From positions 46,662 to 110,661 of the forward strand of contig JAJZAD010000002.1 in assembly GCA_021799575.1 (NCBI GenBank): a stretch of 64,000 nucleotides of DNA. Direction: 5' to 3'. Positions 1-64,000 of this stretch are shown here, one piece after another. The stretch comes from a bacterium (GTDB lineage Bacteria > Patescibacteriota > Saccharimonadia > Saccharimonadales > UBA4665). The notes beneath the pieces were generated by a model that was given only the letters and a program-made list of their open reading frames with translations, had not been told where the DNA came from and did no database searches. Position 1 is the first letter of the stretch. Every line of letters begins with the position of its first letter. The translations under genes and the position numbers were made by a program.

Positions 1-1
1 A

Positions 2-1276
2 GTTGGTGGGGCTGACAAACAGCGGCGAGAATCGTTAACAACACTGCGGGGATTCAGCCAGCAAACTGACGGTGGCGAACCAAAACTACATATGAGTCAA
101 GTTACACCTAATATACCGGTTTCACGTCCCGGCAGCTCAGACTACGAGTCGATACGGATAGAGATATTGGATCATGACGATATAGCAGAAGAGCTGGCGA
201 GCGTAAACTTAATCGATGACGTAGATGAATATATGAACGTGTTAGATATTGCGACTCCAGAACCGGTTGTTGTATATCCGTATAGGAAAGAATCATATGA
301 TCCAATGCAAACTCCTGACAACTCAGATAAGAACAACTTTGAGCTGACAGCGGACGAAGATGTTTTTGATAACTTTCAAGAAGATCCCGATATACCAGCA
401 GAAAAAACTAATCCACCCTTAGGAATGGATGTTGATCAACCCTTACCGGTTGGTGTAGACCAGTCCAACGAGCCGGCAATACTCAAAACTAAATTGCCAG
501 ATTTTACACCTCAACATGATCAGGTGATTTTGCAATCGGATGAGAACATAAGAATCCACTCCCGCCGAGCGGATGAACCTGACTATAATCAAACGGTGTT
601 GAAAACATACACCGCATTGACGGCTTTTAACCAAGCCATCAATAATGAAGAAGCTCAATTACCCGAGGATAAAATTGTAGATAGTGCGAAAAGAACAATT
701 GCTAAAAAAGAGATAAAGCCGACTATGGCTTCTTCGGAGTTCGAGCTATTTATGTCAAAGCAGACAGTTTCAATAGAACCAGTAACTTTAGAGGTAATTC
801 GTAACAACGTCAACCGTCAACCGCTTGAATATACCCTCGTCCAATTAACTGAATGTTTGAGTGAAACTAACGAATCAGTTGCTGAACCGGAACAAATTGA
901 GCTGAACCGGATCTTACAGGAATTGGCAACTGAGTTTAAAGACAGTTTTGTTACCGAGACGGCAAATGAGTCTAAACTGTCTATTACCCCTGGGTTAACC
1001 GAAAAACTATTATTACTCATGCAAACCCTGGGTTATGCCGACCCTGAAAGCGCTCTAATCGGTCTTGTAAAACGACATGGTATCGAGTTTCTAATGCAAG
1101 CGTTAAAATACCTGGGTCTTTTGGCTAACGAATTTAATCGAAAAGAGTTCTCAACCTCATTCCGTCCATCGCTTTCCGCCAATACGGATGACAAGAGTCT
1201 TTTCGCAAATATCGGCAGAGTTTTGTTGAGGTTTCTTATAAGCGTCGGCCTTAACCCCGTACTAAACGAAGGTTAA
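2..1276 (+). CDS. Acidic protein of unknown function, 5' end outside the window
   Basis: The reading frame is open from base 2, so the ATG at 92 (394 residues from there) need not be the real start. No Shine-Dalgarno sequence precedes that ATG and the codons before it look like coding sequence. The protein is strongly acidic in its first two thirds, with many Asp, Glu and Pro residues and no membrane segment. The last 130 residues look helical, with several leucine-rich stretches. I do not recognise a family. It is separated by 162 bp from the downstream glycosyltransferase, so a functional link is not shown. Confidence 0.6.
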   Translation, partial: VGGADKQRRESLTTLRGFSQQTDGGEPKLHMSQVTPNIPVSRPGSSDYESIRIEILDHDDIAEELASVNLIDDVDEYMNVLDIATPEPVVVYPYRKESYDPMQTPDNSDKNNFELTADEDVFDNFQEDPDIPAEKTNPPLGMDVDQPLPVGVDQSNEPAILKTKLPDFTPQHDQVILQSDENIRIHSRRADEPDYNQTVLKTYTALTAFNQAINNEEAQLPEDKIVDSAKRTIAKKEIKPTMASSEFELFMSKQTVSIEPVTLEVIRNNVNRQPLEYTLVQLTECLSETNESVAEPEQIELNRILQELATEFKDSFVTETANESKLSITPGLTEKLLLLMQTLGYADPESALIGLVKRHGIEFLMQALKYLGLLANEFNRKEFSTSFRPSLSANTDDKSLFANIGRVLLRFLISVGLNPVLNEG

Positions 1277-1438
1277 GCATAGTTTTGTTAACCGAACTGT
1301 CAGTTTTTTCTCAAGTTATGCGCTACTATAAGACTTGAAGCAAATGTTTAATGAAAGTCGCATTGTTCGCTCAGAAGGCGGATGCGTTACAGTGACCGAA
1401 TTCAATGTCGATAAGACAACCAAGGAATTACTATATTC

Positions 1439-3025
1439 ATGAATAAGCTGCAGCGCTTATTAGAAATTGCCTGGGGTATGCTTCCGTTTATTTTTCTCGG
1501 ATTGATTGTATTTTTGAGTTTTTATGATTTAACTGCTGCCGCCGTCATATTGTTAATTTTTACCGTCGCCTGGTTTATAAGACTTATCGGCTATGCATAC
1601 AGACTGGTGCTCAGTTTTATAAGATACAGATTCGCTTGTCGCATAGACTGGAAAGCAAAACTGGTAAGCCTGAATGCCGAACTGCAAGAACCGCCTAGTC
1701 AAAAGATCGGGTTTTGGCAACGCCAGAGCGAAAAATGGTACTTAAGATTGAAGTTGAAAACATCGACCGCCGCTAAACCGATCGATCCTTCCAGGATCTA
1801 CCAGGCGATAATTATCACACTCTATCTTGAACCGGCCGCTTTAATCGAGTCCTCGATTAAAGCCCTGTTAGCTAGCGACTATGAATTATCCAAACTTATA
1901 TTAATAATCGCTTTCGAAGAAAGAGGCGGAAGTGCAGCCCGGAAAACAGCCGAACAACTGGTAAAACGCTATGGTACAAAGCTAAAGCTTGCGGTTGCGG
2001 TTCAACACCCTAAGAACATTAACGGCGAAGTTAAGGCCAAGGCGGGCAATATAACTTACGCTGCCAAATGGCTGAGTGAGTACTGCCGAAAAGAGCATAT
2101 CAATCCGTCAGACGTGTTAGTCACTACGCTTGATGCGGATAATAAGCCGCATCCGCAATATCTCGCCGAATTGGCATGGACTTACAGTCTTACGGCTGAA
2201 CGCACAACACATTCGTACCAGCCTATTCCCCTATTCACTAACAATATTTGGGATGCCAGCGCGCCTATAAGAGTTATTGCAGCAGATATCAGTTTCTGGT
2301 TCATGATGGAACAATCTCGGCCACGCCGCTTGAGATTATTTTCGGCTTATGCCCAAAGCCTTAAAACCCTGGAAGATGTAAAATATTGGAACGTAAAATC
2401 CGTAGTTGAAGACGGGCATCAGTACTGGCGCAGTTACCTTGCCTTCGGCGGTAACCATAAAGTACTTCCGATTTGGTTACCGATTTATCAGGACGCGGTC
2501 ATAAGCAGCACGCTGTATAGTGCGATGAGAGAACAGTTGCGCCAGTTGCTCCGTTGGGCATGGGGTACTGCCGATACACCGTACTTGATGCTGCAAGCTT
2601 TAAGTCATAAAAATATCGGCTGGACGAATAAGCTGGTACACATTTATAGACAGGTTGACGATTATATATCTTGGGCAACTACCCCGCTAATACTAGCCAT
2701 AGGAGCATGGTTACCCTGGCTGTTAAGAAACGACGTTAGCGGATCTACCGATTTAGCCTTTAAATTATTCCATGTCATTGTAGGACTACAGCTATTAGCT
2801 TTCGGGGATTTATTGATAGGCATAAGCATATATAAGGCCTTGCTGCCCAAAAGACCAAACAAATATTCCTTTACCCGCTCTTTGGCTATGATTTTGCAAT
2901 GGATATTAGAACCGATTTTACTAGTAATTTTTATCAGCGGAACTTCTTTAAGCGCCCATTTTCGACTTATAATTGGTAAAAAGTTAGAGGTTTTTCATGC
3001 CACGTCCAAAACTTATTCCGGTTAA
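1439..3025 (+). CDS. Membrane glycosyltransferase, GT2 (cellulose synthase-like fold)
   Basis: A 528-residue processive-type GT2 enzyme. Two N-terminal membrane segments (about 13-55) precede the catalytic region. The metal-binding DAD motif is at residues 232-234, an ED pair (324-325) fits the catalytic base region, and QLLRW at 369-373 matches the Q-x-x-R-W acceptor motif of hyaluronan and cellulose synthase-like enzymes. Several C-terminal membrane helices follow from about 410. It should use a nucleotide sugar in the cytoplasm and make or export a polysaccharide or glycolipid; donor and product cannot be read from sequence. Its 3' end overlaps the GH1 gene by 29 bp, so the two are probably translationally coupled. 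An AGGA lies about 14 nt before the ATG. Confidence 0.85.
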   Translation: MNKLQRLLEIAWGMLPFIFLGLIVFLSFYDLTAAAVILLIFTVAWFIRLIGYAYRLVLSFIRYRFACRIDWKAKLVSLNAELQEPPSQKIGFWQRQSEKWYLRLKLKTSTAAKPIDPSRIYQAIIITLYLEPAALIESSIKALLASDYELSKLILIIAFEERGGSAARKTAEQLVKRYGTKLKLAVAVQHPKNINGEVKAKAGNITYAAKWLSEYCRKEHINPSDVLVTTLDADNKPHPQYLAELAWTYSLTAERTTHSYQPIPLFTNNIWDASAPIRVIAADISFWFMMEQSRPRRLRLFSAYAQSLKTLEDVKYWNVKSVVEDGHQYWRSYLAFGGNHKVLPIWLPIYQDAVISSTLYSAMREQLRQLLRWAWGTADTPYLMLQALSHKNIGWTNKLVHIYRQVDDYISWATTPLILAIGAWLPWLLRNDVSGSTDLAFKLFHVIVGLQLLAFGDLLIGISIYKALLPKRPNKYSFTRSLAMILQWILEPILLVIFISGTSLSAHFRLIIGKKLEVFHATSKTYSG

Positions 3026-4301
3026 GGAACCATTTGCGAAGGACTTTCTATGGGGAGCAGCCACATCCGCTCATCAAGTCGAAGGCCATCAGCATAATAA
3101 CTGGTCGGTGTGGGAAGCCAGCGTGGCAGACAAACTGGCTAAAAACGCAAGATCCCGCCTAATAAATACGGTCCCCGATTGGAAAGCCATTCAAGCGGAG
3201 GCCGAGGATCCGGTTAATTACATCTCCGGATCTGCAGCCGACCATTATAACCGCTATGAGGAAGATTTTGACCTGTTAAAAAGTCTAGGCTGCAATGCTT
3301 ACCGTTTTTCAATTGAATGGTCGCGAGTGGAAACAAAGCCCAATCAATATAACAAGGCAGCGTTAACCCATTACCGAAATATGGTACAAGCACTCAAAAA
3401 GCGTGGCATAACGCCAATGGTCACCCTGCACCACTTTGCGGATCCGATCTGGCTAGAAGATAAAGGCGGTTGGCACGGTCCGGCAGTAGTAGAAAGCTTC
3501 ACCGCATTCGCCCGAGCGATCAGTAAGCAAATTGGGCAGGACATCGATTACTGGTGTACTGTTAACGAGCCTGGTAGCTATCTATTGCAACGCTATCTAG
3601 GAGGCGGAGCTTGGCCGGCATGGCCGACAACGGTTATGAATCCCTCTTTGGGTTATAAGTACCTTAAAAACGTTATAAGTGCCCATAAGAGCGTAAGAAA
3701 AGTTATAAAAGAAGCAAATCCGAAGGCAATGGTGGGGATTGCGCACGGTCTGTTAGATTACCAGCTTGGCCGGCATGATCCTTTAAGCTGGATATTCAAA
3801 AAACAATTAGATTATATTCCCGATACCTATATTTTAAATCGAATTAGGAACGATACTGACTTTATAGGGGTAAATTACTATATGCGGTTGTTAATAAAGT
3901 CGAGATTATCATCGCCGCAATACTGGACTATAAAAAAAGCTCACGATGATCCTGCTAACGACATGGGATGGGGCATCTATCCGGCAGGTTTGTATAACAT
4001 CACCCAAAAACTAATTCGTTATAATTTACCGCTTATAGTGACGGAAAACGGTATACCCGACACCAAAGATAACCTTCGAGGAAAATATATAAATGACCAT
4101 TTAGCCGAACTGGCCCGTTCCATAAGTGACGGAGCCGACATCCGTGGTTACTTTTATTGGTCATTATTAGATAATTACGAATGGAGCGAGGGATTTTGGC
4201 CTAAGTTTGGCCTGGTTTCAATAGACAGAAAAACCAAGAACCGGACCTTACGTCAAAGCGCGCTAGAATATGCAAGCCTAATAAAGAAATATTCCGCTTA
4301 A
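2997..4301 (+). CDS. GH1 family beta-glycosidase (beta-glucosidase-like)
   Basis: A 434-residue glycoside hydrolase family 1 protein of typical length. The N-terminal FLWGAATSAHQVEG signature is at residues 17-30. The acid/base Glu191 lies in TVNEP, the nucleophile Glu350 in VTENG, and the C-terminal WSLLDNYEW substrate-binding motif is present. No signal peptide is seen, so it should act in the cytoplasm, hydrolysing beta-glucosides or beta-galactosides by the retaining mechanism. Its start lies inside the upstream GT2 gene. This pairing suggests turnover or editing of the glycan that the synthase handles, which is an inference; substrate specificity is open. Confidence 0.92.
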   Translation: MPRPKLIPVKEPFAKDFLWGAATSAHQVEGHQHNNWSVWEASVADKLAKNARSRLINTVPDWKAIQAEAEDPVNYISGSAADHYNRYEEDFDLLKSLGCNAYRFSIEWSRVETKPNQYNKAALTHYRNMVQALKKRGITPMVTLHHFADPIWLEDKGGWHGPAVVESFTAFARAISKQIGQDIDYWCTVNEPGSYLLQRYLGGGAWPAWPTTVMNPSLGYKYLKNVISAHKSVRKVIKEANPKAMVGIAHGLLDYQLGRHDPLSWIFKKQLDYIPDTYILNRIRNDTDFIGVNYYMRLLIKSRLSSPQYWTIKKAHDDPANDMGWGIYPAGLYNITQKLIRYNLPLIVTENGIPDTKDNLRGKYINDHLAELARSISDGADIRGYFYWSLLDNYEWSEGFWPKFGLVSIDRKTKNRTLRQSALEYASLIKKYSA

Positions 4302-4628
4302 GGTTTAGTATTTAAGCCAAACGAGAATAAAAAATTAGAAAAACAGTTAATCCTTATCAGGCAGCACAGAAGTCAACCGGCATTTCCTTATTCCCCAGTA
4401 ACAATTTAGAATCTTGCGCGTTGCATATCCGGCTGTATTTAATCCCGCAGCGTTAACACCTAATCTAGCGCGCTCATCGCAGATTATGCCCCCAACACCT
4501 GAGTAACAAAACCAACCACATTACCCGAGTCAAGAGGCCAGCACGCGACACCAGGCTTTTAGCAGCACGGTACTAGCTGGGCTTAAATGGCTATCGAAAA
4601 TTGTTTAGGCTAATAAACACAAAATAAC
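4302..4628. other. Intergenic stretch with no gene seen
   Basis: About 330 bp between the convergent ends of the GH1 gene and dedA. I see no ORF with coding character, no tRNA-like fold and no convincing terminator hairpin followed by a T-run on either strand. Confidence 0.5.
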
Positions 4629-5264
4629 TTACTGTTTGTGCCCCGCTGCGGTTTTAGTGGCTTTAAAATACCTCTTGTAAACAATACGGCCTGCAACCAA
4701 GAGTATGAAAGCGATAGTAATATAAAGCTCAACATGCAAAAAAGCGGATAAATGCGAACCGCCATAGTATCCGATTAAAGACCAAAAGACAACCCACAAG
4801 AACGCTCCGATGACATTAAACACCAGAAATTTGAGCCACCTCATATCACTGATTCCGGCAACCAGACCGTTTAACTGCCTCAAACCGTCAATGAATCTGG
4901 CAATTGCTACTATTTTTCCTCCGTGACGGTTAAAGTAATGTTCCGCCTTATCTAGATGCTCCTTCTTAAGACGTACATAACGCCCGAATTTTAGTATTAA
5001 CGGTCTTCCTCCAAAATCTCCGATAGCAAAACCGACATTGTCACCGAGTACGGCAGCGATAAAACCAACCAGGATAACAAATATAATGTTTAGCTGCCCT
5101 AAACCGGCATAAAAAGCCGCCGCTATAAGGACTGTCTCCCCGGGAACCAGCACCCCAAAATCTTCTAAGAACAACATTCCGGCTACAGCAAAATAACCGT
5201 AATGAATTATTAAGGGCGCCAGGGTTTTAATGTAGCTTGGAACGTTAGCCGCCAAATGAACCAT
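4629..5264 (-). CDS. DedA family membrane protein
   Basis: A 211-residue DedA/SNARE-associated family protein. The conserved acidic motif with LVPGETVL sits in the first third, followed by the GDxxGxxxGR-type element (GDNVGFAIGDFGGRPL). The central ARFIDGLRQLNGLVAG stretch is the family's R-x(3)-P-x(3)-G region, slightly altered. Four to five hydrophobic segments are visible. DedA proteins work in membrane phospholipid or undecaprenyl-phosphate translocation and in proton-motive-force homeostasis; which role applies here is unknown. It follows the phosphoesterase gene by 12 bp and is the last gene of this minus-strand run. Confidence 0.9.
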   Translation of the reverse strand: MVHLAANVPSYIKTLAPLIIHYGYFAVAGMLFLEDFGVLVPGETVLIAAAFYAGLGQLNIIFVILVGFIAAVLGDNVGFAIGDFGGRPLILKFGRYVRLKKEHLDKAEHYFNRHGGKIVAIARFIDGLRQLNGLVAGISDMRWLKFLVFNVIGAFLWVVFWSLIGYYGGSHLSAFLHVELYITIAFILLVAGRIVYKRYFKATKTAAGHKQ

Positions 5265-5276
5265 TGCTATTGCTTT

Positions 5277-6317
5277 CTAGGGATTAAGATTGATACCGGA
5301 TTTAATGAAATTAGTCATTAGTGGAGCGTTTTGGTCGTTCGCCGTAAGCGTCGGTAGTCCGAATAGATATTCAATAGTATGTAGCAAAGAGTAATGGTTA
5401 AAACTCAGATTCGATTGATAATGAGTCTTAGCCGCCGAACCGGCAATCACCGTAGCTATATGGTTGTCGGATAAATTACCTTCGTCCCAGGTAATTATTA
5501 ACAGTGAAGGAGTAGACGCAAAAGCCGGTGATTGAAGAATCGGCGGCACGTTTTGACTGAGCCAACTATCTCCGGTGGCGATGCTACAGTTATGCATGTC
5601 ATTACATAAGTTGGGCGTAATAAAAGCGTAATTCGGTGTGGTCGAGGCCGATTTAAGGTCTGAAGCAAGATTAGAATAAGGTACCACGTGTGCGTCACAA
5701 CGCGAACTGTTATTGACGATATCGCTGTAATAGAGGAAAGGAACGTGTTTTGTAGCGAAATCACTGCCGTAGTTCAGCTGATAGCACGGAGAAGGCATGC
5801 TCTCCGCATATTGCTTCCAGCTTAATCCTTTAGCTTGCAGCTCATCGGCAATATTGGCCACGTTAACTATGCAGCCTGCACCGGGAGGATTGCAGTCGGT
5901 AGTTATGCCGTCAGTCGAGCCGCTGGTCAGTGCCAGATAGTTGGGAAGACTCGGATGAGTAACCCCTGAGTAATCCGTCGCTAACGAATACTGATCTGCC
6001 AGACTGTTAATATACGGCGCCGCCGGGTTGCCAATGATACTACTTTCGGTTTGGTTTTCCATGACTATCAGAAAGATATGCTGGATTGTATTATTGGCGG
6101 ACGGTTTAGGCGAACTGTTGCTAGAGCCATTGGTTCCGGATATTTTTGGTTGTGAAATCGTTTGCTGATGCCGGCTTGTCTTGGTTGTAGACGTTGGAGA
6201 CGTATTGTGTACTTCCAGGTAACTAACAATAGCGCCGACCACAATCAATAAAATTAAAATCAGAGATGTGGCCTTCGAGTGATGAAATTGACGGTTGTTT
6301 GACTTGCTCGAAAACAT
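5277..6317 (-). CDS. Membrane-anchored extracytoplasmic phosphoesterase (acid phosphatase/phospholipase C family)
   Basis: A 346-residue protein with an N-terminal membrane anchor at about residues 16-35, a Ser/Thr/Asn-rich linker to about 75, and then a phosphoesterase-family (alkaline phosphatase-like fold) domain. Visible hallmarks are HIFLIVMENQT near the start of the domain, THPSLPNYLALTSG about 40 residues later, and IITWDEG near the end, which supply the expected metal ligands. It should cleave phosphate mono- or diesters outside the membrane. Family members range from acid phosphatases to phospholipase C, and the sequence does not decide which. It sits between a methyltransferase and dedA with 12-bp gaps on both sides. 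Confidence 0.82.
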   Translation of the reverse strand: MFSSKSNNRQFHHSKATSLILILLIVVGAIVSYLEVHNTSPTSTTKTSRHQQTISQPKISGTNGSSNSSPKPSANNTIQHIFLIVMENQTESSIIGNPAAPYINSLADQYSLATDYSGVTHPSLPNYLALTSGSTDGITTDCNPPGAGCIVNVANIADELQAKGLSWKQYAESMPSPCYQLNYGSDFATKHVPFLYYSDIVNNSSRCDAHVVPYSNLASDLKSASTTPNYAFITPNLCNDMHNCSIATGDSWLSQNVPPILQSPAFASTPSLLIITWDEGNLSDNHIATVIAGSAAKTHYQSNLSFNHYSLLHTIEYLFGLPTLTANDQNAPLMTNFIKSGINLNP

Positions 6318-6329
6318 ACAATTCTTAAT

Positions 6330-7097
6330 CTACTGACCTTTCCTGACTAATAAAAAAATGCTCGGTCCGAAATTAACTTTAGCTAGTGGGCGCTGCAATG
6401 AGTTCTCGATTGCGAGCATTGTTTTAGGCGATAAATGTCTTTTCAGTATCCCCCTGCGCAAGTTAGAGACCGAAAGCTTGGCTTCGAGTCTGAAGCCGAT
6501 TTGTTTTAGGGTTGACTCCACCGTTAAGGGATTATGGTTTACAAACGGCGTATCATCTCCGCGCCCATTAGCTCGTTCTCCAATCGGGACAGGAGTTTTT
6601 GGTACGCCCTTAAACCTCGTAAGATATCTCATTCGGTTAATAAAATGGGCCTCATTGGCAATTTCGATCAGAGCTATACCGTCAGGTTTAAGAGTACGGT
6701 AAATCTCGGAAAACACCTTGCCCGGTTCGGGTAGGTGATGCGTGACCCTGATCATTACCAATAAGTCTAACGAGTTATCCTTTGCCGGAACAGTATCTTT
6801 TGTAGCCTGCAACTCGTAATCGACCGGCAAGCCCTTAAGTTTAACCCTAGCGGCATTAAGCTGTTTAACCGATGGATCGACCAGGATAACTCGATCCGAG
6901 TACTCGAGCAACTTGGGGGTTACGCGTCCGTAACCGCCCCCGTAGTCCATAGCCAGTGAAAAATGACGGCCGTTTAGAAGTTTATCGATGGCGATCATCT
7001 CAGCATTATGTTCGTAATCGCGGCCTTGCCAAAAGTCTTCGTAGTTATGGTCTTTATCATCATAATAATTAATCTTATTATTTGCTTGGGTTGTCAT
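6330..7097 (-). CDS. Class I SAM-dependent methyltransferase
   Basis: A methyltransferase of about 255 residues. Motif I appears as ALDYGGGYGRV, followed by ILVDPS (the acidic end of strand beta2) and LLVMIRVTHHLPEPGKVF, typical of UbiE/Methyltransf_11-like enzymes. I prefer the ATG at 7097 over the TTG three codons upstream: a -10-like TAAATT preceded by TG ends 9 nt before that ATG. The methyl acceptor is unknown. It lies 12 bp upstream of the phosphoesterase gene, in the same direction, and may be co-transcribed with it. Confidence 0.82.
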   Translation of the reverse strand: MTTQANNKINYYDDKDHNYEDFWQGRDYEHNAEMIAIDKLLNGRHFSLAMDYGGGYGRVTPKLLEYSDRVILVDPSVKQLNAARVKLKGLPVDYELQATKDTVPAKDNSLDLLVMIRVTHHLPEPGKVFSEIYRTLKPDGIALIEIANEAHFINRMRYLTRFKGVPKTPVPIGERANGRGDDTPFVNHNPLTVESTLKQIGFRLEAKLSVSNLRRGILKRHLSPKTMLAIENSLQRPLAKVNFGPSIFLLVRKGQ

Positions 7098-7190
7098 AAC
7101 TTTCAAAATTTACAGCTTACGCCTCTCCTTTCTCAGGGGTAAGTAAAAATGTCGATTTTTAATTTTGGACTTAATTAGCGGTTTTGCTTT

Positions 7191-8726
7191 TTAGGCGTAG
7201 CCGGAAAAGAAGTCAACTTTTATGTTAGCACGAGTTATGCCTAGATCACTTAGATCCCTTTTAATATCCTCCGTCATGGCCAGCGGCCCAGAGATATAAA
7301 AAGTTCTCTCATTGAAATCTTCCACTAATTTTTTAATTAAAGCTCCGTTAATCCTGCCGTGAACGGCATAATCCAGTTGTTCGGACTTCCTATTACTGCC
7401 GCTTAATACATAATAAATCTGAACGCCGAGTCGGTCTCTGGCCAGTTCAAGCAGTTCTCTATAAGCCAGATGATCGACATCTTTATCGCCGTATATTAAT
7501 ATGATGTCCCGTTGCTCCCGTTTGTCGATTAAATATTTAATCATGCTTCTGAACGGAGTAATACCTATTCCTCCCGCAATAAACACCAGCTTGCGCTGCC
7601 GATCGCGCGGCATTATGAAGTCGCCGCTGAGACCCGAAGCGACTATCGACTCTCCGGGTTTACTATTAATTAGCGCATGCTTATAACTGCTACCGTCCTG
7701 GTAAAATCTCACACCAAGACGGATATCCGATTCCGTTGGTGAAGAGGCAAGTGTGAAAAAACGCCTGGACCCTCGACTATCCGTATTTTCGTGGGGTAAG
7801 GTAAACTCCATATATTGTCCCGGTTGGTAGCTAATTTTATATTCGGGGGCATATACGAATTCCCCACTGTCCGCAGCAATGGCATATTTTCTAACCAGTA
7901 CCGGAAACAATTTGATCTTGTTACTGAAGATAAAGGCAAACAGGTTGCCAATAACCAGTGCCGCTTCAGGAGTGGTATAGACGTGCCCGATATGAAACTG
8001 GGGTGCCATGACCGCTCCTACGATCGCTCCGTAAACTATACGTTTGAATTTAGTGTCCGGTTGGGTCAGAGGTTCGGTCAGCATAACGAAACCTAGGAAA
8101 AAGACTGCTGAATTGAGCACCATATTTTTGAGATTGGTTGCGGCTGACGCTCCAGAAGTTATGGCGTAGATCAATGTCACAACGGTAGTGGTAATCAAAA
8201 ATGAGAAAACCATGCTTTCCCGGCGGACTTTGCGCACCACTAAAATACCCCCCAGCACTACGAATGGCGTCATTGAAGAGGTTGCTACCCACCAACTGGC
8301 GGATTGATGCGGACCGATAGCGGTTAAGAACACCCCGATGGCAGCCGGATTAAAAATATGCTTTCCGCGGTAAGAAATAATATATTTTGATGCCATAGCC
8401 AATCCGGATACGGCCAATAAAAACAGTAGGCCGAAACCGGTCGGCTTGGATGGAACAATCAAAGCAAGAATCAGTCCGGTCAAAATTGAGGACTCCGGAT
8501 TTAGAGGGGCCCTGAATATTGAAGCCAGAACTTTATTTACGGCCCAGCAAGCAAAAACCAACACGCTTGAGGAAATAGCTATATCCAGTCCCGAGTAGTG
8601 CATAATGCCGGATGCGCTGAATAAAATCGCGATCAGCAATAAACCCACCAGGTAGTACAAGAGCAACCTATACATTGACACCTTATTAATCAGCTTATCG
8701 ATGGGTTTTAAGATTGAATCTAACAT
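7191..8726 (-). CDS. RnfD/NqrB-like membrane domain fused to a ferredoxin-NAD(P)+ reductase domain
   Basis: A 511-residue two-part protein. Residues 1-270 are a multi-helix membrane domain with the NQR2/RnfD/RnfE hallmarks HIFNPAA (123-129) and LTEPLTQP (216-223). SGASAAT near 191-197 lies where these proteins can carry covalent FMN, but a flavinylation site is not certain. Residues 280-511 form an FNR-type reductase: RFFTLAS (322-328) for FAD, GGIGITP (385-391) for the pyridine nucleotide, and a C-terminal YISGP motif. It is expected to take electrons from NAD(P)H in the cytoplasm and pass them through the membrane to the FMN-binding protein encoded two genes upstream. It overlaps apbE by 7 bp. 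Confidence 0.87.
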   Translation of the reverse strand: MLDSILKPIDKLINKVSMYRLLLYYLVGLLLIAILFSASGIMHYSGLDIAISSSVLVFACWAVNKVLASIFRAPLNPESSILTGLILALIVPSKPTGFGLLFLLAVSGLAMASKYIISYRGKHIFNPAAIGVFLTAIGPHQSASWWVATSSMTPFVVLGGILVVRKVRRESMVFSFLITTTVVTLIYAITSGASAATNLKNMVLNSAVFFLGFVMLTEPLTQPDTKFKRIVYGAIVGAVMAPQFHIGHVYTTPEAALVIGNLFAFIFSNKIKLFPVLVRKYAIAADSGEFVYAPEYKISYQPGQYMEFTLPHENTDSRGSRRFFTLASSPTESDIRLGVRFYQDGSSYKHALINSKPGESIVASGLSGDFIMPRDRQRKLVFIAGGIGITPFRSMIKYLIDKREQRDIILIYGDKDVDHLAYRELLELARDRLGVQIYYVLSGSNRKSEQLDYAVHGRINGALIKKLVEDFNERTFYISGPLAMTEDIKRDLSDLGITRANIKVDFFSGYA

Positions 8727-9457
8727 AAGGCCTCGATTCCGGGACTGAAAACCGCCTTCCCCCCGACTTCGATTTGGTAAACCTCAAATCCCGGCAGCGT
8801 GCTAATAAAGTTAACACCGCCTTTGCCCATGGCGAAAGCAGCCGTCGCAAAACGATCGGCCTCGAATATGTTCGGCCCGACAACCGTCAGACTGACAACT
8901 CCTCGTGGAGTCTCGTAATTATTAACCGGATTATAAATGTGATCGCCACGGATATATGGACCGCTAGTGGCTACGCCTAATCCTGAAACCTTAATCACTT
9001 TGACGATTTCATGAATATTGAAAGGGTTGCGGATACCGACCGCCCACGGCTCACGATTTTCGTTCAGCCCCTCGGCTTGTATATCCCCACCGGCTTCAAT
9101 GTAGAAGTCAGATAAACCTCTGGTCTTAAGCAGTTTAATCGCGTTATCGATAGCCCAACCTTTTACCAGCCCTGATGGATCGATGTAACCGTCCCGGTTA
9201 ATGTTAAAATATCCGCCGCTTACCTGTCTGGTCTCTTCGCACAGTTGCATGACCAATTTCATGTCTCCGGACCAGTCCTTAGGTTTTAGACCCTTATTAA
9301 CCAAACTCAACTCGCTGTCTTCCTTGTATGGACTAAACCGGAGGTCGACCTCACGAAAGTAGTTAAAAACGGCTTCTAACGGTTCGGGGTCGTTGGTCCC
9401 TACCGCCTCAATTGTAATCGGCATGCCCATAATGATGCGTGTCAGTTTTATAGTCAT
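8720..9457 (-). CDS. apbE: FAD:protein FMN transferase (ApbE family)
   Basis: A 245-residue ApbE protein, somewhat shorter than many family members. The motif DPSGLVKGWAID (family D-x-S-G-x-x-K-G) and the later IEAGGDIQAEG (family G-G-D-I) are both intact. The enzyme transfers FMN from FAD to a threonine of a target protein. Its obvious substrate is the SGAT-containing FMN-binding protein encoded 10 bp upstream. No clear signal peptide is visible, whereas ApbE usually acts outside the membrane, so its export needs checking. The gene overlaps the reductase gene by 7 bp. Confidence 0.92.
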   Translation of the reverse strand: MTIKLTRIIMGMPITIEAVGTNDPEPLEAVFNYFREVDLRFSPYKEDSELSLVNKGLKPKDWSGDMKLVMQLCEETRQVSGGYFNINRDGYIDPSGLVKGWAIDNAIKLLKTRGLSDFYIEAGGDIQAEGLNENREPWAVGIRNPFNIHEIVKVIKVSGLGVATSGPYIRGDHIYNPVNNYETPRGVVSLTVVGPNIFEADRFATAAFAMGKGGVNFISTLPGFEVYQIEVGGKAVFSPGIEALC

Positions 9458-9467
9458 TTTCTACAGC

Positions 9468-9980
9468 TTAAGCCTTACTTAGTGCACTTTGAAGAGACTG
9501 GATAAATGCCTCTGATGTGAATGTGGCTCCGGAGATAATTTGGACATTGGCATTTTGGGATTGAATCGTTTCCTGCTTTAGATAGGGTATTGCTTGCGAA
9601 TTAATATAGACCGAAGTAGGGTGCGTATTCGGATATTGGAGAAACTTAACATCGGTTATTCTCCCGCCGCTTATACTGACTGACACTTGAACGTTACCGT
9701 AATAGGCGTTAGCCGCGCTGCCCACGTAAGTACCATCCTGATAGGCTCCGTTCGAAGTCGAGGTTGAGGAACTACCACTACCGCCAGAAGAAGTAGAGCC
9801 ACTGTTCGATGATGATTGACTACTGTTATTTGCCGATCCGTTAGAGCCGGTGGCAATAGTTTTAGCCGGCACATTACTCAGTGATGACGGTTTGAGTATA
9901 ACCGGACGCTGGTGCCTGACCCCTAACGAGTAAACGGCATAGATGCCTAACACTCCTAATCCAAGTATTACTTTTTTCAC
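9468..9980 (-). CDS. Membrane-anchored FMN-binding domain protein (RnfG/NqrC-like)
   Basis: A 170-residue protein read from a GTG start. An N-terminal anchor (about 3-20) is followed by a Ser/Gly/Asn-rich spacer (42-77) and an FMN_bind domain. The flavinylation motif SGAT is at residues 150-153, followed by FTSEAF as in NqrC/RnfG. Thr153 is the expected attachment site. It should hold covalent FMN on the outer membrane face and receive electrons from the RnfD-like protein. It is the first gene of the three-gene module. A -10-like CAAAAT preceded by TG ends about 9 nt before the GTG, so the transcript may be nearly leaderless. Confidence 0.87.
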   Translation of the reverse strand: MKKVILGLGVLGIYAVYSLGVRHQRPVILKPSSLSNVPAKTIATGSNGSANNSSQSSSNSGSTSSGGSGSSSTSTSNGAYQDGTYVGSAANAYYGNVQVSVSISGGRITDVKFLQYPNTHPTSVYINSQAIPYLKQETIQSQNANVQIISGATFTSEAFIQSLQSALSKA

Positions 9981-10089
9981 TAGTGCTAAATTTTGCCAAA
10001 CACCACTGTGTTTTTGCTGATAACCTTTCTATATATTAATAGCGCACACTAAAAGATTGTTTACCTGTGTTAATATTTACTTAAAGTAT

Positions 10090-10974
10090 ATGCCAGCAAT
10101 CACTAAAGCCATCATCGCTGCCGCCGGATTCGGAACCCGCTTTCTGCCTCAGACAAAAGCTATGCCCAAGGAAATGCTGCCTCTTGTCGACAAGCCGATT
10201 ATCCAATACATAGTCGAAGAACTAGTAGGTGTAGGCATACAAGACATAGTGATCGTCACCGGTCAAAACAAACGGAGCATCGAAGACCACTTCGATCGGC
10301 CGACCGAAGATCTAATATCCAACCTGAAAAACGGTGGCTCCAGCAAGCTACAGTATCTTAGAATGGTGGAAGATATCGCCAATTTAGCCAACTTCGTCTA
10401 TGTTCGGCAAAAAGGCCCTTACGGCAATGGTACGCCGCTGCTCAATGTCGAGCACCTTATCCGCGACGAGCCGTTTATTTATACCTTCAGTGATGATTTT
10501 ATTAAAGCTGATCCGCCACGATTCGCACAAATGATTGATGTCTATAACCAGTACTCATGTCCTGTGCTGAGCGTTATTAAAGCGAAGAGCAACGCCGACT
10601 ATGAAAAATACGGTTTTGCAGGGGGTAAGCAACTCGCGCCGGGCCTAATTGACGTAGAGTCGATTATTGAAAAACCAGGCAAAGCTAAAGCGCCCAGCAA
10701 CCTTGCCACTGTGAGCGGTTTTATCCTAACGCCGGACATTTTCGATTATTTACGCAAGGCTAGATCCGCCCTAAAACCGCAGGCGGAACTCTATAGTAAC
10801 GATGCTCTTAAACTAATGCTCAAAGATGGCAAACGAATTATTGCCAGCGAAATTAAAAACGGTCGCTATTTTGACGCCGGTAACAAGCTCGGTTACATCA
10901 AGGCGGTAATTGAATTCGCGCTCGAACAAAAAGAATTAAACCAACCTTTAAGACAGTTTATTAAGACCCTCTAA
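10090..10974 (+). CDS. galU: UTP-glucose-1-phosphate uridylyltransferase
   Basis: A 294-residue nucleotidyltransferase. The N-terminal AAAGFGTRFLPQTKAMPKEM at residues 8-27 is the nucleotide-binding signature of GalU enzymes. Later elements such as GFAGGKQL, VESIIEKP and FDAGNKLGYIKA fit the family. I chose the ATG at 10090 because homologues start just before this motif; an upstream in-frame start would add 11 residues that look non-coding. It makes UDP-glucose, which the glycosyltransferases in this window could use. It is convergent with the next gene, six bases apart. Confidence 0.93.
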   Translation: MPAITKAIIAAAGFGTRFLPQTKAMPKEMLPLVDKPIIQYIVEELVGVGIQDIVIVTGQNKRSIEDHFDRPTEDLISNLKNGGSSKLQYLRMVEDIANLANFVYVRQKGPYGNGTPLLNVEHLIRDEPFIYTFSDDFIKADPPRFAQMIDVYNQYSCPVLSVIKAKSNADYEKYGFAGGKQLAPGLIDVESIIEKPGKAKAPSNLATVSGFILTPDIFDYLRKARSALKPQAELYSNDALKLMLKDGKRIIASEIKNGRYFDAGNKLGYIKAVIEFALEQKELNQPLRQFIKTL

Positions 10975-10980
10975 GTACTT

Positions 10981-12561
10981 TCAAGGGTTATTGCCGGTAC
11001 CGGTATTCGGTTTTAACTGCCGGTTAGAATTTATATGGATCGCTAGAGCCGCAATCGCCACCACCAAAAGCAGACCGGCAGCAATATATAAAGATATTGT
11101 CAAACCGTGCGCAAAGGCAGTGTAAGCCACTTTTGTCACTTGGTTAACTAGCGACGCATGAGATGCCAGTTCCGCAATAGATACGTGAGCACCCGCAGGC
11201 GTATGGCCGCCGTGGGTGATGGCATAAATTACAAATGACTGGAAATTAGTCGGCAGATGCATAGCCTGGAGTTTAGTCACCATTCCGGTCGTTAACTGCC
11301 CGTTGACGACTGATCCCAGTATTGCTACGCCGAAAACCCCGCCGAGCTCGCGAAAAGTATTAACCGTAGAAGCAGCCATACCCGAACGTGCCGGTGTAAC
11401 TGTATTCAGTACCGATGATGTCATGACTACCAGCAAGATACCGAATCCTAAACCGGTAAGTGCTAAAGTCCAGGATAGAGCCGCCACGGTTACATTGGAG
11501 TGTATAACCTGCCGGAGGATGAGAATTCCCGCACCGGATAAGATCGATCCTAGGGCTACAAACGAAACCGTCCGCTCCTCGGAATAAATTCTGCCGGTTA
11601 CCAAAGCGGCTATTACTATCGCAGCAGTCATTGATATAAAAGAAAGAGCTACCGCATACCCGCTAAAACCGGCAATGAATTGTAAGTATAAAGCTACAAA
11701 GAAAAATACGGCAAAAATACCAAAGTTGGCACTGAAGGCTACACTATTGGCAATTGAGAATTGTACTTTTTTAAATAACGCCACCGGTAGTACCGGATCT
11801 TGACGTTTTCTTTCAAACAAAACGAATGCTAACATTGCTAGAGCTGCTAAACCGAACAGTATACCGATTAGCGGGTTAGCATAGCCGTAATTTTCTCCTA
11901 GTATTACCGCTACGGCCGAAGCGCTAATCGATAATCCCCCAAGACTAAGTCCGATCAGATCGAGCTTTCTTCCTTCCCTATCGGCACTCTCAGGCAGGAA
12001 GAACCACCCGGCTATAAAAGCCAGCATCCCGAAAACGACATTGAAGTAAAACACACCCCGCCAATCGGAAAATCCGACTATAATTCCACCGATTATCGGT
12101 CCGAAGGCCAGAGCAATACCGCTAACGGCGGCCCATATACCTAGTGCCCTGGATCTGGCATGTGAATCCGGATAGATATGGCGGATCATTGATAAAGTAC
12201 CCGGTTCACTGGCTGCGGCTCCTAGTCCCATGATTATGCGTCCGGCAATGAGCAGATCTACAGAATGGGCTAATATAGCAACAGCAGAACCTAAAACAAA
12301 CAATCCTACACCGGATAACATTACTTTTTTTCGTCCGAGCAAATCGCCCAGCGTACCCCCGCTAAGCATAAACACTGCAAAGGCCAACATATAGGCATCG
12401 ACTATCCATTGCAGATCTTGAACTCCCGCCGCTAAAGAGGATTGGACGTTAGCTAGAACAACGCTAACAATAGTGTTGTCCAGGAATGTTAAAAACAAAA
12501 TAACGCACAAGACCAGCAACGAATAATGTCCGCTGAATCGCTTTATGAAGCGTTTAGTCAT
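10981..12561 (-). CDS. MFS drug:H+ antiporter, DHA2 (14-helix) family
   Basis: A 526-residue, roughly 14-helix transporter of the EmrB/QacA type. Motif D1 (LDNTIVSVVL, residues 27-36) and motif A (GGTLGDLLGRKK, about 68-79) are clear, and the motif C region GPIIGG follows. It likely exports hydrophobic drugs or host-derived toxic compounds using the proton gradient. It lies 24 bp downstream of a small anchored protein gene in the same direction. It is one of three DHA2 exporters in the window. Confidence 0.9.
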   Translation of the reverse strand: MTKRFIKRFSGHYSLLVLCVILFLTFLDNTIVSVVLANVQSSLAAGVQDLQWIVDAYMLAFAVFMLSGGTLGDLLGRKKVMLSGVGLFVLGSAVAILAHSVDLLIAGRIIMGLGAAASEPGTLSMIRHIYPDSHARSRALGIWAAVSGIALAFGPIIGGIIVGFSDWRGVFYFNVVFGMLAFIAGWFFLPESADREGRKLDLIGLSLGGLSISASAVAVILGENYGYANPLIGILFGLAALAMLAFVLFERKRQDPVLPVALFKKVQFSIANSVAFSANFGIFAVFFFVALYLQFIAGFSGYAVALSFISMTAAIVIAALVTGRIYSEERTVSFVALGSILSGAGILILRQVIHSNVTVAALSWTLALTGLGFGILLVVMTSSVLNTVTPARSGMAASTVNTFRELGGVFGVAILGSVVNGQLTTGMVTKLQAMHLPTNFQSFVIYAITHGGHTPAGAHVSIAELASHASLVNQVTKVAYTAFAHGLTISLYIAAGLLLVVAIAALAIHINSNRQLKPNTGTGNNP

Positions 12562-12585
12562 GGTCCCTAAAAAGCCATCGGCGGT

Positions 12586-13074
12586 TTAATGAATGTTTTT
12601 ACAGATAGAAGGAGACTGGCCGGCCATACCCAGGAGTTGACATAAAGTTAAATCACTGACTAGCCACTTACCGTTGACCTTAACGGCGCTTCCGTTTTGG
12701 TCCTTGAGAACCGGTTGACCATTAAGATCAACCGTATAATTAACGCTTGCGGTAGAGGGGTTAGTGACATTGACACTGTTTAGCGTAACGCTGGGTTTTT
12801 CATTGGCTAACTGTGAAAACTCACCTTGCATGGCCTGAGAGAATTGGCTGCCATTCTGCAATAAGGCCGCTCTGGTGCTCATTGCGGTATTTGCCGCAAA
12901 GAATGTCACGTAACTGTCTTTGATACTGGTCGCGTCAGCTGCTTTTTGAGCTGCAGTAAGGTTATTAGAGTTAGTTTTATTGGTTTTATTGTTAGGAACA
13001 AAAATGATGATAAGAATTATTGCAAGAACCACTATCGCAAAAGTTACTATGCTCCAGATTGTTGATTTGGACAT
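12586..13074 (-). CDS. Membrane-anchored protein with an NTF2-like (Mtb12-type) extracytoplasmic domain
   Basis: A 162-residue protein: a hydrophobic N-terminal anchor (about 8-28), a short Asn/Thr linker, then a domain with the pattern of mycobacterial Mtb12-like NTF2 folds (alpha-helical start, YTVDLNGQPVLKDQNG, VNGKWLVSDLTLCQLLG). Family members are secreted antigens without a firm function, so this is a structural suggestion only. An AGGAG lies 9 nt before the ATG, giving a normal ribosome binding site. It sits 24 bp upstream of the exporter gene. Confidence 0.6.
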   Translation of the reverse strand: MSKSTIWSIVTFAIVVLAIILIIIFVPNNKTNKTNSNNLTAAQKAADATSIKDSYVTFFAANTAMSTRAALLQNGSQFSQAMQGEFSQLANEKPSVTLNSVNVTNPSTASVNYTVDLNGQPVLKDQNGSAVKVNGKWLVSDLTLCQLLGMAGQSPSICKNIH

Positions 13075-13219
13075 CGTATTATACTCCTTTCCTTGAATAT
13101 TGGCTTAATAACCCGTAAAAATTACTATATACCCCTTTGATCTAATTGTTAAGCAAGAGGTTAAATCATTAAACTCGCGTGTAAAAAAACAACATGATTA
13201 GCTACAATAAACACTAATA

Positions 13220-14092
13220 ATGCTAGCAGTTACCTATTCCGCCGCGATTTTAGCCGCACTGCTCAATGCGTCAGCTGCCGTAATCGAACGCCTGGCTACC
13301 GCTAAACCGGACGCAAAACGTTTATTCAGTCACCATTTTGTGTACGAGATGATTAAAAGTCGGCTGTTCTTATCCGGTTTCGGATTACAGGTTTTGGCGT
13401 TTGTCTTCCAAGCCATAGCCTTAAAGAACGGACCGTTGATTATCGTAATGCCGCTTATGACATCTGATCTGGTCTTTCTTTTATTGCTTATTCACTGGAA
13501 GTTGGGGATTCATATAAAACTTAGGGATGTCCTATCGGTGTTAATGATTATCCTCGGTTTAGCCGGCTTGTTTGCCGCAACTACTCCTACCCAAGGAAAT
13601 CTGACTTATAACGCTACACCTTGGTTCATCTTGGTCTCGATAGTTACTCCGTTAGTGGTAATCTTAGCATTGATCATCCGCAAACTGGAGTCTGCCAATT
13701 TAAGGGCGCTGTTAGCCGGTTTTGCGGCAGCTATTTCATATGCCATGAACGCCGTTTTCGTAAAGCTCAGTTTAAATCTGCTAAATAAGCACGGTTGGGT
13801 TGTAATGCTAACCAGGTGGCCGATCTACGCTCTGATAGTCTCGGGACTAATATCCGTTTATTTAATGCTGAATGCTTACGGGTCCGGCCCTTTGGCGATA
13901 TCGCAACCGGTTATGGAAGTGTTTGAACCGGGTATAGCAGTTAGTATCGGAATTTTAATCTTTGGTGATAGCTATAAGTATTCGCTTGGAGAATTATTCC
14001 TCGCTTTGCTGTTCGTCCTACTTTTAGCCGCCGGTATTGTAAGTCTGGGCAGTTCGCCGCGAATCCAAGAGGCTGGAGAGAGAGGTATTTAA
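13220..14092 (+). CDS. DMT/EamA- or NIPA-like multi-pass membrane protein
   Basis: A 290-residue protein with about nine to ten hydrophobic helices in two halves, as in the drug/metabolite transporter superfamily or the related NIPA-like group. The first half carries a GLFAAT segment and the second PVMEVFEPGIAVSIGI, typical positions in this fold. The substrate is unknown. A TACAAT -10 box (13203-13208) ends 11 nt before the ATG and no Shine-Dalgarno is present. The stop region overlaps the convergent phosphoribosyltransferase gene by 4 bp. Confidence 0.65.
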   Translation: MLAVTYSAAILAALLNASAAVIERLATAKPDAKRLFSHHFVYEMIKSRLFLSGFGLQVLAFVFQAIALKNGPLIIVMPLMTSDLVFLLLLIHWKLGIHIKLRDVLSVLMIILGLAGLFAATTPTQGNLTYNATPWFILVSIVTPLVVILALIIRKLESANLRALLAGFAAAISYAMNAVFVKLSLNLLNKHGWVVMLTRWPIYALIVSGLISVYLMLNAYGSGPLAISQPVMEVFEPGIAVSIGILIFGDSYKYSLGELFLALLFVLLLAAGIVSLGSSPRIQEAGERGI

Positions 14093-14700
14093 GCTAAGGC
14101 TTTAATTACTTCCTCATCGCTAACTTCAGGAAAATTACGGTAGTAAGAACCGACCGAGACAGCAAAATCCGGATCGATAATTAATGCAATAAGCTCGTCC
14201 GCAGCTGCTTTAATTAAGCCCACCCGGTCTTTTGGAATTACCGGCACCGCCACTACTACTTTCAAAGGGTTTAATTGTCTTGCCTGTTGGATTGCCGCTA
14301 GCAAAGTAAAACCCGTTGCCACTCCGTCATCTACAATAAGCGCCAATCTACCTTTAAGTTTAGACGGCATCTTTCCTTGAGCGTATAGCTGCCGGCGTCT
14401 CTTAGCTTCTTGAGTCTCCCGTTCAACAATAGAGCGTAGCCAGACTTCAGATACCCCCTCTATTTCATTCACTAAAGTCCCGTCTTCGCTGATGGCTCCA
14501 ATTGCAAACTCTGGGTTATCGGGGTGTCCGATCTTGCGCGGAATTAGCAGTTCTAGAGGCATATCCAGCTTATCGGCAACGATTTTGCCTAAGATCACTC
14601 CGCCTCTGGGAAGTCCGAAGACAACGCCGTCACGTCTTCTGAACTTACTCAACACAGCAGCTAAGTGGACTCCGGCTTCCTCCCTGTCTGCAAAAATCAT
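14089..14700 (-). CDS. Phosphoribosyltransferase-family protein
   Basis: A 203-residue type I phosphoribosyltransferase fold protein. The PRPP-binding motif is LALIVDDGVATGFT, with two acidic residues followed by the GxxTGxT-like loop. The N-terminal GVVFGLPRGGVILG and IPRKIGHPDNPEFAIGAIS segments are characteristic of the predicted phosphoribosyltransferase group often encoded as stand-alone genes. The substrate base is not known. It could act in purine or pyrimidine salvage, which would suit an organism with reduced biosynthesis, but this is inference. Confidence 0.82.
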   Translation of the reverse strand: MIFADREEAGVHLAAVLSKFRRRDGVVFGLPRGGVILGKIVADKLDMPLELLIPRKIGHPDNPEFAIGAISEDGTLVNEIEGVSEVWLRSIVERETQEAKRRRQLYAQGKMPSKLKGRLALIVDDGVATGFTLLAAIQQARQLNPLKVVVAVPVIPKDRVGLIKAAADELIALIIDPDFAVSVGSYYRNFPEVSDEEVIKALA

Positions 14701-14847
14701 TTTTCTGGCACAGTCCTTTATTGTTTACAGTTCGAGATTATGAGTAGTACAAATTTAAAAGACAATGGCTTACTTAACGGCTTAGGATTTTGGTCTAGCG
14801 TTAGCGGGCATAAATCTTTTTTTTCAGTCAATGCGTTTATTAAGTAT

Positions 14848-15423
14848 TCATTGAACGTTAAGTCTAGTTACTGAGGTAGTCAGTATTCCGCCATCAATCA
14901 GTTGACAATTGTTTACCCGTGCTAAAGCTTTGGCTCTGGTAGTAAATGTAGAGTTGGTTACCACCATCGCCTGGTTGCAGCCGTAACTGGCCATACCCGC
15001 CACTGCTGACCTTATCGCGTTTACTCCTACCGGTTTGACTGATCTTTTAACTTGTACTCCTAGCCTAATGCCGAATCTCGTAGCGACAATATCTATGCCT
15101 TGATCAAAATATTCGGTTTTAAGCACGTCACTAAAGCCTTGACGTTTAAGCCAAACGGCAATTTGGTGTTCAAACTCTTCACCGCTCATGCTTTCCCACT
15201 TGGATGGTTGCAACCGGTTGTGTTTGAACGACCAAAGAGCTTTAGCGGCTAGGGAGAACAAAACGGTGCTTAAGATGAGCGCTAAGGCTAAAAGCGACCA
15301 AAACCATATATGACGGATTTTATCTGCCAGTACCACTCGGTAACGCCAAAATAAGGCCAAAACTAGCAATCCGAAAATTAAAAACCCTGATTCTTCCGTT
15401 TTGCCTTCATAACCATGGTTCAT
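14848..15423 (-). CDS. Membrane-anchored Mrr-like restriction endonuclease domain protein
   Basis: About 191 residues from the ATG at 15423; a TTG nine codons upstream is less likely because a TATACT -10 box (15436-15441) sits between the two and ends 12 nt before the ATG. Two hydrophobic helices at the N-terminus are followed by a PD-(D/E)xK nuclease domain of the Mrr type. It shows GEEFEHQIAVWLKRQGF, then an acidic DQGID, then the catalytic VQVK. These proteins cleave modified or foreign DNA, or process nucleic acid at the membrane. The anchored form could act on incoming DNA during uptake or phage entry, which is inference. Confidence 0.75.
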   Translation of the reverse strand: MNHGYEGKTEESGFLIFGLLVLALFWRYRVVLADKIRHIWFWSLLALALILSTVLFSLAAKALWSFKHNRLQPSKWESMSGEEFEHQIAVWLKRQGFSDVLKTEYFDQGIDIVATRFGIRLGVQVKRSVKPVGVNAIRSAVAGMASYGCNQAMVVTNSTFTTRAKALARVNNCQLIDGGILTTSVTRLNVQ

Positions 15424-15579
15424 GCGGTAATAAAAAGTATATGCATACAATCCGGTAGGCTAAATCCAAGTTTCAGAATAACTTAAGATAAACGGGTCGC
15501 CATTCAGAACAGTTTGTTATGCAATCATATTTAGTTTTCAGCAAAGTCTTAAATTTCTTGATATAATTGCAACAGCGTT

Positions 15580-16530
15580 ATGAAGTTGGTAATTATGATC
15601 CCGTGTCTCAATGAAGAGACTACTTTGCCTTTCGTACTAAAATCTATTCCCAAGAAAATCCCGGGTATCGATAAAATTGACATTTTAATTATCGATGACG
15701 GATCCACGGATAAAACGGTTGAAGTGGCAAAATCTCTAGGAGTCAAGAACTTCTTAATTCACACGGTTAACCAGGGCCTAAGCCGTTCGTTCAAGCACGG
15801 CTTAAACCATGCCTTAAATATGGGGGCAGATATTATAGTACTGACCGAGGGTGACAATCAGTATCCCCAAGAAATGATACCTGACCTGATTAAACCTATC
15901 CTAGAAGGAAAGGCCGATACAGTAATTGCTGATCGCCAAACCCAAACTATTCCGCACTTTAATAAGCGTAAGAAATTTTTCCAGAAATTAGGAACCGGGG
16001 TTTTAAATAAGGCCGCAGGTACCAACATACCTGATGCTATCAGCGGATTCAGGGCTTATTCGAAAATGGCGGCATTGCAATTAAACCCGATAGCTGATTA
16101 CAGTTGGGCTACGGAAACGACTATCCAAGCGTCTCACAAGGGACATGCTATAGCCATTCTGCCTATAACTACTAACCCAAAACTGCGTGAGTCAAGACAA
16201 TTCAAGAGTTCCTGGCAACACATCAGGAAAAGCAGCATTACCATAATACGCGCTTATATCATGCATAAGCCATACGCGGTATTCTTCACGATCGGAGGAA
16301 TATTGCTGGCTATAGGATTAGCCCCGCTCGTTAACTTCCTGATACTTACAATTACCGTTAAAAACCCTTTCGGGGCGCATCACCTCCAAAGCCTAATCAT
16401 CGGTTCACTATTCATAACCGGGTCATTCATAAGTTTCACTTTGGGTATAATCGCCGACTTGATCCGTATTAACCGTAAATTGATTGAGGATTTACTAGAG
16501 TTAACAAAGCGCCAAATCTACGGTGACTAA
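15580..16530 (+). CDS. GT2 glycosyltransferase, polyprenyl-phosphate sugar synthase-like
   Basis: A 316-residue GT-A enzyme with two C-terminal membrane helices (about 231-256 and 271-295). IIDDGSTD at 37-44 binds the nucleotide. The metal-binding region reads TEGDNQYP (89-96) where most relatives have a D-x-D, a slight deviation. Such enzymes load glucose or mannose onto undecaprenyl or dolichyl phosphate. The product could feed the GT-C type transferase encoded nearby. An extended -10 (TG-A-TATAAT, box at 15562-15567) ends 12 nt before the ATG. Confidence 0.85.
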   Translation: MKLVIMIPCLNEETTLPFVLKSIPKKIPGIDKIDILIIDDGSTDKTVEVAKSLGVKNFLIHTVNQGLSRSFKHGLNHALNMGADIIVLTEGDNQYPQEMIPDLIKPILEGKADTVIADRQTQTIPHFNKRKKFFQKLGTGVLNKAAGTNIPDAISGFRAYSKMAALQLNPIADYSWATETTIQASHKGHAIAILPITTNPKLRESRQFKSSWQHIRKSSITIIRAYIMHKPYAVFFTIGGILLAIGLAPLVNFLILTITVKNPFGAHHLQSLIIGSLFITGSFISFTLGIIADLIRINRKLIEDLLELTKRQIYGD

Positions 16531-16605
16531 AACACTAGACTGATCCTGGCTCCTGCCGTCTATTTTTTAGCATTTAAACTATTGCTTGATAAATAAAGCG
16601 CTTGT

Positions 16606-16974
16606 TTATTGACCCGGTATGATCAACGTGATGGTTCCGTCTTCCGGACTATAAGGCAATAACCTGGTAATTCTGTCTCGATCGGGAAGTGAACCGATAA
16701 TATCTACAAACCCGTCAATTGCGTCCGAAACCGGGCAGTCGTTAGTGCGCATTTTATCGGTTATCAATTTCAGCTCTTCAAAGCTTTCCGGCGGTTTAGG
16801 ACCGGAATATATACACATCAATGGATGATCAATTTCCGAAAAATGCTTGATCAGCAGCCCTTCTAAATACCGGGGATCGGATCTATCAATAAAGCCTTCC
16901 GAAGATAATGATTCGCTCATAACAATATTGGGGATTATACCACCACGCCTTAAGATGACTTTAAAGTTATCCAC
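16606..16974 (-). CDS. Hypothetical protein, 122 residues
   Basis: Read from a GTG; an internal ATG 18 codons later is an alternative. The product is soluble, mixed alpha/beta in appearance, with several Pro-rich turns and no transmembrane segment. I do not recognise a family. It starts 24 bp after the stop of the upstream GT-C type gene on the same strand, so it may be the last gene of that unit. Confidence 0.5.
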   Translation of the reverse strand: MDNFKVILRRGGIIPNIVMSESLSSEGFIDRSDPRYLEGLLIKHFSEIDHPLMCIYSGPKPPESFEELKLITDKMRTNDCPVSDAIDGFVDIIGSLPDRDRITRLLPYSPEDGTITLIIPGQ

Positions 16975-16998
16975 TGTTTGAGCAACTAAAGTTCCTTG

Positions 16999-18531
16999 CT
17001 AATTAAAAAACCAGATATGGGACGAATATCTTTTTTTGCCGCTAACGATGGTCTTTTTTACTACTTTCCTGGCGACATTGTTTACTTTTATGATCGTTTT
17101 ATTATGCACGTCCCAAGAAGGATCGCTTCGATCAATAAAAGTCAACACGCCTCCGCCTTCGATAAATAGGGCCAGGGCGATGATTGCAATTACTGTTTTC
17201 CGGCGCTGATTACGACTTAGGGCCATACTTATAGCTTGCCCGAAGATAGCAGCTATAAGTATTAAGACCGGCAGTAAATAGCGTCCGTTCATGTTTTCCA
17301 GTACAGCGGTATAACGGTATGTCGCATATCCGTGACCAAGCAAGGCTACCAGATATATAGTGGTAACCACAAGCAGCAGTACGAGGCGGAGATTGTCCGA
17401 GAAAACCTTTCGCCACCATTTAATTAATGCGGCAATACCAAGAATAAAAACTCCTAGAGCGGCAGCTGCAGGGAGCGGGAGGGGCGGATAATTAGTGAAG
17501 TTGCTATTCGGTCCGTTAACTGCAAAAAACAGACGGAACCATACCCAATAAAGCCACTGGAACCCATATACCAACGGATTATCATAAATCATTGGGCTAC
17601 TGGCTGATTTCATCTTGGCATGTTGCAGATAATTGTATTTCCAGGGGCTGTAAGCCATACATTGCTTAACTGACAAGACACTGGAACAATCCGGAACGAT
17701 GCTGTGATACTCAATTAAATTCACTAAATCCCGCTGGGCGAACAAACCAAAGGGCACTACTAAAGACAAAACGATTAATGACCTGATTACTAATCGTTTA
17801 GAGCGCCAACTCTGGGCCAACTGTGAAAAGAAACCTTTAATGTTGCCGCGGTTCGCACGGTAAGCGGCAACTAGTAGAAACAAAGCTATGCCGGCAAAAA
17901 TCGGTAGAAAAACGTAGGTTACCAAACTGGTTAACAGACATACTCCTATCAACAGACTGATATTTAATATGGAGGCTTTATGTTCCCTGACCTCATCCAG
18001 TATTCGGAAAGATAACAGTATAGCTGTAGCCGTGAGCGGAATTAACAGATTGTCGTAATTAATCTGACCCGCTAGTTGGGGAACGATCGGTATAAAAATA
18101 AACAACATTAGAATCAAATTGGACAGTGCTTTGGATACACCGACCTTATCAAGGATCTTACGGAACAGGATAAGACCGATAGTGAAAAAGCCGACGTTAA
18201 TAAACCGCAAAATGATAATTTGGGCTATTTGATGGTGAATGACTAACGCAATCAGCCGGTAAGGAAAACTCATCAAGTAATGGTAGAGGTAGGAAGGATC
18301 TCTGGTGACTGCTCCGAAAGCATCGGCGCCTGGTGGCTGGTGGGTTAAAAACGGAAGCCAATAATGCGAATATACTTTGATTAGTCCGAAGTGAAAGTTT
18401 TCATCAAAAGCTTGAGGATAAGCCGCTGATACTGCTATCCAGCAGGCTTCTAAAATGAATACGCCGATTATCAGATAATAAAATCTATTCGACCTCAGAT
18501 AGTTTAGAAATCTGTTGAGTAGTTTCGGCAT
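16999..18531 (-). CDS. GT-C type integral membrane glycosyltransferase (GT39/PMT-like)
   Basis: About 510 residues and at least ten membrane helices. The first external loop holds acidic residues in AFDENFHFGLIK, the position of the catalytic Asp/Glu of GT39 and related lipid-sugar dependent transferases. I use the ATG at 18531 rather than the TTG sixteen codons upstream: AAGG lies 2 nt before it and a TATAAT box (18542-18547) ends 10 nt before it. It would transfer a sugar from a polyprenyl-phosphate donor to an external acceptor such as a surface protein or glycan. The donor may come from the GT2 gene at 15580. Confidence 0.72.
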   Translation of the reverse strand: MPKLLNRFLNYLRSNRFYYLIIGVFILEACWIAVSAAYPQAFDENFHFGLIKVYSHYWLPFLTHQPPGADAFGAVTRDPSYLYHYLMSFPYRLIALVIHHQIAQIIILRFINVGFFTIGLILFRKILDKVGVSKALSNLILMLFIFIPIVPQLAGQINYDNLLIPLTATAILLSFRILDEVREHKASILNISLLIGVCLLTSLVTYVFLPIFAGIALFLLVAAYRANRGNIKGFFSQLAQSWRSKRLVIRSLIVLSLVVPFGLFAQRDLVNLIEYHSIVPDCSSVLSVKQCMAYSPWKYNYLQHAKMKSASSPMIYDNPLVYGFQWLYWVWFRLFFAVNGPNSNFTNYPPLPLPAAAALGVFILGIAALIKWWRKVFSDNLRLVLLLVVTTIYLVALLGHGYATYRYTAVLENMNGRYLLPVLILIAAIFGQAISMALSRNQRRKTVIAIIALALFIEGGGVLTFIDRSDPSWDVHNKTIIKVNNVARKVVKKTIVSGKKRYSSHIWFFN

Positions 18532-18601
18532 ACCTTGAAATATTATACCTAACAGCCTTAATTTGACCTTAAACGTCAATACCTGCCCTTGATTATTTTA
18601 G

Positions 18602-19678
18602 TTAATCGGGCGACAGGTAATACTGGACCGATCCCATATTACCATCGTTGACAATCTGGTTTTCGGCCATCGTACCATTCCCGGTGATCGGGTCTATGGT
18701 ACCGGAATCACCATAAATGAAAGTAGGATGCTGCCCGCCGCTGACGACAATTTCTACATGCCCGCCGCTATAATTAAAATAAGCTATGTCACCGGGTTTA
18801 GGCAGATAACCGCTGTCGGCGGCATGATAGGTTAGGGGTTCATTGATAACCAAATTAGCATTATACTCATCCCAACCACCGTTACCTCTCTCTCCGTATA
18901 TAAACGCATCACCAGCTTGTTTATAGACAAAGCTGACAAAATCGGCGCACCATTCTTCGTTGGGATTGCCGTCAGTATAATCATTTAAAAGCACTGCATG
19001 AAGTTTAGGCTCGGTTTGCCAAGCCAGCCACTCGGCTTCGGCAACACAGGCTATGCGTTGTCCCAGATCGGATTGGTTACAAGACGGTGAAGACTGGCCA
19101 TCAATCGGTTCACCCTGCCAATATGCTGGAGTCCATACTTCAGCTAATGAGTTGAGGCCATTGCAATTGGCGGTTTTTAGTTGTTGTTGAGTTTTACCGT
19201 CGGGTAAGGATAAACACTGGTCATTAGCGGCATCCTTAAGCCCGACACCGTAAGCGGACCAATCCTGGTTTTTTTGAGCGGAACAACGTGCCAGCACAAC
19301 TAAACCCGATTGCTCGGACAAACAGTATTTGCCACCGCTCTTAGTTATATGGTTGCCGTTTAAGTACCAGGCTTGGGCATCGGTACCGTTACAGGTCCAG
19401 GAATCAATCTTAGCGCCGGATTGTATGCTATTGTGATAATCATCCAAACAGAACCCCGCTTGTCCCGATCTGATTTCAGGCTGATATGAGTTTTGGCTGG
19501 GGTTGACTATTCCGACCGCCGTACTCGATCCCCAAACTAACAAACCGGATACTGCCAACAGGATAACTAAACGGACAACCCTAAGCGGGTTTCTCAGCTT
19601 TGACACCGGCTGAGGGTTCGGTCTCCGATGGGCAGCGGGTAACGGCCGGACATTTAAATAGGACAGTTGAAAATACAT
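18602..19678 (-). CDS. Exported CHAP-domain hydrolase with ricin-type lectin domain
   Basis: A 358-residue protein. A membrane anchor or uncleaved signal (about 33-52) leads to a beta-trefoil lectin region (about 70-185) with QxW motifs at 102-104 and 138-140 and paired Cys. A CHAP amidase/endopeptidase domain (about 205-358) follows. The catalytic Cys244 is in EEWCADFVS and His307 in GHVEIV, with LPKPGDIAYF between them. It should cut peptidoglycan peptides or amide bonds outside the cell, with the lectin domain binding glycan. In an episymbiont it could remodel its own wall or breach the host wall; that role is inference. Confidence 0.85.
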   Translation of the reverse strand: MYFQLSYLNVRPLPAAHRRPNPQPVSKLRNPLRVVRLVILLAVSGLLVWGSSTAVGIVNPSQNSYQPEIRSGQAGFCLDDYHNSIQSGAKIDSWTCNGTDAQAWYLNGNHITKSGGKYCLSEQSGLVVLARCSAQKNQDWSAYGVGLKDAANDQCLSLPDGKTQQQLKTANCNGLNSLAEVWTPAYWQGEPIDGQSSPSCNQSDLGQRIACVAEAEWLAWQTEPKLHAVLLNDYTDGNPNEEWCADFVSFVYKQAGDAFIYGERGNGGWDEYNANLVINEPLTYHAADSGYLPKPGDIAYFNYSGGHVEIVVSGGQHPTFIYGDSGTIDPITGNGTMAENQIVNDGNMGSVQYYLSPD

Positions 19679-19791
19679 GTTTGTTTTAACTTATGCCTAA
19701 ACATTATTATATAACAGTTTCTGGGGTATGGACTACTATACAATCATCGTTTAAACTAATAAAATAACGGTAGTCTTAGGAATATAATATC

Positions 19792-20214
19792 GTGATTAAA
19801 AGTGAACTTGGCAAAAAATCGGATCAGACAGATAAAGGCAAGGTTAGAGGTTCAAAAAGCCTAGATAAAAGAGCCGGATATTTAGCTTTCAGAAGTTATT
19901 ACTTTTTAATCGTAGCAGTGGTTATAGCCGGTCTACTGGCTTTCGGGTCATATATTGCCGTTAATAATAACTCAATCGGTAAAGCACCCTCTAATAGCGG
20001 TCAAGTTGGCAGCAACACTCCACTCACTCTTCCTTTGACAGTTAACGGAAGCGATAGCCAGTCTTCAGCAGTCGGTTCCAGCTTAAGTTCATCGGCCATT
20101 AATTTGCAAAATAACGTTACCGGTAAACAGAACGGTCCAAAAGCCAGTAGCCTGCAATCTACCGGTTCAGCGCTTAATACCGGTCAAACTATCAACACGT
20201 CCCTGCCGTATTAG
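19792..20214 (+). CDS. Small single-pass membrane protein, low-complexity exterior
   Basis: A 140-residue protein read from a GTG. A basic cytoplasmic stretch (1-35) is followed by one membrane helix (about 37-58) and then a Ser/Asn/Gly/Thr-rich tail to the end with no recognisable domain. AGGA lies about 12 nt before the GTG. Function unknown; the composition resembles surface stalks found elsewhere in the window. Confidence 0.55.
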   Translation: MIKSELGKKSDQTDKGKVRGSKSLDKRAGYLAFRSYYFLIVAVVIAGLLAFGSYIAVNNNSIGKAPSNSGQVGSNTPLTLPLTVNGSDSQSSAVGSSLSSSAINLQNNVTGKQNGPKASSLQSTGSALNTGQTINTSLPY

Positions 20215-20265
20215 TTGGCCAAACAACAATAATTATTATCCGTTAGAGATAATATTTTATTAAAT

Positions 20266-20288
20266 AAGTATTTACTTAACTTAAGTAA
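20266..20288. promoter_or_regulatory. Predicted MarR operator upstream of the efflux operon
   Basis: TTACTTA-ACT-TAAGTAA (20272-20288) is a perfect inverted repeat. A further AAGTA at 20266-20270 makes three alternating AAGTA/TACTT half-sites. It overlaps the -35 region and spacer of the promoter for the marR gene (-10 TATGCT at 20295-20300), as expected for autorepression. Confidence 0.65.
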
Positions 20289-20306
20289 CTATTGTATGCT
20301 TGTGCT

Positions 20307-20771
20307 ATGACGCAAACAGTTAATTTTCTCGACCAGCTGGAGAATTCTCTTTATAACTGTGTGCGCACTTATAAAAGCAGCAGCTATTATAAAGCAATAA
20401 TAGAGAGAGTCGGTACAGATATCGACCGGCCCAGTATGTTTATTTTGATAATTTTGGACAGCCAATCACTTCAATTCCGGGATCTGGTTAAAAAATTAGG
20501 TGTTGAAGCGCCATCGGTTAGCCGTAAAGTGCATGAACTGGAAGCCAAAGGTCTAGTCATGCGGGAGACGACCAGGGACAAACGCATCCATTTGTTAACC
20601 CTAACCGATAATGGACACAAACTGACCAATAAGATAAAACACGCTAAGCGTGAATATCTAAGCCGGATTTTAGCCGCTTGGACGGTTGAAGACCAAGAAA
20701 AATTAGCCACGCTATTGGTTAAGCTTGCCGATGACTTTTCAAAAAGTATTAATCAAACTAAAGAGGAATAG
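20307..20771 (+). CDS. MarR-family transcriptional regulator
   Basis: A 154-residue winged-helix protein. The recognition-helix region LGVEAPSVSRKVHELEAKGLV and the wing with DKRIHLLTLTDNG are typical MarR features. I use the ATG at 20307, six nt after a TATGCT -10 box; a TTG five codons upstream lies inside the promoter. It is the first gene of an operon with a DHA2 exporter and a DrrAB-like ABC transporter, so it probably represses them until a toxic ligand binds. The upstream inverted repeat is its likely site. Confidence 0.9.
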   Translation: MTQTVNFLDQLENSLYNCVRTYKSSSYYKAIIERVGTDIDRPSMFILIILDSQSLQFRDLVKKLGVEAPSVSRKVHELEAKGLVMRETTRDKRIHLLTLTDNGHKLTNKIKHAKREYLSRILAAWTVEDQEKLATLLVKLADDFSKSINQTKEE

Positions 20772-20774
20772 CCA

Positions 20775-22391
20775 ATGGAAAACCAACTGACAAGCAGGCA
20801 ATCGGTAACTAACTCAAGTGAAGCTTCATATGAACATCGAACCCACTCAGAAATTATGGTTATTATCACTGCGCTGATGTTGGCTATGTTGCTTGCAGCA
20901 TTAGATCAGACGATAGTTGCTACTGCCCTTCCCAGAATCGCCAGTGATCTTAACGGATTAAATAAGCTGTCATGGGTAGCAACGGCTTATCTGCTTACCA
21001 GTGCTATCAGTACACCGCTTTATGGTAAAATTGGCGATCTGTACGGAAGAAAAAAGATCTTCCAAATATCGATTATTATTTTTCTGGCCGGTTCAGCACT
21101 TTGCGGTTTAAGTCAGAACATGAACGAATTGGTATTTTTTAGGGCTCTTCAAGGTATCGGAGCAGGAGGTTTAATCTCTTTGGTGTTAGCCATTATCGGG
21201 GACGTTGTCCCGCCTAGACAAAGAGGTCGATACCAGGGATACTTCGGAGCCGTGTTTGGATTAGCCAGTATCGCAGGTCCGCTACTGGGCGGGTTTTTGG
21301 CTGACGCGCACTCTATTTTAGGTGTGTCCGGTTGGCGTTGGATCTTCTATATCAATCTTCCGATAGGAGTTATTGCTCTGTTAGTCATTGCCGCTAGACT
21401 CCATTTGCCTAAACGGATTTACGAGCATCAAATCGATTACCTGGGCGCCGGGCTTTTATCGCTGTCCGCAACCGCATTAATATTGGTATCGGTATGGGCT
21501 GAAGTAACTTATTCATGGGGCTCGTGGGAGATTATCTCATTATTGGTCGGTAGCGCAGTTTGCGCCGTACTGTTCGTATTAAACGAACTAAGGGCAAAAG
21601 AACCTATTATTCCCTTGCACTTATTTCGTGGCGGCATTTTTACCGTATCGGTTATCCTATCTCTGCTGAGCGGAGTCGCCTTGTTTGCCGCCATCTTATA
21701 TATACCCGAATACCAACAAATTATCCGTGGCTACACTCCTATGAAATCCGGCCTACTGCTCTTTCCGGTAGTAATCGGTATGTTCGTTGCATCCATAGTT
21801 ACCGGAAGGCTGATCACTAAATTTGGCCGCTACAGGATATATCCAATTTTAGGATCGGTACTTACTATCATCGGACTTTGGTTATGGTCGGGTTTAGGCC
21901 TACATACGTCCGAGTTAACCTTAAGTGTCTGGATGATCATTCTCGGTTTAGGCATCGGCATGTTTTTTCAGGTGCCGATTCTGGCAGTGCAAAACTCCGT
22001 TCCGTTTAAACAAATGGGTGCCGGCACGGGTACGGTAACTTTCGCCCGTAGTATCGGCAGTTCATTCGGTGGAGCAATATTCGGAACCATCCTGATTACC
22101 CGGCTTAATACCCACCTACACCTATTGTTGCCGCAGTTTAAAGGAAAGATCAACGCCTCTGCTATAAGTAGCGGTACAGGCAGCTTAAGTACCTCCTTGC
22201 CCGCTCCGGTACTGCACAAAATATTGCAGGCTTTCGATATGGCCTTCCATGACATGTTTATTTACGCTTTACCGATTGCAGTGATTACTTTGATATTCTC
22301 CGTAATGCTTAAAGAAGTACCGCTAAGAGATTCGGCGAAAGCCCACGCGACTACCGATTTACTTGAACTGGATACGGCGGAACAGTCATGA
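20775..22391 (+). CDS. MFS drug:H+ antiporter, DHA2 (14-helix) family
   Basis: A 538-residue exporter. LDQTIVATALP (43-53) is motif D1 and GKIGDLYGRKK (84-94) motif A; GPLLGGFLAD is the antiporter motif C region. A GAGGA ribosome binding site sits 7 nt before the ATG, three bases after the marR stop. It overlaps the next ABC gene by 4 bp (ATGA). Probable role: proton-driven multidrug export under MarR control. Confidence 0.93.
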   Translation: MENQLTSRQSVTNSSEASYEHRTHSEIMVIITALMLAMLLAALDQTIVATALPRIASDLNGLNKLSWVATAYLLTSAISTPLYGKIGDLYGRKKIFQISIIIFLAGSALCGLSQNMNELVFFRALQGIGAGGLISLVLAIIGDVVPPRQRGRYQGYFGAVFGLASIAGPLLGGFLADAHSILGVSGWRWIFYINLPIGVIALLVIAARLHLPKRIYEHQIDYLGAGLLSLSATALILVSVWAEVTYSWGSWEIISLLVGSAVCAVLFVLNELRAKEPIIPLHLFRGGIFTVSVILSLLSGVALFAAILYIPEYQQIIRGYTPMKSGLLLFPVVIGMFVASIVTGRLITKFGRYRIYPILGSVLTIIGLWLWSGLGLHTSELTLSVWMIILGLGIGMFFQVPILAVQNSVPFKQMGAGTGTVTFARSIGSSFGGAIFGTILITRLNTHLHLLLPQFKGKINASAISSGTGSLSTSLPAPVLHKILQAFDMAFHDMFIYALPIAVITLIFSVMLKEVPLRDSAKAHATTDLLELDTAEQS

Positions 22392-23176
22392 TTGAAGTCA
22401 ATAACCTGACTAAACGGTTCGGGGATTTTACGGCCGTGGACAACGTGAGTTTCTCGGTTAATCGCGGCGAACTGTTTGCTTTGCTCGGACCTAACGGTGC
22501 AGGTAAATCCACAACCATTAAAATGCTGACGACGCTGCTTAAACCGACCTCGGGTAAATTGAAGCTTAACGGTTTAGACGTAGTCAAAGACCCCGACGCT
22601 GTCAGAAGAAGCTTCGGTATCGTGTTTCAGGACCCATCCTTAGATACGGATTTGACAGCTTATGAAAACATGGAACTGCACGGAATTATGTACGGTGTAG
22701 CCAAAAAAGAATTAGCACCGAGAATAGAGGAGCTGCTGAGGCTGGTTGAGTTATGGGAACGGCGGAACAGTTTTGTGAAAACGTTCTCCGGCGGCATGAA
22801 ACGCCGACTCGAAATTGCCAGGGGTTTGTTACATCATCCGAAGGTATTATTTCTTGATGAACCCACCTTGGGGCTCGATACCCAAACACGGCATTTGTTA
22901 TGGAGTTATGTCGATAGCTTGACTAAAGAGAAAGCAATGACCGTTTTGTTTACAACTCATTATTTGGAAGAGGCTGAGAGCAATGCTCACCGTATCGCCA
23001 TTATTGATCACGGTAAACTGATTGCAATCGGTTCGGCAAGTGAGCTTAAAAAGTCCACGGGTACGGATTCGCTGGAACAAGCTTATTTGGAACTTACCGG
23101 AAGCGAAATCCGGGAAGAAGAAGTCGACGCGCATGAAGCGTGGCGGTCTATCAGACGGGCCAGGAACATGCGATGA
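22388..23176 (+). CDS. ABC transporter ATP-binding protein, DrrA-like
   Basis: A 262-residue ATPase. Walker A GPNGAGKS is at 34-41, the signature FSGGM at 133-137, Walker B VLFLDEPT at 153-160, and a switch His occurs in FTTHYLEEAE. The C-terminal extension is typical of DrrA/CcmA-like drug exporters. Start and stop overlap both neighbours by 4 bp, so MFS, ATPase and permease are translated as a coupled unit. Confidence 0.92.
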   Translation: MIEVNNLTKRFGDFTAVDNVSFSVNRGELFALLGPNGAGKSTTIKMLTTLLKPTSGKLKLNGLDVVKDPDAVRRSFGIVFQDPSLDTDLTAYENMELHGIMYGVAKKELAPRIEELLRLVELWERRNSFVKTFSGGMKRRLEIARGLLHHPKVLFLDEPTLGLDTQTRHLLWSYVDSLTKEKAMTVLFTTHYLEEAESNAHRIAIIDHGKLIAIGSASELKKSTGTDSLEQAYLELTGSEIREEEVDAHEAWRSIRRARNMR

Positions 23177-23919
23177 GGACGGTCTATATATTATGGCTCA
23201 GGCAAATTAAGCGTTATTTTAGAAGCCGATCGCGGATAGTTGGGGCAATCGGCCAACCATTGCTGTTTTTACTGGCATTAGGATACGGATTAGGCTCTGT
23301 TTACAAAGCCGCCGGCAGAGGCAATTATCTGCAGTTTTTGGTTCCGGGTATTATGGCTCAAACCGTTTTATTTTCATCGATGTTTTACGGAGCGATGATT
23401 ATTATCGATCGCCAATTCGGTTTCCTGAAAGAGACTCTGGTCGTACCTGTAAGCCGATTCAAAATAATGATAGGCGGAGCATTAGGCGGAGCTACTACGG
23501 CAGTTATACAGGGTTCTCTAGTGTTTTTCATCTCTTTAGCAATCGGATTCCGGCCGCATAACTGGATAATGACATTAGTTGCGCTGGTATTTATGTGTGC
23601 TTTGGCATTAGCAATTACCAGTTTTTCCTCCGGGATCGGTTCATTCGTTCAAGACATGCAGGGGTTCCAGGCTATTAACCAGTTCCTGGTCTTCCCGTTG
23701 TACTTCCTAAGCGGCGCCCTGTATCCGCTAAACAACGTTCCGACATGGCTTAGAATCATTGCGGAGATTAACCCCATTTCCTATACCGTAGATGCTTTAC
23801 GGTGGGCTATGCTCGGTACGACTAAATTCGGCTTACGGGCGGATATACTGGCCATGTCTATAACCCTGGTGGTATTGATGACTTTCGGCACGATCCGTTT
23901 CCGGCATATCCGGGATTAA
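23173..23919 (+). CDS. ABC-2 type permease, DrrB-like
   Basis: About 248 residues with six hydrophobic helices and the ABC-2 signature region near AINQFLVFPLYFLSGALYPL. I place the start at 23173, an ATGA overlap with the ATPase stop and an AGGA 8 nt upstream; a GTG eleven codons earlier is less likely. It forms the membrane half of the exporter with the preceding ATPase. Its end overlaps the convergent SodX gene by 4 bp. Confidence 0.9.
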   Translation: MRTVYILWLRQIKRYFRSRSRIVGAIGQPLLFLLALGYGLGSVYKAAGRGNYLQFLVPGIMAQTVLFSSMFYGAMIIIDRQFGFLKETLVVPVSRFKIMIGGALGGATTAVIQGSLVFFISLAIGFRPHNWIMTLVALVFMCALALAITSFSSGIGSFVQDMQGFQAINQFLVFPLYFLSGALYPLNNVPTWLRIIAEINPISYTVDALRWAMLGTTKFGLRADILAMSITLVVLMTFGTIRFRHIRD

Positions 23920-24191
23920 GTATGTACTTTAGGCCATATTACCTTAGCCAGTACATGTTCATTGTCCACCCAGCCGAAATAACGGCTGTCAGTACTGCAA
24001 TCAGGATTGTCGCCGATAAAGAAAATCCGATTATCCATTACCGACTCGACCCGCTTAATCTTTTCCTTTCCGTCGTGGTAAAAAATAAGTACCTGTCCCG
24101 GACGGGGATTAATAAACAAGCTGCTGGCAATAATTATTTGTCCCGATGCCAAAGCAGGACTCATGCTGTCGCCGACTATCCGCCGGATCAT
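23916..24191 (-). CDS. S26-family protease, probable nickel superoxide dismutase maturation protease (SodX-like)
   Basis: A 91-residue signal-peptidase-like protein from the ATG at 24191. Ser9 in GDSMSP and Lys46 in KRV form the Ser/Lys dyad; GDN (60-62) and STDSR (66-70) are further S26 motifs. A longer reading (109 residues) would overlap sodN by 44 bp and adds no conserved sequence. Family members next to sodN remove the SodN leader so that His1 can bind nickel. It starts 11 nt after the sodN stop, which supports this assignment. Confidence 0.87.
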   Translation of the reverse strand: MIRRIVGDSMSPALASGQIIIASSLFINPRPGQVLIFYHDGKEKIKRVESVMDNRIFFIGDNPDCSTDSRYFGWVDNEHVLAKVIWPKVHT

Positions 24192-24201
24192 TAGTAACTT
24201 C

Positions 24202-24588
24202 TTAGGCTTTTTTGGTTTTCCAGAAAATGTCGGCAATGTCATCAATTTGCTCGACTAATTTTTTAGCTTCATCAGGGTCAAGAGATTTTTTACAATTGCT
24301 GGCTTGCTTTATAGCTAACCAGAATTTTTGGTGCAAATCGGGATATTGCTGTAAATGCTCCGGTTTGAAATAATCCGCCCATAAGACCATCAAGTGATGC
24401 TTGACAAGTTCAGCCCGTTCCTCCTTAATAATAATCGCTCTGGTTTTATCCTGGTCGTCCAGATTCGGATAACGGTTCATGATTTCGAGCACCGACGCGG
24501 CTTCGATTCTGGCTTGGGCTGGGTCGTATACTCCGCACGGTAAATCACAATGCGCATAGACCGGTTTTATAAAATGTGTATTCATCAT
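24202..24588 (-). CDS. sodN: Nickel superoxide dismutase
   Basis: A 128-residue precursor. A 12-residue leader ends before HCDLPCG (13-19), the complete nickel hook: His1, Cys2, Pro5, Cys6 and Gly7 of the mature enzyme. The mature part is about 116 residues of four-helix bundle, the usual SodN length. It disproportionates superoxide in the cytoplasm after leader cleavage and nickel insertion. Encoded directly before its maturation protease. It is likely the cell's defence against host or environmental oxidants; no other SOD is seen in the window. Confidence 0.95.
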   Translation of the reverse strand: MMNTHFIKPVYAHCDLPCGVYDPAQARIEAASVLEIMNRYPNLDDQDKTRAIIIKEERAELVKHHLMVLWADYFKPEHLQQYPDLHQKFWLAIKQASNCKKSLDPDEAKKLVEQIDDIADIFWKTKKA

Positions 24589-24735
24589 AGCAAGTATACC
24601 CTCCTTAATTGCTTATTGTCCTTAAAGATATATTACCATTTTCGGCTCGTGAATTTAGGATGGTTATTTTAACTAATAAAATTCAGAGAGATTAATCGGC
24701 TTTGGTCATTAACAGATTCCTTAAGTGACGCTTGT

Positions 24736-25110
24736 TTAGTCATTGCTGTCAGTTAAAAAATCGATTATTTCCCGCCAACCCGTAGAGACAACAATTGCTT
24801 TCCAGACAGTTACAGACACTGCCGCAGTAGGTTCTTTATGCATAAGTTGCTCCATGATAAAGCTCTTTATCCTGCCGGGAAACTTAACATTCATCTGCAC
24901 CGGATAAATATCTCCGTTTTCCTCGGCATAACCGGAGATGCATCCGTAGCCTATTTCCCGCCAATAGTCCCTACAACTACTTACTGCCAGACTTCCGAAA
25001 CCGATCAATTCCTGAGCGAAAGAGTGGTCCATAAAGGCCCTGGCGGCGATTCGTTCCGGTACAAAGTATGAAGTTTCTATTAACGGATCGTTCTCTGAAT
25101 TACTATGCAT
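24736..25110 (-). CDS. Hypothetical protein, 124 residues
   Basis: A soluble protein with two Cys residues, acidic N-terminus and a hydrophobic helix-rich middle; no motif I can name. It stands alone, with 147 bp to sodN and 92 bp to trmD. Codon use resembles the neighbours, so I think it is a real gene, but the function is unknown. Confidence 0.5.
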   Translation of the reverse strand: MHSNSENDPLIETSYFVPERIAARAFMDHSFAQELIGFGSLAVSSCRDYWREIGYGCISGYAEENGDIYPVQMNVKFPGRIKSFIMEQLMHKEPTAAVSVTVWKAIVVSTGWREIIDFLTDSND

Positions 25111-25202
25111 AAAATTAAAACTATCCTTTAATTCACTAAACGTATGTCAGATAACTTACCGGTTTTAGTCATTATATTTTATTTATTTAAGCGTGTCTTG
25201 TT

Positions 25203-25859
25203 TTATAGAGCATGCCTAGTCTGCTTAGACCGCCACTGCTCTACCTTCTGGTGGTTACCGCTTAAGAGTACTTTCGGTACCTTAAGTCCCCTGTATTCCT
25301 CCGGTCTCGTATATTGTGGAAATTCAATTGTATCGCCGGTCTGAAACGACTCGATCTCGGTTGATTTTTCCCCGCCTAACACACCAGGTAAGAGTCTGAC
25401 TATTGAATCTATGATTATCATTGCGGGTAGTTCTCCCCCGGTAACAACATATTTACCGATTGAAAACTGATAATCTACCCATTCAGTTATTCGTTCATCA
25501 TAACCTTCGTATCTTGGACAGATCAAGATTAAACCGGTAGCTTCTTGAGCGAGCAGGTTGGCATGATTTTGAGCATATGTTTCTCCTCTGGGAGTAGGTA
25601 GGATAACCTTTGCCGTAGGATCGACTTTCTTAGCCTGTTGTACAGCACGAAATAGCGGATCAACCATCAGCAACATACCGTCGCCGCCGCCATAAGGTGT
25701 ATCATCCACCTGGCGGCGCAGGCCTTTACCGAAATCGCGTAGGTTTATAAGATCGAAACGGATCAGGCCTAATTTCTCGGCCTTTAGTAACATACTGGAT
25801 CCGAATACCCCTTTAAACATTTCCGGAAAGAGGGTTATAACCTGAATGCGCATATCCAA
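25203..25859 (-). CDS. trmD: tRNA (guanine-N1)-methyltransferase
   Basis: A SPOUT methyltransferase of about 216-218 residues (start at the first or third codon). YEGYDER and IGKYVVTGGELPAM form the knotted SAM site, and TRPEEYRGLKVPKVLLSGNH the tRNA-binding C-terminal part. It methylates G37 of tRNAs reading CUN, CCN and CGG, preventing frameshifts. The C-terminus is shorter than in E. coli. It is last in the rpsP-khpA-trmD unit, a conserved order. Confidence 0.95.
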   Translation of the reverse strand: MDMRIQVITLFPEMFKGVFGSSMLLKAEKLGLIRFDLINLRDFGKGLRRQVDDTPYGGGDGMLLMVDPLFRAVQQAKKVDPTAKVILPTPRGETYAQNHANLLAQEATGLILICPRYEGYDERITEWVDYQFSIGKYVVTGGELPAMIIIDSIVRLLPGVLGGEKSTEIESFQTGDTIEFPQYTRPEEYRGLKVPKVLLSGNHQKVEQWRSKQTRHAL

Positions 25860-25891
25860 ATCGCTTGTAATAGATCTGAAGCAGTTAGTTT

Positions 25892-26326
25892 TTAAAGGTC
25901 CAAATCGTCCATTTCTTCAAGCTCACGCCTAGTCTTACTGAAACGGTCTTCCGACGATTCGCTCGATTCGTTTAAATTAATTTCTGTCTCTTCGCTGTCG
26001 GTTTTATCTTCTTCTAACTTAACTTCCCTAGCCGGTTTTTCGTGGCCTTCCGGCTTAGTATTCCGACTATAGTCTGCCGGACCGTTATCTATAATCTTTA
26101 AGTTGTAGCGAGCGTCGTTTTTGGTCCCTAAAGCTCTGAGTAACGTTCTTAGACTTTGCGCTGTGGCGCCGCGCTTGCCAATCACCCGACCCAAGTCTTC
26201 AGGGTCAACACTGAGTTCCAGCAAAACCCCTTTTTCATCGATCCGTCTGTCTATTTTTACGGCATCCGGTTTGCTGACCAATGATTTTACTACGTATTCA
26301 ACAAATTGTTGGTCAATACTATTCAC
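25892..26326 (-). CDS. khpA: KH-domain RNA-binding protein (KhpA/YlqC)
   Basis: A 144-residue protein read from GTG, with AGGAGG 9 nt upstream. One KH domain has the GxxG loop GKRG at 50-53 (DLGRVIGKRGATAQSLRTLL in its surroundings). An acidic, Glu/Ser-rich C-terminal tail of about 60 residues is longer than in Firmicutes KhpA (about 80 residues total). Such proteins bind RNA and affect cell division and wall synthesis. Located between rpsP and trmD, its usual place. Confidence 0.92.
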   Translation of the reverse strand: MNSIDQQFVEYVVKSLVSKPDAVKIDRRIDEKGVLLELSVDPEDLGRVIGKRGATAQSLRTLLRALGTKNDARYNLKIIDNGPADYSRNTKPEGHEKPAREVKLEEDKTDSEETEINLNESSESSEDRFSKTRRELEEMDDLDL

Positions 26327-26402
26327 TTGCAGAATCCTCCTTCAGGTTAGAATAAGTTAAGTATAGCATTTTTAACCTAATAACATTAAGCTTCAAGCTT
26401 TT

Positions 26403-26804
26403 TTATGCGTCTGCGGTTTCGGTTTTAGCCTCAATAGCGGCCTGGTTTTCTGTCTGTCCGTCCATAGGCACAGAAGCTGCTTTCTCTTCGGCCGGCCGGC
26501 TGGAGCGACGCTTTTCCGGATGCCTTACGGTTCGGCTCTTCAGTTTAAGCTCGCTAACCCATTCGGGGAGCTTAACTTTTTCGGCTTTTAGAATCAATTT
26601 GACTCGTCGTGACGGTTGTGCACCGTGCTCTAGATAAAATGTCGCTTTTTCGGTATCCAGCTTGACGGTTTTAGCGTGCGGGTCATAACTGCCTAAATAA
26701 GCCACAACTTTACCGCTAGTCGGATTACGACGCGAATCTTGAACCACCAATCTGAACATTGCACGTCCCTTACGACCAACACGCTGCATCCGGATAGCTA
26801 ACAT
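26403..26804 (-). CDS. rpsP: 30S ribosomal protein bS16
   Basis: A 133-residue bS16 with the N-terminal IRMQRVGRKG and the GSYDP and DTEKATFYLEHGAQPS segments of the family. The basic C-terminal extension ends in an acidic/Ala-rich tail, longer than E. coli S16 (82 residues). TTAGGAG ends 4 nt before the ATG as a strong ribosome binding site. First gene of the rpsP-khpA-trmD unit. Confidence 0.96.
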   Translation of the reverse strand: MLAIRMQRVGRKGRAMFRLVVQDSRRNPTSGKVVAYLGSYDPHAKTVKLDTEKATFYLEHGAQPSRRVKLILKAEKVKLPEWVSELKLKSRTVRHPEKRRSSRPAEEKAASVPMDGQTENQAAIEAKTETADA

Positions 26805-26845
26805 CTGACTCCTAACTTCTTTAATCTAAGGTTTAACAATCGCAT

Positions 26846-26874
26846 ATTTTACAGATTAGGTAAAGAGTAGTCAA
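26846..26874 (-). promoter_or_regulatory. Sigma70-type promoter of rpsP-khpA-trmD
   Basis: On the minus strand, TTGACT (26869-26874) and TAAAAT (26846-26851) are spaced by 17 bp, with a TG just before the -10. The predicted leader is about 35 nt and contains the rpsP ribosome binding site. Confidence 0.75.
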
Positions 26875-26884
26875 CTAAACTAAC

Positions 26885-27580
26885 CTACAAATAGTTTTTT
26901 AAGGCCACTTCCGCGGCTTGTTGCTGCCCCGCCTGCTTACTCGGCCCTTTTCCTTTCCCTAGTAGTTTGCCGTCAACGTAAACACCGACCGTAAACGTCT
27001 TATCGTGATCAGGGCCTTCTTCAACTATGACTTTGTAAGACGGTGTAAAGCCTTCCCTGCTTTGGACAATCTCCTGCAGCTGCGACTTGGGATCCACCCA
27101 AGTTCCCTGATTGAGAATATCTTTTAAAGTTACCAAGATGGTTTTGTTTATAAACTTCTTAGCTTGTTCATAGCCCTGATCGAGATAGATAGCCCCTATT
27201 ACCGCCTCAAAACTGTTAGCCAGAATTTGCGATCTGGCTCGTTCGGAACCTCTTTTCTCTCCACGACTGAGTCGCAGTAACGGTTCAAAGCCGGATTTTT
27301 GGGCGGCGGCACTAATACTTTCGGTTCTTACCAATGCGCTGCGCCAGTTTGTCAGCACTCCTTCCTGTTGATCCTGATAATTAGCATAGAGGTATTCGGT
27401 TACTACCAGTTCAAGAACCGCATCACCTAAAAATTCCAAGCGTTCATTATGCTCTCTAACGGTTTTTTTGTGCTCATTCAGATAAGACCGATGTGTAAAA
27501 GCCGTGATTAGCAGCGAGATGTCTTTAAAGTGCATCTCTAGCTTATCTTCCGCAAATTGTATATAGGCGTTAACATCCAT
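26885..27580 (-). CDS. rnc: Ribonuclease III
   Basis: A 231-residue RNase III of normal length. The signature NERLEFLGDAVLE (about 45-57) holds the catalytic acids, a second acidic site appears in ANSFEAVIGAIYLD, and a C-terminal double-stranded RNA binding domain ends the protein (GKGPSKQAGQQQAAEVALKNYL region). It processes rRNA and mRNA duplexes. Five nt separate it from the upstream NUDIX gene. Confidence 0.96.
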   Translation of the reverse strand: MDVNAYIQFAEDKLEMHFKDISLLITAFTHRSYLNEHKKTVREHNERLEFLGDAVLELVVTEYLYANYQDQQEGVLTNWRSALVRTESISAAAQKSGFEPLLRLSRGEKRGSERARSQILANSFEAVIGAIYLDQGYEQAKKFINKTILVTLKDILNQGTWVDPKSQLQEIVQSREGFTPSYKVIVEEGPDHDKTFTVGVYVDGKLLGKGKGPSKQAGQQQAAEVALKNYL

Positions 27581-27585
27581 AAACT

Positions 27586-28083
27586 TTATAATTTCGACTC
27601 CCTAATTCTTTTTAATCCGACCAGGATTAGTTTTCCTATGTCATCATAAGCTATTTTATCGATTGCCTCATTAGCCGGTAGCCATTTCAGATCGGTAAGC
27701 CATTCTTCTCCGTTCAAGTCTTGAGTATCCCCCAATCCTTGGACTAAGTAAATATGCATGGTCATTAACACTAGGGTGTGGTTTCGTCGGTAGCGGAAGT
27801 GGACTTTACCGAGCCAGGTCATAACTTTCATGTGCTTTAATCCAGTTTCTTCTTGTATCTCTCTCTCGGCTGTTACCCTGGGATCCTCACCCGGTTCAAC
27901 GTGTCCTTTGGGAATGGTCCAGCGGCTTTTTGCATCCTTAAGTAATAACAGCTCGATGGTTTGGGTTTGGGGATTACGGCGCCAAATCACACCTCCGGCC
28001 GTAGTCTCGTGCACGGCTTCAGCTATTTCCGGACCGCGTTTAACCAGTCTCCGGATACCTTTAAACGGTTTTGGCCGATGCAT
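27586..28083 (-). CDS. NUDIX hydrolase
   Basis: A 165-residue protein with a perfect Nudix box from Gly60 to Leu82 (G-x5-E-x7-R-E-x2-E-E-x-G-x). The WTIPKGHVEPGED start and the late HTLVLMTMHIYL strand resemble diadenosine-polyphosphate or diphosphoinositol-type hydrolases (MutT/Ap4A group), but the substrate is not certain. It is squeezed between nusB (adjacent) and rnc (5 nt) and is surely co-transcribed with them, so a link to RNA metabolism is possible. Confidence 0.9.
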   Translation of the reverse strand: MHRPKPFKGIRRLVKRGPEIAEAVHETTAGGVIWRRNPQTQTIELLLLKDAKSRWTIPKGHVEPGEDPRVTAEREIQEETGLKHMKVMTWLGKVHFRYRRNHTLVLMTMHIYLVQGLGDTQDLNGEEWLTDLKWLPANEAIDKIAYDDIGKLILVGLKRIRESKL

Positions 28084-28587
28084 CTATTTGCTTGCTCCCG
28101 AGTGCGACTTTTTTTGTTTAAGCGGAGTTTTTTTAGCCTTGGGAGCCGCTTTTTCAGCTGCAGCGTTAACCCGTTTAAAAAGAGTGCCGAGTACACCGTT
28201 AACAAACTTGGATGAATTGTCGGCACCGAAAGCCTTGGCTAGTTCCACCGCCTCATTAATTACGACCTTGGGCGGAACGTCAGGTTCGTTTTCAAGTTCC
28301 CATAGTCCGATACGCAAAATTATCCGGTCCATTCTGGCGATTTGATCGATGGGCCATTCCGGGGCCACCGGCTGTAATTGCTTATCCAAGCCTTTACTGG
28401 CTTTAACTACGCCCCAAACCAGACTCTTTATGAATTCAACATCTTCAACAGTTTTTGAAAAGCGGGCTATATTCCTGGTCAGTACTTCATCTAAGTCCAG
28501 CGACGAATCGGAAGCGGCCAATCTGAAATCATACTCATAGAGAGTTTGCAGGGCTATGATGCGACCTAAGTGCCGGTTGGATGCCAT
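28084..28587 (-). CDS. nusB: Transcription antitermination factor NusB
   Basis: A 167-residue NusB: LGRIIALQTLYEYDFR at the N-terminus, IARMDRIILRIGLWEL in the middle and VVINEAVELAKAFG with KFVNGVLG near the C-terminus are family marks. A Lys-rich tail of about 30 residues is extra. NusB acts with S10 in rRNA antitermination. The gene lies between rpmF and the NUDIX gene. Confidence 0.95.
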   Translation of the reverse strand: MASNRHLGRIIALQTLYEYDFRLAASDSSLDLDEVLTRNIARFSKTVEDVEFIKSLVWGVVKASKGLDKQLQPVAPEWPIDQIARMDRIILRIGLWELENEPDVPPKVVINEAVELAKAFGADNSSKFVNGVLGTLFKRVNAAAEKAAPKAKKTPLKQKKSHSGASK

Positions 28588-28649
28588 TTATTTATTCCTT
28601 GAAGCCTTATCCGGTTTAAGCGGTGTTAATTTAAAGCACCGACATGTAC

Positions 28650-28673
28650 CTGTTTAGCCTTCAGACTAAACAG
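28650..28673 (-). promoter_or_regulatory. Hairpin overlapping the rpmF stop codon
   Basis: CTGTTTAG and CTAAACAG form a perfect 8-bp stem with an 8-nt loop; the second arm in + orientation contains the complement of the rpmF stop. A second short stem CGGTG/CACCG follows toward nusB (about 28621-28642). There is no T-run, so this looks more like an RNA processing or partial attenuation site than a full terminator. Confidence 0.4.
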
Positions 28674-28818
28674 AAACTGTCTTCTTACCGGTTTCTTTAC
28701 TCGTGGTTCTGACTTTAACCGGAGAGCGAGAGTTAACGCGTCTGGCAAGTTTAAGGGTAAGGTGGCTGCGTCTGGTGCCGCTAGCTCTAGGGCTGGTACG
28801 TTTTTTGGGTTTTCCCAT
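28666..28818 (-). CDS. rpmF: 50S ribosomal protein bL32
   Basis: A 50-residue basic protein. The start MGKPKKRTSPRASGTRRSHL matches the N-terminal half of bL32 (K-R-T-S-x-S-x-x-x-x-R-R-S-H), followed by a Lys/Arg/Thr-rich end. The C-terminus lacks the zinc-binding Cys pairs seen in some L32 proteins. GGAGAA lies about 17 nt upstream of the ATG, farther than ideal. It leads the rpmF-nusB-NUDIX-rnc run. Confidence 0.88.
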   Translation of the reverse strand: MGKPKKRTSPRASGTRRSHLTLKLARRVNSRSPVKVRTTSKETGKKTVSV

Positions 28819-28925
28819 GGTTTGATTCTAATTTCTCCTTTTTAATGCGAGTCTTAACTTGTCTTACGATCTACTTTAGCAGATGCGCTTTAAGCTTTTC
28901 AATGCAAGCCCGTTTTTACATGGTC

Positions 28926-31814
28926 CTATTTGACGACGAAGCTAAGCAGTTTATTGGGAACGTAGATGGTTTTAATAAGCTGTTTGCCGACTAAATAGGC
29001 CTTAATTTTAGGATTCTCCTTGGCGGTAAACTCGATTTCTGTTTGAGAGGAGTTCTGGTCAACGGAAATCTCTCCCCTTATTTTGCCGTTGATCTGGATA
29101 GCTATAGTGACCCTATCCTCGCTTAAATATGCTTGGTTAAAATTAGGCCAACTCTCCAGATGAATCGATTCTTCTCCGCCGATGTTCTGCCAAAGCTCTT
29201 CGCAAATATGCGGCGCGAACGGGGCTAGTAACTTAAGCAGTGTTTCGATTGCCCACTGCCATTCAACCGCAGCAAAACCGTCTTCCGCTTTAATCCTGTA
29301 AAGTTGATTAACACACTCCATTAGAGCCGAGATGGCCGTGTTAAAGCCGAGACTTAACATGTCTAAGCTAACTTTGTGGATAGTTTTATGCATGATGCGT
29401 TTAAGCGTATCCGATTCTTTATCGCCACCGTCGCTATTTACGTATTCGTTTACTAACGTCCAGACACGCTGCAAAAAGCGGTATGCTCCTCCAAGTCCTT
29501 CGGTACTCCAGTTGGTAGCCTGGTTCCATGGTCCTATAAACAGCTCCATAACACGTATACTATCCGCACCGTAGCCCTGTTCAATTAGTGCGTCAGGTTC
29601 AATCGTATTGCCTTTGCTTTTGCTCATCTTATTGCCGTCGGGGGCTAATATCATGCCCTGGTTGCGTAGGGTCTTAAACGGTTCGTTAAAATTGATTAAA
29701 CCGGCATCATACATGACTTTAGTCCAGAAGCGGGCATATAAAAGATGCATTACTGCGTGTTCGGCGCCGCCTATATAATCATCAACGGGTAGCCAAAAAT
29801 CGGCTTTACTCTTACTAAAGGGCTGGTTATGGTTGCGCGGGTCGGCAAACCGGAGAAAATACCAGCTGGAGCAGGCAAAACCGTCCATAGTATCGGTTTC
29901 GCGTTCTGCGGGGCCGCCGCACTTTGGACAAACGGTATTTACGAAAGATTTAAGTTTGGCCAGCGGGCTTTTACCGTCTCCGCTCGGCTCGATCCTTTCC
30001 AGCTCAGGGAGTTTAACCGGCAACTGGTCTTCCGGTACAGGTACGATACCGTCTTTAGTGCAGTATATTATCGGGATCGGTGCCCCCCAATATCTCTGGC
30101 GGCTGATCAGCCAGTCGCGCATTTTATAGTTGGTTACTTCTTTACCCTTATGAACTGAAGTCAGATCGGCTACTATCCGTTCACGGCAGTCACTGCTATT
30201 TAGACCGTTATATTTGCCGGACCGTATCATTACCCCTTCGCCTAAGTAAGGAGTGTCGGGATTATCTAATAATTTAACTAGATATTTGCCTTCAATAACG
30301 GTGAAAAACGATTCCAGTTTGTCTTTAGCTATCCAAACCGGTTCCAGTAGAGCCGCTTCTTCAGGTTTAACCTTTAAGCGCTTCTCATCTAACAGGTCGA
30401 AGAATACGAAACGGAAATGCGCCCAACGGTTTTGACGTTTTTGTCTGTGATAGAAAAGACTATGGATGTAGACTCCGGGATCACTAACCAGCTTTAAATT
30501 TTCATACCCGGTTTCTTCGAGCACTTCCCGTCTGGCTGCCGATACCGGGTCTTCGCCATCATTGATGCCTCCGGTCACTAAACCGTTCATCGGAACGGTT
30601 TTCCAGCTGACGCATAAGTATTCATCGGTTTTCGGATTATGCACAACCGCTACCACCGATTCTCTTTTAACAAACTCCTTGCCGGCTTTAACTGCCGAGT
30701 CTCCGGCAACGGCTATGAACTTCGGCTCAACTACACTTACTATCGGCAAATTGAATTTCTTAGCAAAATCAAAGTCGCGCTCGTCGTGAGCCGGAACCGC
30801 CATGATCGCTCCGGTTCCGTAGCCACTTAGGACGTAATCGGCAACCCATATCGGTAGCTTATTGCCGTTGATGGGATTGATGGCATATGCTCCGGTAAAT
30901 ACTCCGGTTTTCTCACGATCGGTTTTCTCACGGTAAATATCGCTTGAACTCTGAACGCTCCGGATATACGCTGATACACGCCTCCGATATTGGCTTAAGG
31001 TTATCCTTTGAACCGCTGCATGCTCAGGGGCTAGTACCATAAACGTCACACCCGGCAAGGTATCTGGTCTGGTGGTAAAGACGGTGAGCTGGGTATCACT
31101 GCCTTCAACCTCGAACGTAATCTCGGCTCCCTTACTTTTTCCTATCCAATTTCGCTGCATGGTTTTAATCGACTCTGACCAATCAAGATCGTCCAGATCG
31201 GCAAGCAATTTATCGGCATAGTCGGTGATCTTGAAAAACCACTGTTTTAGGGCCTTTTTCTCGACCTCATTACCGCAGCGCCAGCACCGGCCGCCCTCGA
31301 CCTGTTCGTTAGCTAGAACAGTCTTATCGAAGGGGCACCACCATTGCAGACTTTCTTTTCGGTAAGCTAAGCCGCGATGATATAAAAGCAAGAAAAACCA
31401 CTGAGTCCATTTATAATAACTGGGTTCACTACTGTTTAATTCTCGGCTCCAATCGTAACTGAAACCCATTTGGGTCAACTGAGCTTTAAAGCGCTTAGTG
31501 TTCTCAGCGATGGCTCGTTTGGGGCTGATGTGGTTTTTTAGAGCATAGTTTTCCGCGGGCAGCCCGAAAGCGTCCCAACCCATCGGATGTAAAACGTTAT
31601 AGCCATTCATGCGGTTAAACCTGGCGATGGCATCGCCCATGGTATAGTTCCTGACGTGGCCGACATGCATGGCTACACCGCTGGGATAAGGGAAATATTC
31701 CAAAACGTATTTTTTAGGCCGGCCGTCCTTATCTCCGGCTCTATAGATGCCGCTTTGCTCCCAGGCCTGCTGCCATTTGCTCTCAATGCTTTTAGGGTTA
31801 TATCGCTTCATCAT
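28926..31814 (-). CDS. leuS: Leucyl-tRNA synthetase with a NUDIX domain inserted in the editing domain
   Basis: A 962-residue class Ia synthetase. HVGH is at 50-53, KMSKS at 729-733, the editing-site TTRPDTL at 247-253 and GTGAIMAVPAHDERD at 333-347. Where other bacterial LeuRS pass quickly from the editing core to the GEGVMIRSG segment (525-533), this protein has about 130 extra residues (about 385-510). They contain a perfect Nudix box, Gly415 to Tyr437. Around the insert the LeuRS sequence is continuous, and the C-terminal tRNA-binding parts are normal. It charges tRNA-Leu; a tRNA-Leu(UAA) gene is at 37744. A TATACT box (31824-31829) ends 9 nt before the ATG. Confidence 0.96.
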   Translation of the reverse strand: MMKRYNPKSIESKWQQAWEQSGIYRAGDKDGRPKKYVLEYFPYPSGVAMHVGHVRNYTMGDAIARFNRMNGYNVLHPMGWDAFGLPAENYALKNHISPKRAIAENTKRFKAQLTQMGFSYDWSRELNSSEPSYYKWTQWFFLLLYHRGLAYRKESLQWWCPFDKTVLANEQVEGGRCWRCGNEVEKKALKQWFFKITDYADKLLADLDDLDWSESIKTMQRNWIGKSKGAEITFEVEGSDTQLTVFTTRPDTLPGVTFMVLAPEHAAVQRITLSQYRRRVSAYIRSVQSSSDIYREKTDREKTGVFTGAYAINPINGNKLPIWVADYVLSGYGTGAIMAVPAHDERDFDFAKKFNLPIVSVVEPKFIAVAGDSAVKAGKEFVKRESVVAVVHNPKTDEYLCVSWKTVPMNGLVTGGINDGEDPVSAARREVLEETGYENLKLVSDPGVYIHSLFYHRQKRQNRWAHFRFVFFDLLDEKRLKVKPEEAALLEPVWIAKDKLESFFTVIEGKYLVKLLDNPDTPYLGEGVMIRSGKYNGLNSSDCRERIVADLTSVHKGKEVTNYKMRDWLISRQRYWGAPIPIIYCTKDGIVPVPEDQLPVKLPELERIEPSGDGKSPLAKLKSFVNTVCPKCGGPAERETDTMDGFACSSWYFLRFADPRNHNQPFSKSKADFWLPVDDYIGGAEHAVMHLLYARFWTKVMYDAGLINFNEPFKTLRNQGMILAPDGNKMSKSKGNTIEPDALIEQGYGADSIRVMELFIGPWNQATNWSTEGLGGAYRFLQRVWTLVNEYVNSDGGDKESDTLKRIMHKTIHKVSLDMLSLGFNTAISALMECVNQLYRIKAEDGFAAVEWQWAIETLLKLLAPFAPHICEELWQNIGGEESIHLESWPNFNQAYLSEDRVTIAIQINGKIRGEISVDQNSSQTEIEFTAKENPKIKAYLVGKQLIKTIYVPNKLLSFVVK

Positions 31815-31823
31815 TTAAAAATT

Positions 31824-31829
31824 AGTATA
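31824..31829 (-). promoter_or_regulatory. -10 box of leuS
   Basis: TATACT on the minus strand, 9 nt upstream of the leuS ATG, with no Shine-Dalgarno between. A transcript starting about 7 nt after this box would be nearly leaderless. Confidence 0.5.
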
Positions 31830-31890
31830 CCCATAATAATATCTATTACTACCCGAGAAAAGGATTAACCCGCCTTTAAAGACGGCAATC

Positions 31891-33054
31891 TTAGTACTGT
31901 GCCAGGTAAGTAGTCTTGAAGGAAGTAGTTAGTTGTTGTTTTCGCTTAAAGCGGTCTTGTGCCAGTTCAATCAGAGTCTCAACCAGTTTCAAGTTGGACA
32001 TGCCGCTTTTTTTCCAATTGTGGGCGTAAAGACTGCCAGGCAGAGGGTTGACCTCGTTAAAGTAGACTTTTTTAGCCTTAGAGTCGATAAGCAAATCAAC
32101 TCTGGCGATACCGCTACAGCCAATGGCCTTATAGGTATTTATCGCTGTTTGTTCGGCTTTTTCATATAAGTCCTTTGGCAGTTCTGCCGGCAATTTAGAA
32201 TAACCTTGGGCGCCGGTTGCAGTTTTTGCGCCGGCTTGACCTTTCTTGCCCTGACGCAGATATTTGCTGTCGAAGTCGAACATGCTGCCGCTTCTTAACA
32301 CAGGCTGCTCGACAAAAGCAGCTTTGGGTTCTTCGTTCCCGATAATCGGTACAGTAACCTCAATCAGATTCTTAACTGCCTCTTCGACAATTATCTTATC
32401 GTCATAGTGGGCGGCTACTTCTATAGCGTTGAGTAGTTCTTTGGCGTTTACTACTCTAGATATAGCAATACTTGATCCTAAGTGTACCGGCTTTACGAAC
32501 AACGGATAAGTTAATACGCTTAAATTGGCTAAAACCTCTTGATTGTCGCTTATAAAGTCCCGTGAATAGAACCAGACGAATTTAGAGGTAGTTATACCCG
32601 CGTGGCCGGCAACGATCTTAGCTAGAGCTTTATCCATAGCTATAACGCTGGAGGGCATATTGCAACCGACATAAGCTACATTTGCCATTTCTAATAGCCC
32701 CATCAATTCCCCGTCTTCTCCGTGGGTGCCATGGGTCGCTGGAAATACTACATCCAGTTTAACTGATTTGGGCTTCAATGACGGCCAGAAGATTTTCAAC
32801 CCGTCACCTATTTGCAGGGCAAGTGGTTTCTGTTTAGTCAAGAATTTATCTATTTGTCCGGTCGTATAAAGAGCAATATCTTTAAGTTTTGGATGCGAAT
32901 ACCAACGTCCCTGTTTATCTATATAAATCGGTATCGGTTCATATGTCGCACTAAGTTCCAAAGGCTTAATAACAGAAGCTATAGCGGTAATAATAGAAAT
33001 ATCGTGCTCTGTGGAGCGTGACCCGAAAACGACTGCAACTTTAGTTTTACTCAT
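31891..33054 (-). CDS. ddl: D-alanine--D-alanine ligase
   Basis: A 387-residue ATP-grasp enzyme. VAVVFGSRSTEHDIS (5-20) is the N-terminal signature with Glu16. KPVHLGSSIAIS, then EEAVKN, and the C-terminal GIARVDLLID with FNEVNPLPG carry the ATP and metal ligands. It makes D-Ala-D-Ala for peptidoglycan. It lies 41 bp after the murF-like gene, its direct user. A TATACT box (33067-33072) ends 12 nt before the ATG, so it may also have its own promoter. Confidence 0.94.
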   Translation of the reverse strand: MSKTKVAVVFGSRSTEHDISIITAIASVIKPLELSATYEPIPIYIDKQGRWYSHPKLKDIALYTTGQIDKFLTKQKPLALQIGDGLKIFWPSLKPKSVKLDVVFPATHGTHGEDGELMGLLEMANVAYVGCNMPSSVIAMDKALAKIVAGHAGITTSKFVWFYSRDFISDNQEVLANLSVLTYPLFVKPVHLGSSIAISRVVNAKELLNAIEVAAHYDDKIIVEEAVKNLIEVTVPIIGNEEPKAAFVEQPVLRSGSMFDFDSKYLRQGKKGQAGAKTATGAQGYSKLPAELPKDLYEKAEQTAINTYKAIGCSGIARVDLLIDSKAKKVYFNEVNPLPGSLYAHNWKKSGMSNLKLVETLIELAQDRFKRKQQLTTSFKTTYLAQY

Positions 33055-33095
33055 TGGTCAATTTACAGTATAGCGCGCTTTGCTTAAACTCTCGT

Positions 33096-34544
33096 TCATG
33101 CATAATTATCCGGCCAGTCGTTTTGCATCAAAACCAAGTCTCCGGCAGCGACAAAAGTTTCGAGATTAGTATAAAAAGCCAGTGGATCTCCTACCATTTG
33201 GATTTCCCCCTTAAATCCAGCTTTTCTTAACCCTTCTAGAATATAATCCGTTACCGAATTCTCCATCAGTACTACCAGATCGGGTTTCGCATCTGCAATA
33301 TACTTACCCATTAAGGAATGCACTTTTGCGGTTTCTTCTCCTTGATCCACTAAGCCCGGAGTAACATAAATTTTTCGCTTTGCACTTAGCTCTTTAAGAA
33401 GCTCAGTACCAACCCTGATACCCTCGATATTGCCGTTATATGTATCATCGATTATCCAAGCACCCCCAAGTTCGTATGGCTGCATACGGTGGGGGAAAGG
33501 CTCGGTCTTAGCTACCGATCGCTCGACTTGGGTTTTTTTCAATCCCAGATCAAGCGCCAGTACCGCGCAAAGTGCCAGCGGACCGATCTGGTGTCTTCCC
33601 AGCAAAGAACTATGCAGATGAAGAGTAGTACGGCCTTGCTTAAGATTAAAGTTCAGGCCCTTGGAACTTACCTCCACCTTGTCGACTTTCCACTTACCGA
33701 CACCTTCCTGGGTATAAATGGTGTAGCTCGGTTTAATGAAGTCCTTAGCGGCTTCAGCTTCACCGTTAACATATACATTCCGGTTCTTTAGATAAATCGC
33801 GAGAGAAAAAATATCCGCCGCTGCCGCAGCCAAGGTTTTATATCTATCCAAATGGGCCGGGGCAATACCGGTAATTATGCCGTAAGTCGGGTGCGTATAG
33901 CTTGCAAACCTGGACACATCTCCCGGAGCACCCTCTCCATACTCGATAATCAGGATATCTTCCTTGCCATCTAAACCGGATGCGAATTTGGCGTGTTCGC
34001 TACTGACATTCTTATTAGCCGGTGTAGCAACAACCCGCTTTCCCTCACTTAGAACGGTATACAGTAATTCTTTCATAGTAGTTTTACCATAACTACCGGC
34101 TACTGCAATCTTGACCCCTGGATGGGATGCAAAAATTTTGTTGGCCGCTTTAATTTGCCTCGATTGGTTGGGTAATACGAACACTACTCTTCCGAACTCA
34201 AGAGGTATGATTATGAGGTGCGGCCAGATTAGAGGATAAGCAAGTAATAAAGCTAACCCAATCGGCCAGCACCAGGCTGCATCGGTGAAAGATATCGACC
34301 CGAAGATAATCAGCGCAATACCGGCCAGAATTTCAGCACCTATGCCGCTACTAAGCAGTAGTAGTAACATCTTAGCCTTATTGGTAGGCTCTAAGCTTTT
34401 ACGATACTGGACCTTTGAAAAATCCTTAGTACGCCACAACCAGTTAAGATAAGGGCTGGTACGGTACTCGCTGGTTTGAAGCATGTAAATAATAACTTTG
34501 GGGTAGCTTAGCGAGTACATTGAAAACAGGTAGCGTAAATTCAT
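33096..34544 (-). CDS. Membrane-anchored Mur ligase, MurF-like
   Basis: A 482-residue protein. Two hydrophobic segments (about 57-83 and 91-113) stand where MurF normally has its substrate-binding N-domain. The Mur ligase core follows: GSYGKTT (150-156) for ATP, then NVSSEHAKFASGL, GEGAPGDVSRF, HLDRY, and the C-terminal DDTYNGN motif, which favours MurF. It probably adds D-Ala-D-Ala to the UDP-MurNAc peptide, as the adjacent ddl suggests. The membrane anchor is unusual for classic MurF. It overlaps the hydrolase gene by 4 bp. Confidence 0.85.
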   Translation of the reverse strand: MNLRYLFSMYSLSYPKVIIYMLQTSEYRTSPYLNWLWRTKDFSKVQYRKSLEPTNKAKMLLLLLSSGIGAEILAGIALIIFGSISFTDAAWCWPIGLALLLAYPLIWPHLIIIPLEFGRVVFVLPNQSRQIKAANKIFASHPGVKIAVAGSYGKTTMKELLYTVLSEGKRVVATPANKNVSSEHAKFASGLDGKEDILIIEYGEGAPGDVSRFASYTHPTYGIITGIAPAHLDRYKTLAAAAADIFSLAIYLKNRNVYVNGEAEAAKDFIKPSYTIYTQEGVGKWKVDKVEVSSKGLNFNLKQGRTTLHLHSSLLGRHQIGPLALCAVLALDLGLKKTQVERSVAKTEPFPHRMQPYELGGAWIIDDTYNGNIEGIRVGTELLKELSAKRKIYVTPGLVDQGEETAKVHSLMGKYIADAKPDLVVLMENSVTDYILEGLRKAGFKGEIQMVGDPLAFYTNLETFVAAGDLVLMQNDWPDNYA

Positions 34545-35296
34545 GGGTGTAAAAATTGGTTTATTTGTCGGGATACCGGTTCGGCATATTCATGATGAAT
34601 AAAGTGACTGGATCCGGGCAATATTTCTAGTTTAGAGTGCTTGATTAGATAATGGAAGCGTTCGCCGTCACGCAAAGGAATTGCCGGGTCGCGGTCGGCA
34701 TTAATAATTAAAGTTGGAAGCTGAAGTTTAGCTGCATCGGTCTGAACGTCTTGAGCTACGGTCAGTTTAAAAGTTTCAGCTAGTTCGGGTACCACCAGCA
34801 TATCCGAGCCTATAGTACCGTATAGTTTCTGGCGTAAATTTTGTCGGGTTGTTTTTGGTAGCCAAAAGGTAGCCGACTTCCCTACTTTAGCCACAGTTCT
34901 GGTCGCCATACGTTTAAGAGGTTGGTTATTTCTAACCCCGGCCGAAGCCAGTAAGATAAGTTTATCTGCTTTAAGCTTGCCTAGGCTTAAAGCCCTTATT
35001 GCCAGAGCGCCTCCGTTACTGTGCCCAATAACCGCATAGATATCTTCTTCAACTCCCAATTTAGTTAAGAAGTGAGCTAGAAATTCGGCATAGTCATCCA
35101 GGTTCCATGCTTTAGGCGGTGCCTGGCTGGAACCGAACCCCGGCAAGTCCAAAGCTAATTTCGTGTAAGCGTCCAACAAGCCGCCGAGGAGCTTAAAAGT
35201 ATTATGATTATCCCCCCAACCGTGCAGCATGAGCAGTAACTTGCCGCTGCCTTCTTGACCGTAGGCGGTTACCAAATTGTCAACGATTACTTGCAT
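34541..35296 (-). CDS. Alpha/beta hydrolase
   Basis: A 251-residue alpha/beta-hydrolase fold. HGWGDN (25-30) forms the oxyanion region, Ser93 in GHSNGG is the nucleophile, Asp201 or Asp203 in NADRDP and His231 in SSHFIHHE complete the triad. The substrate is unknown. Being translationally coupled to the murF-like gene, it may act on cell-wall precursors or lipids, but nothing in the sequence shows this. It is the first gene of the hydrolase-murF-ddl unit. Confidence 0.85.
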   Translation of the reverse strand: MQVIVDNLVTAYGQEGSGKLLLMLHGWGDNHNTFKLLGGLLDAYTKLALDLPGFGSSQAPPKAWNLDDYAEFLAHFLTKLGVEEDIYAVIGHSNGGALAIRALSLGKLKADKLILLASAGVRNNQPLKRMATRTVAKVGKSATFWLPKTTRQNLRQKLYGTIGSDMLVVPELAETFKLTVAQDVQTDAAKLQLPTLIINADRDPAIPLRDGERFHYLIKHSKLEILPGSSHFIHHEYAEPVSRQINQFLHP

Positions 35297-35361
35297 ACGT
35301 TTAACTCTATTATCTTTAATTAAGGAGGGACAGTTTATACTATATAATAAGCGTAAGTAAC

Positions 35362-35382
35362 TTAATGAATTAAATTCATTAA
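35362..35382. promoter_or_regulatory. Perfect 21-bp palindrome upstream of the hydrolase-murF-ddl unit
   Basis: Two 10-bp arms (TTAATGAATT/AATTCATTAA) around a single central base. Its edge is 65 bp upstream of the hydrolase ATG. It lies just upstream of TATAAT-like sequences on the minus strand, so a repressor site is possible. Confidence 0.45.
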
Positions 35383-35914
35383 CTCCGTCTAACCGATCTT
35401 ACCCCCAATGATACATTCCAAGCTCAGGATACAACTTGAGCTAGGATGATCGGGCTTTTATAGTTTGTATTGCCTATAATCGCTAACGCACTCGTAAGAA
35501 ATGCAGCGGACCTGACAGTGTAGTTTCGGCCTATCTACCTAAGACATAGCCAAGTATGGGGGTCAGTGCACTAACTTAAGGCGTCTCCATAGCGAACCGC
35601 TGTCGGCTCACCTCAATACAACCAAATCCACCGGTTAGTCTTCCTCCCCGGCGATTTTCATGAACGAACGTTCTCCTCCCTTAGCACAATCTAACACCGC
35701 TTAGCTCACCGCCCACTTAGTCTTTGAGTGATCATTCCTGTTTAGAACTATAGACAGCCCACCGCTACGTCCCGCGACATGGGTCATTCATAAAACCTAC
35801 AAATTTTCATTTTGAACACTACTTAACAAACCCAAGTGTGCACCATTCATACTTAGGCAAATACACTCTAAATAAAACAATTGAGCAATTCCTATGTTTA
35901 ATCTGATTAGTTGT
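35383..35914. other. Unexplained stretch of about 530 bp without a gene
   Basis: No ORF with coding character on either strand. It holds several short inverted repeats. Nested pairs CCGATC/GATCGG (35393-35398 and 35448-35453) and AGCTCA/TGAGCT (35421-35426 and 35437-35442) are followed on the + strand by CTTTTA. I could not match it to RNase P RNA, tmRNA, SRP RNA or a tRNA. It may be a structured RNA or decayed sequence. Confidence 0.4.
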
Positions 35915-36508
35915 ATGCTTGCATTTAGGGACTAGGTTCTCAAAAGCACTTATAGTCTGGGACTGAAGAGACTGACTACTAGCAGCTGTGCTACAAACTC
36001 TCTGAGGGTGTAAGTACCAATAATAGTAATTCCCTATATGATGCGCGTAAATATCACCTATAGCTGCTGTTACAGCGAAGAATTGTGCAGCAGTTTGGCC
36101 GGAGTTGCCGCCGTCTCCGTTTAAGACATCTTCATTTGATGAGTAGCGAGATATAATACCACCGTACTCATGTGGACTCGAACTACAGATTGACGAACTA
36201 TTATCGAGTTGGGATGAACTAAGATATGCATATTGGGGTGATTAGGTTAATGTTATTGAATACTCAAGTGTCAGGTTACCGGAATACGGTGCTCTAACGC
36301 CCCATTGGCTTATCGTGAAATAATTTTGTGGTTTCGTACTGATACCGGTTGTCGATGGAGAAACCGTTGTGCGGTCTTTTGATCGTTTTGATTGTGCCAC
36401 ACATAATATCCGCCAAACCCTACGACGGCTAAAATTAAGTATCACTAATAATATTTCGACGGTAGTGAAGCCTCGCTGAGTTTTATTTAGACGATATATC
36501 TGCTTAGT
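35915..36508 (-). pseudogene. Decayed type IV pilin-like gene
   Basis: Minus-strand translation gives the prepilin cleavage region RGFTTVEILLVIL, including Glu5 of the mature protein. The hydrophobic helix then continues in another frame (ILAVVGFGGYYVW), returns to the first frame (KPQNYFTISQWGVRAPYSG) and meets a TAA at 36242-36244. Beyond it the same frame runs on with SGQTAAQFFAV, GNYYYWYLHPQ and LQSQTISAFENLVPK. A GGAG (36511-36514) sits just upstream but no start codon follows in frame. Lesions seen: lost start, two frameshifts (near 36436 and 36370) and one stop. The downstream sequence still reads like a pilin C-domain. Confidence 0.8.
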
Positions 36509-36832
36509 TTCTCCTTAATACTTAATTGTTTCTACCTTAACAGTTTTTTCCAAAATGTTTATGCTTAACATGGCTAACAGCCTCTTATGTTTATAAATTT
36601 ATAGGATTGTATAACTTTAACATCATGCTCTATTTGTACTAGCTTTAGGAATATCCGGTTTATAGTGCAAATATATAAATTGGCTTCTAGCTCTCAGGCG
36701 CTAATTGGTGGCGACAATTTGTTGAAGAGTCTTTTAAGGTGCAATACTGATTCTTAGGACATCCTCGCTATCCAGCCAAACTTGCAAAATGTCAGATTGC
36801 AAAAGGTCGAATAACATACTGTGTTAGCGTAA
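36509..36832. other. AT-rich intergenic stretch, no gene seen
   Basis: About 320 bp between the tRNA-Ala gene and the pilin remnant. One imperfect hairpin is visible (AACAT-GGCT ... AGCC-ATGTT around 36567-36592). No ORF or RNA gene recognised. Confidence 0.4.
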
Positions 36833-36908
36833 TGGTGGAGTATGGCGGTTTCGAACCGCCGGCCTCGGCAATGCGAATGCCGCGCTCTACCAACTGAGCT
36901 AATACCCC
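36833..36908 (-). tRNA. tRNA-Ala (CGC)
   Basis: Complete cloverleaf with encoded CCA. The anticodon stem CGGCA/TGCCG holds loop TTCGCAT, anticodon CGC. The acceptor stem has the G3:U70 pair that identifies alanine. The T-loop is TTCGAAA. Confidence 0.95.
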
Positions 36909-36969
36909 TTAACTAACTCTATATAAGTATACATATTAAGTGAGATGTCAGCTTTTTTACCAGAGGAAA

Positions 36970-37629
36970 TTACCGGCTGCGGCCGGTTTTTAAGTTAGCG
37001 TTTATTAATTTCGTTCTTCTGAAGGTATGCCTGATTATCCTGTGAACAATTACAAGCCCTATAATCAGAATAACTATTAAACTGACAATCAGGTTTAAAG
37101 GTATTATCCAAAAACTTAACTTGTCGGTTAAAACATTGGCGTTCTTACCATAAATTATTTTCAGTCTGGCAATGTATTGACCAAACAAATGGACGCCACC
37201 TATATCTTTAGTATTTAGAACCTCACTAAAAGTAGCTTTAGATAACGGCTTGATTCCTCCTAAGATATGGTCGAGGTTTATTATGCCTAAAATATGACCG
37301 TTTGGTTCTAAAATTGTTAAACTGCCGCCAGGGTGCTCAATAGTACCTTCGTCATTTTTGATCTGTTCACTAAACGTGATCGGCAGACCCTGCAATAAAG
37401 AGCTGGCTTGTCCTCCTTGGCTTACATTAAAGTCTGTTATCTCTAGTTTGTTTAGCGGCAGCTTTTTGCCGGTTTGTGGGCTGCTTTTAGTATCATTGAC
37501 CAATGCTATTCCCAAATTCTCTCCGGATAAAAATTGAGGATAACCAACAGCTAATCCGGTATCAAGAGCCGTAAGTAGTAGAGCGGATAATACAATTACT
37601 CTAGAGGCAGACTTTATAGTTAGGCTCAT
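36970..37629 (-). CDS. Short DUF916-like (WxL-interacting-type) membrane protein
   Basis: A 219-residue protein: signal/anchor at about 12-30, an extracytoplasmic beta-rich domain, and a C-terminal membrane helix (about 178-202) followed by a basic tail. Its second half aligns by eye with the C-terminal half of the 341-residue protein at 51034-52059: FSE near the start, GHI/GHT, FGQY/FGRY, and LSFWIIPLNLI against LSFWVIPINLI. The first Ig-like domain of that family is missing, so this is a shortened paralogue or a separate subtype. It lies between tRNA genes, away from the surface locus. A TTGACG occurs about 25 bp upstream of the ATG. Confidence 0.6.
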   Translation of the reverse strand: MSLTIKSASRVIVLSALLLTALDTGLAVGYPQFLSGENLGIALVNDTKSSPQTGKKLPLNKLEITDFNVSQGGQASSLLQGLPITFSEQIKNDEGTIEHPGGSLTILEPNGHILGIINLDHILGGIKPLSKATFSEVLNTKDIGGVHLFGQYIARLKIIYGKNANVLTDKLSFWIIPLNLIVSLIVILIIGLVIVHRIIRHTFRRTKLINANLKTGRSR

Positions 37630-37743
37630 CTAAATTGACTTTTATGCACTCGTCAAATCCTCGGATTTTAAGTTATAAGTTGTATTACTGTTTAAAAGAC
37701 TACCGTCAGTTATTAAAAATAGCTGAGGAGAAATATTGAATTT

Positions 37744-37830
37744 TGGTGCGCGGGGCGGGACTTGAACCCGCACGCCTTTTAGGGCAAGGGATTTTAAGTC
37801 CCTCGTGGCTACCAATTACACCACCCGCGC
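37744..37830 (-). tRNA. tRNA-Leu (UAA)
   Basis: 87 nt with encoded CCA and a long variable arm, as for class II tRNAs. Anticodon stem AGGGA/TCCCT with loop CTTAAAA, anticodon TAA. The acceptor GCGCGGG pairs with CCGCGC plus one further pair. Confidence 0.95.
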
Positions 37831-37948
37831 GATATATAACCGATCTTATATTTTTACCACGCCAAAGAGTATAAAGCTATGTTTTAGATATGAAATACGC
37901 CCAGAATAAAGGGTTGACAACGGTAATAGGATTTAAGTAGACAAAAAA

Positions 37949-38022
37949 TGGAGGCGCCGACCAGAATCGAACTGGCATAAAAGGTTTTGCAGACCTCTGC
38001 GTAACCACTCCGCCACGACGCC
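37949..38022 (-). tRNA. tRNA-Cys (GCA)
   Basis: 74 nt with encoded TCCA end. Anticodon stem GAGGT/ACCTT with loop CTGCAAA, anticodon GCA. The acceptor GGCGTCG pairs with CGGCGCC through one G-U pair. Confidence 0.95.
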
Positions 38023-38134
38023 ATTGTTGTAACCAGACTCTAATGTAGAGTATAACTTATTGCTTTATCCTCTACCCTATAAAAACTATCCAACCAGCTC
38101 AACTAAAGCTAATTTAGGATATCATCCGTTATGG

Positions 38135-38140
38135 TAAAAT
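38135..38140 (+). promoter_or_regulatory. Extended -10 box of the small membrane protein gene
   Basis: TG-G-TAAAAT; the hexamer ends 6 nt before the ATG at 38147. Transcription from here would start at or next to the A of the start codon. Confidence 0.55.
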
Positions 38141-38146
38141 TGCCCC

Positions 38147-38641
38147 ATGCATACCAGAAAGAACTTAACGGCCTTTCTAATTTCAATAGCCGCCTTTTTG
38201 GCGGTTTTAGCTATCGGGTTCGGATTGTATGCGTTAATCGGCGGATCACCAGTAAAGAATAACCCCGGTATTGGCAATCGCTCCATAAGCCCGTATGCGA
38301 TTTTAAAACCCGCTACCGTCCCATCTAAAACAGCCGAATGCCAACAAACGCTTACTTACGCTTCAAACGGTAACCCCTCTCCGTTACAGTGCACTAACGG
38401 CGATCTCAATGTACTGGCCTGGAACGCTTTATCCGCTTTAGAGCCTACGGTCATGAAGTTGGGCTACAATGCCAGTCAGTCCCAAGTCGAATCGGCTATC
38501 TGTGTAGACGCCAACGTAGCCGACTTAGATTCAACACCCGCCATCAGCGAACCGTTAGAAGCCAGTGCTTACGCGCTTGCCTCGTTATATTATGGATGGA
38601 GTTTTAACCTTAACCCTCAGTCGGTTATAGCCGGCTGTTAA
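38147..38641 (+). CDS. Small secreted or anchored protein of unknown function
   Basis: A 164-residue protein with an N-terminal hydrophobic segment (about 8-32) and an external domain with four Cys (in AECQQ, LQCTN, SAICVD and the C-terminal IAGC) that could form two disulphides. No known motif. The extended -10 box 6 nt before the ATG suggests a leaderless transcript. It is convergent with the next gene. Confidence 0.6.
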   Translation: MHTRKNLTAFLISIAAFLAVLAIGFGLYALIGGSPVKNNPGIGNRSISPYAILKPATVPSKTAECQQTLTYASNGNPSPLQCTNGDLNVLAWNALSALEPTVMKLGYNASQSQVESAICVDANVADLDSTPAISEPLEASAYALASLYYGWSFNLNPQSVIAGC

Positions 38642-38665
38642 AGCTTAGCTATCGCCCTTTGGAAA

Positions 38666-39592
38666 TTAACCTGTTAAACCACCAAAAACAGTCACAGCTT
38701 TACGATAGATAATCGGAATTGTCAGATTAAAGACCTGGTAAGCCAGCGCAACCAGTAAAGTAACAGATAAAGCTGCACCTACCCAATATAAGGATAGAGC
38801 CAAAGCTACCAGCAAAATACCGGCTCCGCCTAGGGGCAAGCTGCGACGGCTGATTACATATCCGGTGGCGTAGGCTAAAAGCAAGGCGAACCAGCTTAGG
38901 TGCACGTCAAACAGTTCCAAAGCACCCCAAAGCGAAAACAGTTCACCGACCCAATACAACAACATGCCGACCATCAACAGTAAAGAACCTTTTAAATCCT
39001 GATGCTTGAGCAGACCGAACATAAAATTTAAGACCCTCCGGCTTTTAGGAAAACGACTGGCAATACGTTTTCTCAATGATAAGGTCAGAGCGAACATACC
39101 GAATCCGCTCGGTACACCGATGATCCAAGGTAAGGATAACGGAGAAGGAACACCTCCGTTAATAAAACCGTAGATAGCTGCTATTAATACGGCAGGGGCT
39201 AAGACCAAATATTCCCATAACCCCAAATAGTAAACCCTGGCACGTTGTCCCAGATGGGTTTTTAGATCGTAGCGGACGCCGCCGCCTAAAGTGGGGTTAA
39301 ATCCTTCAAAAGAATGTATGGCCGCTTCCCTATAATTCAACTTAAAGGTGTATTTATAGGGGATGACATAAGCCCAAAATGCCATGGATTGCGCGCCGAT
39401 AACTAACAATAACCAAATCGTATCAGCATTTAGCAAATGTTTAATAACAGTATGCAATCCGACTATACGGGAAAAAATTATAAACGACACAGCCACTACG
39501 CTAACACCGACCACTATAGCCAGTAGCCGGTTACGCAGCAGCTTTTCTACCAATTCTTTAGTTCTTACTTTCCTGATGTATTGCATAATCAT
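38666..39592 (-). CDS. LPG synthase membrane domain-like protein (UPF0104/YbhN type)
   Basis: A 308-residue protein with about eight hydrophobic helices. The second half has the pattern RRSLPLGGAGILLVALALSL followed by a helix ending in YR-like LAYQVFNLTIPIIYR, which matches the flippase-type membrane domain of lysylphosphatidylglycerol synthases and stand-alone relatives. The catalytic aminoacyl-transfer domain is absent. It may move a lipid across the membrane; the substrate is unknown. Confidence 0.62.
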   Translation of the reverse strand: MIMQYIRKVRTKELVEKLLRNRLLAIVVGVSVVAVSFIIFSRIVGLHTVIKHLLNADTIWLLLVIGAQSMAFWAYVIPYKYTFKLNYREAAIHSFEGFNPTLGGGVRYDLKTHLGQRARVYYLGLWEYLVLAPAVLIAAIYGFINGGVPSPLSLPWIIGVPSGFGMFALTLSLRKRIASRFPKSRRVLNFMFGLLKHQDLKGSLLLMVGMLLYWVGELFSLWGALELFDVHLSWFALLLAYATGYVISRRSLPLGGAGILLVALALSLYWVGAALSVTLLVALAYQVFNLTIPIIYRKAVTVFGGLTG

Positions 39593-39829
39593 CTATTAGG
39601 TTAACGCACTCATATTAAAGCACGCTTAAAAAAATAGCTTAACGATCCTGGTCACACTAGTTTAAAAAAACATTTTTTTGTTTTGCAGTCTCTTATCTAA
39701 TCATAATCTAGCTCACAGGGACAAATCAAGTAAAAGCGTAAAATATAGCCGTACGCATCTGCTTAATACAGATTATTTTATTATACTTACAATGGATTTA
39801 TTGATACCTAAGGCAAAACTACTCTAGAT

Positions 39830-40297
39830 ATGGCTGCCAAGCTTCCTAAAACCAAAAAACAAGAATGGCTAAGACGCTATATTCCGGCTGAGATTTTGGG
39901 TACCATTACGGCCTTAATAGGCGCTTGGAGCGTTTATGCTAACACCCACTCTTATATTGCGGCCACCGCTTCGGGTTGGTTCGGAGAAGGAATAGGCTTT
40001 TACGGCTATTTTATAATTACGGAGCTAATAGCAAACGGCAGGAGATACCGGGAACATTCGCTGCTAAAGCGCTTTACTCTGGCGATTGCAGCAGCCAGCA
40101 CCAACTTGATTGTGGAATTTCTGCCAGCAGAGATATTGGACAATTTCATAATCCGCCCGTTTGCCATGTTCGAAGCACCCCAATACATTCATCCCTATCC
40201 TATAGGCTTCTTAGTCGGTAAGTTTAGCGCCGACATGGTTTTTTACGTGTTAGCGATCGCTGGATTCGAAACCAGAAAACGTCTGCTGCACAGATGA
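39830..40297 (+). CDS. Membrane protein of unknown function
   Basis: A 155-residue protein with a basic N-terminus and about four hydrophobic helices, including a Gly/Phe/Tyr-rich one near residues 52-66. No family recognised. Followed after 73 bp by another membrane protein gene in the same direction. The upstream 237 bp (39593-39829) is AT-rich and holds no gene. Confidence 0.6.
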   Translation: MAAKLPKTKKQEWLRRYIPAEILGTITALIGAWSVYANTHSYIAATASGWFGEGIGFYGYFIITELIANGRRYREHSLLKRFTLAIAAASTNLIVEFLPAEILDNFIIRPFAMFEAPQYIHPYPIGFLVGKFSADMVFYVLAIAGFETRKRLLHR

Positions 40298-40370
40298 ATA
40301 TTGACTGTAAATAGGAATGCTAAAGCTTTGCCTGTACGTAACACCCGATTATCTGTAATACTATAACGTA

Positions 40371-41294
40371 ATGCGGACCGGTTTCAGGAACCAAATTACT
40401 AGACGTAAAATCCAGATCGCCCTAGCTGGTTTGTGGTTAATAGACGGCGTATTGCAACTGCAACCGCGTATGTTTACAAGTGCGTTCGCAAGAAAAGTTC
40501 TTTTGCCCGCTTCAATCGGACAGCCGGTTTTTGTAAACGATCCAATGCACTTTATTATTCGGCTGATTCTGCATCAGCCAGCAGTGTTTACTGCTTTGTT
40601 CGGTCTTATCCAGCTCGGCATCGGTCTGCTAATCCTGTACAAATCTACTGCTCGGATCGGTTTAATTGTCTCAATTATCTGGGGTCTGCTTGTATGGTAC
40701 TTAGGAGAAGGCTTGGGGGGTTTATTTGGAGGGCATGCGTTATTACTTACCGGAGCCCCCGGGGCGTCTCTGTTGTACGTAATACTGGCGGCGGCGGTTA
40801 TGGTGCCCTCACACGAGAACAAGGAAAACCAAAACAACTCCGTTCATCCCAGCGAATCCCTTGTTTATGCTTGGGCCCTTCTTTGGATGGGTGGAAGTAT
40901 ACTGCTTTTGATTGCCACTCACGGTCGACCTGACGCGCTTGCTAAGATGGTGTCATTAATGGCCAATGGTTCCCCGAGGTGGTTGGCGGTTTTAAACATT
41001 CACTTCGCTAATTGGCTTAAGAACTTGAACGCGGCGTTCATGATTCCGGTTATCTTTGTCTACATTGGGATTGGATTGATGGGCACGCTTAACGGTCGGC
41101 TCAGGCTTATCGGTGTCAGCTGCGGTATCTTGTTGGCCCTGCTGTTTTGGGTATTCGGTCAGAGCTTTGGTACGGTTTATAGCGGCCTGGCAACCGACCT
41201 AAATACCGCACCGTTAATCGTACTGCTGGGTATAGCCGTCTTGGGCACCAAGGAACACAAACTCAATTTGTTTACACCCGCAATATCTGACTAA
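40371..41294 (+). CDS. Multi-pass membrane protein of unknown function
   Basis: A 307-residue protein with about seven to eight helices. The start ALAGLWLIDGVLQLQPRMF resembles the N-terminus of uncharacterised actinobacterial membrane proteins distantly like DoxX; I do not assign a function. A TACTAT -10 box (40359-40364) ends 6 nt before the ATG, with no Shine-Dalgarno. It converges with the exporter gene at 41310. Confidence 0.6.
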   Translation: MRTGFRNQITRRKIQIALAGLWLIDGVLQLQPRMFTSAFARKVLLPASIGQPVFVNDPMHFIIRLILHQPAVFTALFGLIQLGIGLLILYKSTARIGLIVSIIWGLLVWYLGEGLGGLFGGHALLLTGAPGASLLYVILAAAVMVPSHENKENQNNSVHPSESLVYAWALLWMGGSILLLIATHGRPDALAKMVSLMANGSPRWLAVLNIHFANWLKNLNAAFMIPVIFVYIGIGLMGTLNGRLRLIGVSCGILLALLFWVFGQSFGTVYSGLATDLNTAPLIVLLGIAVLGTKEHKLNLFTPAISD

Positions 41295-41309
41295 CCATAT
41301 AAAACTAGG

Positions 41310-42797
41310 TCAAAGAGACACCGGACTCCTGCCTTCAGCATGGCTTGAGTTGTGCTGGTCTTTTTGTATTCTAATCACAAATATGGCTAGCAAGGAGGCT
41401 ATAAGACCGAAGACGGAAGCGATTAGAAACCCGTCGTGAAAACCGCGTACTGTGGCCGCAGACAGGTCATAAGCAGTCGGTGCAGCTTTAAGGTGTAGGT
41501 TTAGTAGATATCTGCTAGTTGCACTGGTTAAAATTCCGGTAAGCACCGCTAGACCTATGGAGCCTCCGACCTGCTGAGAAGTATTAAGTAAACCGGAAGC
41601 CAAACCTGATTCATGACTGGGTACGCCTGAAGTCGCGGCTATGGTCACGCTAACGAAGAGCGCGCCCATACCTAGCCCCATAATTATCAAACCCGGTGCC
41701 ATATTACTCCAAAAACTACCGTTAACCGGAATATGCGACACCCAGAATAAGCCGGCGCTTACTATTAAAGGGGAAATAATTAGAATCGGTTTATGACCGA
41801 TTTTTTTTATCAGCCGCGGAATGTTAACTGCCACTAAGGCTATGGCAATAGGAATTATTAAGAAGTCTAGACCGGTCTTAACGGGAGAGTAGTGCAATAT
41901 ATTTTGCAAGTACAGCGTAGAAAAGAAAAACACCGAAAACAGGCCTGCAGAAAGCAGCACCATCAGTCCATCGGCGCCAGAAACATTACGGATCTTAAAG
42001 ATGCGCAGCGGCATCAGCGGTGCTTTAGATCGGAACTCGTTAACAATAAAGAAGCACAGTAGCGCAATAGCGGTAATAAGGGTTATGAGTACCCGGGCAC
42101 TACTCCAACCATATGTCGGAGCCTCAGTTAGTGCGTAAACCAAAGACATTAAACCACCAGTCGAGGAAATTGCGCCCGGTAAGTCTAAACCTTTTCTTTC
42201 AGCTTCCGATTCGTGTCGGTCAAGCACCTTAAGTGAGGCTAATACTACAAACGCTCCAACCGGAACGTTAATAAAGAAGTTCCAGCGCCAATTTAAGTAC
42301 TGGGTAATAATACCGCCTAGGAGCACCCCTACGGCTGCCCCGCCAGATGCCACGGCTCCCCATACGCTTAGCGCCACATTGCGCTCATGTCCTTCTTTGT
42401 AGGTAACCAGGACTATGGATAACGCCGCCGGTGAAGCATAAGCTGCAGCTAACCCTTGGACCGCTCTGGTAATAATTATCCATGTCCCGCTCTGGCTTAA
42501 ACCGGTAGCTAAAGACACCAGAGCGAATACGGTCACACCGGCCAGGAACGTTCGCCGGCGTCCGAAGTAATCCGCACTACGCCCGCCAAGCAATAAGAAC
42601 CCGCCAAAAGCCAAAGTATAAGCGGTAATAATCCATTGCAATCCGGAGTTATTTAAATGAAAAGCATGCTCTATTGACGGAAGAGCTACGTTAACGATAG
42701 ATATGTCCAGTACTACCATGAACTGTGCCAGAGCCAATAGAACTAATATGAACCAATGGCTGGCATGTTTAGTTTTGGAAGCCGATAGTGGTGTCAC
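41310..42797 (-). CDS. MFS drug:H+ antiporter, DHA2 (14-helix) family
   Basis: A 495-residue exporter read from GTG. LDISIVNVALP (30-40) is motif D1, and GGRSADYFGRRR (71-82) motif A. An AGGAG lies about 14 nt before the GTG. It is divergent from a MarR regulator; the TTGACT that can serve as its -35 lies inside the predicted operator, so MarR binding would block it. Likely a toxic-compound exporter. Confidence 0.93.
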   Translation of the reverse strand: MTPLSASKTKHASHWFILVLLALAQFMVVLDISIVNVALPSIEHAFHLNNSGLQWIITAYTLAFGGFLLLGGRSADYFGRRRTFLAGVTVFALVSLATGLSQSGTWIIITRAVQGLAAAYASPAALSIVLVTYKEGHERNVALSVWGAVASGGAAVGVLLGGIITQYLNWRWNFFINVPVGAFVVLASLKVLDRHESEAERKGLDLPGAISSTGGLMSLVYALTEAPTYGWSSARVLITLITAIALLCFFIVNEFRSKAPLMPLRIFKIRNVSGADGLMVLLSAGLFSVFFFSTLYLQNILHYSPVKTGLDFLIIPIAIALVAVNIPRLIKKIGHKPILIISPLIVSAGLFWVSHIPVNGSFWSNMAPGLIIMGLGMGALFVSVTIAATSGVPSHESGLASGLLNTSQQVGGSIGLAVLTGILTSATSRYLLNLHLKAAPTAYDLSAATVRGFHDGFLIASVFGLIASLLAIFVIRIQKDQHNSSHAEGRSPVSL

Positions 42798-42869
42798 TTT
42801 AAGCTGGTGTCTCCTGTCTTGCCAATTGAATTTTTAGCCCGTAATATATATTCAGGAATTAATTGTATT

Positions 42870-42893
42870 AGTCAATTATTGACTATGTCAAGT
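42870..42893. promoter_or_regulatory. Predicted MarR operator between exporter and regulator
   Basis: Three alternating half-sites GTCAA (42871-42875), TTGAC (42879-42883) and GTCAA (42887-42891), each 3 bp apart, making two overlapping perfect inverted repeats. The site covers the possible -35 (TTGACT) of the exporter on the minus strand and the first ATG of the regulator. Confidence 0.65.
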
Positions 42894-43334
42894 AAATATA
42901 TGAACACTGATTCCTTATCCGTAATCGAGAACTCATATACCAAATTCATGGAGTTTTTAATGCTGTCAAAGCATGCCATATTCGAGCTGGCAGCTAATTA
43001 CGGGTTAACCGGTATGCAAGCGGCAACTCTTTGCCTGTTAGATAAGCCTTACCGAATGAGTACCCTGTCTAAGCTTTTTAACTGTGACCCTTCTAATATT
43101 ACCGGCCTAATTGACGGACTTGAACAAAAAGAGATGGTTGCCAGATATGCTGATAAGTCAGATCGGCGCATTAAAATGGTTAAACTTAGCGTCAAAGGAA
43201 GACAGGTTCGAAGCCGCTTAATAACAGCTATCTGCGGGCATGACGGCTACATCTTAAAGAATTTAACCGCTCAAGAGACTGTTCAGTTCATTGCTCTAAT
43301 CGCCAAAATTACTGACAACGAGTTGCCTCTTTAA
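42885..43334 (+). CDS. MarR-family transcriptional regulator
   Basis: About 149 residues from the ATG at 42885; a second ATG at 42900 is equally possible. The winged helix is clear: LSKLFNCDPSNITGLIDGLE for the recognition region and DKSDRRIKMVKLSVKG for the wing. Longer readings upstream would run through the operator and are unlikely. It is divergent from the DHA2 exporter at 41310-42797 and should repress it and itself. Confidence 0.88.
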   Translation: MSSKYMNTDSLSVIENSYTKFMEFLMLSKHAIFELAANYGLTGMQAATLCLLDKPYRMSTLSKLFNCDPSNITGLIDGLEQKEMVARYADKSDRRIKMVKLSVKGRQVRSRLITAICGHDGYILKNLTAQETVQFIALIAKITDNELPL

Positions 43335-43378
43335 AGTCGTAGACCGGTTGCTTTTTATAATCCGTTGATTAATGAATT

Positions 43379-43392
43379 AATTTACGTAAATT
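43379..43392. promoter_or_regulatory. 14-bp palindrome downstream of marR
   Basis: AATTTACGTAAATT is a perfect palindrome in the 277-bp gap between marR and the next gene. It could be a regulator site; nothing ties it to a promoter. Confidence 0.25.
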
Positions 43393-43611
43393 TAAACTGA
43401 ACACTAACTGCGTTGCTAATATAGACCAAGACGCCTTTAAGTATATGAACTACCGAAAAAGTAAAAACAGTTTCGAAGCAAAGTCATCGCGTTATAGAAG
43501 ACAGTAAAAGTGTTTAGCAGCTAAGATCGGCTGCTCGCACGAGAGAGACATTAAGACTATTATCTATTGCCGCCACTAACCTATATAATGGCTGTTAAAA
43601 GCAGGTAAGCA

Positions 43612-44085
43612 ATGAGGGTACCAAAAAGAGTTAAAAAGATCGGCTGGAGCGCGTTGATCCTATTTATAGCTTTTTTTACCGGGGGCTTTATATATACCTA
43701 CTACAGTGATAGCAACTCACCAGTCAATAATACGACTAAGATCACACCGGTAAACTACGCCCCGATTAAACCCCCTAAAACCAGCCCTAAAGCAGATGAA
43801 AGCGTGGCAGCTGACGGTTTTGATTCTCCGTTGGCCCCAGGCAACGAAACCACCTTACTAATTACCACTTTGCCATACTCAACCTGCACCATATCTGTCT
43901 CCTACGGCAGCGTTAAAAGCACCAATCCGGCATTGGGGCCTAAGAAGGCAGACGCGTTCGGTAGTGTTACCTGGTCCTGGTTTGTACCGTCAAATACACC
44001 GTTTGGAACTTACCCAGTAGACATTAGGTGCAGCTACGGCAGCAAATGGGCAATGCTGGATGAGGCTTTAGTGGTAAAGCAGTAG
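43612..44085 (+). CDS. Anchored protein with a small Ig-like external domain
   Basis: A 157-residue protein: basic start, one membrane helix (about 11-33), a Pro/Thr/Lys linker, then a beta-rich domain with two Cys (YSTCTI and VDIRCSYG) that ends with a typical last strand. A TATAAT (43585-43590) and an AGGT precede the ATG. Function unknown; it sits beside the surface locus. Confidence 0.6.
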   Translation: MRVPKRVKKIGWSALILFIAFFTGGFIYTYYSDSNSPVNNTTKITPVNYAPIKPPKTSPKADESVAADGFDSPLAPGNETTLLITTLPYSTCTISVSYGSVKSTNPALGPKKADAFGSVTWSWFVPSNTPFGTYPVDIRCSYGSKWAMLDEALVVKQ

Positions 44086-44208
44086 AACTTTAATTAGTTA
44101 ATATAAAATAGCTAGCGCCTTTTAAATCTAAGTTATTTAGACAGCCGATTGAATATATCTACTTGGAACTACATAATATGATGACATTATTAGTAAGAAC
44201 TTGAAGCA

Positions 44209-44763
44209 ATGAATTTATCTACAATCAAAAAAATAAAAGCAGCCTATATAAGGTCACTAAAAGGCTACCGCGGGAGATTTGTGCTCGCAGTGTCAATTCT
44301 GGTTGTGGTGTTAATCCTGGTTTTTACACTAGTTCCTCAACCATCTGTACCGATTCCGAAGTCCATCTTGTCGGCAGTATCATTCCCCATTTACTACCCT
44401 GATCAAAGTACACTTCCTGCTGGGTATACGCTAGAGCTTAACTCATTTCAATTAATAAATCCTGGGGTAGTCTTTTTCAGCGTAAGTTATGGTCAAAACA
44501 AAGACTTTATAGTCTTCTCCGAGGAGAAGATGCCGTCTAACTCTGTTACTAGACAGTTTGCTTCGGACTATATTCCGCTGCATACTCCCATCAATACTCC
44601 ATACGGTCAGGGAATTTTCGGAGCATATAACAATGGTAGCGGATCTTTGAAGTCGGTCATCAGTCTGCCAATCCAAAACGGCCCTTGGCTGATAGTCACT
44701 GCACCATCAAACATTAATCATAATCAATTTGTTAAGGTTATAGATTCGCTAATTAAAAGCTGA
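44209..44763 (+). CDS. Anchored protein of unknown function
   Basis: A 184-residue protein with a basic N-terminus, a membrane helix (about 23-43) and an external domain beginning with a SFPIYYPDQSTLPAGYT segment, similar in style to DUF4367-like external domains. No catalytic motif. Its TGA at 44761-44763 directly abuts the stop of the convergent giant surface gene. Confidence 0.6.
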   Translation: MNLSTIKKIKAAYIRSLKGYRGRFVLAVSILVVVLILVFTLVPQPSVPIPKSILSAVSFPIYYPDQSTLPAGYTLELNSFQLINPGVVFFSVSYGQNKDFIVFSEEKMPSNSVTRQFASDYIPLHTPINTPYGQGIFGAYNNGSGSLKSVISLPIQNGPWLIVTAPSNINHNQFVKVIDSLIKS

Positions 44764-47700
44764 CTAGTATCCGTTAACGATCATTTGCGTCAATGTCGCA
44801 GTATCTGATGTCCCTGCTGTTCCCCAAATCGGGAAAATGTAAAGGTTGTTGGCAATATTTGTTACTACAGTCGTAGTTGAGGTTGATGCTATAGGCAACA
44901 CAGCTAAGCTAGTAGTGTTTGATCCGGTAGTCTGGATGCTAAGCGTCCCTTCACCACTAATACTGGATGTAGAATAGCAAATAATATTGTAGTTAATCTG
45001 GAAATAGTAGTTGCTCGCCGATATGGTCGATGTCGATGGTGTTAATGTACCGATAAGGGTATCGCTACTTGCACTAGTTGCACTTGAACCATAATAAACA
45101 CCGAATTGCAGACTGTCTCCGTTAGAATCGGTACTATAGTAGCCATCACCGAGAATCTTAATAACTCTACCCGTCTGACAGTAATTAGCTGGAACGGCAG
45201 CCGCAGTGGAGAAAGCAGCACAATTGTTGGTACAGTTACTATCTGCAGATGAGGCTGAAGAGTTAGAGTAGAGTAACCCGTTGCAGGTTTCCCATGCACC
45301 GGCTACCCCGCAGCGGAAAGACCGGGTCGTAGCATTGTAGTACATACCTCCGTCTACTTCTGCCGGATCAGCGGAGGTTCCTGTTTCATTATCCAGCACC
45401 AGTATAGAAGGTGTATTTTCACCTGCAGACCCGGCCCCTATGTTAACTCTTAGGTTTGAAGTATCCACCGACAACACGTTGGTACCCAACGGTGTCTGTA
45501 CTTCCATGGCAGCCACCGAAGACGACGAAGGTATAACTAGCAGGTTACCGCTGTAACCTATACTATCGACTAGCGTGCCCGTTCCATTCAGTGCATCAAA
45601 TATATCCCCGGTACCGCCGCCATACGCCTGAAGCACTCCGGCTACTGAACCGCTAGTTGCCGCTTGAACATTGAAGTTAGCGGATTGAGTAACTGTTGAG
45701 TTGGCAATTACCGAAGAACTTGAGTATGCGGCAATCAAAGCAGCGGCAGTAACTGACGTGCCAGAATTGGACTGGGACGCTGTGGGTTGAACTTGGCTGC
45801 TGATAGAGTTATTGTAGGCGCCTATTCGGGTGGTTAGTGCACCTGCTTTATAGGTGAAACCGGTTGTCGTGCCGGCAGACGTGGTCGACGTGCCGGCAGC
45901 CTCACCAATGTAGAGGTCTTTTGTGCTCTGAGGGGTCAAACTAGGATAGGTAATAGTTGTACTGCTAGTGCTGTTATACAGCGTGCCGCTAGCATCGATC
46001 ACCCAAGACCCTGTAGTGCTACCGGTAGTAAACTCATATGCATCAAGTTCGTTAGTGCCGTTGGCTCCAGAAAGATTGACCGTAATCGTACTGGCCCCCG
46101 ATGCAGTTATCTGGCCGCGCCACATCGCAATACCCGACCCGCTAATCGTGCTAGTGATCTGTGACCACGCGCTTACCCCACCCCCTGACACACTGCTGAC
46201 ATTGTTGGATTTCTGAGGCGTAACGAAAAGTATCATGATGTCCCCAACATTCGCAGGAGACACGTTTAGGGTGAGAGTATTGCCATTACCACTACTTGTC
46301 CAGGAATTAACATAAGATATTGCCACACTTGTAACCTGGTTGGCGCAAGAAGAAAATACCAGTTGATTTGCATTACTAGGACTGCTGGCTAGACATTCTC
46401 CCGGAGCCGGATTAGTTGACGGCAGTGTGAGACTGTAAGATGCACCTATATTAGTTGGTGCCGCTATAGTAATAGCATTGCTGTTACCGCTATCATTAAA
46501 CACAAGTTGACCGCCTACAATATTAGAGGTACCCAGTATCAGACCATTATTAGAGTTAACTGCTACGATGTTATTGCCGTTACTGTTGCGTAAATCCAGA
46601 ATGTCTGCTGTGCCGCTGCTTGCAGCTTGTAGCACTCCGGCTACTGAACCGGAGGTGGCCGCCTGAACATTAAAGTTAGCCTCCTGGGTAGATGTTGAGT
46701 TTACAATCACAGAGGTTCCGGTATAACCGGCAATATCTGCTGCAATCGTATTGTAGTAGCCAGCTGTGCTTTGGGTGGCAGAGGGATAAGTCGGCGTGCC
46801 TCCGGTAACCGAAGCGTCATAGGCTAGTAAATGACCTGCTGTGGTTGAAATGTAAGTATAGCCTGTAGTCGTACCGGCTGTTGCGCTGTATTGGCTCCAG
46901 GCATAGCCAGTATATAATTCACTGGAGTTAGTCGGTGTCAGATCTGGATAATTGATTGTAGTCGAGGTAGTTGTGTTATAGTTAACTCCGCTGTTATCGA
47001 TAGCCCAGGTACTGTTCGCACTGTGCATAGTAAATTCTTCGATCGCAATTTCATTGGTACCCGGATTAGATGAGTAACTAACACTGACACTGCTGCTGCC
47101 TGTGGTGGTAACTACACCGCGCCACATCTCAATTGAGCCACCGTTGCTGCCGTTAGCGCCACTAGTTATTTTAGTCCAAGTATTGACACCACCACCGCTA
47201 ACACTACTTACTGACACATTATTAGTCTCGTGTGAGTAAAAGATCAGTAGATCGCCTACATTAGTCGGCGAGATGGTTAAGCTTGTCACATCGCTGCCAG
47301 ACGTATCCCATTCACCTACATAGGCAATCGAACCAGCCGACACTTGAGTGGCGCAAGATGTAAATATTAATTGGTTCGCATTGCTGGGGCTAGTACCAAG
47401 ACATAAGCCTGCCGTAGGGGTATTACTGGGGAGAGTCAAGGTGTAGCTGGCAGCTATCGAGGACGGCGCCGACAGACCGATGGCATTGGTGTCTGAACTG
47501 TCATAAAAGTTAATATCTCCGGCAATGTTATTGGCTGATCCTAAAGCCACCTGATTGGTAGACGTATTAACACTTAGTACGGTCTTGTTAGTATCGTTAT
47601 TAACTGTAAAAGCTCCTGCTTGATTGGTCGAGCTTTCAAAGGTAGCAATGCCATTATAACCAATCGTGGCCACATTGGTTCCATTACTGTTTCTAGCATC

Positions 47701-49899
47701 GAATATATCTGCGTTACCGCTGCCCGCAGCCTGCAGTATACCGGCAATTGAACCGCTATTTGCCGCCTGAACATAAAAATTAGCCTGCTGGACTGAGGTT
47801 GAATTATTAATCGCCGTACTGGTAACAAAAGCGGTCAATACTGCGCCAACAACATTAGATTCCCCGGAACTATTTTGGTTGGCGGTAGGCTGATAGGCGG
47901 TGTTTGCATTGGTCGAATCATCATAGGTAATAACATTATGCTGAATGCTGGTAATAATATAGTTAAAGCCGGAAGTAGTACCAGCCGTAGCAGGTGGATT
48001 TTGGACCTGCCCATAGCCGAAGTAAAGCTCATCACTGCTGATAGAGTTCAGGTTCGGGAAGGTAACCACCGTTGATGCAGAATTAATTTGAGAGCCGGTG
48101 CTATCCAACCCCCAGGTTGTCGAAGCATTAACTCCGGCAGCCGTAAATTCGGTAGCGGTAATTTCTTCCGATCCCGGTGACCCCGAATAAGTAACCGTTA
48201 TGGTTGAACTTCCTGTAGCTGTAACCGTACCAATCCACATCTCCACTCTATTTACTGTTCCGTTACCATTACTTACCACGGCTTTAGTCCAGGAGCTTAC
48301 TCCGCCGCCACTGATACTGCTAACTGTGACTCCGCTTGTGGGAATCTGTGTCGTAAGAATTATCTCATCTCCTACAGCTGACGGCGATATTGTTAGGCTA
48401 TTTGTTGCATTAGCATCCCATTCAGCCACTTCAGTTATGCTGGCGTTGGTATTCGAACAGCTGGCGAAGACCAGCTGCGAAGCCGAAGAGCTGCTGGTTT
48501 CGATACAGAGTCCAGGGTTGGGAGCCGAGCTGGGTAATGTCAAAGTATAATTAGCGTTAGCTACGGTTGAGTCAAGAGTTATCGTATTGGCATTAGTGTT
48601 ATTTTTAAAACCAAGCGATCCATTGATCGTGCTTGCCTGACCCAAAACAACTTGATTTGCACTGGTATCCACTGATACAACCTGGTCATTACTGCTGTTC
48701 TCAACAGCGAGGGCGGCAGATGTATTGTTGCTTGTTTGAATGATATCGCTAGGTGAAGTAGCGCTTCCGTTAATCGTGTTCTTAATGCCTTCTCCTTGAA
48801 GTACCAGCACCCCGGTCTGACTTGTGCTACCAACAGTTATTGTACCTGTGGTCGTGACAGTACCTATACTGTAAGTCGAAGCACCGACGCCATTAAGAGC
48901 AAAGTTGCCGGTACCTACACTGATGGATACACCGCTGGTTCCGGTCGTATTACCAATAGCTACACTGTTCGCATATTGGGTTCCGATGTCTACACTGCCA
49001 TTGGTTCCAGTGCCATTAGCCTGACCGGCATCAATTACCACATTGCCTCCGTTGCCGTTGGTACCACCGCCGCTGCCACCGCTAAGGTTAAGGTTTCCTC
49101 CTGCCAATGCGGACGATCCGCTACCAGCAGCTCCGGCGATAATATTGATTGACACGCCTGCACTAGACGCTGCTGCCGTCTCAACCGATAAATTATGAGT
49201 TGTGGTATTGTTGCCGAAAGTTATGTCACCGTTATTAGCTAAAATAAGCGCATCGGTCCCAGCTGATTGTAATTCTGCCAGATCACCGCTACCGGTCTTG
49301 TTTATAAAGATACTGGCGTTAGTCGATGCATCCGTTTGTACCCCTTGCCCCAACTGTACAAATTGAGAACTACTCATACCGTTTAACTGTCCGGCATTGA
49401 AGGCATAGGGACTGGAGGTTAGAGGTTGCATCGGTATCATCTCTCCATCTGGATTACAGGCGCTGAAAGTTGAGCAAGTTGTCGACGTGCCGGCAATGTT
49501 CATCGATAACCATAACGTACTTTGGTTCCAGTCAATACTGGTTCCAAAAGGAGTTATAGAACCCAATTGAACCGAAAAGAAGCCGTTAACTACTTCTACT
49601 CCTTGATTGTTGTAATTCAGATAATCTTCGGTCCAGAGTAAAGTGCCAGCCGGTGACCCTGTAGTATCACCGACACTTTGTCCGTTGCCGTTTTCGTAAA
49701 TCTTAAATTCAACATTGTAATAACCGTCAGGCACAATCGCTCCCTGAGCGTTCAATAGTCTACCTTGGAATTCTATAGTCTGATTAATTCCTGTTGCTGC
49801 ATAGGCTCTAGATTGGTTAAACAATACCAAAGATACTACTGACAGCACTGCAACCGTCAGCAATAAGCCGAAGAATTTTGTCTTTGTTCCCAAAACCAT
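44764..49899 (-). CDS. Giant secreted repeat protein, 1711 residues
   Basis: An N-terminal signal or anchor (about 9-33) is followed by a domain starting TIEFQGRLLNAQGAIVPDGYY that occurs in many bacterial surface proteins. A Gly/Ser/Asn/Thr-rich beta region (about 190-420) comes next, then three large repeats of about 330-360 residues, and a C-terminal domain introduced by MYYNATTRSFRCGVAGAWETC, resembling tail-fibre or head ends. Each repeat has SLTISP-NVGD, SVSGGGV-WTK, EMWRG, and NFNVQAATSGSVAGVLQA elements. It is probably an adhesin or outer stalk. It heads no visible enzyme function. It is followed downstream, tail to tail, by the gene at 44209. Confidence 0.8.
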   Translation of the reverse strand: MVLGTKTKFFGLLLTVAVLSVVSLVLFNQSRAYAATGINQTIEFQGRLLNAQGAIVPDGYYNVEFKIYENGNGQSVGDTTGSPAGTLLWTEDYLNYNNQGVEVVNGFFSVQLGSITPFGTSIDWNQSTLWLSMNIAGTSTTCSTFSACNPDGEMIPMQPLTSSPYAFNAGQLNGMSSSQFVQLGQGVQTDASTNASIFINKTGSGDLAELQSAGTDALILANNGDITFGNNTTTHNLSVETAAASSAGVSINIIAGAAGSGSSALAGGNLNLSGGSGGGTNGNGGNVVIDAGQANGTGTNGSVDIGTQYANSVAIGNTTGTSGVSISVGTGNFALNGVGASTYSIGTVTTTGTITVGSTSQTGVLVLQGEGIKNTINGSATSPSDIIQTSNNTSAALAVENSSNDQVVSVDTSANQVVLGQASTINGSLGFKNNTNANTITLDSTVANANYTLTLPSSAPNPGLCIETSSSSASQLVFASCSNTNASITEVAEWDANATNSLTISPSAVGDEIILTTQIPTSGVTVSSISGGGVSSWTKAVVSNGNGTVNRVEMWIGTVTATGSSTITVTYSGSPGSEEITATEFTAAGVNASTTWGLDSTGSQINSASTVVTFPNLNSISSDELYFGYGQVQNPPATAGTTSGFNYIITSIQHNVITYDDSTNANTAYQPTANQNSSGESNVVGAVLTAFVTSTAINNSTSVQQANFYVQAANSGSIAGILQAAGSGNADIFDARNSNGTNVATIGYNGIATFESSTNQAGAFTVNNDTNKTVLSVNTSTNQVALGSANNIAGDINFYDSSDTNAIGLSAPSSIAASYTLTLPSNTPTAGLCLGTSPSNANQLIFTSCATQVSAGSIAYVGEWDTSGSDVTSLTISPTNVGDLLIFYSHETNNVSVSSVSGGGVNTWTKITSGANGSNGGSIEMWRGVVTTTGSSSVSVSYSSNPGTNEIAIEEFTMHSANSTWAIDNSGVNYNTTTSTTINYPDLTPTNSSELYTGYAWSQYSATAGTTTGYTYISTTAGHLLAYDASVTGGTPTYPSATQSTAGYYNTIAADIAGYTGTSVIVNSTSTQEANFNVQAATSGSVAGVLQAASSGTADILDLRNSNGNNIVAVNSNNGLILGTSNIVGGQLVFNDSGNSNAITIAAPTNIGASYSLTLPSTNPAPGECLASSPSNANQLVFSSCANQVTSVAISYVNSWTSSGNGNTLTLNVSPANVGDIMILFVTPQKSNNVSSVSGGGVSAWSQITSTISGSGIAMWRGQITASGASTITVNLSGANGTNELDAYEFTTGSTTGSWVIDASGTLYNSTSSTTITYPSLTPQSTKDLYIGEAAGTSTTSAGTTTGFTYKAGALTTRIGAYNNSISSQVQPTASQSNSGTSVTAAALIAAYSSSSVIANSTVTQSANFNVQAATSGSVAGVLQAYGGGTGDIFDALNGTGTLVDSIGYSGNLLVIPSSSSVAAMEVQTPLGTNVLSVDTSNLRVNIGAGSAGENTPSILVLDNETGTSADPAEVDGGMYYNATTRSFRCGVAGAWETCNGLLYSNSSASSADSNCTNNCAAFSTAAAVPANYCQTGRVIKILGDGYYSTDSNGDSLQFGVYYGSSATSASSDTLIGTLTPSTSTISASNYYFQINYNIICYSTSSISGEGTLSIQTTGSNTTSLAVLPIASTSTTTVVTNIANNLYIFPIWGTAGTSDTATLTQMIVNGY
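45545..48615 (-). repeat. Three tandem coding repeats of about 1 kb in the giant surface gene
   Basis: Approximate units: 48610-47640, 47510-46560 and 46505-45545 (minus strand). They share aligned protein blocks and visibly similar DNA, for example the stretch around 45640, 46630 and 47750 encoding the SGSVAGVLQA element. The copies have diverged clearly, so the duplication is not recent. Confidence 0.75.
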
Positions 49900-50017
49900 T
49901 TGTGTTAAAAGTCTTCTTTTAAGTTAAATGTATATTTAATACCAACAGGTATGACCCTCCGGACACCTTAATTTACACTTTTAACTATAAGCGTTTAAAG
50001 TTTTTTTTCAACTGGTT

Positions 50018-51010
50018 TTAGTGATTGGTGTGGACTGAAGTACCGAGAGTGGGAACGGGTTTTAGTTTGTCCGCCAGAACGTGCTTTTCGCGTTTTTCTC
50101 CCAACCAAAAGCTAACTACAAGTGTCGCCGCTATAGCATACAGGGGCCATAACACCAAAAACTTATTGGCTGAAGGCCCGCTGGAAGTATTGGACGAACC
50201 GGCTACACTACCTGCCTGGCCGTTAATAATTGCTGCCACATTTAAGAATGCTAATCTGTTCTGAGAGTCGCTGGCCTGGATGGATATCTTATAAATTCCA
50301 GCCGACTTATATACGTGATCGGCGTTAACGGTCTGGTTAATGCTTGATGGTATAACCTGGTTGCTGTTATCTCCCCAATTAACGTTGACTGCAAAGGGTG
50401 CCACGCCGCCTAGAATCTTAATCGGAACGTAAAGTTCCTGACCTGGAAAGGTACCCCGGTAAACAGCGCTGGTTTCAAGTAGCAGCTGGGTAGCGGTAAA
50501 GTTAATGTTCAAAAGAGAAGACACCGGGGGTGTTTGGACGTTATAGGTAACATTAACGGCCTTAGAAGTCGGTCCGGCTTCATTTAAGTCATTGTAATCA
50601 ACAGCCGTCAGCGAATTTTGCCCGTAAAGTAAATCGACTTGCACCGAAAAGCCACCATTATTATTGCACGGGGTCGAACCGGCAAATATGTCATTCTTAT
50701 AGATTTCGACCAGAGTTCCAGAAGGACATGTACCGCTGACAGTTATAGGGGTATTTTGAAACGTTGCCGAATCGGTCGGATAGGTAATACTCGCCCCGGT
50801 AGATGGCGGGGGACCCGGCATCTCACCGGTCAAACTGATTGAAGAAGACTGGGGCCCGGGACTTGCAGAGGCGAAACTTGATACCGTAAGCACAGCCAAA
50901 AACGCGCCTACCAGCAATACTAATACAGCCAGGGCCAAATAAGAGGTGTGTTCGTGCGGGCGAATCCGCCCGCTATGATTACGGCTGTTTAATCTTACCT
51001 TTGCAGGCAT
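50018..51010 (-). CDS. Surface protein with Ig-like and PKD-like domains and a C-terminal membrane anchor
   Basis: A 330-residue protein: a cytoplasmic basic start, a membrane helix (about 24-48), an Ig-like domain beginning ITYPTDSATFQNTPITVSG with two Cys, a PKD-like domain (VNWGDNSNQVIPS ... HVYKSAGIYKISIQASDSQ), and a C-terminal helix (about 288-306) with a basic tail. Both ends should lie inside with the two domains outside. It may bind glycan or partner proteins of the same locus. It is followed by the giant repeat gene and preceded by the DUF916-like gene. Confidence 0.72.
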   Translation of the reverse strand: MPAKVRLNSRNHSGRIRPHEHTSYLALAVLVLLVGAFLAVLTVSSFASASPGPQSSSISLTGEMPGPPPSTGASITYPTDSATFQNTPITVSGTCPSGTLVEIYKNDIFAGSTPCNNNGGFSVQVDLLYGQNSLTAVDYNDLNEAGPTSKAVNVTYNVQTPPVSSLLNINFTATQLLLETSAVYRGTFPGQELYVPIKILGGVAPFAVNVNWGDNSNQVIPSSINQTVNADHVYKSAGIYKISIQASDSQNRLAFLNVAAIINGQAGSVAGSSNTSSGPSANKFLVLWPLYAIAATLVVSFWLGEKREKHVLADKLKPVPTLGTSVHTNH

Positions 51011-51033
51011 GATATTTTACTTTGTTTAGTTTT

Positions 51034-52059
51034 TTATTTTTTGGTACGGCTGGATTTTTGGGCTTTGTCTAGTATATGTTGATTATACCGCTTGATGAGA
51101 TGCCGGATCAAGAAAAAGCCGCCAATTAGCACTACGATCCAGATTAATATTAAATTGATTGGAATAACCCAAAAAGACAAGCTGGCACTCAACTCCTTTG
51201 TGGGAGAGCCGTAAGAAACGTTGTAGGTAGCGGTATAACGCCCGAAGAACCGTTTGTTACCGACATCAACTTTATTAATTGTTTCGGTGAACTTACGCAT
51301 ACTTCCGGGTAATACGTTTCCCAGCCCTTGATTAATGTTTAAATGCAGCACCGTGTGCCCAAACATATCTTTAAGTGTCAATAGGCCGGTTGGAACAACG
51401 TGCTCATTGCCGCTATTAGCAATAACTTCGGAAAAGACAAAAGGATCGTTTTGAAAAAACCCGCTATTTCCGTTACCGTTAGCTGAAACCGTAAAAGAAT
51501 GGTTTTGCAGGTTCTCGACTATATGACCGTTAACCGTAAGCAGAACCAGAGCACCCAGGCTGGCAGATAATGCCACACCGCTGGCGGTGCCGCTAAGTGT
51601 AGCTGGAGTGCCGGTAAAGCGAATAACACCGTAATGACCGCCCGGTGAGGCGTTTTGCGGGATGTTAATATCTACATTTAAGGTTTTAAGCTGATTGGGT
51701 TTCAGGGCGAAACTGGGAATAGCAGCTATATAACCGGTTAAGGAATACGGGTCATTAGTGTTGTTATTGATTAATATTTTCGGAACGCCGGTTTCACCGT
51801 TGGCAACAAAGTCGTTTATCTGATTTGTGACGATAACCGGACCGCTAGAGATGTTGCGGATTTCAATCTGGCTAGTAATTGTCTGACCAGGATTACCCCT
51901 TAACTCAATCAGGGGGGGATCAATTTCGAGCGCCTGTCCCGGCATTGCGGTTGCCGGCGCATTATTTATGTTGGCACCGAAAACGAGGTTGGGAACAAAC
52001 TGAACCCATACTAAGGCTATTGCTATGCCGAGCAGTAATAGTTTTTTAGTTTTACTCAT
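51034..52059 (-). CDS. DUF916-like protein (WxL-interacting type), anchored
   Basis: A 341-residue protein: signal (about 8-28), PPLIELRGNPGQTITSQIEI and NASPGGHYGVIRF in the first Ig-like domain, a second domain ending with LSFWVIPINLIL, and a C-terminal membrane helix (about 296-318) with a basic tail. This layout matches the DUF916/WxL-protein-binding family of Gram-positive surface clusters. It probably holds secreted partners at the cell surface. It sits directly before the three paralogous secreted proteins in the operon order, 18 bp from the nearest. Confidence 0.65.
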   Translation of the reverse strand: MSKTKKLLLLGIAIALVWVQFVPNLVFGANINNAPATAMPGQALEIDPPLIELRGNPGQTITSQIEIRNISSGPVIVTNQINDFVANGETGVPKILINNNTNDPYSLTGYIAAIPSFALKPNQLKTLNVDINIPQNASPGGHYGVIRFTGTPATLSGTASGVALSASLGALVLLTVNGHIVENLQNHSFTVSANGNGNSGFFQNDPFVFSEVIANSGNEHVVPTGLLTLKDMFGHTVLHLNINQGLGNVLPGSMRKFTETINKVDVGNKRFFGRYTATYNVSYGSPTKELSASLSFWVIPINLILIWIVVLIGGFFLIRHLIKRYNQHILDKAQKSSRTKK

Positions 52060-52077
52060 AATATGGTTATTTAAGCC

Positions 52078-53238
52078 TTAAAACGTAGCCGTACAAATAT
52101 ACGTCAGCGTAGTGGTATATGTTCCGGGAGCTTGTTTTCCGTCCACGTTTACAATATATGATACCGTATAAATCTGCGCATCGGTAGCATTGCCGCTGCT
52201 TCCGCCGTTGGTACTGTCCGCAACGACGTTACCGCTGTTAAATTCAAACGAATTAGCGGTATTATATCCAGTTTCCGGATAACCGAAATAGCTCACACCA
52301 TCAGACGCCGGGGTCAATGCCGTTCCAACCGCCGGGGTAGTATTGACGACCAGGTTCATGCCGAATTGCGAAGTGCCGATTTTTGACGTAGTTGACGTCG
52401 ACATCGCCGCAATTTGGTTGGATCCGTTAGTTAACGTACTGCCGTTAACGGTTATGACATAACCGTGGTTGGCGTTGGTCGAAGCCGCCATTTGCGAAGT
52501 CGTATAAGCTGTTGCTGTGGGTGAAAACAGCATCGGAAAACTAACATTTCCCGAAGTAGCCGTCGAGCAGTTAGGTACCCCGCTGGTTTCACTGACGGTC
52601 GCACCGGTACAAAAAACTAGTGATTCAGGCATGGTACCGGTTAGGACTATCGGGTTTGCGGTTGAGGCGGCCACGTTGCCTGAATCTACCAGATTAGTGC
52701 CCGGGGTTGATTGTACCCAAGTAGTAATAGTTACATAAAAGGTGGTGTTTGCAGCAGTTGGGTTGACTATACCGACGAACTGAACCGATAAGGGTGTATT
52801 GGCAGCCGGTGTGTAGGCGGTAGAGGAGGAAATGTATAACGTCCCGTTCGTAGTGTTGTTAATCGTAGTAAACGTGCTTAAAGCCGAGGAATTAGTTCCC
52901 TCAGTTGCACTGGTGGTAACAAGACCCGTAGGTACGTTGCCGGTTGAACACGCATCAGCCGTATCCAAAGTTGCACAGTATTGGAACTCAATTGATTGGA
53001 TAGCGGTACTTGTAGGAACCGTAAAATCAAACAGGTGGTCGACGGTACCGCCAGGATCAGAGCCTCCTACCGGTGTTGTAGCAGAAGGATCTGTTTGAAG
53101 GGTTAAGCTTCTTTGTGTTATTTGGGCTGCATGTACGACAGGTTGCATGTATACAAATAGGGGTGTTAATGCCACTCCTAGAAATCCGATTACAACTGCC
53201 AGGTACAGCCTCCTAAGGATTCTCCGCCTCGGAAACAT
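52078..53238 (-). CDS. Secreted surface protein, paralogue 1 (TLTYICT-ending family)
   Basis: A 386-residue protein with a signal peptide (about 10-37). It begins RSLTLQTDPSATTPVGGS after the signal and ends GTYTTTLTYICTATF. The C-terminal 190 residues (QFGMNLV, YFGYPETGYNT, QIYTVSYIVNV) recur in the two neighbours. No enzyme motif; four Cys include the final one in the YICT motif. By position next to a DUF916-like gene it may play the part that WxL proteins play elsewhere, but the WxL motif itself is absent. Confidence 0.72.
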   Translation of the reverse strand: MFPRRRILRRLYLAVVIGFLGVALTPLFVYMQPVVHAAQITQRSLTLQTDPSATTPVGGSDPGGTVDHLFDFTVPTSTAIQSIEFQYCATLDTADACSTGNVPTGLVTTSATEGTNSSALSTFTTINNTTNGTLYISSSTAYTPAANTPLSVQFVGIVNPTAANTTFYVTITTWVQSTPGTNLVDSGNVAASTANPIVLTGTMPESLVFCTGATVSETSGVPNCSTATSGNVSFPMLFSPTATAYTTSQMAASTNANHGYVITVNGSTLTNGSNQIAAMSTSTTSKIGTSQFGMNLVVNTTPAVGTALTPASDGVSYFGYPETGYNTANSFEFNSGNVVADSTNGGSSGNATDAQIYTVSYIVNVDGKQAPGTYTTTLTYICTATF

Positions 53239-53244
53239 ACCCCG

Positions 53245-53273
53245 ATATTAGCATGAGAGGAATGGTTATGTAA
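53245..53273 (-). promoter_or_regulatory. Promoter of the surface operon segment, leaderless type
   Basis: Minus strand TTACAT (53268-53273), 17-bp spacer, TAATAT (53245-53250) preceded by TG-C. The -10 ends 6 nt before the ATG at 53238, so the mRNA should begin at the start codon. Confidence 0.7.
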
Positions 53274-53292
53274 ATAAGCTTATTATATTTTC

Positions 53293-54495
53293 TTAAAACG
53301 TTGGGGTGCAGATATAGGTTAAAGTGGTAGTGTAAGTACCGGCAGGCGTTAGTCCTTGGACGTTAGCAATGTATGTAGAAGTATATATTTGCGCGTCGGT
53401 GCCAACCGTTGTACCGCTCGGATAACCGCTGGTTGCGACTACGGTTGTTGTATTGGCTGCAAAAGCATAGGTGTCGGGCGTTGCATAATTAGATGCCGGA
53501 AGAGCGAAGTAGCTTGTTCCATCGGATGCCGGCGTTATGGCAGTGCCACAGTTATATGTAGTACCACAACCGGAATTGGTAGCAGTCGTATTTGCTACCA
53601 GGTTCATCCCGAATTGGTCTGTTCCTTTGACTGGAGCTGCCGCCGTTGCGCCTATAGCGGTTATTTTATTGCTTCCACTGGTTAAAGTAGGTCCTAATAC
53701 GGTTATCTGGTACCCGCTGGTGGCATTGGTTGAAGCGGCCATTTGAGAGGTCGCCACAGAAGTATAGTTCGGCGAAAACAACTGCTGAAAACTAACCGCG
53801 CCGGAAGTAGCGGTCGTACAATCCGGAACACCACTGGTTTCACTAACCGTGCCGCCGGTACAAAAGACCAGCGACTCGGGCATTTGTCCACTTAATACGA
53901 TCGGATTAGCGACCGCTGCGGCCACGTTGCCGGAATCAACATTAGTCCCGCCCTCGTTGGTCAATGTCCATGTAGTAATCCGTACGTAAAATGACAGGTT
54001 CTGATTGGGAGCGGTCGGATTAGGATTCACTACCCCCACCAATTGAACTGTAAGCGGGCTTGATCCAGGAGTTACCGCAGTACTGCAGTTTAATATGGGA
54101 TCAAGCTGGGTGGTCGCACTTACGGTGCAGGAGCTTAATGACGATGAAGTTGCCGAGCCCGGAGTAGTCGATACGCCGGTGGTACTCATACTGTAATCGG
54201 TATTTAAATTACCGCAGGTACTGTCCGCCTGTTCACAGTACTGAAAACCAATAGATTCAATTGCTGTACTTTGATCCGCTGAAGGTACGGTAAAAGTAAA
54301 CAAATCGTCAACTGTACCGCCTGGAGTTGAACCGCCGACAACGGTTGTAGCACCTGGATCAGCTTGCAGGGTCAGGCTTCTCGGCTCGAGTACGCCGACA
54401 GCATATGTGTGCTTAGGCAGAATAAAAGATGTTAGAACCGTAAGCATAAGCACAGCACCTGCGAGGTACAATATTCTCTTCAGATTTATAACCAT
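53293..54495 (-). CDS. Secreted surface protein, paralogue 2 (TLTYICT-ending family)
   Basis: A 400-residue paralogue of the protein at 52078-53238. Shared blocks: RSLTLQADPGATT at the start of the mature part, GGTVDDLFTFTVPS, MPESLVFCTGGTVSETSGVP, QFGMNLV, AQIYTSTYIANV and GTYTTTLTYICTPTF at the end. The signal peptide is at about 7-32. The two are clearly duplicates that have diverged. Function unknown; probably assembled on the surface with its neighbours. Confidence 0.72.
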   Translation of the reverse strand: MVINLKRILYLAGAVLMLTVLTSFILPKHTYAVGVLEPRSLTLQADPGATTVVGGSTPGGTVDDLFTFTVPSADQSTAIESIGFQYCEQADSTCGNLNTDYSMSTTGVSTTPGSATSSSLSSCTVSATTQLDPILNCSTAVTPGSSPLTVQLVGVVNPNPTAPNQNLSFYVRITTWTLTNEGGTNVDSGNVAAAVANPIVLSGQMPESLVFCTGGTVSETSGVPDCTTATSGAVSFQQLFSPNYTSVATSQMAASTNATSGYQITVLGPTLTSGSNKITAIGATAAAPVKGTDQFGMNLVANTTATNSGCGTTYNCGTAITPASDGTSYFALPASNYATPDTYAFAANTTTVVATSGYPSGTTVGTDAQIYTSTYIANVQGLTPAGTYTTTLTYICTPTF

Positions 54496-54596
54496 GTCTC
54501 TTTTTATCTTTTGTTTTTGGTTGTTTTATTTTTAAACTTCCAATTTGGATTCTAACAATTTAAAAAGATATAGTCAATATCCTAAAGCTTATTTTT

Positions 54597-55343
54597 TTAA
54601 TAAGTACCCGTACAGACGATGTTTTGGGTTGAAACGTATTGTCCCCCAGGGGTCAAATTAGACACGTCAACGATATAGCTGATCGTATAAATCGTTTCAC
54701 CGGAACTTTTCGGGGCGTAAGCGATTTCATCGCCGTTATCGAAACGAAAGCTATTCGGCGTGTTATAGTTGGTGGCCACGTCACCGGTGCCGAATTGCCC
54801 GAAATTAGGGTTTGCACCGAAATTAGTAGGGTCAGTATTGGCAACCAGGTTTAATCCGTACTGTTCCTGTCCTACCGTCGGCGAGGCATTGGTGCTCAGA
54901 GGTGTAATCTGGTGGCCATAAGCATTAGTAGGCGGCGATCCGAAAATCTGAACTACATAGCCGTAACTGGTATAGTCAATAACTGCAAACTGTGAAGTGG
55001 CCGTCGATGTAGAAGTGGGGGAAAAGCTGCCGAAACTCGGATTGGCGCTTAAAATCGCGAATGACAGTGCCGGAGCACCCGTGGTCTCGTGTCCGGCTTT
55101 GACCTGATAATTAGTACCGACTGAAGTCCCGACCCCTATAATCGCTCCGGACTCTTGAGCTTTGTAGTTGGCCGACTGAGTGTTAATTGAACCGTTTCCA
55201 CCTATAGAGGTTTCAATCAGTTGATAACCGCTAGACTTGCTTGTGACCGCCGATACAGAAACATAGCCAGCCGCCGACAAGGTCCAAATCAGGGCAAATA
55301 CCAAATAAAGACTATTTTGCAGCTTTCTTCCCAACACGGTCAT
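54597..55343 (-). CDS. Secreted surface protein, shorter paralogue (C-terminal domain only)
   Basis: A 248-residue protein with a signal peptide (about 9-33). It lacks the first domain of the two larger paralogues but keeps the C-terminal one: YGLNLVANTDP, NYNTPNSFRFDNGDE, TIYTISYIVDVSNLTPGGQYVS and a final IVCTGTY. It is the first gene of the minus-strand surface run and has its own promoter. Confidence 0.68.
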   Translation of the reverse strand: MTVLGRKLQNSLYLVFALIWTLSAAGYVSVSAVTSKSSGYQLIETSIGGNGSINTQSANYKAQESGAIIGVGTSVGTNYQVKAGHETTGAPALSFAILSANPSFGSFSPTSTSTATSQFAVIDYTSYGYVVQIFGSPPTNAYGHQITPLSTNASPTVGQEQYGLNLVANTDPTNFGANPNFGQFGTGDVATNYNTPNSFRFDNGDEIAYAPKSSGETIYTISYIVDVSNLTPGGQYVSTQNIVCTGTY

Positions 55344-55351
55344 GTTTTACT

Positions 55352-55381
55352 ATTATATATAGTGAGTTAACCAAGTCCCAA
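55352..55381 (-). promoter_or_regulatory. Promoter at the head of the surface locus
   Basis: Minus strand TTGGGA (55376-55381), 18-bp spacer, TATAAT (55352-55357). The -10 ends 8 nt before the ATG at 55343, so the transcript has almost no leader. Confidence 0.7.
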
Positions 55382-55401
55382 TATAAACAAGGAAGTAACA
55401 G

Positions 55402-56463
55402 GTGGCGAACGCACAGGAAACGGATGATGACAAGTCGTCAGATAACTCTTTAGAGGGTCAAACGCTTAAACCCCGAGAGGATAACAAGCAGGTTGAAACT
55501 AAAGACAAAGAGACGACTCATGTAACTCATACCCCAATTAGCGATGAAAAACACAGGCGTTTTGCTTTCAGGCCAAGCCATAAGGCAGTGTTTATTGGCC
55601 TGGCGATAGTGGTTATGATTCTCGGCGTTAATGCTGGAATCCTGGCGTTTTTACTTAAAAAAGAAAGTATCAATTCAAAAGCTATCAATGACAAGGGTGT
55701 ATCGATCAGTCCTGGAACCTTGAGCAAACTCGGGGTTAACGATTCTCAGATCGGATCAAGCAACGAAAAGTTAGTCGTTAACCCTAACGCTCAATTCAAC
55801 TCACAGCTGACCGTGGCAGGCGGCGTAAAGATAGGGGGGCAGTTGATTCTTAACTCGACGCTCAATGCCTCAAACGCTAATCTAAGCCAGCTGCAAGCAG
55901 GTAGTACTTCAATTAATTCTCTTAACGTCAATGGCAGCGCTACGGCTTCCACACTAAGCGTCAGAGGTAATTTTGCAGTTAACGGTAGTGCCCAATTTCA
56001 AAACGGAGTAACGGTGGCTCAGCTGCTGAGCGTAGACAACAACGCAGCTGTATCCGGTAATCTTTCGATTGGAGGCGATTTAAGTTCGAATGCGGTGGCA
56101 GCCGGGCAGTTGGTAGTGTCAGGACCCATCCAGATCGGTAGCCATGTCATTACTGCCGGGCGTACTCCTGGGGTACAGATCGCGAGTGGGGCGATCGGAT
56201 CAAACGGAACGGTAAGTATTAGCGGCAATGATGAAGCCGGAACAATAGTTATAAACACTGGCGCCGGATCAGGCAAGGGTCCGATTGTCAGCGTCTTATT
56301 TAATGCCGGTTATTCTACTCAACCGGTGGTGATCATTACTCCTTTGGGTGGTTTCGCCGAATTCTATCTTGGCAATGTCACTACTGCCGGCTTTACCGTA
56401 GATTCCGCCAGCGGACTGGTGTCGGGTATCTCTTATCAGATTAATTACATCGTCGAGCAGTAA
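55402..56463 (+). CDS. Anchored surface protein with beta-helix-like repeats
   Basis: A 353-residue protein read from GTG with AAGGA 10 nt upstream. A charged cytoplasmic part (1-55), one membrane helix (about 62-86), then a stretch of short repeats (about 130-240) with alternating hydrophobic and Asn/Ser/Gly positions such as INSLNVNGSATASTLSV and NLSIGGDLSSNAV, as in beta-helical stalks. A compact C-terminal domain follows (about 275-353, VSVLFNAGYSTQPVVIITP). It is divergent from the surface operon and convergent with the ATPase operon. Probably a surface stalk; partner unknown. Confidence 0.72.
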   Translation: MANAQETDDDKSSDNSLEGQTLKPREDNKQVETKDKETTHVTHTPISDEKHRRFAFRPSHKAVFIGLAIVVMILGVNAGILAFLLKKESINSKAINDKGVSISPGTLSKLGVNDSQIGSSNEKLVVNPNAQFNSQLTVAGGVKIGGQLILNSTLNASNANLSQLQAGSTSINSLNVNGSATASTLSVRGNFAVNGSAQFQNGVTVAQLLSVDNNAAVSGNLSIGGDLSSNAVAAGQLVVSGPIQIGSHVITAGRTPGVQIASGAIGSNGTVSISGNDEAGTIVINTGAGSGKGPIVSVLFNAGYSTQPVVIITPLGGFAEFYLGNVTTAGFTVDSASGLVSGISYQINYIVEQ

Positions 56464-56512
56464 TGTTTTTCGTCTTTTAAGAGATTTGGGTCACTCAATA
56501 AACTTATTAGCT

Positions 56513-56770
56513 TTAAATATTTAAAAACAGCAGTACCGTATCATCTTTAACGGTAATAATACCGTTTGACACTTTAATATTAATCTCTTCTTTTTCGGTT
56601 TGAATAATAACTTCACTGTCTGGATCAATAATCGAGAAAAAATCGGCGTGTCCCGGCAGAATATCGAACTTACCGACTTTGTTGGTGGCGGTGACAGTAT
56701 AGGCATTGCCGACGTAATAAACCTCAAACGGTGCTCTGGCCTGGACTGTTAATAATTTAGCTTCGGACAT
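56513..56770 (-). CDS. atpC: F1 ATPase epsilon subunit, beta-sandwich domain only
   Basis: An 85-residue protein matching the N-terminal beta-sandwich of epsilon: ARAPFEVYYVGNA, FDILPGHADFFSII, IKVSNGIITVKDDTVLLFL. The usual protein has about 130-140 residues; the C-terminal helical hairpin that inhibits ATP hydrolysis is missing. It is last in the operon, 12 bp after atpD. Loss of the helices would remove one type of control on hydrolysis. Confidence 0.85.
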   Translation of the reverse strand: MSEAKLLTVQARAPFEVYYVGNAYTVTATNKVGKFDILPGHADFFSIIDPDSEVIIQTEKEEINIKVSNGIITVKDDTVLLFLNI

Positions 56771-56782
56771 AATTAACTGTTT

Positions 56783-59051
<2,269 letters not shown>

Positions 59052-59052
59052 T

Positions 59053-60531
59053 TCAAGCCTCCCGTCCTTTATTTGAAGAACTATCTTTTACGCGTTGGTC
59101 AATAGTCTCAGTTTGCGGTTTAGGCGAGAATTTCTTAAGTAGTTCAGCTTCCAATTTATCGAAATCCTTATCCTCTCTGACTTTCTTTGCCGCTTCCCGG
59201 CTTGCCTGTTTTAAGGCTTTAACGTCAATGTCAACTTGAGCATCTCCTAAGAGAATAGTTTCAAGAAAGAGCTGCTGTTCGACCAAACTGTAAAGTTCTT
59301 CTGGAGCCTGCGCCAACCCCTGCATAAGTTGGCTGCCAAGCTTTAGGTCTTTTGTAGCTTCCTTAGACAGACTGGAACCGAAATGAGCAAACTCTTCCGC
59401 CTCATGATAAGCGGCAATCTTTTGGAACAAGATTCCGGACAAACGTTTCTGGCGGGCGGTTTGGGCCTGACCGCCAACCCGGGAAACCGATAGACCGGTA
59501 TTCACAGCCGGTCTCTGCCCTTGCCGAAAAATATTCAAATCAAAGACTATCTGACCGTCGGTGATAGACATAATAGAGGTAGAAAGATATGAGGTAATGT
59601 CGTTGTTCGGTGTGACGACCACCGGCAGAGCAGTTAGTGTCTTCCCGCCGTTTTTAAGTTTTCCGGCCCTCTCTAATAATGAGCTGTGAGCGTAAAACAT
59701 GTCTCCCGGATAGGAGTCTCGACCAGGGTCAACCTCCTGAATAAGTGACAATTGACGGTAAGCCTCCGCGTGGCTGGTGAGATCATCGTAGATAATGATC
59801 ACGTCTCGGCCGGCGTACCACAGGCTTTCGGCAATTGCACAAGCGGAATATGGCGCCATATATGAGAGAGTCAATGAGTCAAACACATCCGCAATTACAA
59901 CTACGGTATGATCCATTGAACCCGACTCTTCTAGTCCGGTCAATAAGGCTTCAACGTCTACTTTACGCTTGCCGATCATAGCATATACCACTATCCGGTC
60001 GGTGCCCGACTGATTGGCCGTAAGCTGAGTCAAAAATGTACTTTTACCGGATTTGGAATCACCAAGGATAGCAATACGCTGCCCAAGAACTACGGCAAAA
60101 TTTAAATCAACCGCCGGTACTCCTGACGCTAGTTGCTGGTTAAGCTGCGAACGGTCCATAATACCGGGAGCTGAGTTAAAGATTCCCGAACTTTGTTTAG
60201 CTTTAAGTGACCCTTTACCATCAACGGGATTTCCCATCGGATCAACTATTCGTCCAATAAGTTCTTTGCCGACGGGGATTTGTAATAGGTCGTTTTCCAC
60301 CACTGCAAGTGTTCCAGGAAGAATCTTCTCCGAATTTACATTAAACAAAATAGCCCTATCAGCATAAGCTTCCCTGACTAAACCCCTCTGTCCGTCCTCA
60401 AATAATACTTGGGCGCCTAGACGCACTCCCTCCAGACCTTTAACTTCTATGATAAAGCCGTTGGTCGATTTAACCTCTCCGGTTAAGTGGTCAGCTTCAA
60501 CTAGTTTTTGGAACTTGCGGTTGTCAAACAC
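59053..60531 (-). CDS. atpA: F1 ATPase alpha subunit, divergent
   Basis: A 492-residue protein. The nucleotide loop reads GDSKSGKST (157-165) where alpha subunits nearly always have GDRQTGKT. IYDDLTSHAEAYRQLSL, SYPGDMFYAHSSLLERA and the arginine-finger segment SVSRVGGQAQ are present. The N-terminal region that normally contacts delta is shortened. A charged C-terminal tail (KFSPKPQTETIDQR) is extra. The gene overlaps atpH by 8 bp. Confidence 0.92.
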   Translation of the reverse strand: MFDNRKFQKLVEADHLTGEVKSTNGFIIEVKGLEGVRLGAQVLFEDGQRGLVREAYADRAILFNVNSEKILPGTLAVVENDLLQIPVGKELIGRIVDPMGNPVDGKGSLKAKQSSGIFNSAPGIMDRSQLNQQLASGVPAVDLNFAVVLGQRIAILGDSKSGKSTFLTQLTANQSGTDRIVVYAMIGKRKVDVEALLTGLEESGSMDHTVVVIADVFDSLTLSYMAPYSACAIAESLWYAGRDVIIIYDDLTSHAEAYRQLSLIQEVDPGRDSYPGDMFYAHSSLLERAGKLKNGGKTLTALPVVVTPNNDITSYLSTSIMSITDGQIVFDLNIFRQGQRPAVNTGLSVSRVGGQAQTARQKRLSGILFQKIAAYHEAEEFAHFGSSLSKEATKDLKLGSQLMQGLAQAPEELYSLVEQQLFLETILLGDAQVDIDVKALKQASREAAKKVREDKDFDKLEAELLKKFSPKPQTETIDQRVKDSSSNKGREA

Positions 60532-61009
60532 TACGCATCGCCTCCGCGAACTTTGATTTGTTTTCCAAAATCATCCGTCTCCAAGACCAATCGTAAATGT
60601 GGCTACCGCTAACTACGACCATACCGCCAAGAAGAGTCGGGCTAAAACGAAAATCGATCAGTACTTCGTTGCCAAGGTGATTCCGACACCAATGCACAAT
60701 ATCTCGTTTCAACTTTAGGGGCGGTATATCTGCCAAAATCAACCTTAACTGAAGAGAGTTTTTTAAATAGTCGTTCAGCTGGATTACTAAATGTTCGACG
60801 TCATCTGCGGTCGGCGCTTGACCGTTTAGGAAGTTGTCTAAGACAAACGAAGCTGCCGGAGCAAGTTTAGTGTCTATCGGTACATGTTTATCGGTAACGC
60901 GTTTTTTTATGCTTACGCTTCTTAATTGCTTGGCGTAGTCGTTTAGCTGTTCAATAACCGATTTAACATCAGATGGAGAGATGATGTCGTCACTTAGTTT
61001 AAGTTTCAT
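60524..61009 (-). CDS. atpH: F1 ATPase delta subunit
   Basis: A 161-residue protein with the two-part delta pattern: a helical N-terminal half and a C-terminal half with the family's VVVSGSHIYDWSWRRMI region, equivalent to GxxIxxGDxxxDxSxxxxL. Delta links the b stalk to the top of alpha. The assignment rests on this motif and on the place between atpF and atpA. It overlaps both neighbours. Confidence 0.82.
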   Translation of the reverse strand: MKLKLSDDIISPSDVKSVIEQLNDYAKQLRSVSIKKRVTDKHVPIDTKLAPAASFVLDNFLNGQAPTADDVEHLVIQLNDYLKNSLQLRLILADIPPLKLKRDIVHWCRNHLGNEVLIDFRFSPTLLGGMVVVSGSHIYDWSWRRMILENKSKFAEAMRSV

Positions 61010-61604
61010 TTTTGACCGCCTGTTTTAGCTCGTCCTTATGTCCTTCAAGCTGAGATAACAAGTAGTCCTCTTGACTACCAAGATCGACTTCGTGTTGTAG
61101 AACTTCGGTCAGGAAGGATATTACGGCACTGGACAAGCGTTCGTCAATTAGATCGATGCGTTGTTGTTTTTCTTGTGCTATGTCTTCTGCCAATTTAGCT
61201 TTCAAATCGTTTTTTAACTGCTCGGTTTCAGTTCTGCCGCGAACCAGTTCATTAATCGCCTGCTGTTCATACTGCTTAAACATCTCCGTGAGTTTAGAGT
61301 TTTCTCGGGCCGTGATTTCCGATATCTCTTTTGCAATAGTTCCGGTTACCTGGTCTGTGGTAGTTTTCAGCTCTTGTTCGAATTGATCTACCGAGCGATT
61401 AATCACATGCTGGAATTTTTCCTCCGCCTCGGCGACTAATTTCTGCCTTCGCTCTGGATTTAGCGATAAACCATTATTTGGCTTAGGTTTGGCTTGATTT
61501 TTTTTATCGTCAAAATGCGCCCTAGCATGACGATAAACCAGGCTAACTAAAACCCCGATTATAAATACGTCTATGTATAGGAATATTTGCAATAAAAGAT
61601 TCAT
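60999..61604 (-). CDS. atpF: F-type ATPase b subunit
   Basis: A 201-residue protein: one N-terminal membrane helix (about 3-25), then a long charged coiled coil, as in b subunits. It is the only obvious membrane part of the standard stator encoded here. It overlaps atpH by 11 bp and follows the exported protein gene by 7 bp. Confidence 0.8.
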   Translation of the reverse strand: MNLLLQIFLYIDVFIIGVLVSLVYRHARAHFDDKKNQAKPKPNNGLSLNPERRQKLVAEAEEKFQHVINRSVDQFEQELKTTTDQVTGTIAKEISEITARENSKLTEMFKQYEQQAINELVRGRTETEQLKNDLKAKLAEDIAQEKQQRIDLIDERLSSAVISFLTEVLQHEVDLGSQEDYLLSQLEGHKDELKQAVKNET

Positions 61605-61611
61605 CCCACGC

Positions 61612-62469
61612 CTAACTTACCCTAGTTAATATCATGAATATGGCAAATAGTGCAACTATGATTATGCCTACCACCAATGCTGACATCTGAAGTACGTTAC
61701 GGTAAACGGCAGATTGGGCCATGGGATTACGTCCAACCGATATGATGCTTCCATGAACCATTGAATAAACTATACTGACCACTGCTATTAGGGTGATGAT
61801 GAATATTACGGCACTGATAATGATTGGCAAGGTCTTAACCTGCTTGCCGGCAACCGCATTGGCTAAGTTCTGCAATGCGGAGGGAATAAGGGTCTTATCC
61901 GGTTGTTTAGTGTAATAACTGACACTGACGAGCACCGGAATAGAACCTATATCCGCGCTTTGGTTGCCACTGGATGTTTTAATGCTGACTTTTTTAGCTG
62001 AGACGTTGGGAAATGCGGCCTGCGCAACACCGATAACTTCACTGTTGTCTGAGGCTAACATACCTACTCCGGCAATCGGGGAAGGAGTTATTTCATCTCC
62101 GGCTGTTATTTTACCGTTAAGATCAGTCACTAAAACCGAATTAACTCCGCTAGTAGCAACTTCTACCTGGTTGCTGCCACTGGATAACGATACCTGAGCG
62201 TTGTTGTTGGCTATGATTACGCCGATTAAGGATTTGGCGTTACTTAGATTTGCAGGCTCGACTGTATTTAATTCGCCAGGCTTAATACTGACCAGGGAGC
62301 CGATGTTCAAATTCTGCCCAGTGGCATCGTATCCTTGAGTGATAACCGAATCGGCCGTTACTCCCGCGCTCGCAGTAAAAACAGTGACAGCGGCTAAGCT
62401 AATAAGCAAACCCCGTAGGCCGCCGATAATCTGCCGTCTTTTAAGAGTAACTTTTTCGTTTATAGGCAT
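61612..62469 (-). CDS. Exported protein with a c-like C-terminal helix hairpin, in the place of ATPase subunits a and c
   Basis: A 285-residue protein, first gene of the ATPase operon. A signal/anchor (about 16-38) leads to a beta-rich external domain (about 40-205) with NGKITAGDEITPSPIAGVGM. Two membrane helices (about 214-236 and 259-282) are joined by a loop with SVGRNPMAQSA (244-254). The loop resembles the cytoplasmic R-x-P loop of ATPase c subunits, and with an exported N-domain the hairpin has the c topology. No Asp or Glu occurs in either helix; counting from the loop Pro, the ion-binding position holds Val267. It cannot be a normal proton-carrying c. No a subunit is encoded here. Confidence 0.7.
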   Translation of the reverse strand: MPINEKVTLKRRQIIGGLRGLLISLAAVTVFTASAGVTADSVITQGYDATGQNLNIGSLVSIKPGELNTVEPANLSNAKSLIGVIIANNNAQVSLSSGSNQVEVATSGVNSVLVTDLNGKITAGDEITPSPIAGVGMLASDNSEVIGVAQAAFPNVSAKKVSIKTSSGNQSADIGSIPVLVSVSYYTKQPDKTLIPSALQNLANAVAGKQVKTLPIIISAVIFIITLIAVVSIVYSMVHGSIISVGRNPMAQSAVYRNVLQMSALVVGIIIVALFAIFMILTRVS

Positions 62470-62494
62470 TTTTATTGCGTTTATCCAATTAGTA

Positions 62495-62522
62495 ATTATA
62501 CAAGTAAAAACTCTTATGTTAA
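62495..62522 (-). promoter_or_regulatory. Promoter of the ATPase operon
   Basis: Minus strand TTAACA (62517-62522), 16-bp spacer, TATAAT (62495-62500) preceded by TTG. The expected leader is about 19 nt, with only a weak GGA before the ATG at 62469. Confidence 0.7.
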
Positions 62523-62733
62523 AAGTTGACTGGATAGCAAGACTTTAATTATCCTTGTGTTGAAGACGTATGAGTATGATGCAAAACAATCAGTTGGGCT
62601 ATACCGCCCTGGAGCTTATGATAGTTATATTGTTAATTCTTATCCTGATAGGAGTCATTATCTGGCATTAAGAATATATTATTGGCCAGCGAAAGAAACT
62701 TTAAACCCGATTTTATTGATACAATTAGATAGT

Positions 62734-63639
62734 ATGATCAAAGCTAAGCATCTAAGAAAAAAATACGGTGATAAGGTAGCGGTTAACGATGTGTCGTTTC
62801 AGGTTCAAACCGGAAAAGTAACCGGCTTTCTCGGACCGAACGGAGCTGGCAAGTCCACTACCATGCGAATGATGCTCGGGTTATCCAGTGGAGACGGCAT
62901 TACCTTGTATGACGGTAAACAACTTCAAGATTACTCTAAACCCTCAGAGTTAGTCGGGGTCTTGCTGGAAGCTAAAGCCTTTCATCCTACGAGATCGGCC
63001 AGAAATCATTTAAAGATTTTGGCCACCCAAGGAGGAGTTCCCCTAAAACGCGTTGACGAGGTATTAGATATCGTTGGCCTAAAAACAGAAGCCAAACAAG
63101 GACCGGGTAAATTTTCTTTAGGTATGAGTCAGCGATTGGGTTTGGCAGCCGCGTTACTTGCTTCCCCGAAATACCTGTTGCTGGATGAACCGGCAAACGG
63201 TTTGGATCCCGAGGGAATTGTCTGGCTGAGAAATTTTCTTAAATCTTACACCGATAACGAACACGGGGTATTCGTGTCGTCGCATCTGCTCAGTGAAATG
63301 TCACAACTAGCAGATAACGTTGTCGTCATCGGTCGGGGTAAGCTTTTAGCGGACACGTCAATCAAAGAGTTTATAGATAGTAACGTAGGTAACTATGTCT
63401 TCATTCGGGTTGACAACTTAGATAAGCTTATAAAATTACTTGATGAAAAAAGGATTACCTATAAAAAAAAGTCCGGAGGTCTGGAGCTAACCCAAACTAA
63501 AACCGATGCCATAGGCAAGCTGGCTTTTGAAGCCAAGGTTACGGTTTTGGAACTGACCAAGAAAAGTGCTTCGTTGGAAGAAGCTTTTCTAGAGGTTACG
63601 GCAGGCAGCGAAGAATATCAGGGGCAGGAGACATTTTAA
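62734..63639 (+). CDS. ABC transporter ATP-binding protein
   Basis: A 301-residue ATPase from the ATG at 62734. Walker A GPNGAGKS is at 34-41, the signature region reads FSLGMSQRLGL, and Walker B LLLDEPANGLDPEG follows, with the switch His in SSHLLSEM. The sequence LGM instead of SGG in the signature is common in bacitracin/lantibiotic-type exporters. An in-frame extension upstream by 59 codons is unlikely: an extended -10 (TG-A-TACAAT, 62720-62725) ends 8 nt before this ATG. Followed by its permease. Confidence 0.92.
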   Translation: MIKAKHLRKKYGDKVAVNDVSFQVQTGKVTGFLGPNGAGKSTTMRMMLGLSSGDGITLYDGKQLQDYSKPSELVGVLLEAKAFHPTRSARNHLKILATQGGVPLKRVDEVLDIVGLKTEAKQGPGKFSLGMSQRLGLAAALLASPKYLLLDEPANGLDPEGIVWLRNFLKSYTDNEHGVFVSSHLLSEMSQLADNVVVIGRGKLLADTSIKEFIDSNVGNYVFIRVDNLDKLIKLLDEKRITYKKKSGGLELTQTKTDAIGKLAFEAKVTVLELTKKSASLEEAFLEVTAGSEEYQGQETF

Positions 63640-63640
63640 A

Positions 63641-64000
63641 GTGACTAAAGAAATAAAGTCCGAATTTAAAAAGGTATTTAGCATTCGGTCGACCTACATA
63701 ATCCTGGGCTTAATGCTAGTCTTAGTTATATTTTTCGGTTTTTATGTCGGGGGATGGCACAGCCAAAAGATAGACCTGTTAAATCCCCACCGCTTATACA
63801 TGGTGGCACAACAAGCTATTAGTTTCTTATCTGTTTTCATCGCACTTTTAGCAGTGCTGCTGTTGACCCACGAGTTCCGTTACAACACCATTACCTATAC
63901 CCTTACTCTAAGCAACAGCCGAAACAAAGTGTTACTGTCGAAGGTTGTAGTGGTCAGCGTAATTGCATTGATCGCTACAGCCGTTATCGGTTCCTTGTCT
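63641..64000 (+). CDS. ABC-2 type permease, 3' end outside the window
   Basis: Read from a GTG one base after the ATPase stop; the frame is open for 120 codons to the window end. A first membrane helix (about 19-41), a second (about 68-88), and the segment THEFRYNTITYTLTLSNSR that precedes KVLLSKV in related permeases are visible. It should form the membrane part of the exporter with the preceding ATPase. Confidence 0.82.
   Translation, partial: MTKEIKSEFKKVFSIRSTYIILGLMLVLVIFFGFYVGGWHSQKIDLLNPHRLYMVAQQAISFLSVFIALLAVLLLTHEFRYNTITYTLTLSNSRNKVLLSKVVVVSVIALIATAVIGSLS

Follow-up and report, generated by a model that had tools for sequence, protein, structure and literature searches.

The window, by which we mean the whole stretch of 64,000 nucleotides that was analysed, encodes an F1-like ATPase, here called F1X, together with a membrane protein, cX, whose C-terminal hairpin descends from subunit c of F-type ATP synthases and has lost the ion-binding carboxylate. 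The F1X operon has intact F1 motifs, encodes no subunit a and is linked to genes for surface proteins. We propose, with a probability of about 0.6, that the F1-like ATPase drives this acid-less, c-derived protein as a rotor, the outer domains of which act on structures of the cell surface.

cX is an acid-less descendant of subunit c

The cX gene (61612..62469, minus strand, as are all parts of cX given below) starts with ATG and encodes 285 amino acids. In the AlphaFold2 model (single chain, 38-row alignment, mean pLDDT 85.9), an N-terminal signal/anchor helix (residues 6-33; 62371..62454) is followed by an external beta domain that resembles phage capsid cement (decoration) proteins (residues 43-186; 61912..62343; model and Foldseek) and by a c-like helical hairpin (residues 213-284; 61618..61833; model, Foldseek and profile search). 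The hairpin consists of helices 213-247 and 249-284, which are joined at the cytosolic loop GRNP (residues 246-249; 61723..61734). An initial sequence-only reading had proposed a signal/anchor, a beta-rich external domain of about 165 residues and a two-helix hairpin with GRNP, and both the open reading frame and the model bear this out, with an external stretch of about 165 residues between anchor and hairpin. It had also claimed that both helices lack Asp and Glu and that Val267 (61669..61671) occupies the counted carboxylate site. Indeed, neither Asp nor Glu occurs anywhere from residue 213 onwards, and Val267 lies at Pro249+18, a carboxylate site of F-type c; canonical c subunits of related genomes carry their acid at Pro+16 to Pro+18 in 21/21 cases.

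The loss of the carboxylate is family-wide. The R-x-P loop is present in each of the 91 relatives whose C-terminus is intact, and Asp or Glu is found at Pro+13 to Pro+28 in none of them, compared to a carboxylate in 34/34 canonical c subunits (21 taken from the alignment and 13 from loci, two sets that may overlap). In a set of 72 diverse relatives, the Arg and Pro of the loop are likewise invariant, which speaks against a chance occurrence. Directly after the loop Pro, 88 of the 91 cX relatives carry Leu or Met and all canonical subunits (34/34) carry Glu, a difference that may prevent the two motors within a cell from swapping parts.

When a profile built from 72 hairpins was run against 177,635 PDB sequences, it gave 23 matches at E ≤ 10, all of which were F-type c subunits that align along the length of the hairpin (best E 3.3e-5). 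The commonest matches among the same 72 hairpins, albeit weak ones, were NCBIfam subunit C models (21 members, best 6e-6). Placed on Chloroflexus c (9itt_I), the modelled hairpin reached a target TM of 0.86 (1.4 Å over 67 columns), with a Foldseek E-value of only 0.5 at a probability of 0.99, a partial match. Four relatives in the same operon position exceeded the Pfam ATP-synt_C cut-off of 24 with 27.7-32.2 bits; the window cX had no match to this model, and full-length cX had no match to a Pfam, NCBIfam or PHROG family. The Gly-rich packing motif that c has in TM1 is missing from the window cX; it is kept in L254, L256, L257, L261 and a 2,592-residue form (genome G067), and the Gly-rich relatives that pass the ATP-synt_C cut-off are still without the acid. 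Comparing hairpins with Saccharibacteria c in hhalign covered 22 columns only, and in a control with ten columns masked around the loop the sequence signal to canonical c was gone. Therefore, the case for homology of the window protein itself is built on the loop together with the predicted fold and the intermediates. Taken as a member of the F-type c family, cX has the hairpin with its R-x-P loop and sequence homology that runs mainly through this loop. We conclude that the cX hairpin is a real subunit c descendant. Structure prediction of the monomer and the profile search, which the sequence-only reading had suggested as checks, both placed the hairpin with F-type c and not with an unrelated family, and the loop whose conservation it had asked to be checked is kept by every relative with an intact C-terminus.

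Compared to F-type subunit c (PF00137), cX shares the hairpin, the R-x-P loop, the predicted topology and the company of F1 genes. It differs by having no carboxylate, usually no Gly-rich TM1 and no subunit a as partner, by its N-terminal signal and large external domain, and by Leu or Met in place of Glu after the loop Pro.

The hairpin is constant across relatives and the part outside is variable. The external domain of the window cX showed modest similarity to its best Foldseek match, 8hdt_G (E 5.4e-5, query TM 0.30, target TM 0.48), and this phage-cement-like domain recurs within giant CPR surface proteins. In other relatives the hairpin is fused to Ig-like domains (L254 and L257, with a weak invasin/Ig-like match in L256) or NHL beta-propellers (L255 and L262), and in G067 it closes an open frame of 2,592 residues at the C-terminal end. 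A hairpin that stays constant while its outside part is swapped would be expected of a motor interface. On contig C8 of G067 (L260, L298), ABC/FtsX-type transporter genes precede the F1X operon, and the 2,592-residue hairpin frame lies about 10 kb away.

The F1X operon

The operon consists of seven minus-strand genes, with cX first, followed by bX, dX, alphaX, gammaX, betaX and epsX, which overlap or are spaced by 1-12 bp. A promoter-like sequence (TTAACA-16-TATAAT, 11/12, minus strand, 62495..62522) lies 26 bp upstream of cX; it is a consensus match only, and total hits to this consensus were not above those in shuffles. bX (60999..61604, 201 aa) is a b-like peripheral stalk protein at a conserved operon position, with one N-terminal TM helix followed by a coiled coil, and its homologs have one TM helix in 32/36 cases. 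dX (60524..61009, 161 aa) is delta/OSCP-like (Pfam OSCP E 0.001, below cut-off; NF004406 E 9.8e-5). The F1-like alphaX (59053..60531; Pfam ATP-synt_ab E 1.3e-62) contains the arginine-finger motif SVSRVG, and the F1-like catalytic betaX (56783..58198) contains the Walker A motif GGAGVGKT and the catalytic Glu in GVGERIREG. gammaX (58191..59051; Pfam ATP-synt E 2.1e-26), the F1-like rotor shaft, matches PDB gamma chains over residues 14-273, and epsX (56513..56770, 85 aa; Pfam ATP-synt_DE_N E 1.6e-11) comprises the epsilon beta-sandwich only, without the C-terminal helices. With alpha, beta, gamma, epsilon and the catalytic motifs all found, F1X belongs to the F1-ATPases. Among relatives, Walker A was present in 50/50 betaX proteins, the catalytic Glu motif in all 50 with a wider search, and alphaX carried the arginine-finger motif SV[ST]R. 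Because the catalytic motifs are intact, F1X should, judging by its sequence, be catalytically competent and hydrolyse ATP.

No subunit a was found in the F1X operon by Pfam. The sole subunit a and the sole PF00137 subunit c of the source genome belong to the canonical F-ATPase operon on another contig. Twenty-six F1X-positive genomes had no subunit a at E ≤ 0.1, and the phylum search listed only one gamma for each, of the F1X type; several of these genomes are single-contig or at least 99% complete. Some Patescibacteria genes listed as ATP synthase may thus not encode proton pumps. These 26 genomes, the operon without a and the absence of the acid in all relatives strengthen the earlier claim that cX does not move ions. 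In a tree of beta subunits, one fully supported branch parts F1X from canonical beta; the tree has no outgroup, and neither side is proven to be a clade.

The source genome encodes a second F1X-type gamma on contig C15, where a second F1X operon without cX is located (L152, G000:C15:29000-48000). Like F1X, N-ATPases (alternate F1F0) represent a second F-type operon within one genome. N-ATPases retain an ion-binding c and subunit a, and the alt_F1F0 models for alpha, beta, gamma and epsilon all scored below cut-off against F1X.

Linkage of cX to F1X and to surface genes

The F1X operon is widespread in Patescibacteria. Among 61 relatives, cX was found in 48 and gammaX in 50 (46 with both, 2 with cX only, 4 with gammaX only, 9 with neither), and among 380 Patescibacteria the corresponding numbers were 55, 1, 8 and 316; co-occurrence P-values ignore that these genomes are related and overstate independence. 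When the eight genomes with gammaX and no cX were inspected, six carried cX in the operon, one operon was at a contig end and one genome (G023) was truly without it. In the single reverse exception (G333), the F1X operon is truncated. G023 and a further genome outside the 380 sample (G033), both near-complete, have an F1X operon without detectable cX or PamR (L153 and L154). In 56/67 F1X operons, cX precedes alphaX on the same strand. A contig scan with a narrow alignment recovered 73 cX loci, nearly all from Saccharibacteria MAGs and a few from other CPR (Woesebacteria, Kaiserbacteria).

Downstream of the F1X operon in the window, on the same minus strand, lies a cluster of genes for the Pam pilus, a recently named system, and for a further surface protein. 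It comprises a PamT/pilin C domain protein (54597..55343; NF058579 238.2 bits, cut-off 240; NF058581 141.6 bits, cut-off 55), two Pam pilus system pilins (53293..54495 and 52078..53238; NF058581 108.8 and 149.6 bits, cut-off 55), a WxLIP peptidoglycan-binding-like surface protein with a C-terminal TM helix (51034..52059; PF06030 E 1.9e-5, just below cut-off) and the RbmA-like protein PamR (50018..51010; NF058578 327.3 bits, cut-off 300). Hence PamR and pilin C are above cut-off, and PamT is 1.8 bits below. PamR, pilins and PamT-like genes of the CPR Pam pilus (NF058578, NF058579, NF058581) are neighbours of cX; cX and F1X are not among the named Pam components, and none of their genes matched a Pam model in NCBIfam. 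NF058580, considered as a further Pam model, was rejected as an unrelated lipase. Between F1X and the Pam cluster, a plus-strand gene (55402..56463) adjoining the operon encodes a single-TM fibre-like protein with a cytosolic N-terminus and a beta-helix-like stem. In its low-confidence model (pLDDT 69), the tip shows weak likeness to the H-lectin/pyocin knob, and phage tailspikes were also weakly matched. A 1,711-residue repetitive surface protein (44764-49899, minus strand) adjoins the Pam cluster; it had no PHROG match and no Pfam match in 44764-46500, its C-terminal third.

The linkage extends beyond the window. PamR was found in 42/61 relatives, all 42 of which have cX, and in 0/13 without cX; it is missing in 6 of the 48 cX-bearing relatives. 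In most Saccharibacteria loci, the fibre-like gene adjoins cX or the F1X operon. Where cX is split from F1X, it often adjoins a Pam cluster (L032, L039, L040, L042, L043, L047, L048, L051), and other extra cX copies are located beside giant surface protein genes. One of the split copies is a paralog in the source genome, on contig C14 (L032), next to a second Pam cluster. Judged by gene length, the split-off loci had been candidates for type IV pilus operons, which was rejected when their sequences proved to be infB/rpsA plus surface genes, the latter being recognised as the Pam cluster. F1X is also accompanied by Pam-like and WxLIP-like genes in the intermediate group and in family f104. No text on the F1X-cX operon or on Pam pili was found in the open literature; part of the link between cX and Pam may already be published.

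Proposed mechanism and alternatives

In the mechanism that we propose, ATP hydrolysis in alpha3beta3 would turn gammaX-epsX, and several cX hairpins would bind the foot of gamma and epsilon through their GRNP loops, as the c subunits of ATP synthase do through theirs. The b/delta stalk would hold the F1X head while the hairpins shift within the membrane and translocate no ions, and the external domains would pass this motion to surface structures, here most likely the adjacently encoded Pam pilus and fibre proteins. From the sequence-only reading, in which cX forms a rotor or anchor ring that passes F1 movement rather than ions to the outside, the non-ion part has been strengthened. We infer that cX forms a ring and transfers the torque of a rotating F1 to the outside, which agrees with the way the genes are linked and with external domains that can be exchanged; direct contact with the pilus is likewise our inference. 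A more specific version, a dedicated rotary machine of Patescibacteria in which a proton-inert ring derived from c is spun by the F1 head and its outward domains turn or ratchet an extracellular pilus or giant adhesin, we put forward tentatively, at somewhat less than even odds.

A TM pair unrelated to c that has GRNP by coincidence would agree with the masking control, in which the signal to canonical c disappeared. Against it stand the PDB matches, exclusively to F-type c, the transitional relatives that pass the ATP-synt_C cut-off from the same operon position, and the fixed position of cX beside F1 genes, and we rejected this reading as scarcely credible. Nearly as improbable, and likewise rejected, is F1X as a cryptic ion pump that uses a non-standard site or borrows a and c from the canonical Fo. 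In its favour, a canonical F-ATPase is also found in most Saccharibacteria examined, but the missing TM2 acid (0/91), the 26 F1X genomes without a and the wholly different residue after the loop Pro strongly disfavour it.

It is less easy to set aside a motor without a rotating ring, in which cX would be a membrane anchor or lever and hydrolysis by F1X would push or reset an attached external protein, as proposed for mycoplasma X0/MIB-MIP. A tight c-type ring is not assured, because TM1 lacks the Gly-rich packing motif; capsid cement proteins, which the external fold resembles, are often trimeric, so that a small oligomer is possible. We nevertheless consider a lever unlikely, as the family descends from a ring-forming c and keeps the Gly-rich TM1 in some members, and as gamma, epsilon, b and delta, the parts of a rotary mechanism, are all kept. 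Still somewhat less likely is that F1X and cX energise the export or assembly of Pam pilins and giant adhesins and do not move the finished structures, in the manner of the FliI/SctN-type ATPases of secretion. F1X operons adjoin genes for pilins, WxLIP-like and giant surface proteins across classes, and the flanking genes that were examined included no recognisable ATPase dedicated to Pam assembly. However, the surface proteins inspected by eye have ordinary signal peptides or TM anchors, the operon encodes no translocase-like channel, and an export ATPase needs no b/delta stalk.

In concept, the closest known systems to the proposed rotor are the F1-like X0 ATPases of mycoplasmas, which are also extra F1-like ATPases tied to surface proteins: Type 3 (MIB-MIP) is needed for the handling of antibodies at the surface, and Type 2 (G1-ATPase) is linked to gliding (PMC12994834, PMC3369863). 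X0 protein 5 has a signal peptide, a large region outside the cell and, at its C-terminus, two TM helices connected by a short loop (PMC12994834, PMC3369863); this layout, very similar to that of cX, favours the lever. No homology of X0 proteins to c has been reported. The mycoplasma clusters encode a 12-TM protein (protein 1) and no b/delta homologs, whereas the F1X operon contains b and delta and no such 12-TM gene. alphaX and betaX scored far below the cut-offs of the MSC_0618/0619 and MMOB1660/1670 models (NF045934, 383 of 570 bits; NF045936, 254 of 520 bits), and F1X is therefore outside mycoplasma X0 at the family level. Our results also suggest a hypothesis, based on homology, for the two-helix protein of these ATPases, which has lacked an explanation.

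The cX family provides sequence evidence that a subunit c without its ion site was reused as a mechanical part of the membrane, with intermediates preserved, and F1X-cX is a concrete candidate for powering the surface structures of ultra-small epibionts. If the rotary reading is true, the work of ATP synthase was redirected in evolution to yield an ATP-driven rotary motor at the cell surface.

Two further features of the window were observed. In a leucyl-tRNA synthetase (28926-31814, minus strand), the editing domain is followed by an inserted NUDIX domain (residues 383-500, E 4.5e-12). An NqrB/RnfD-NAD-binding fusion, an ApbE-like protein (recognised by eye) and an FMN-binding protein are encoded in a row at 7191-9980 (minus strand), a minimal flavin electron-transfer module.
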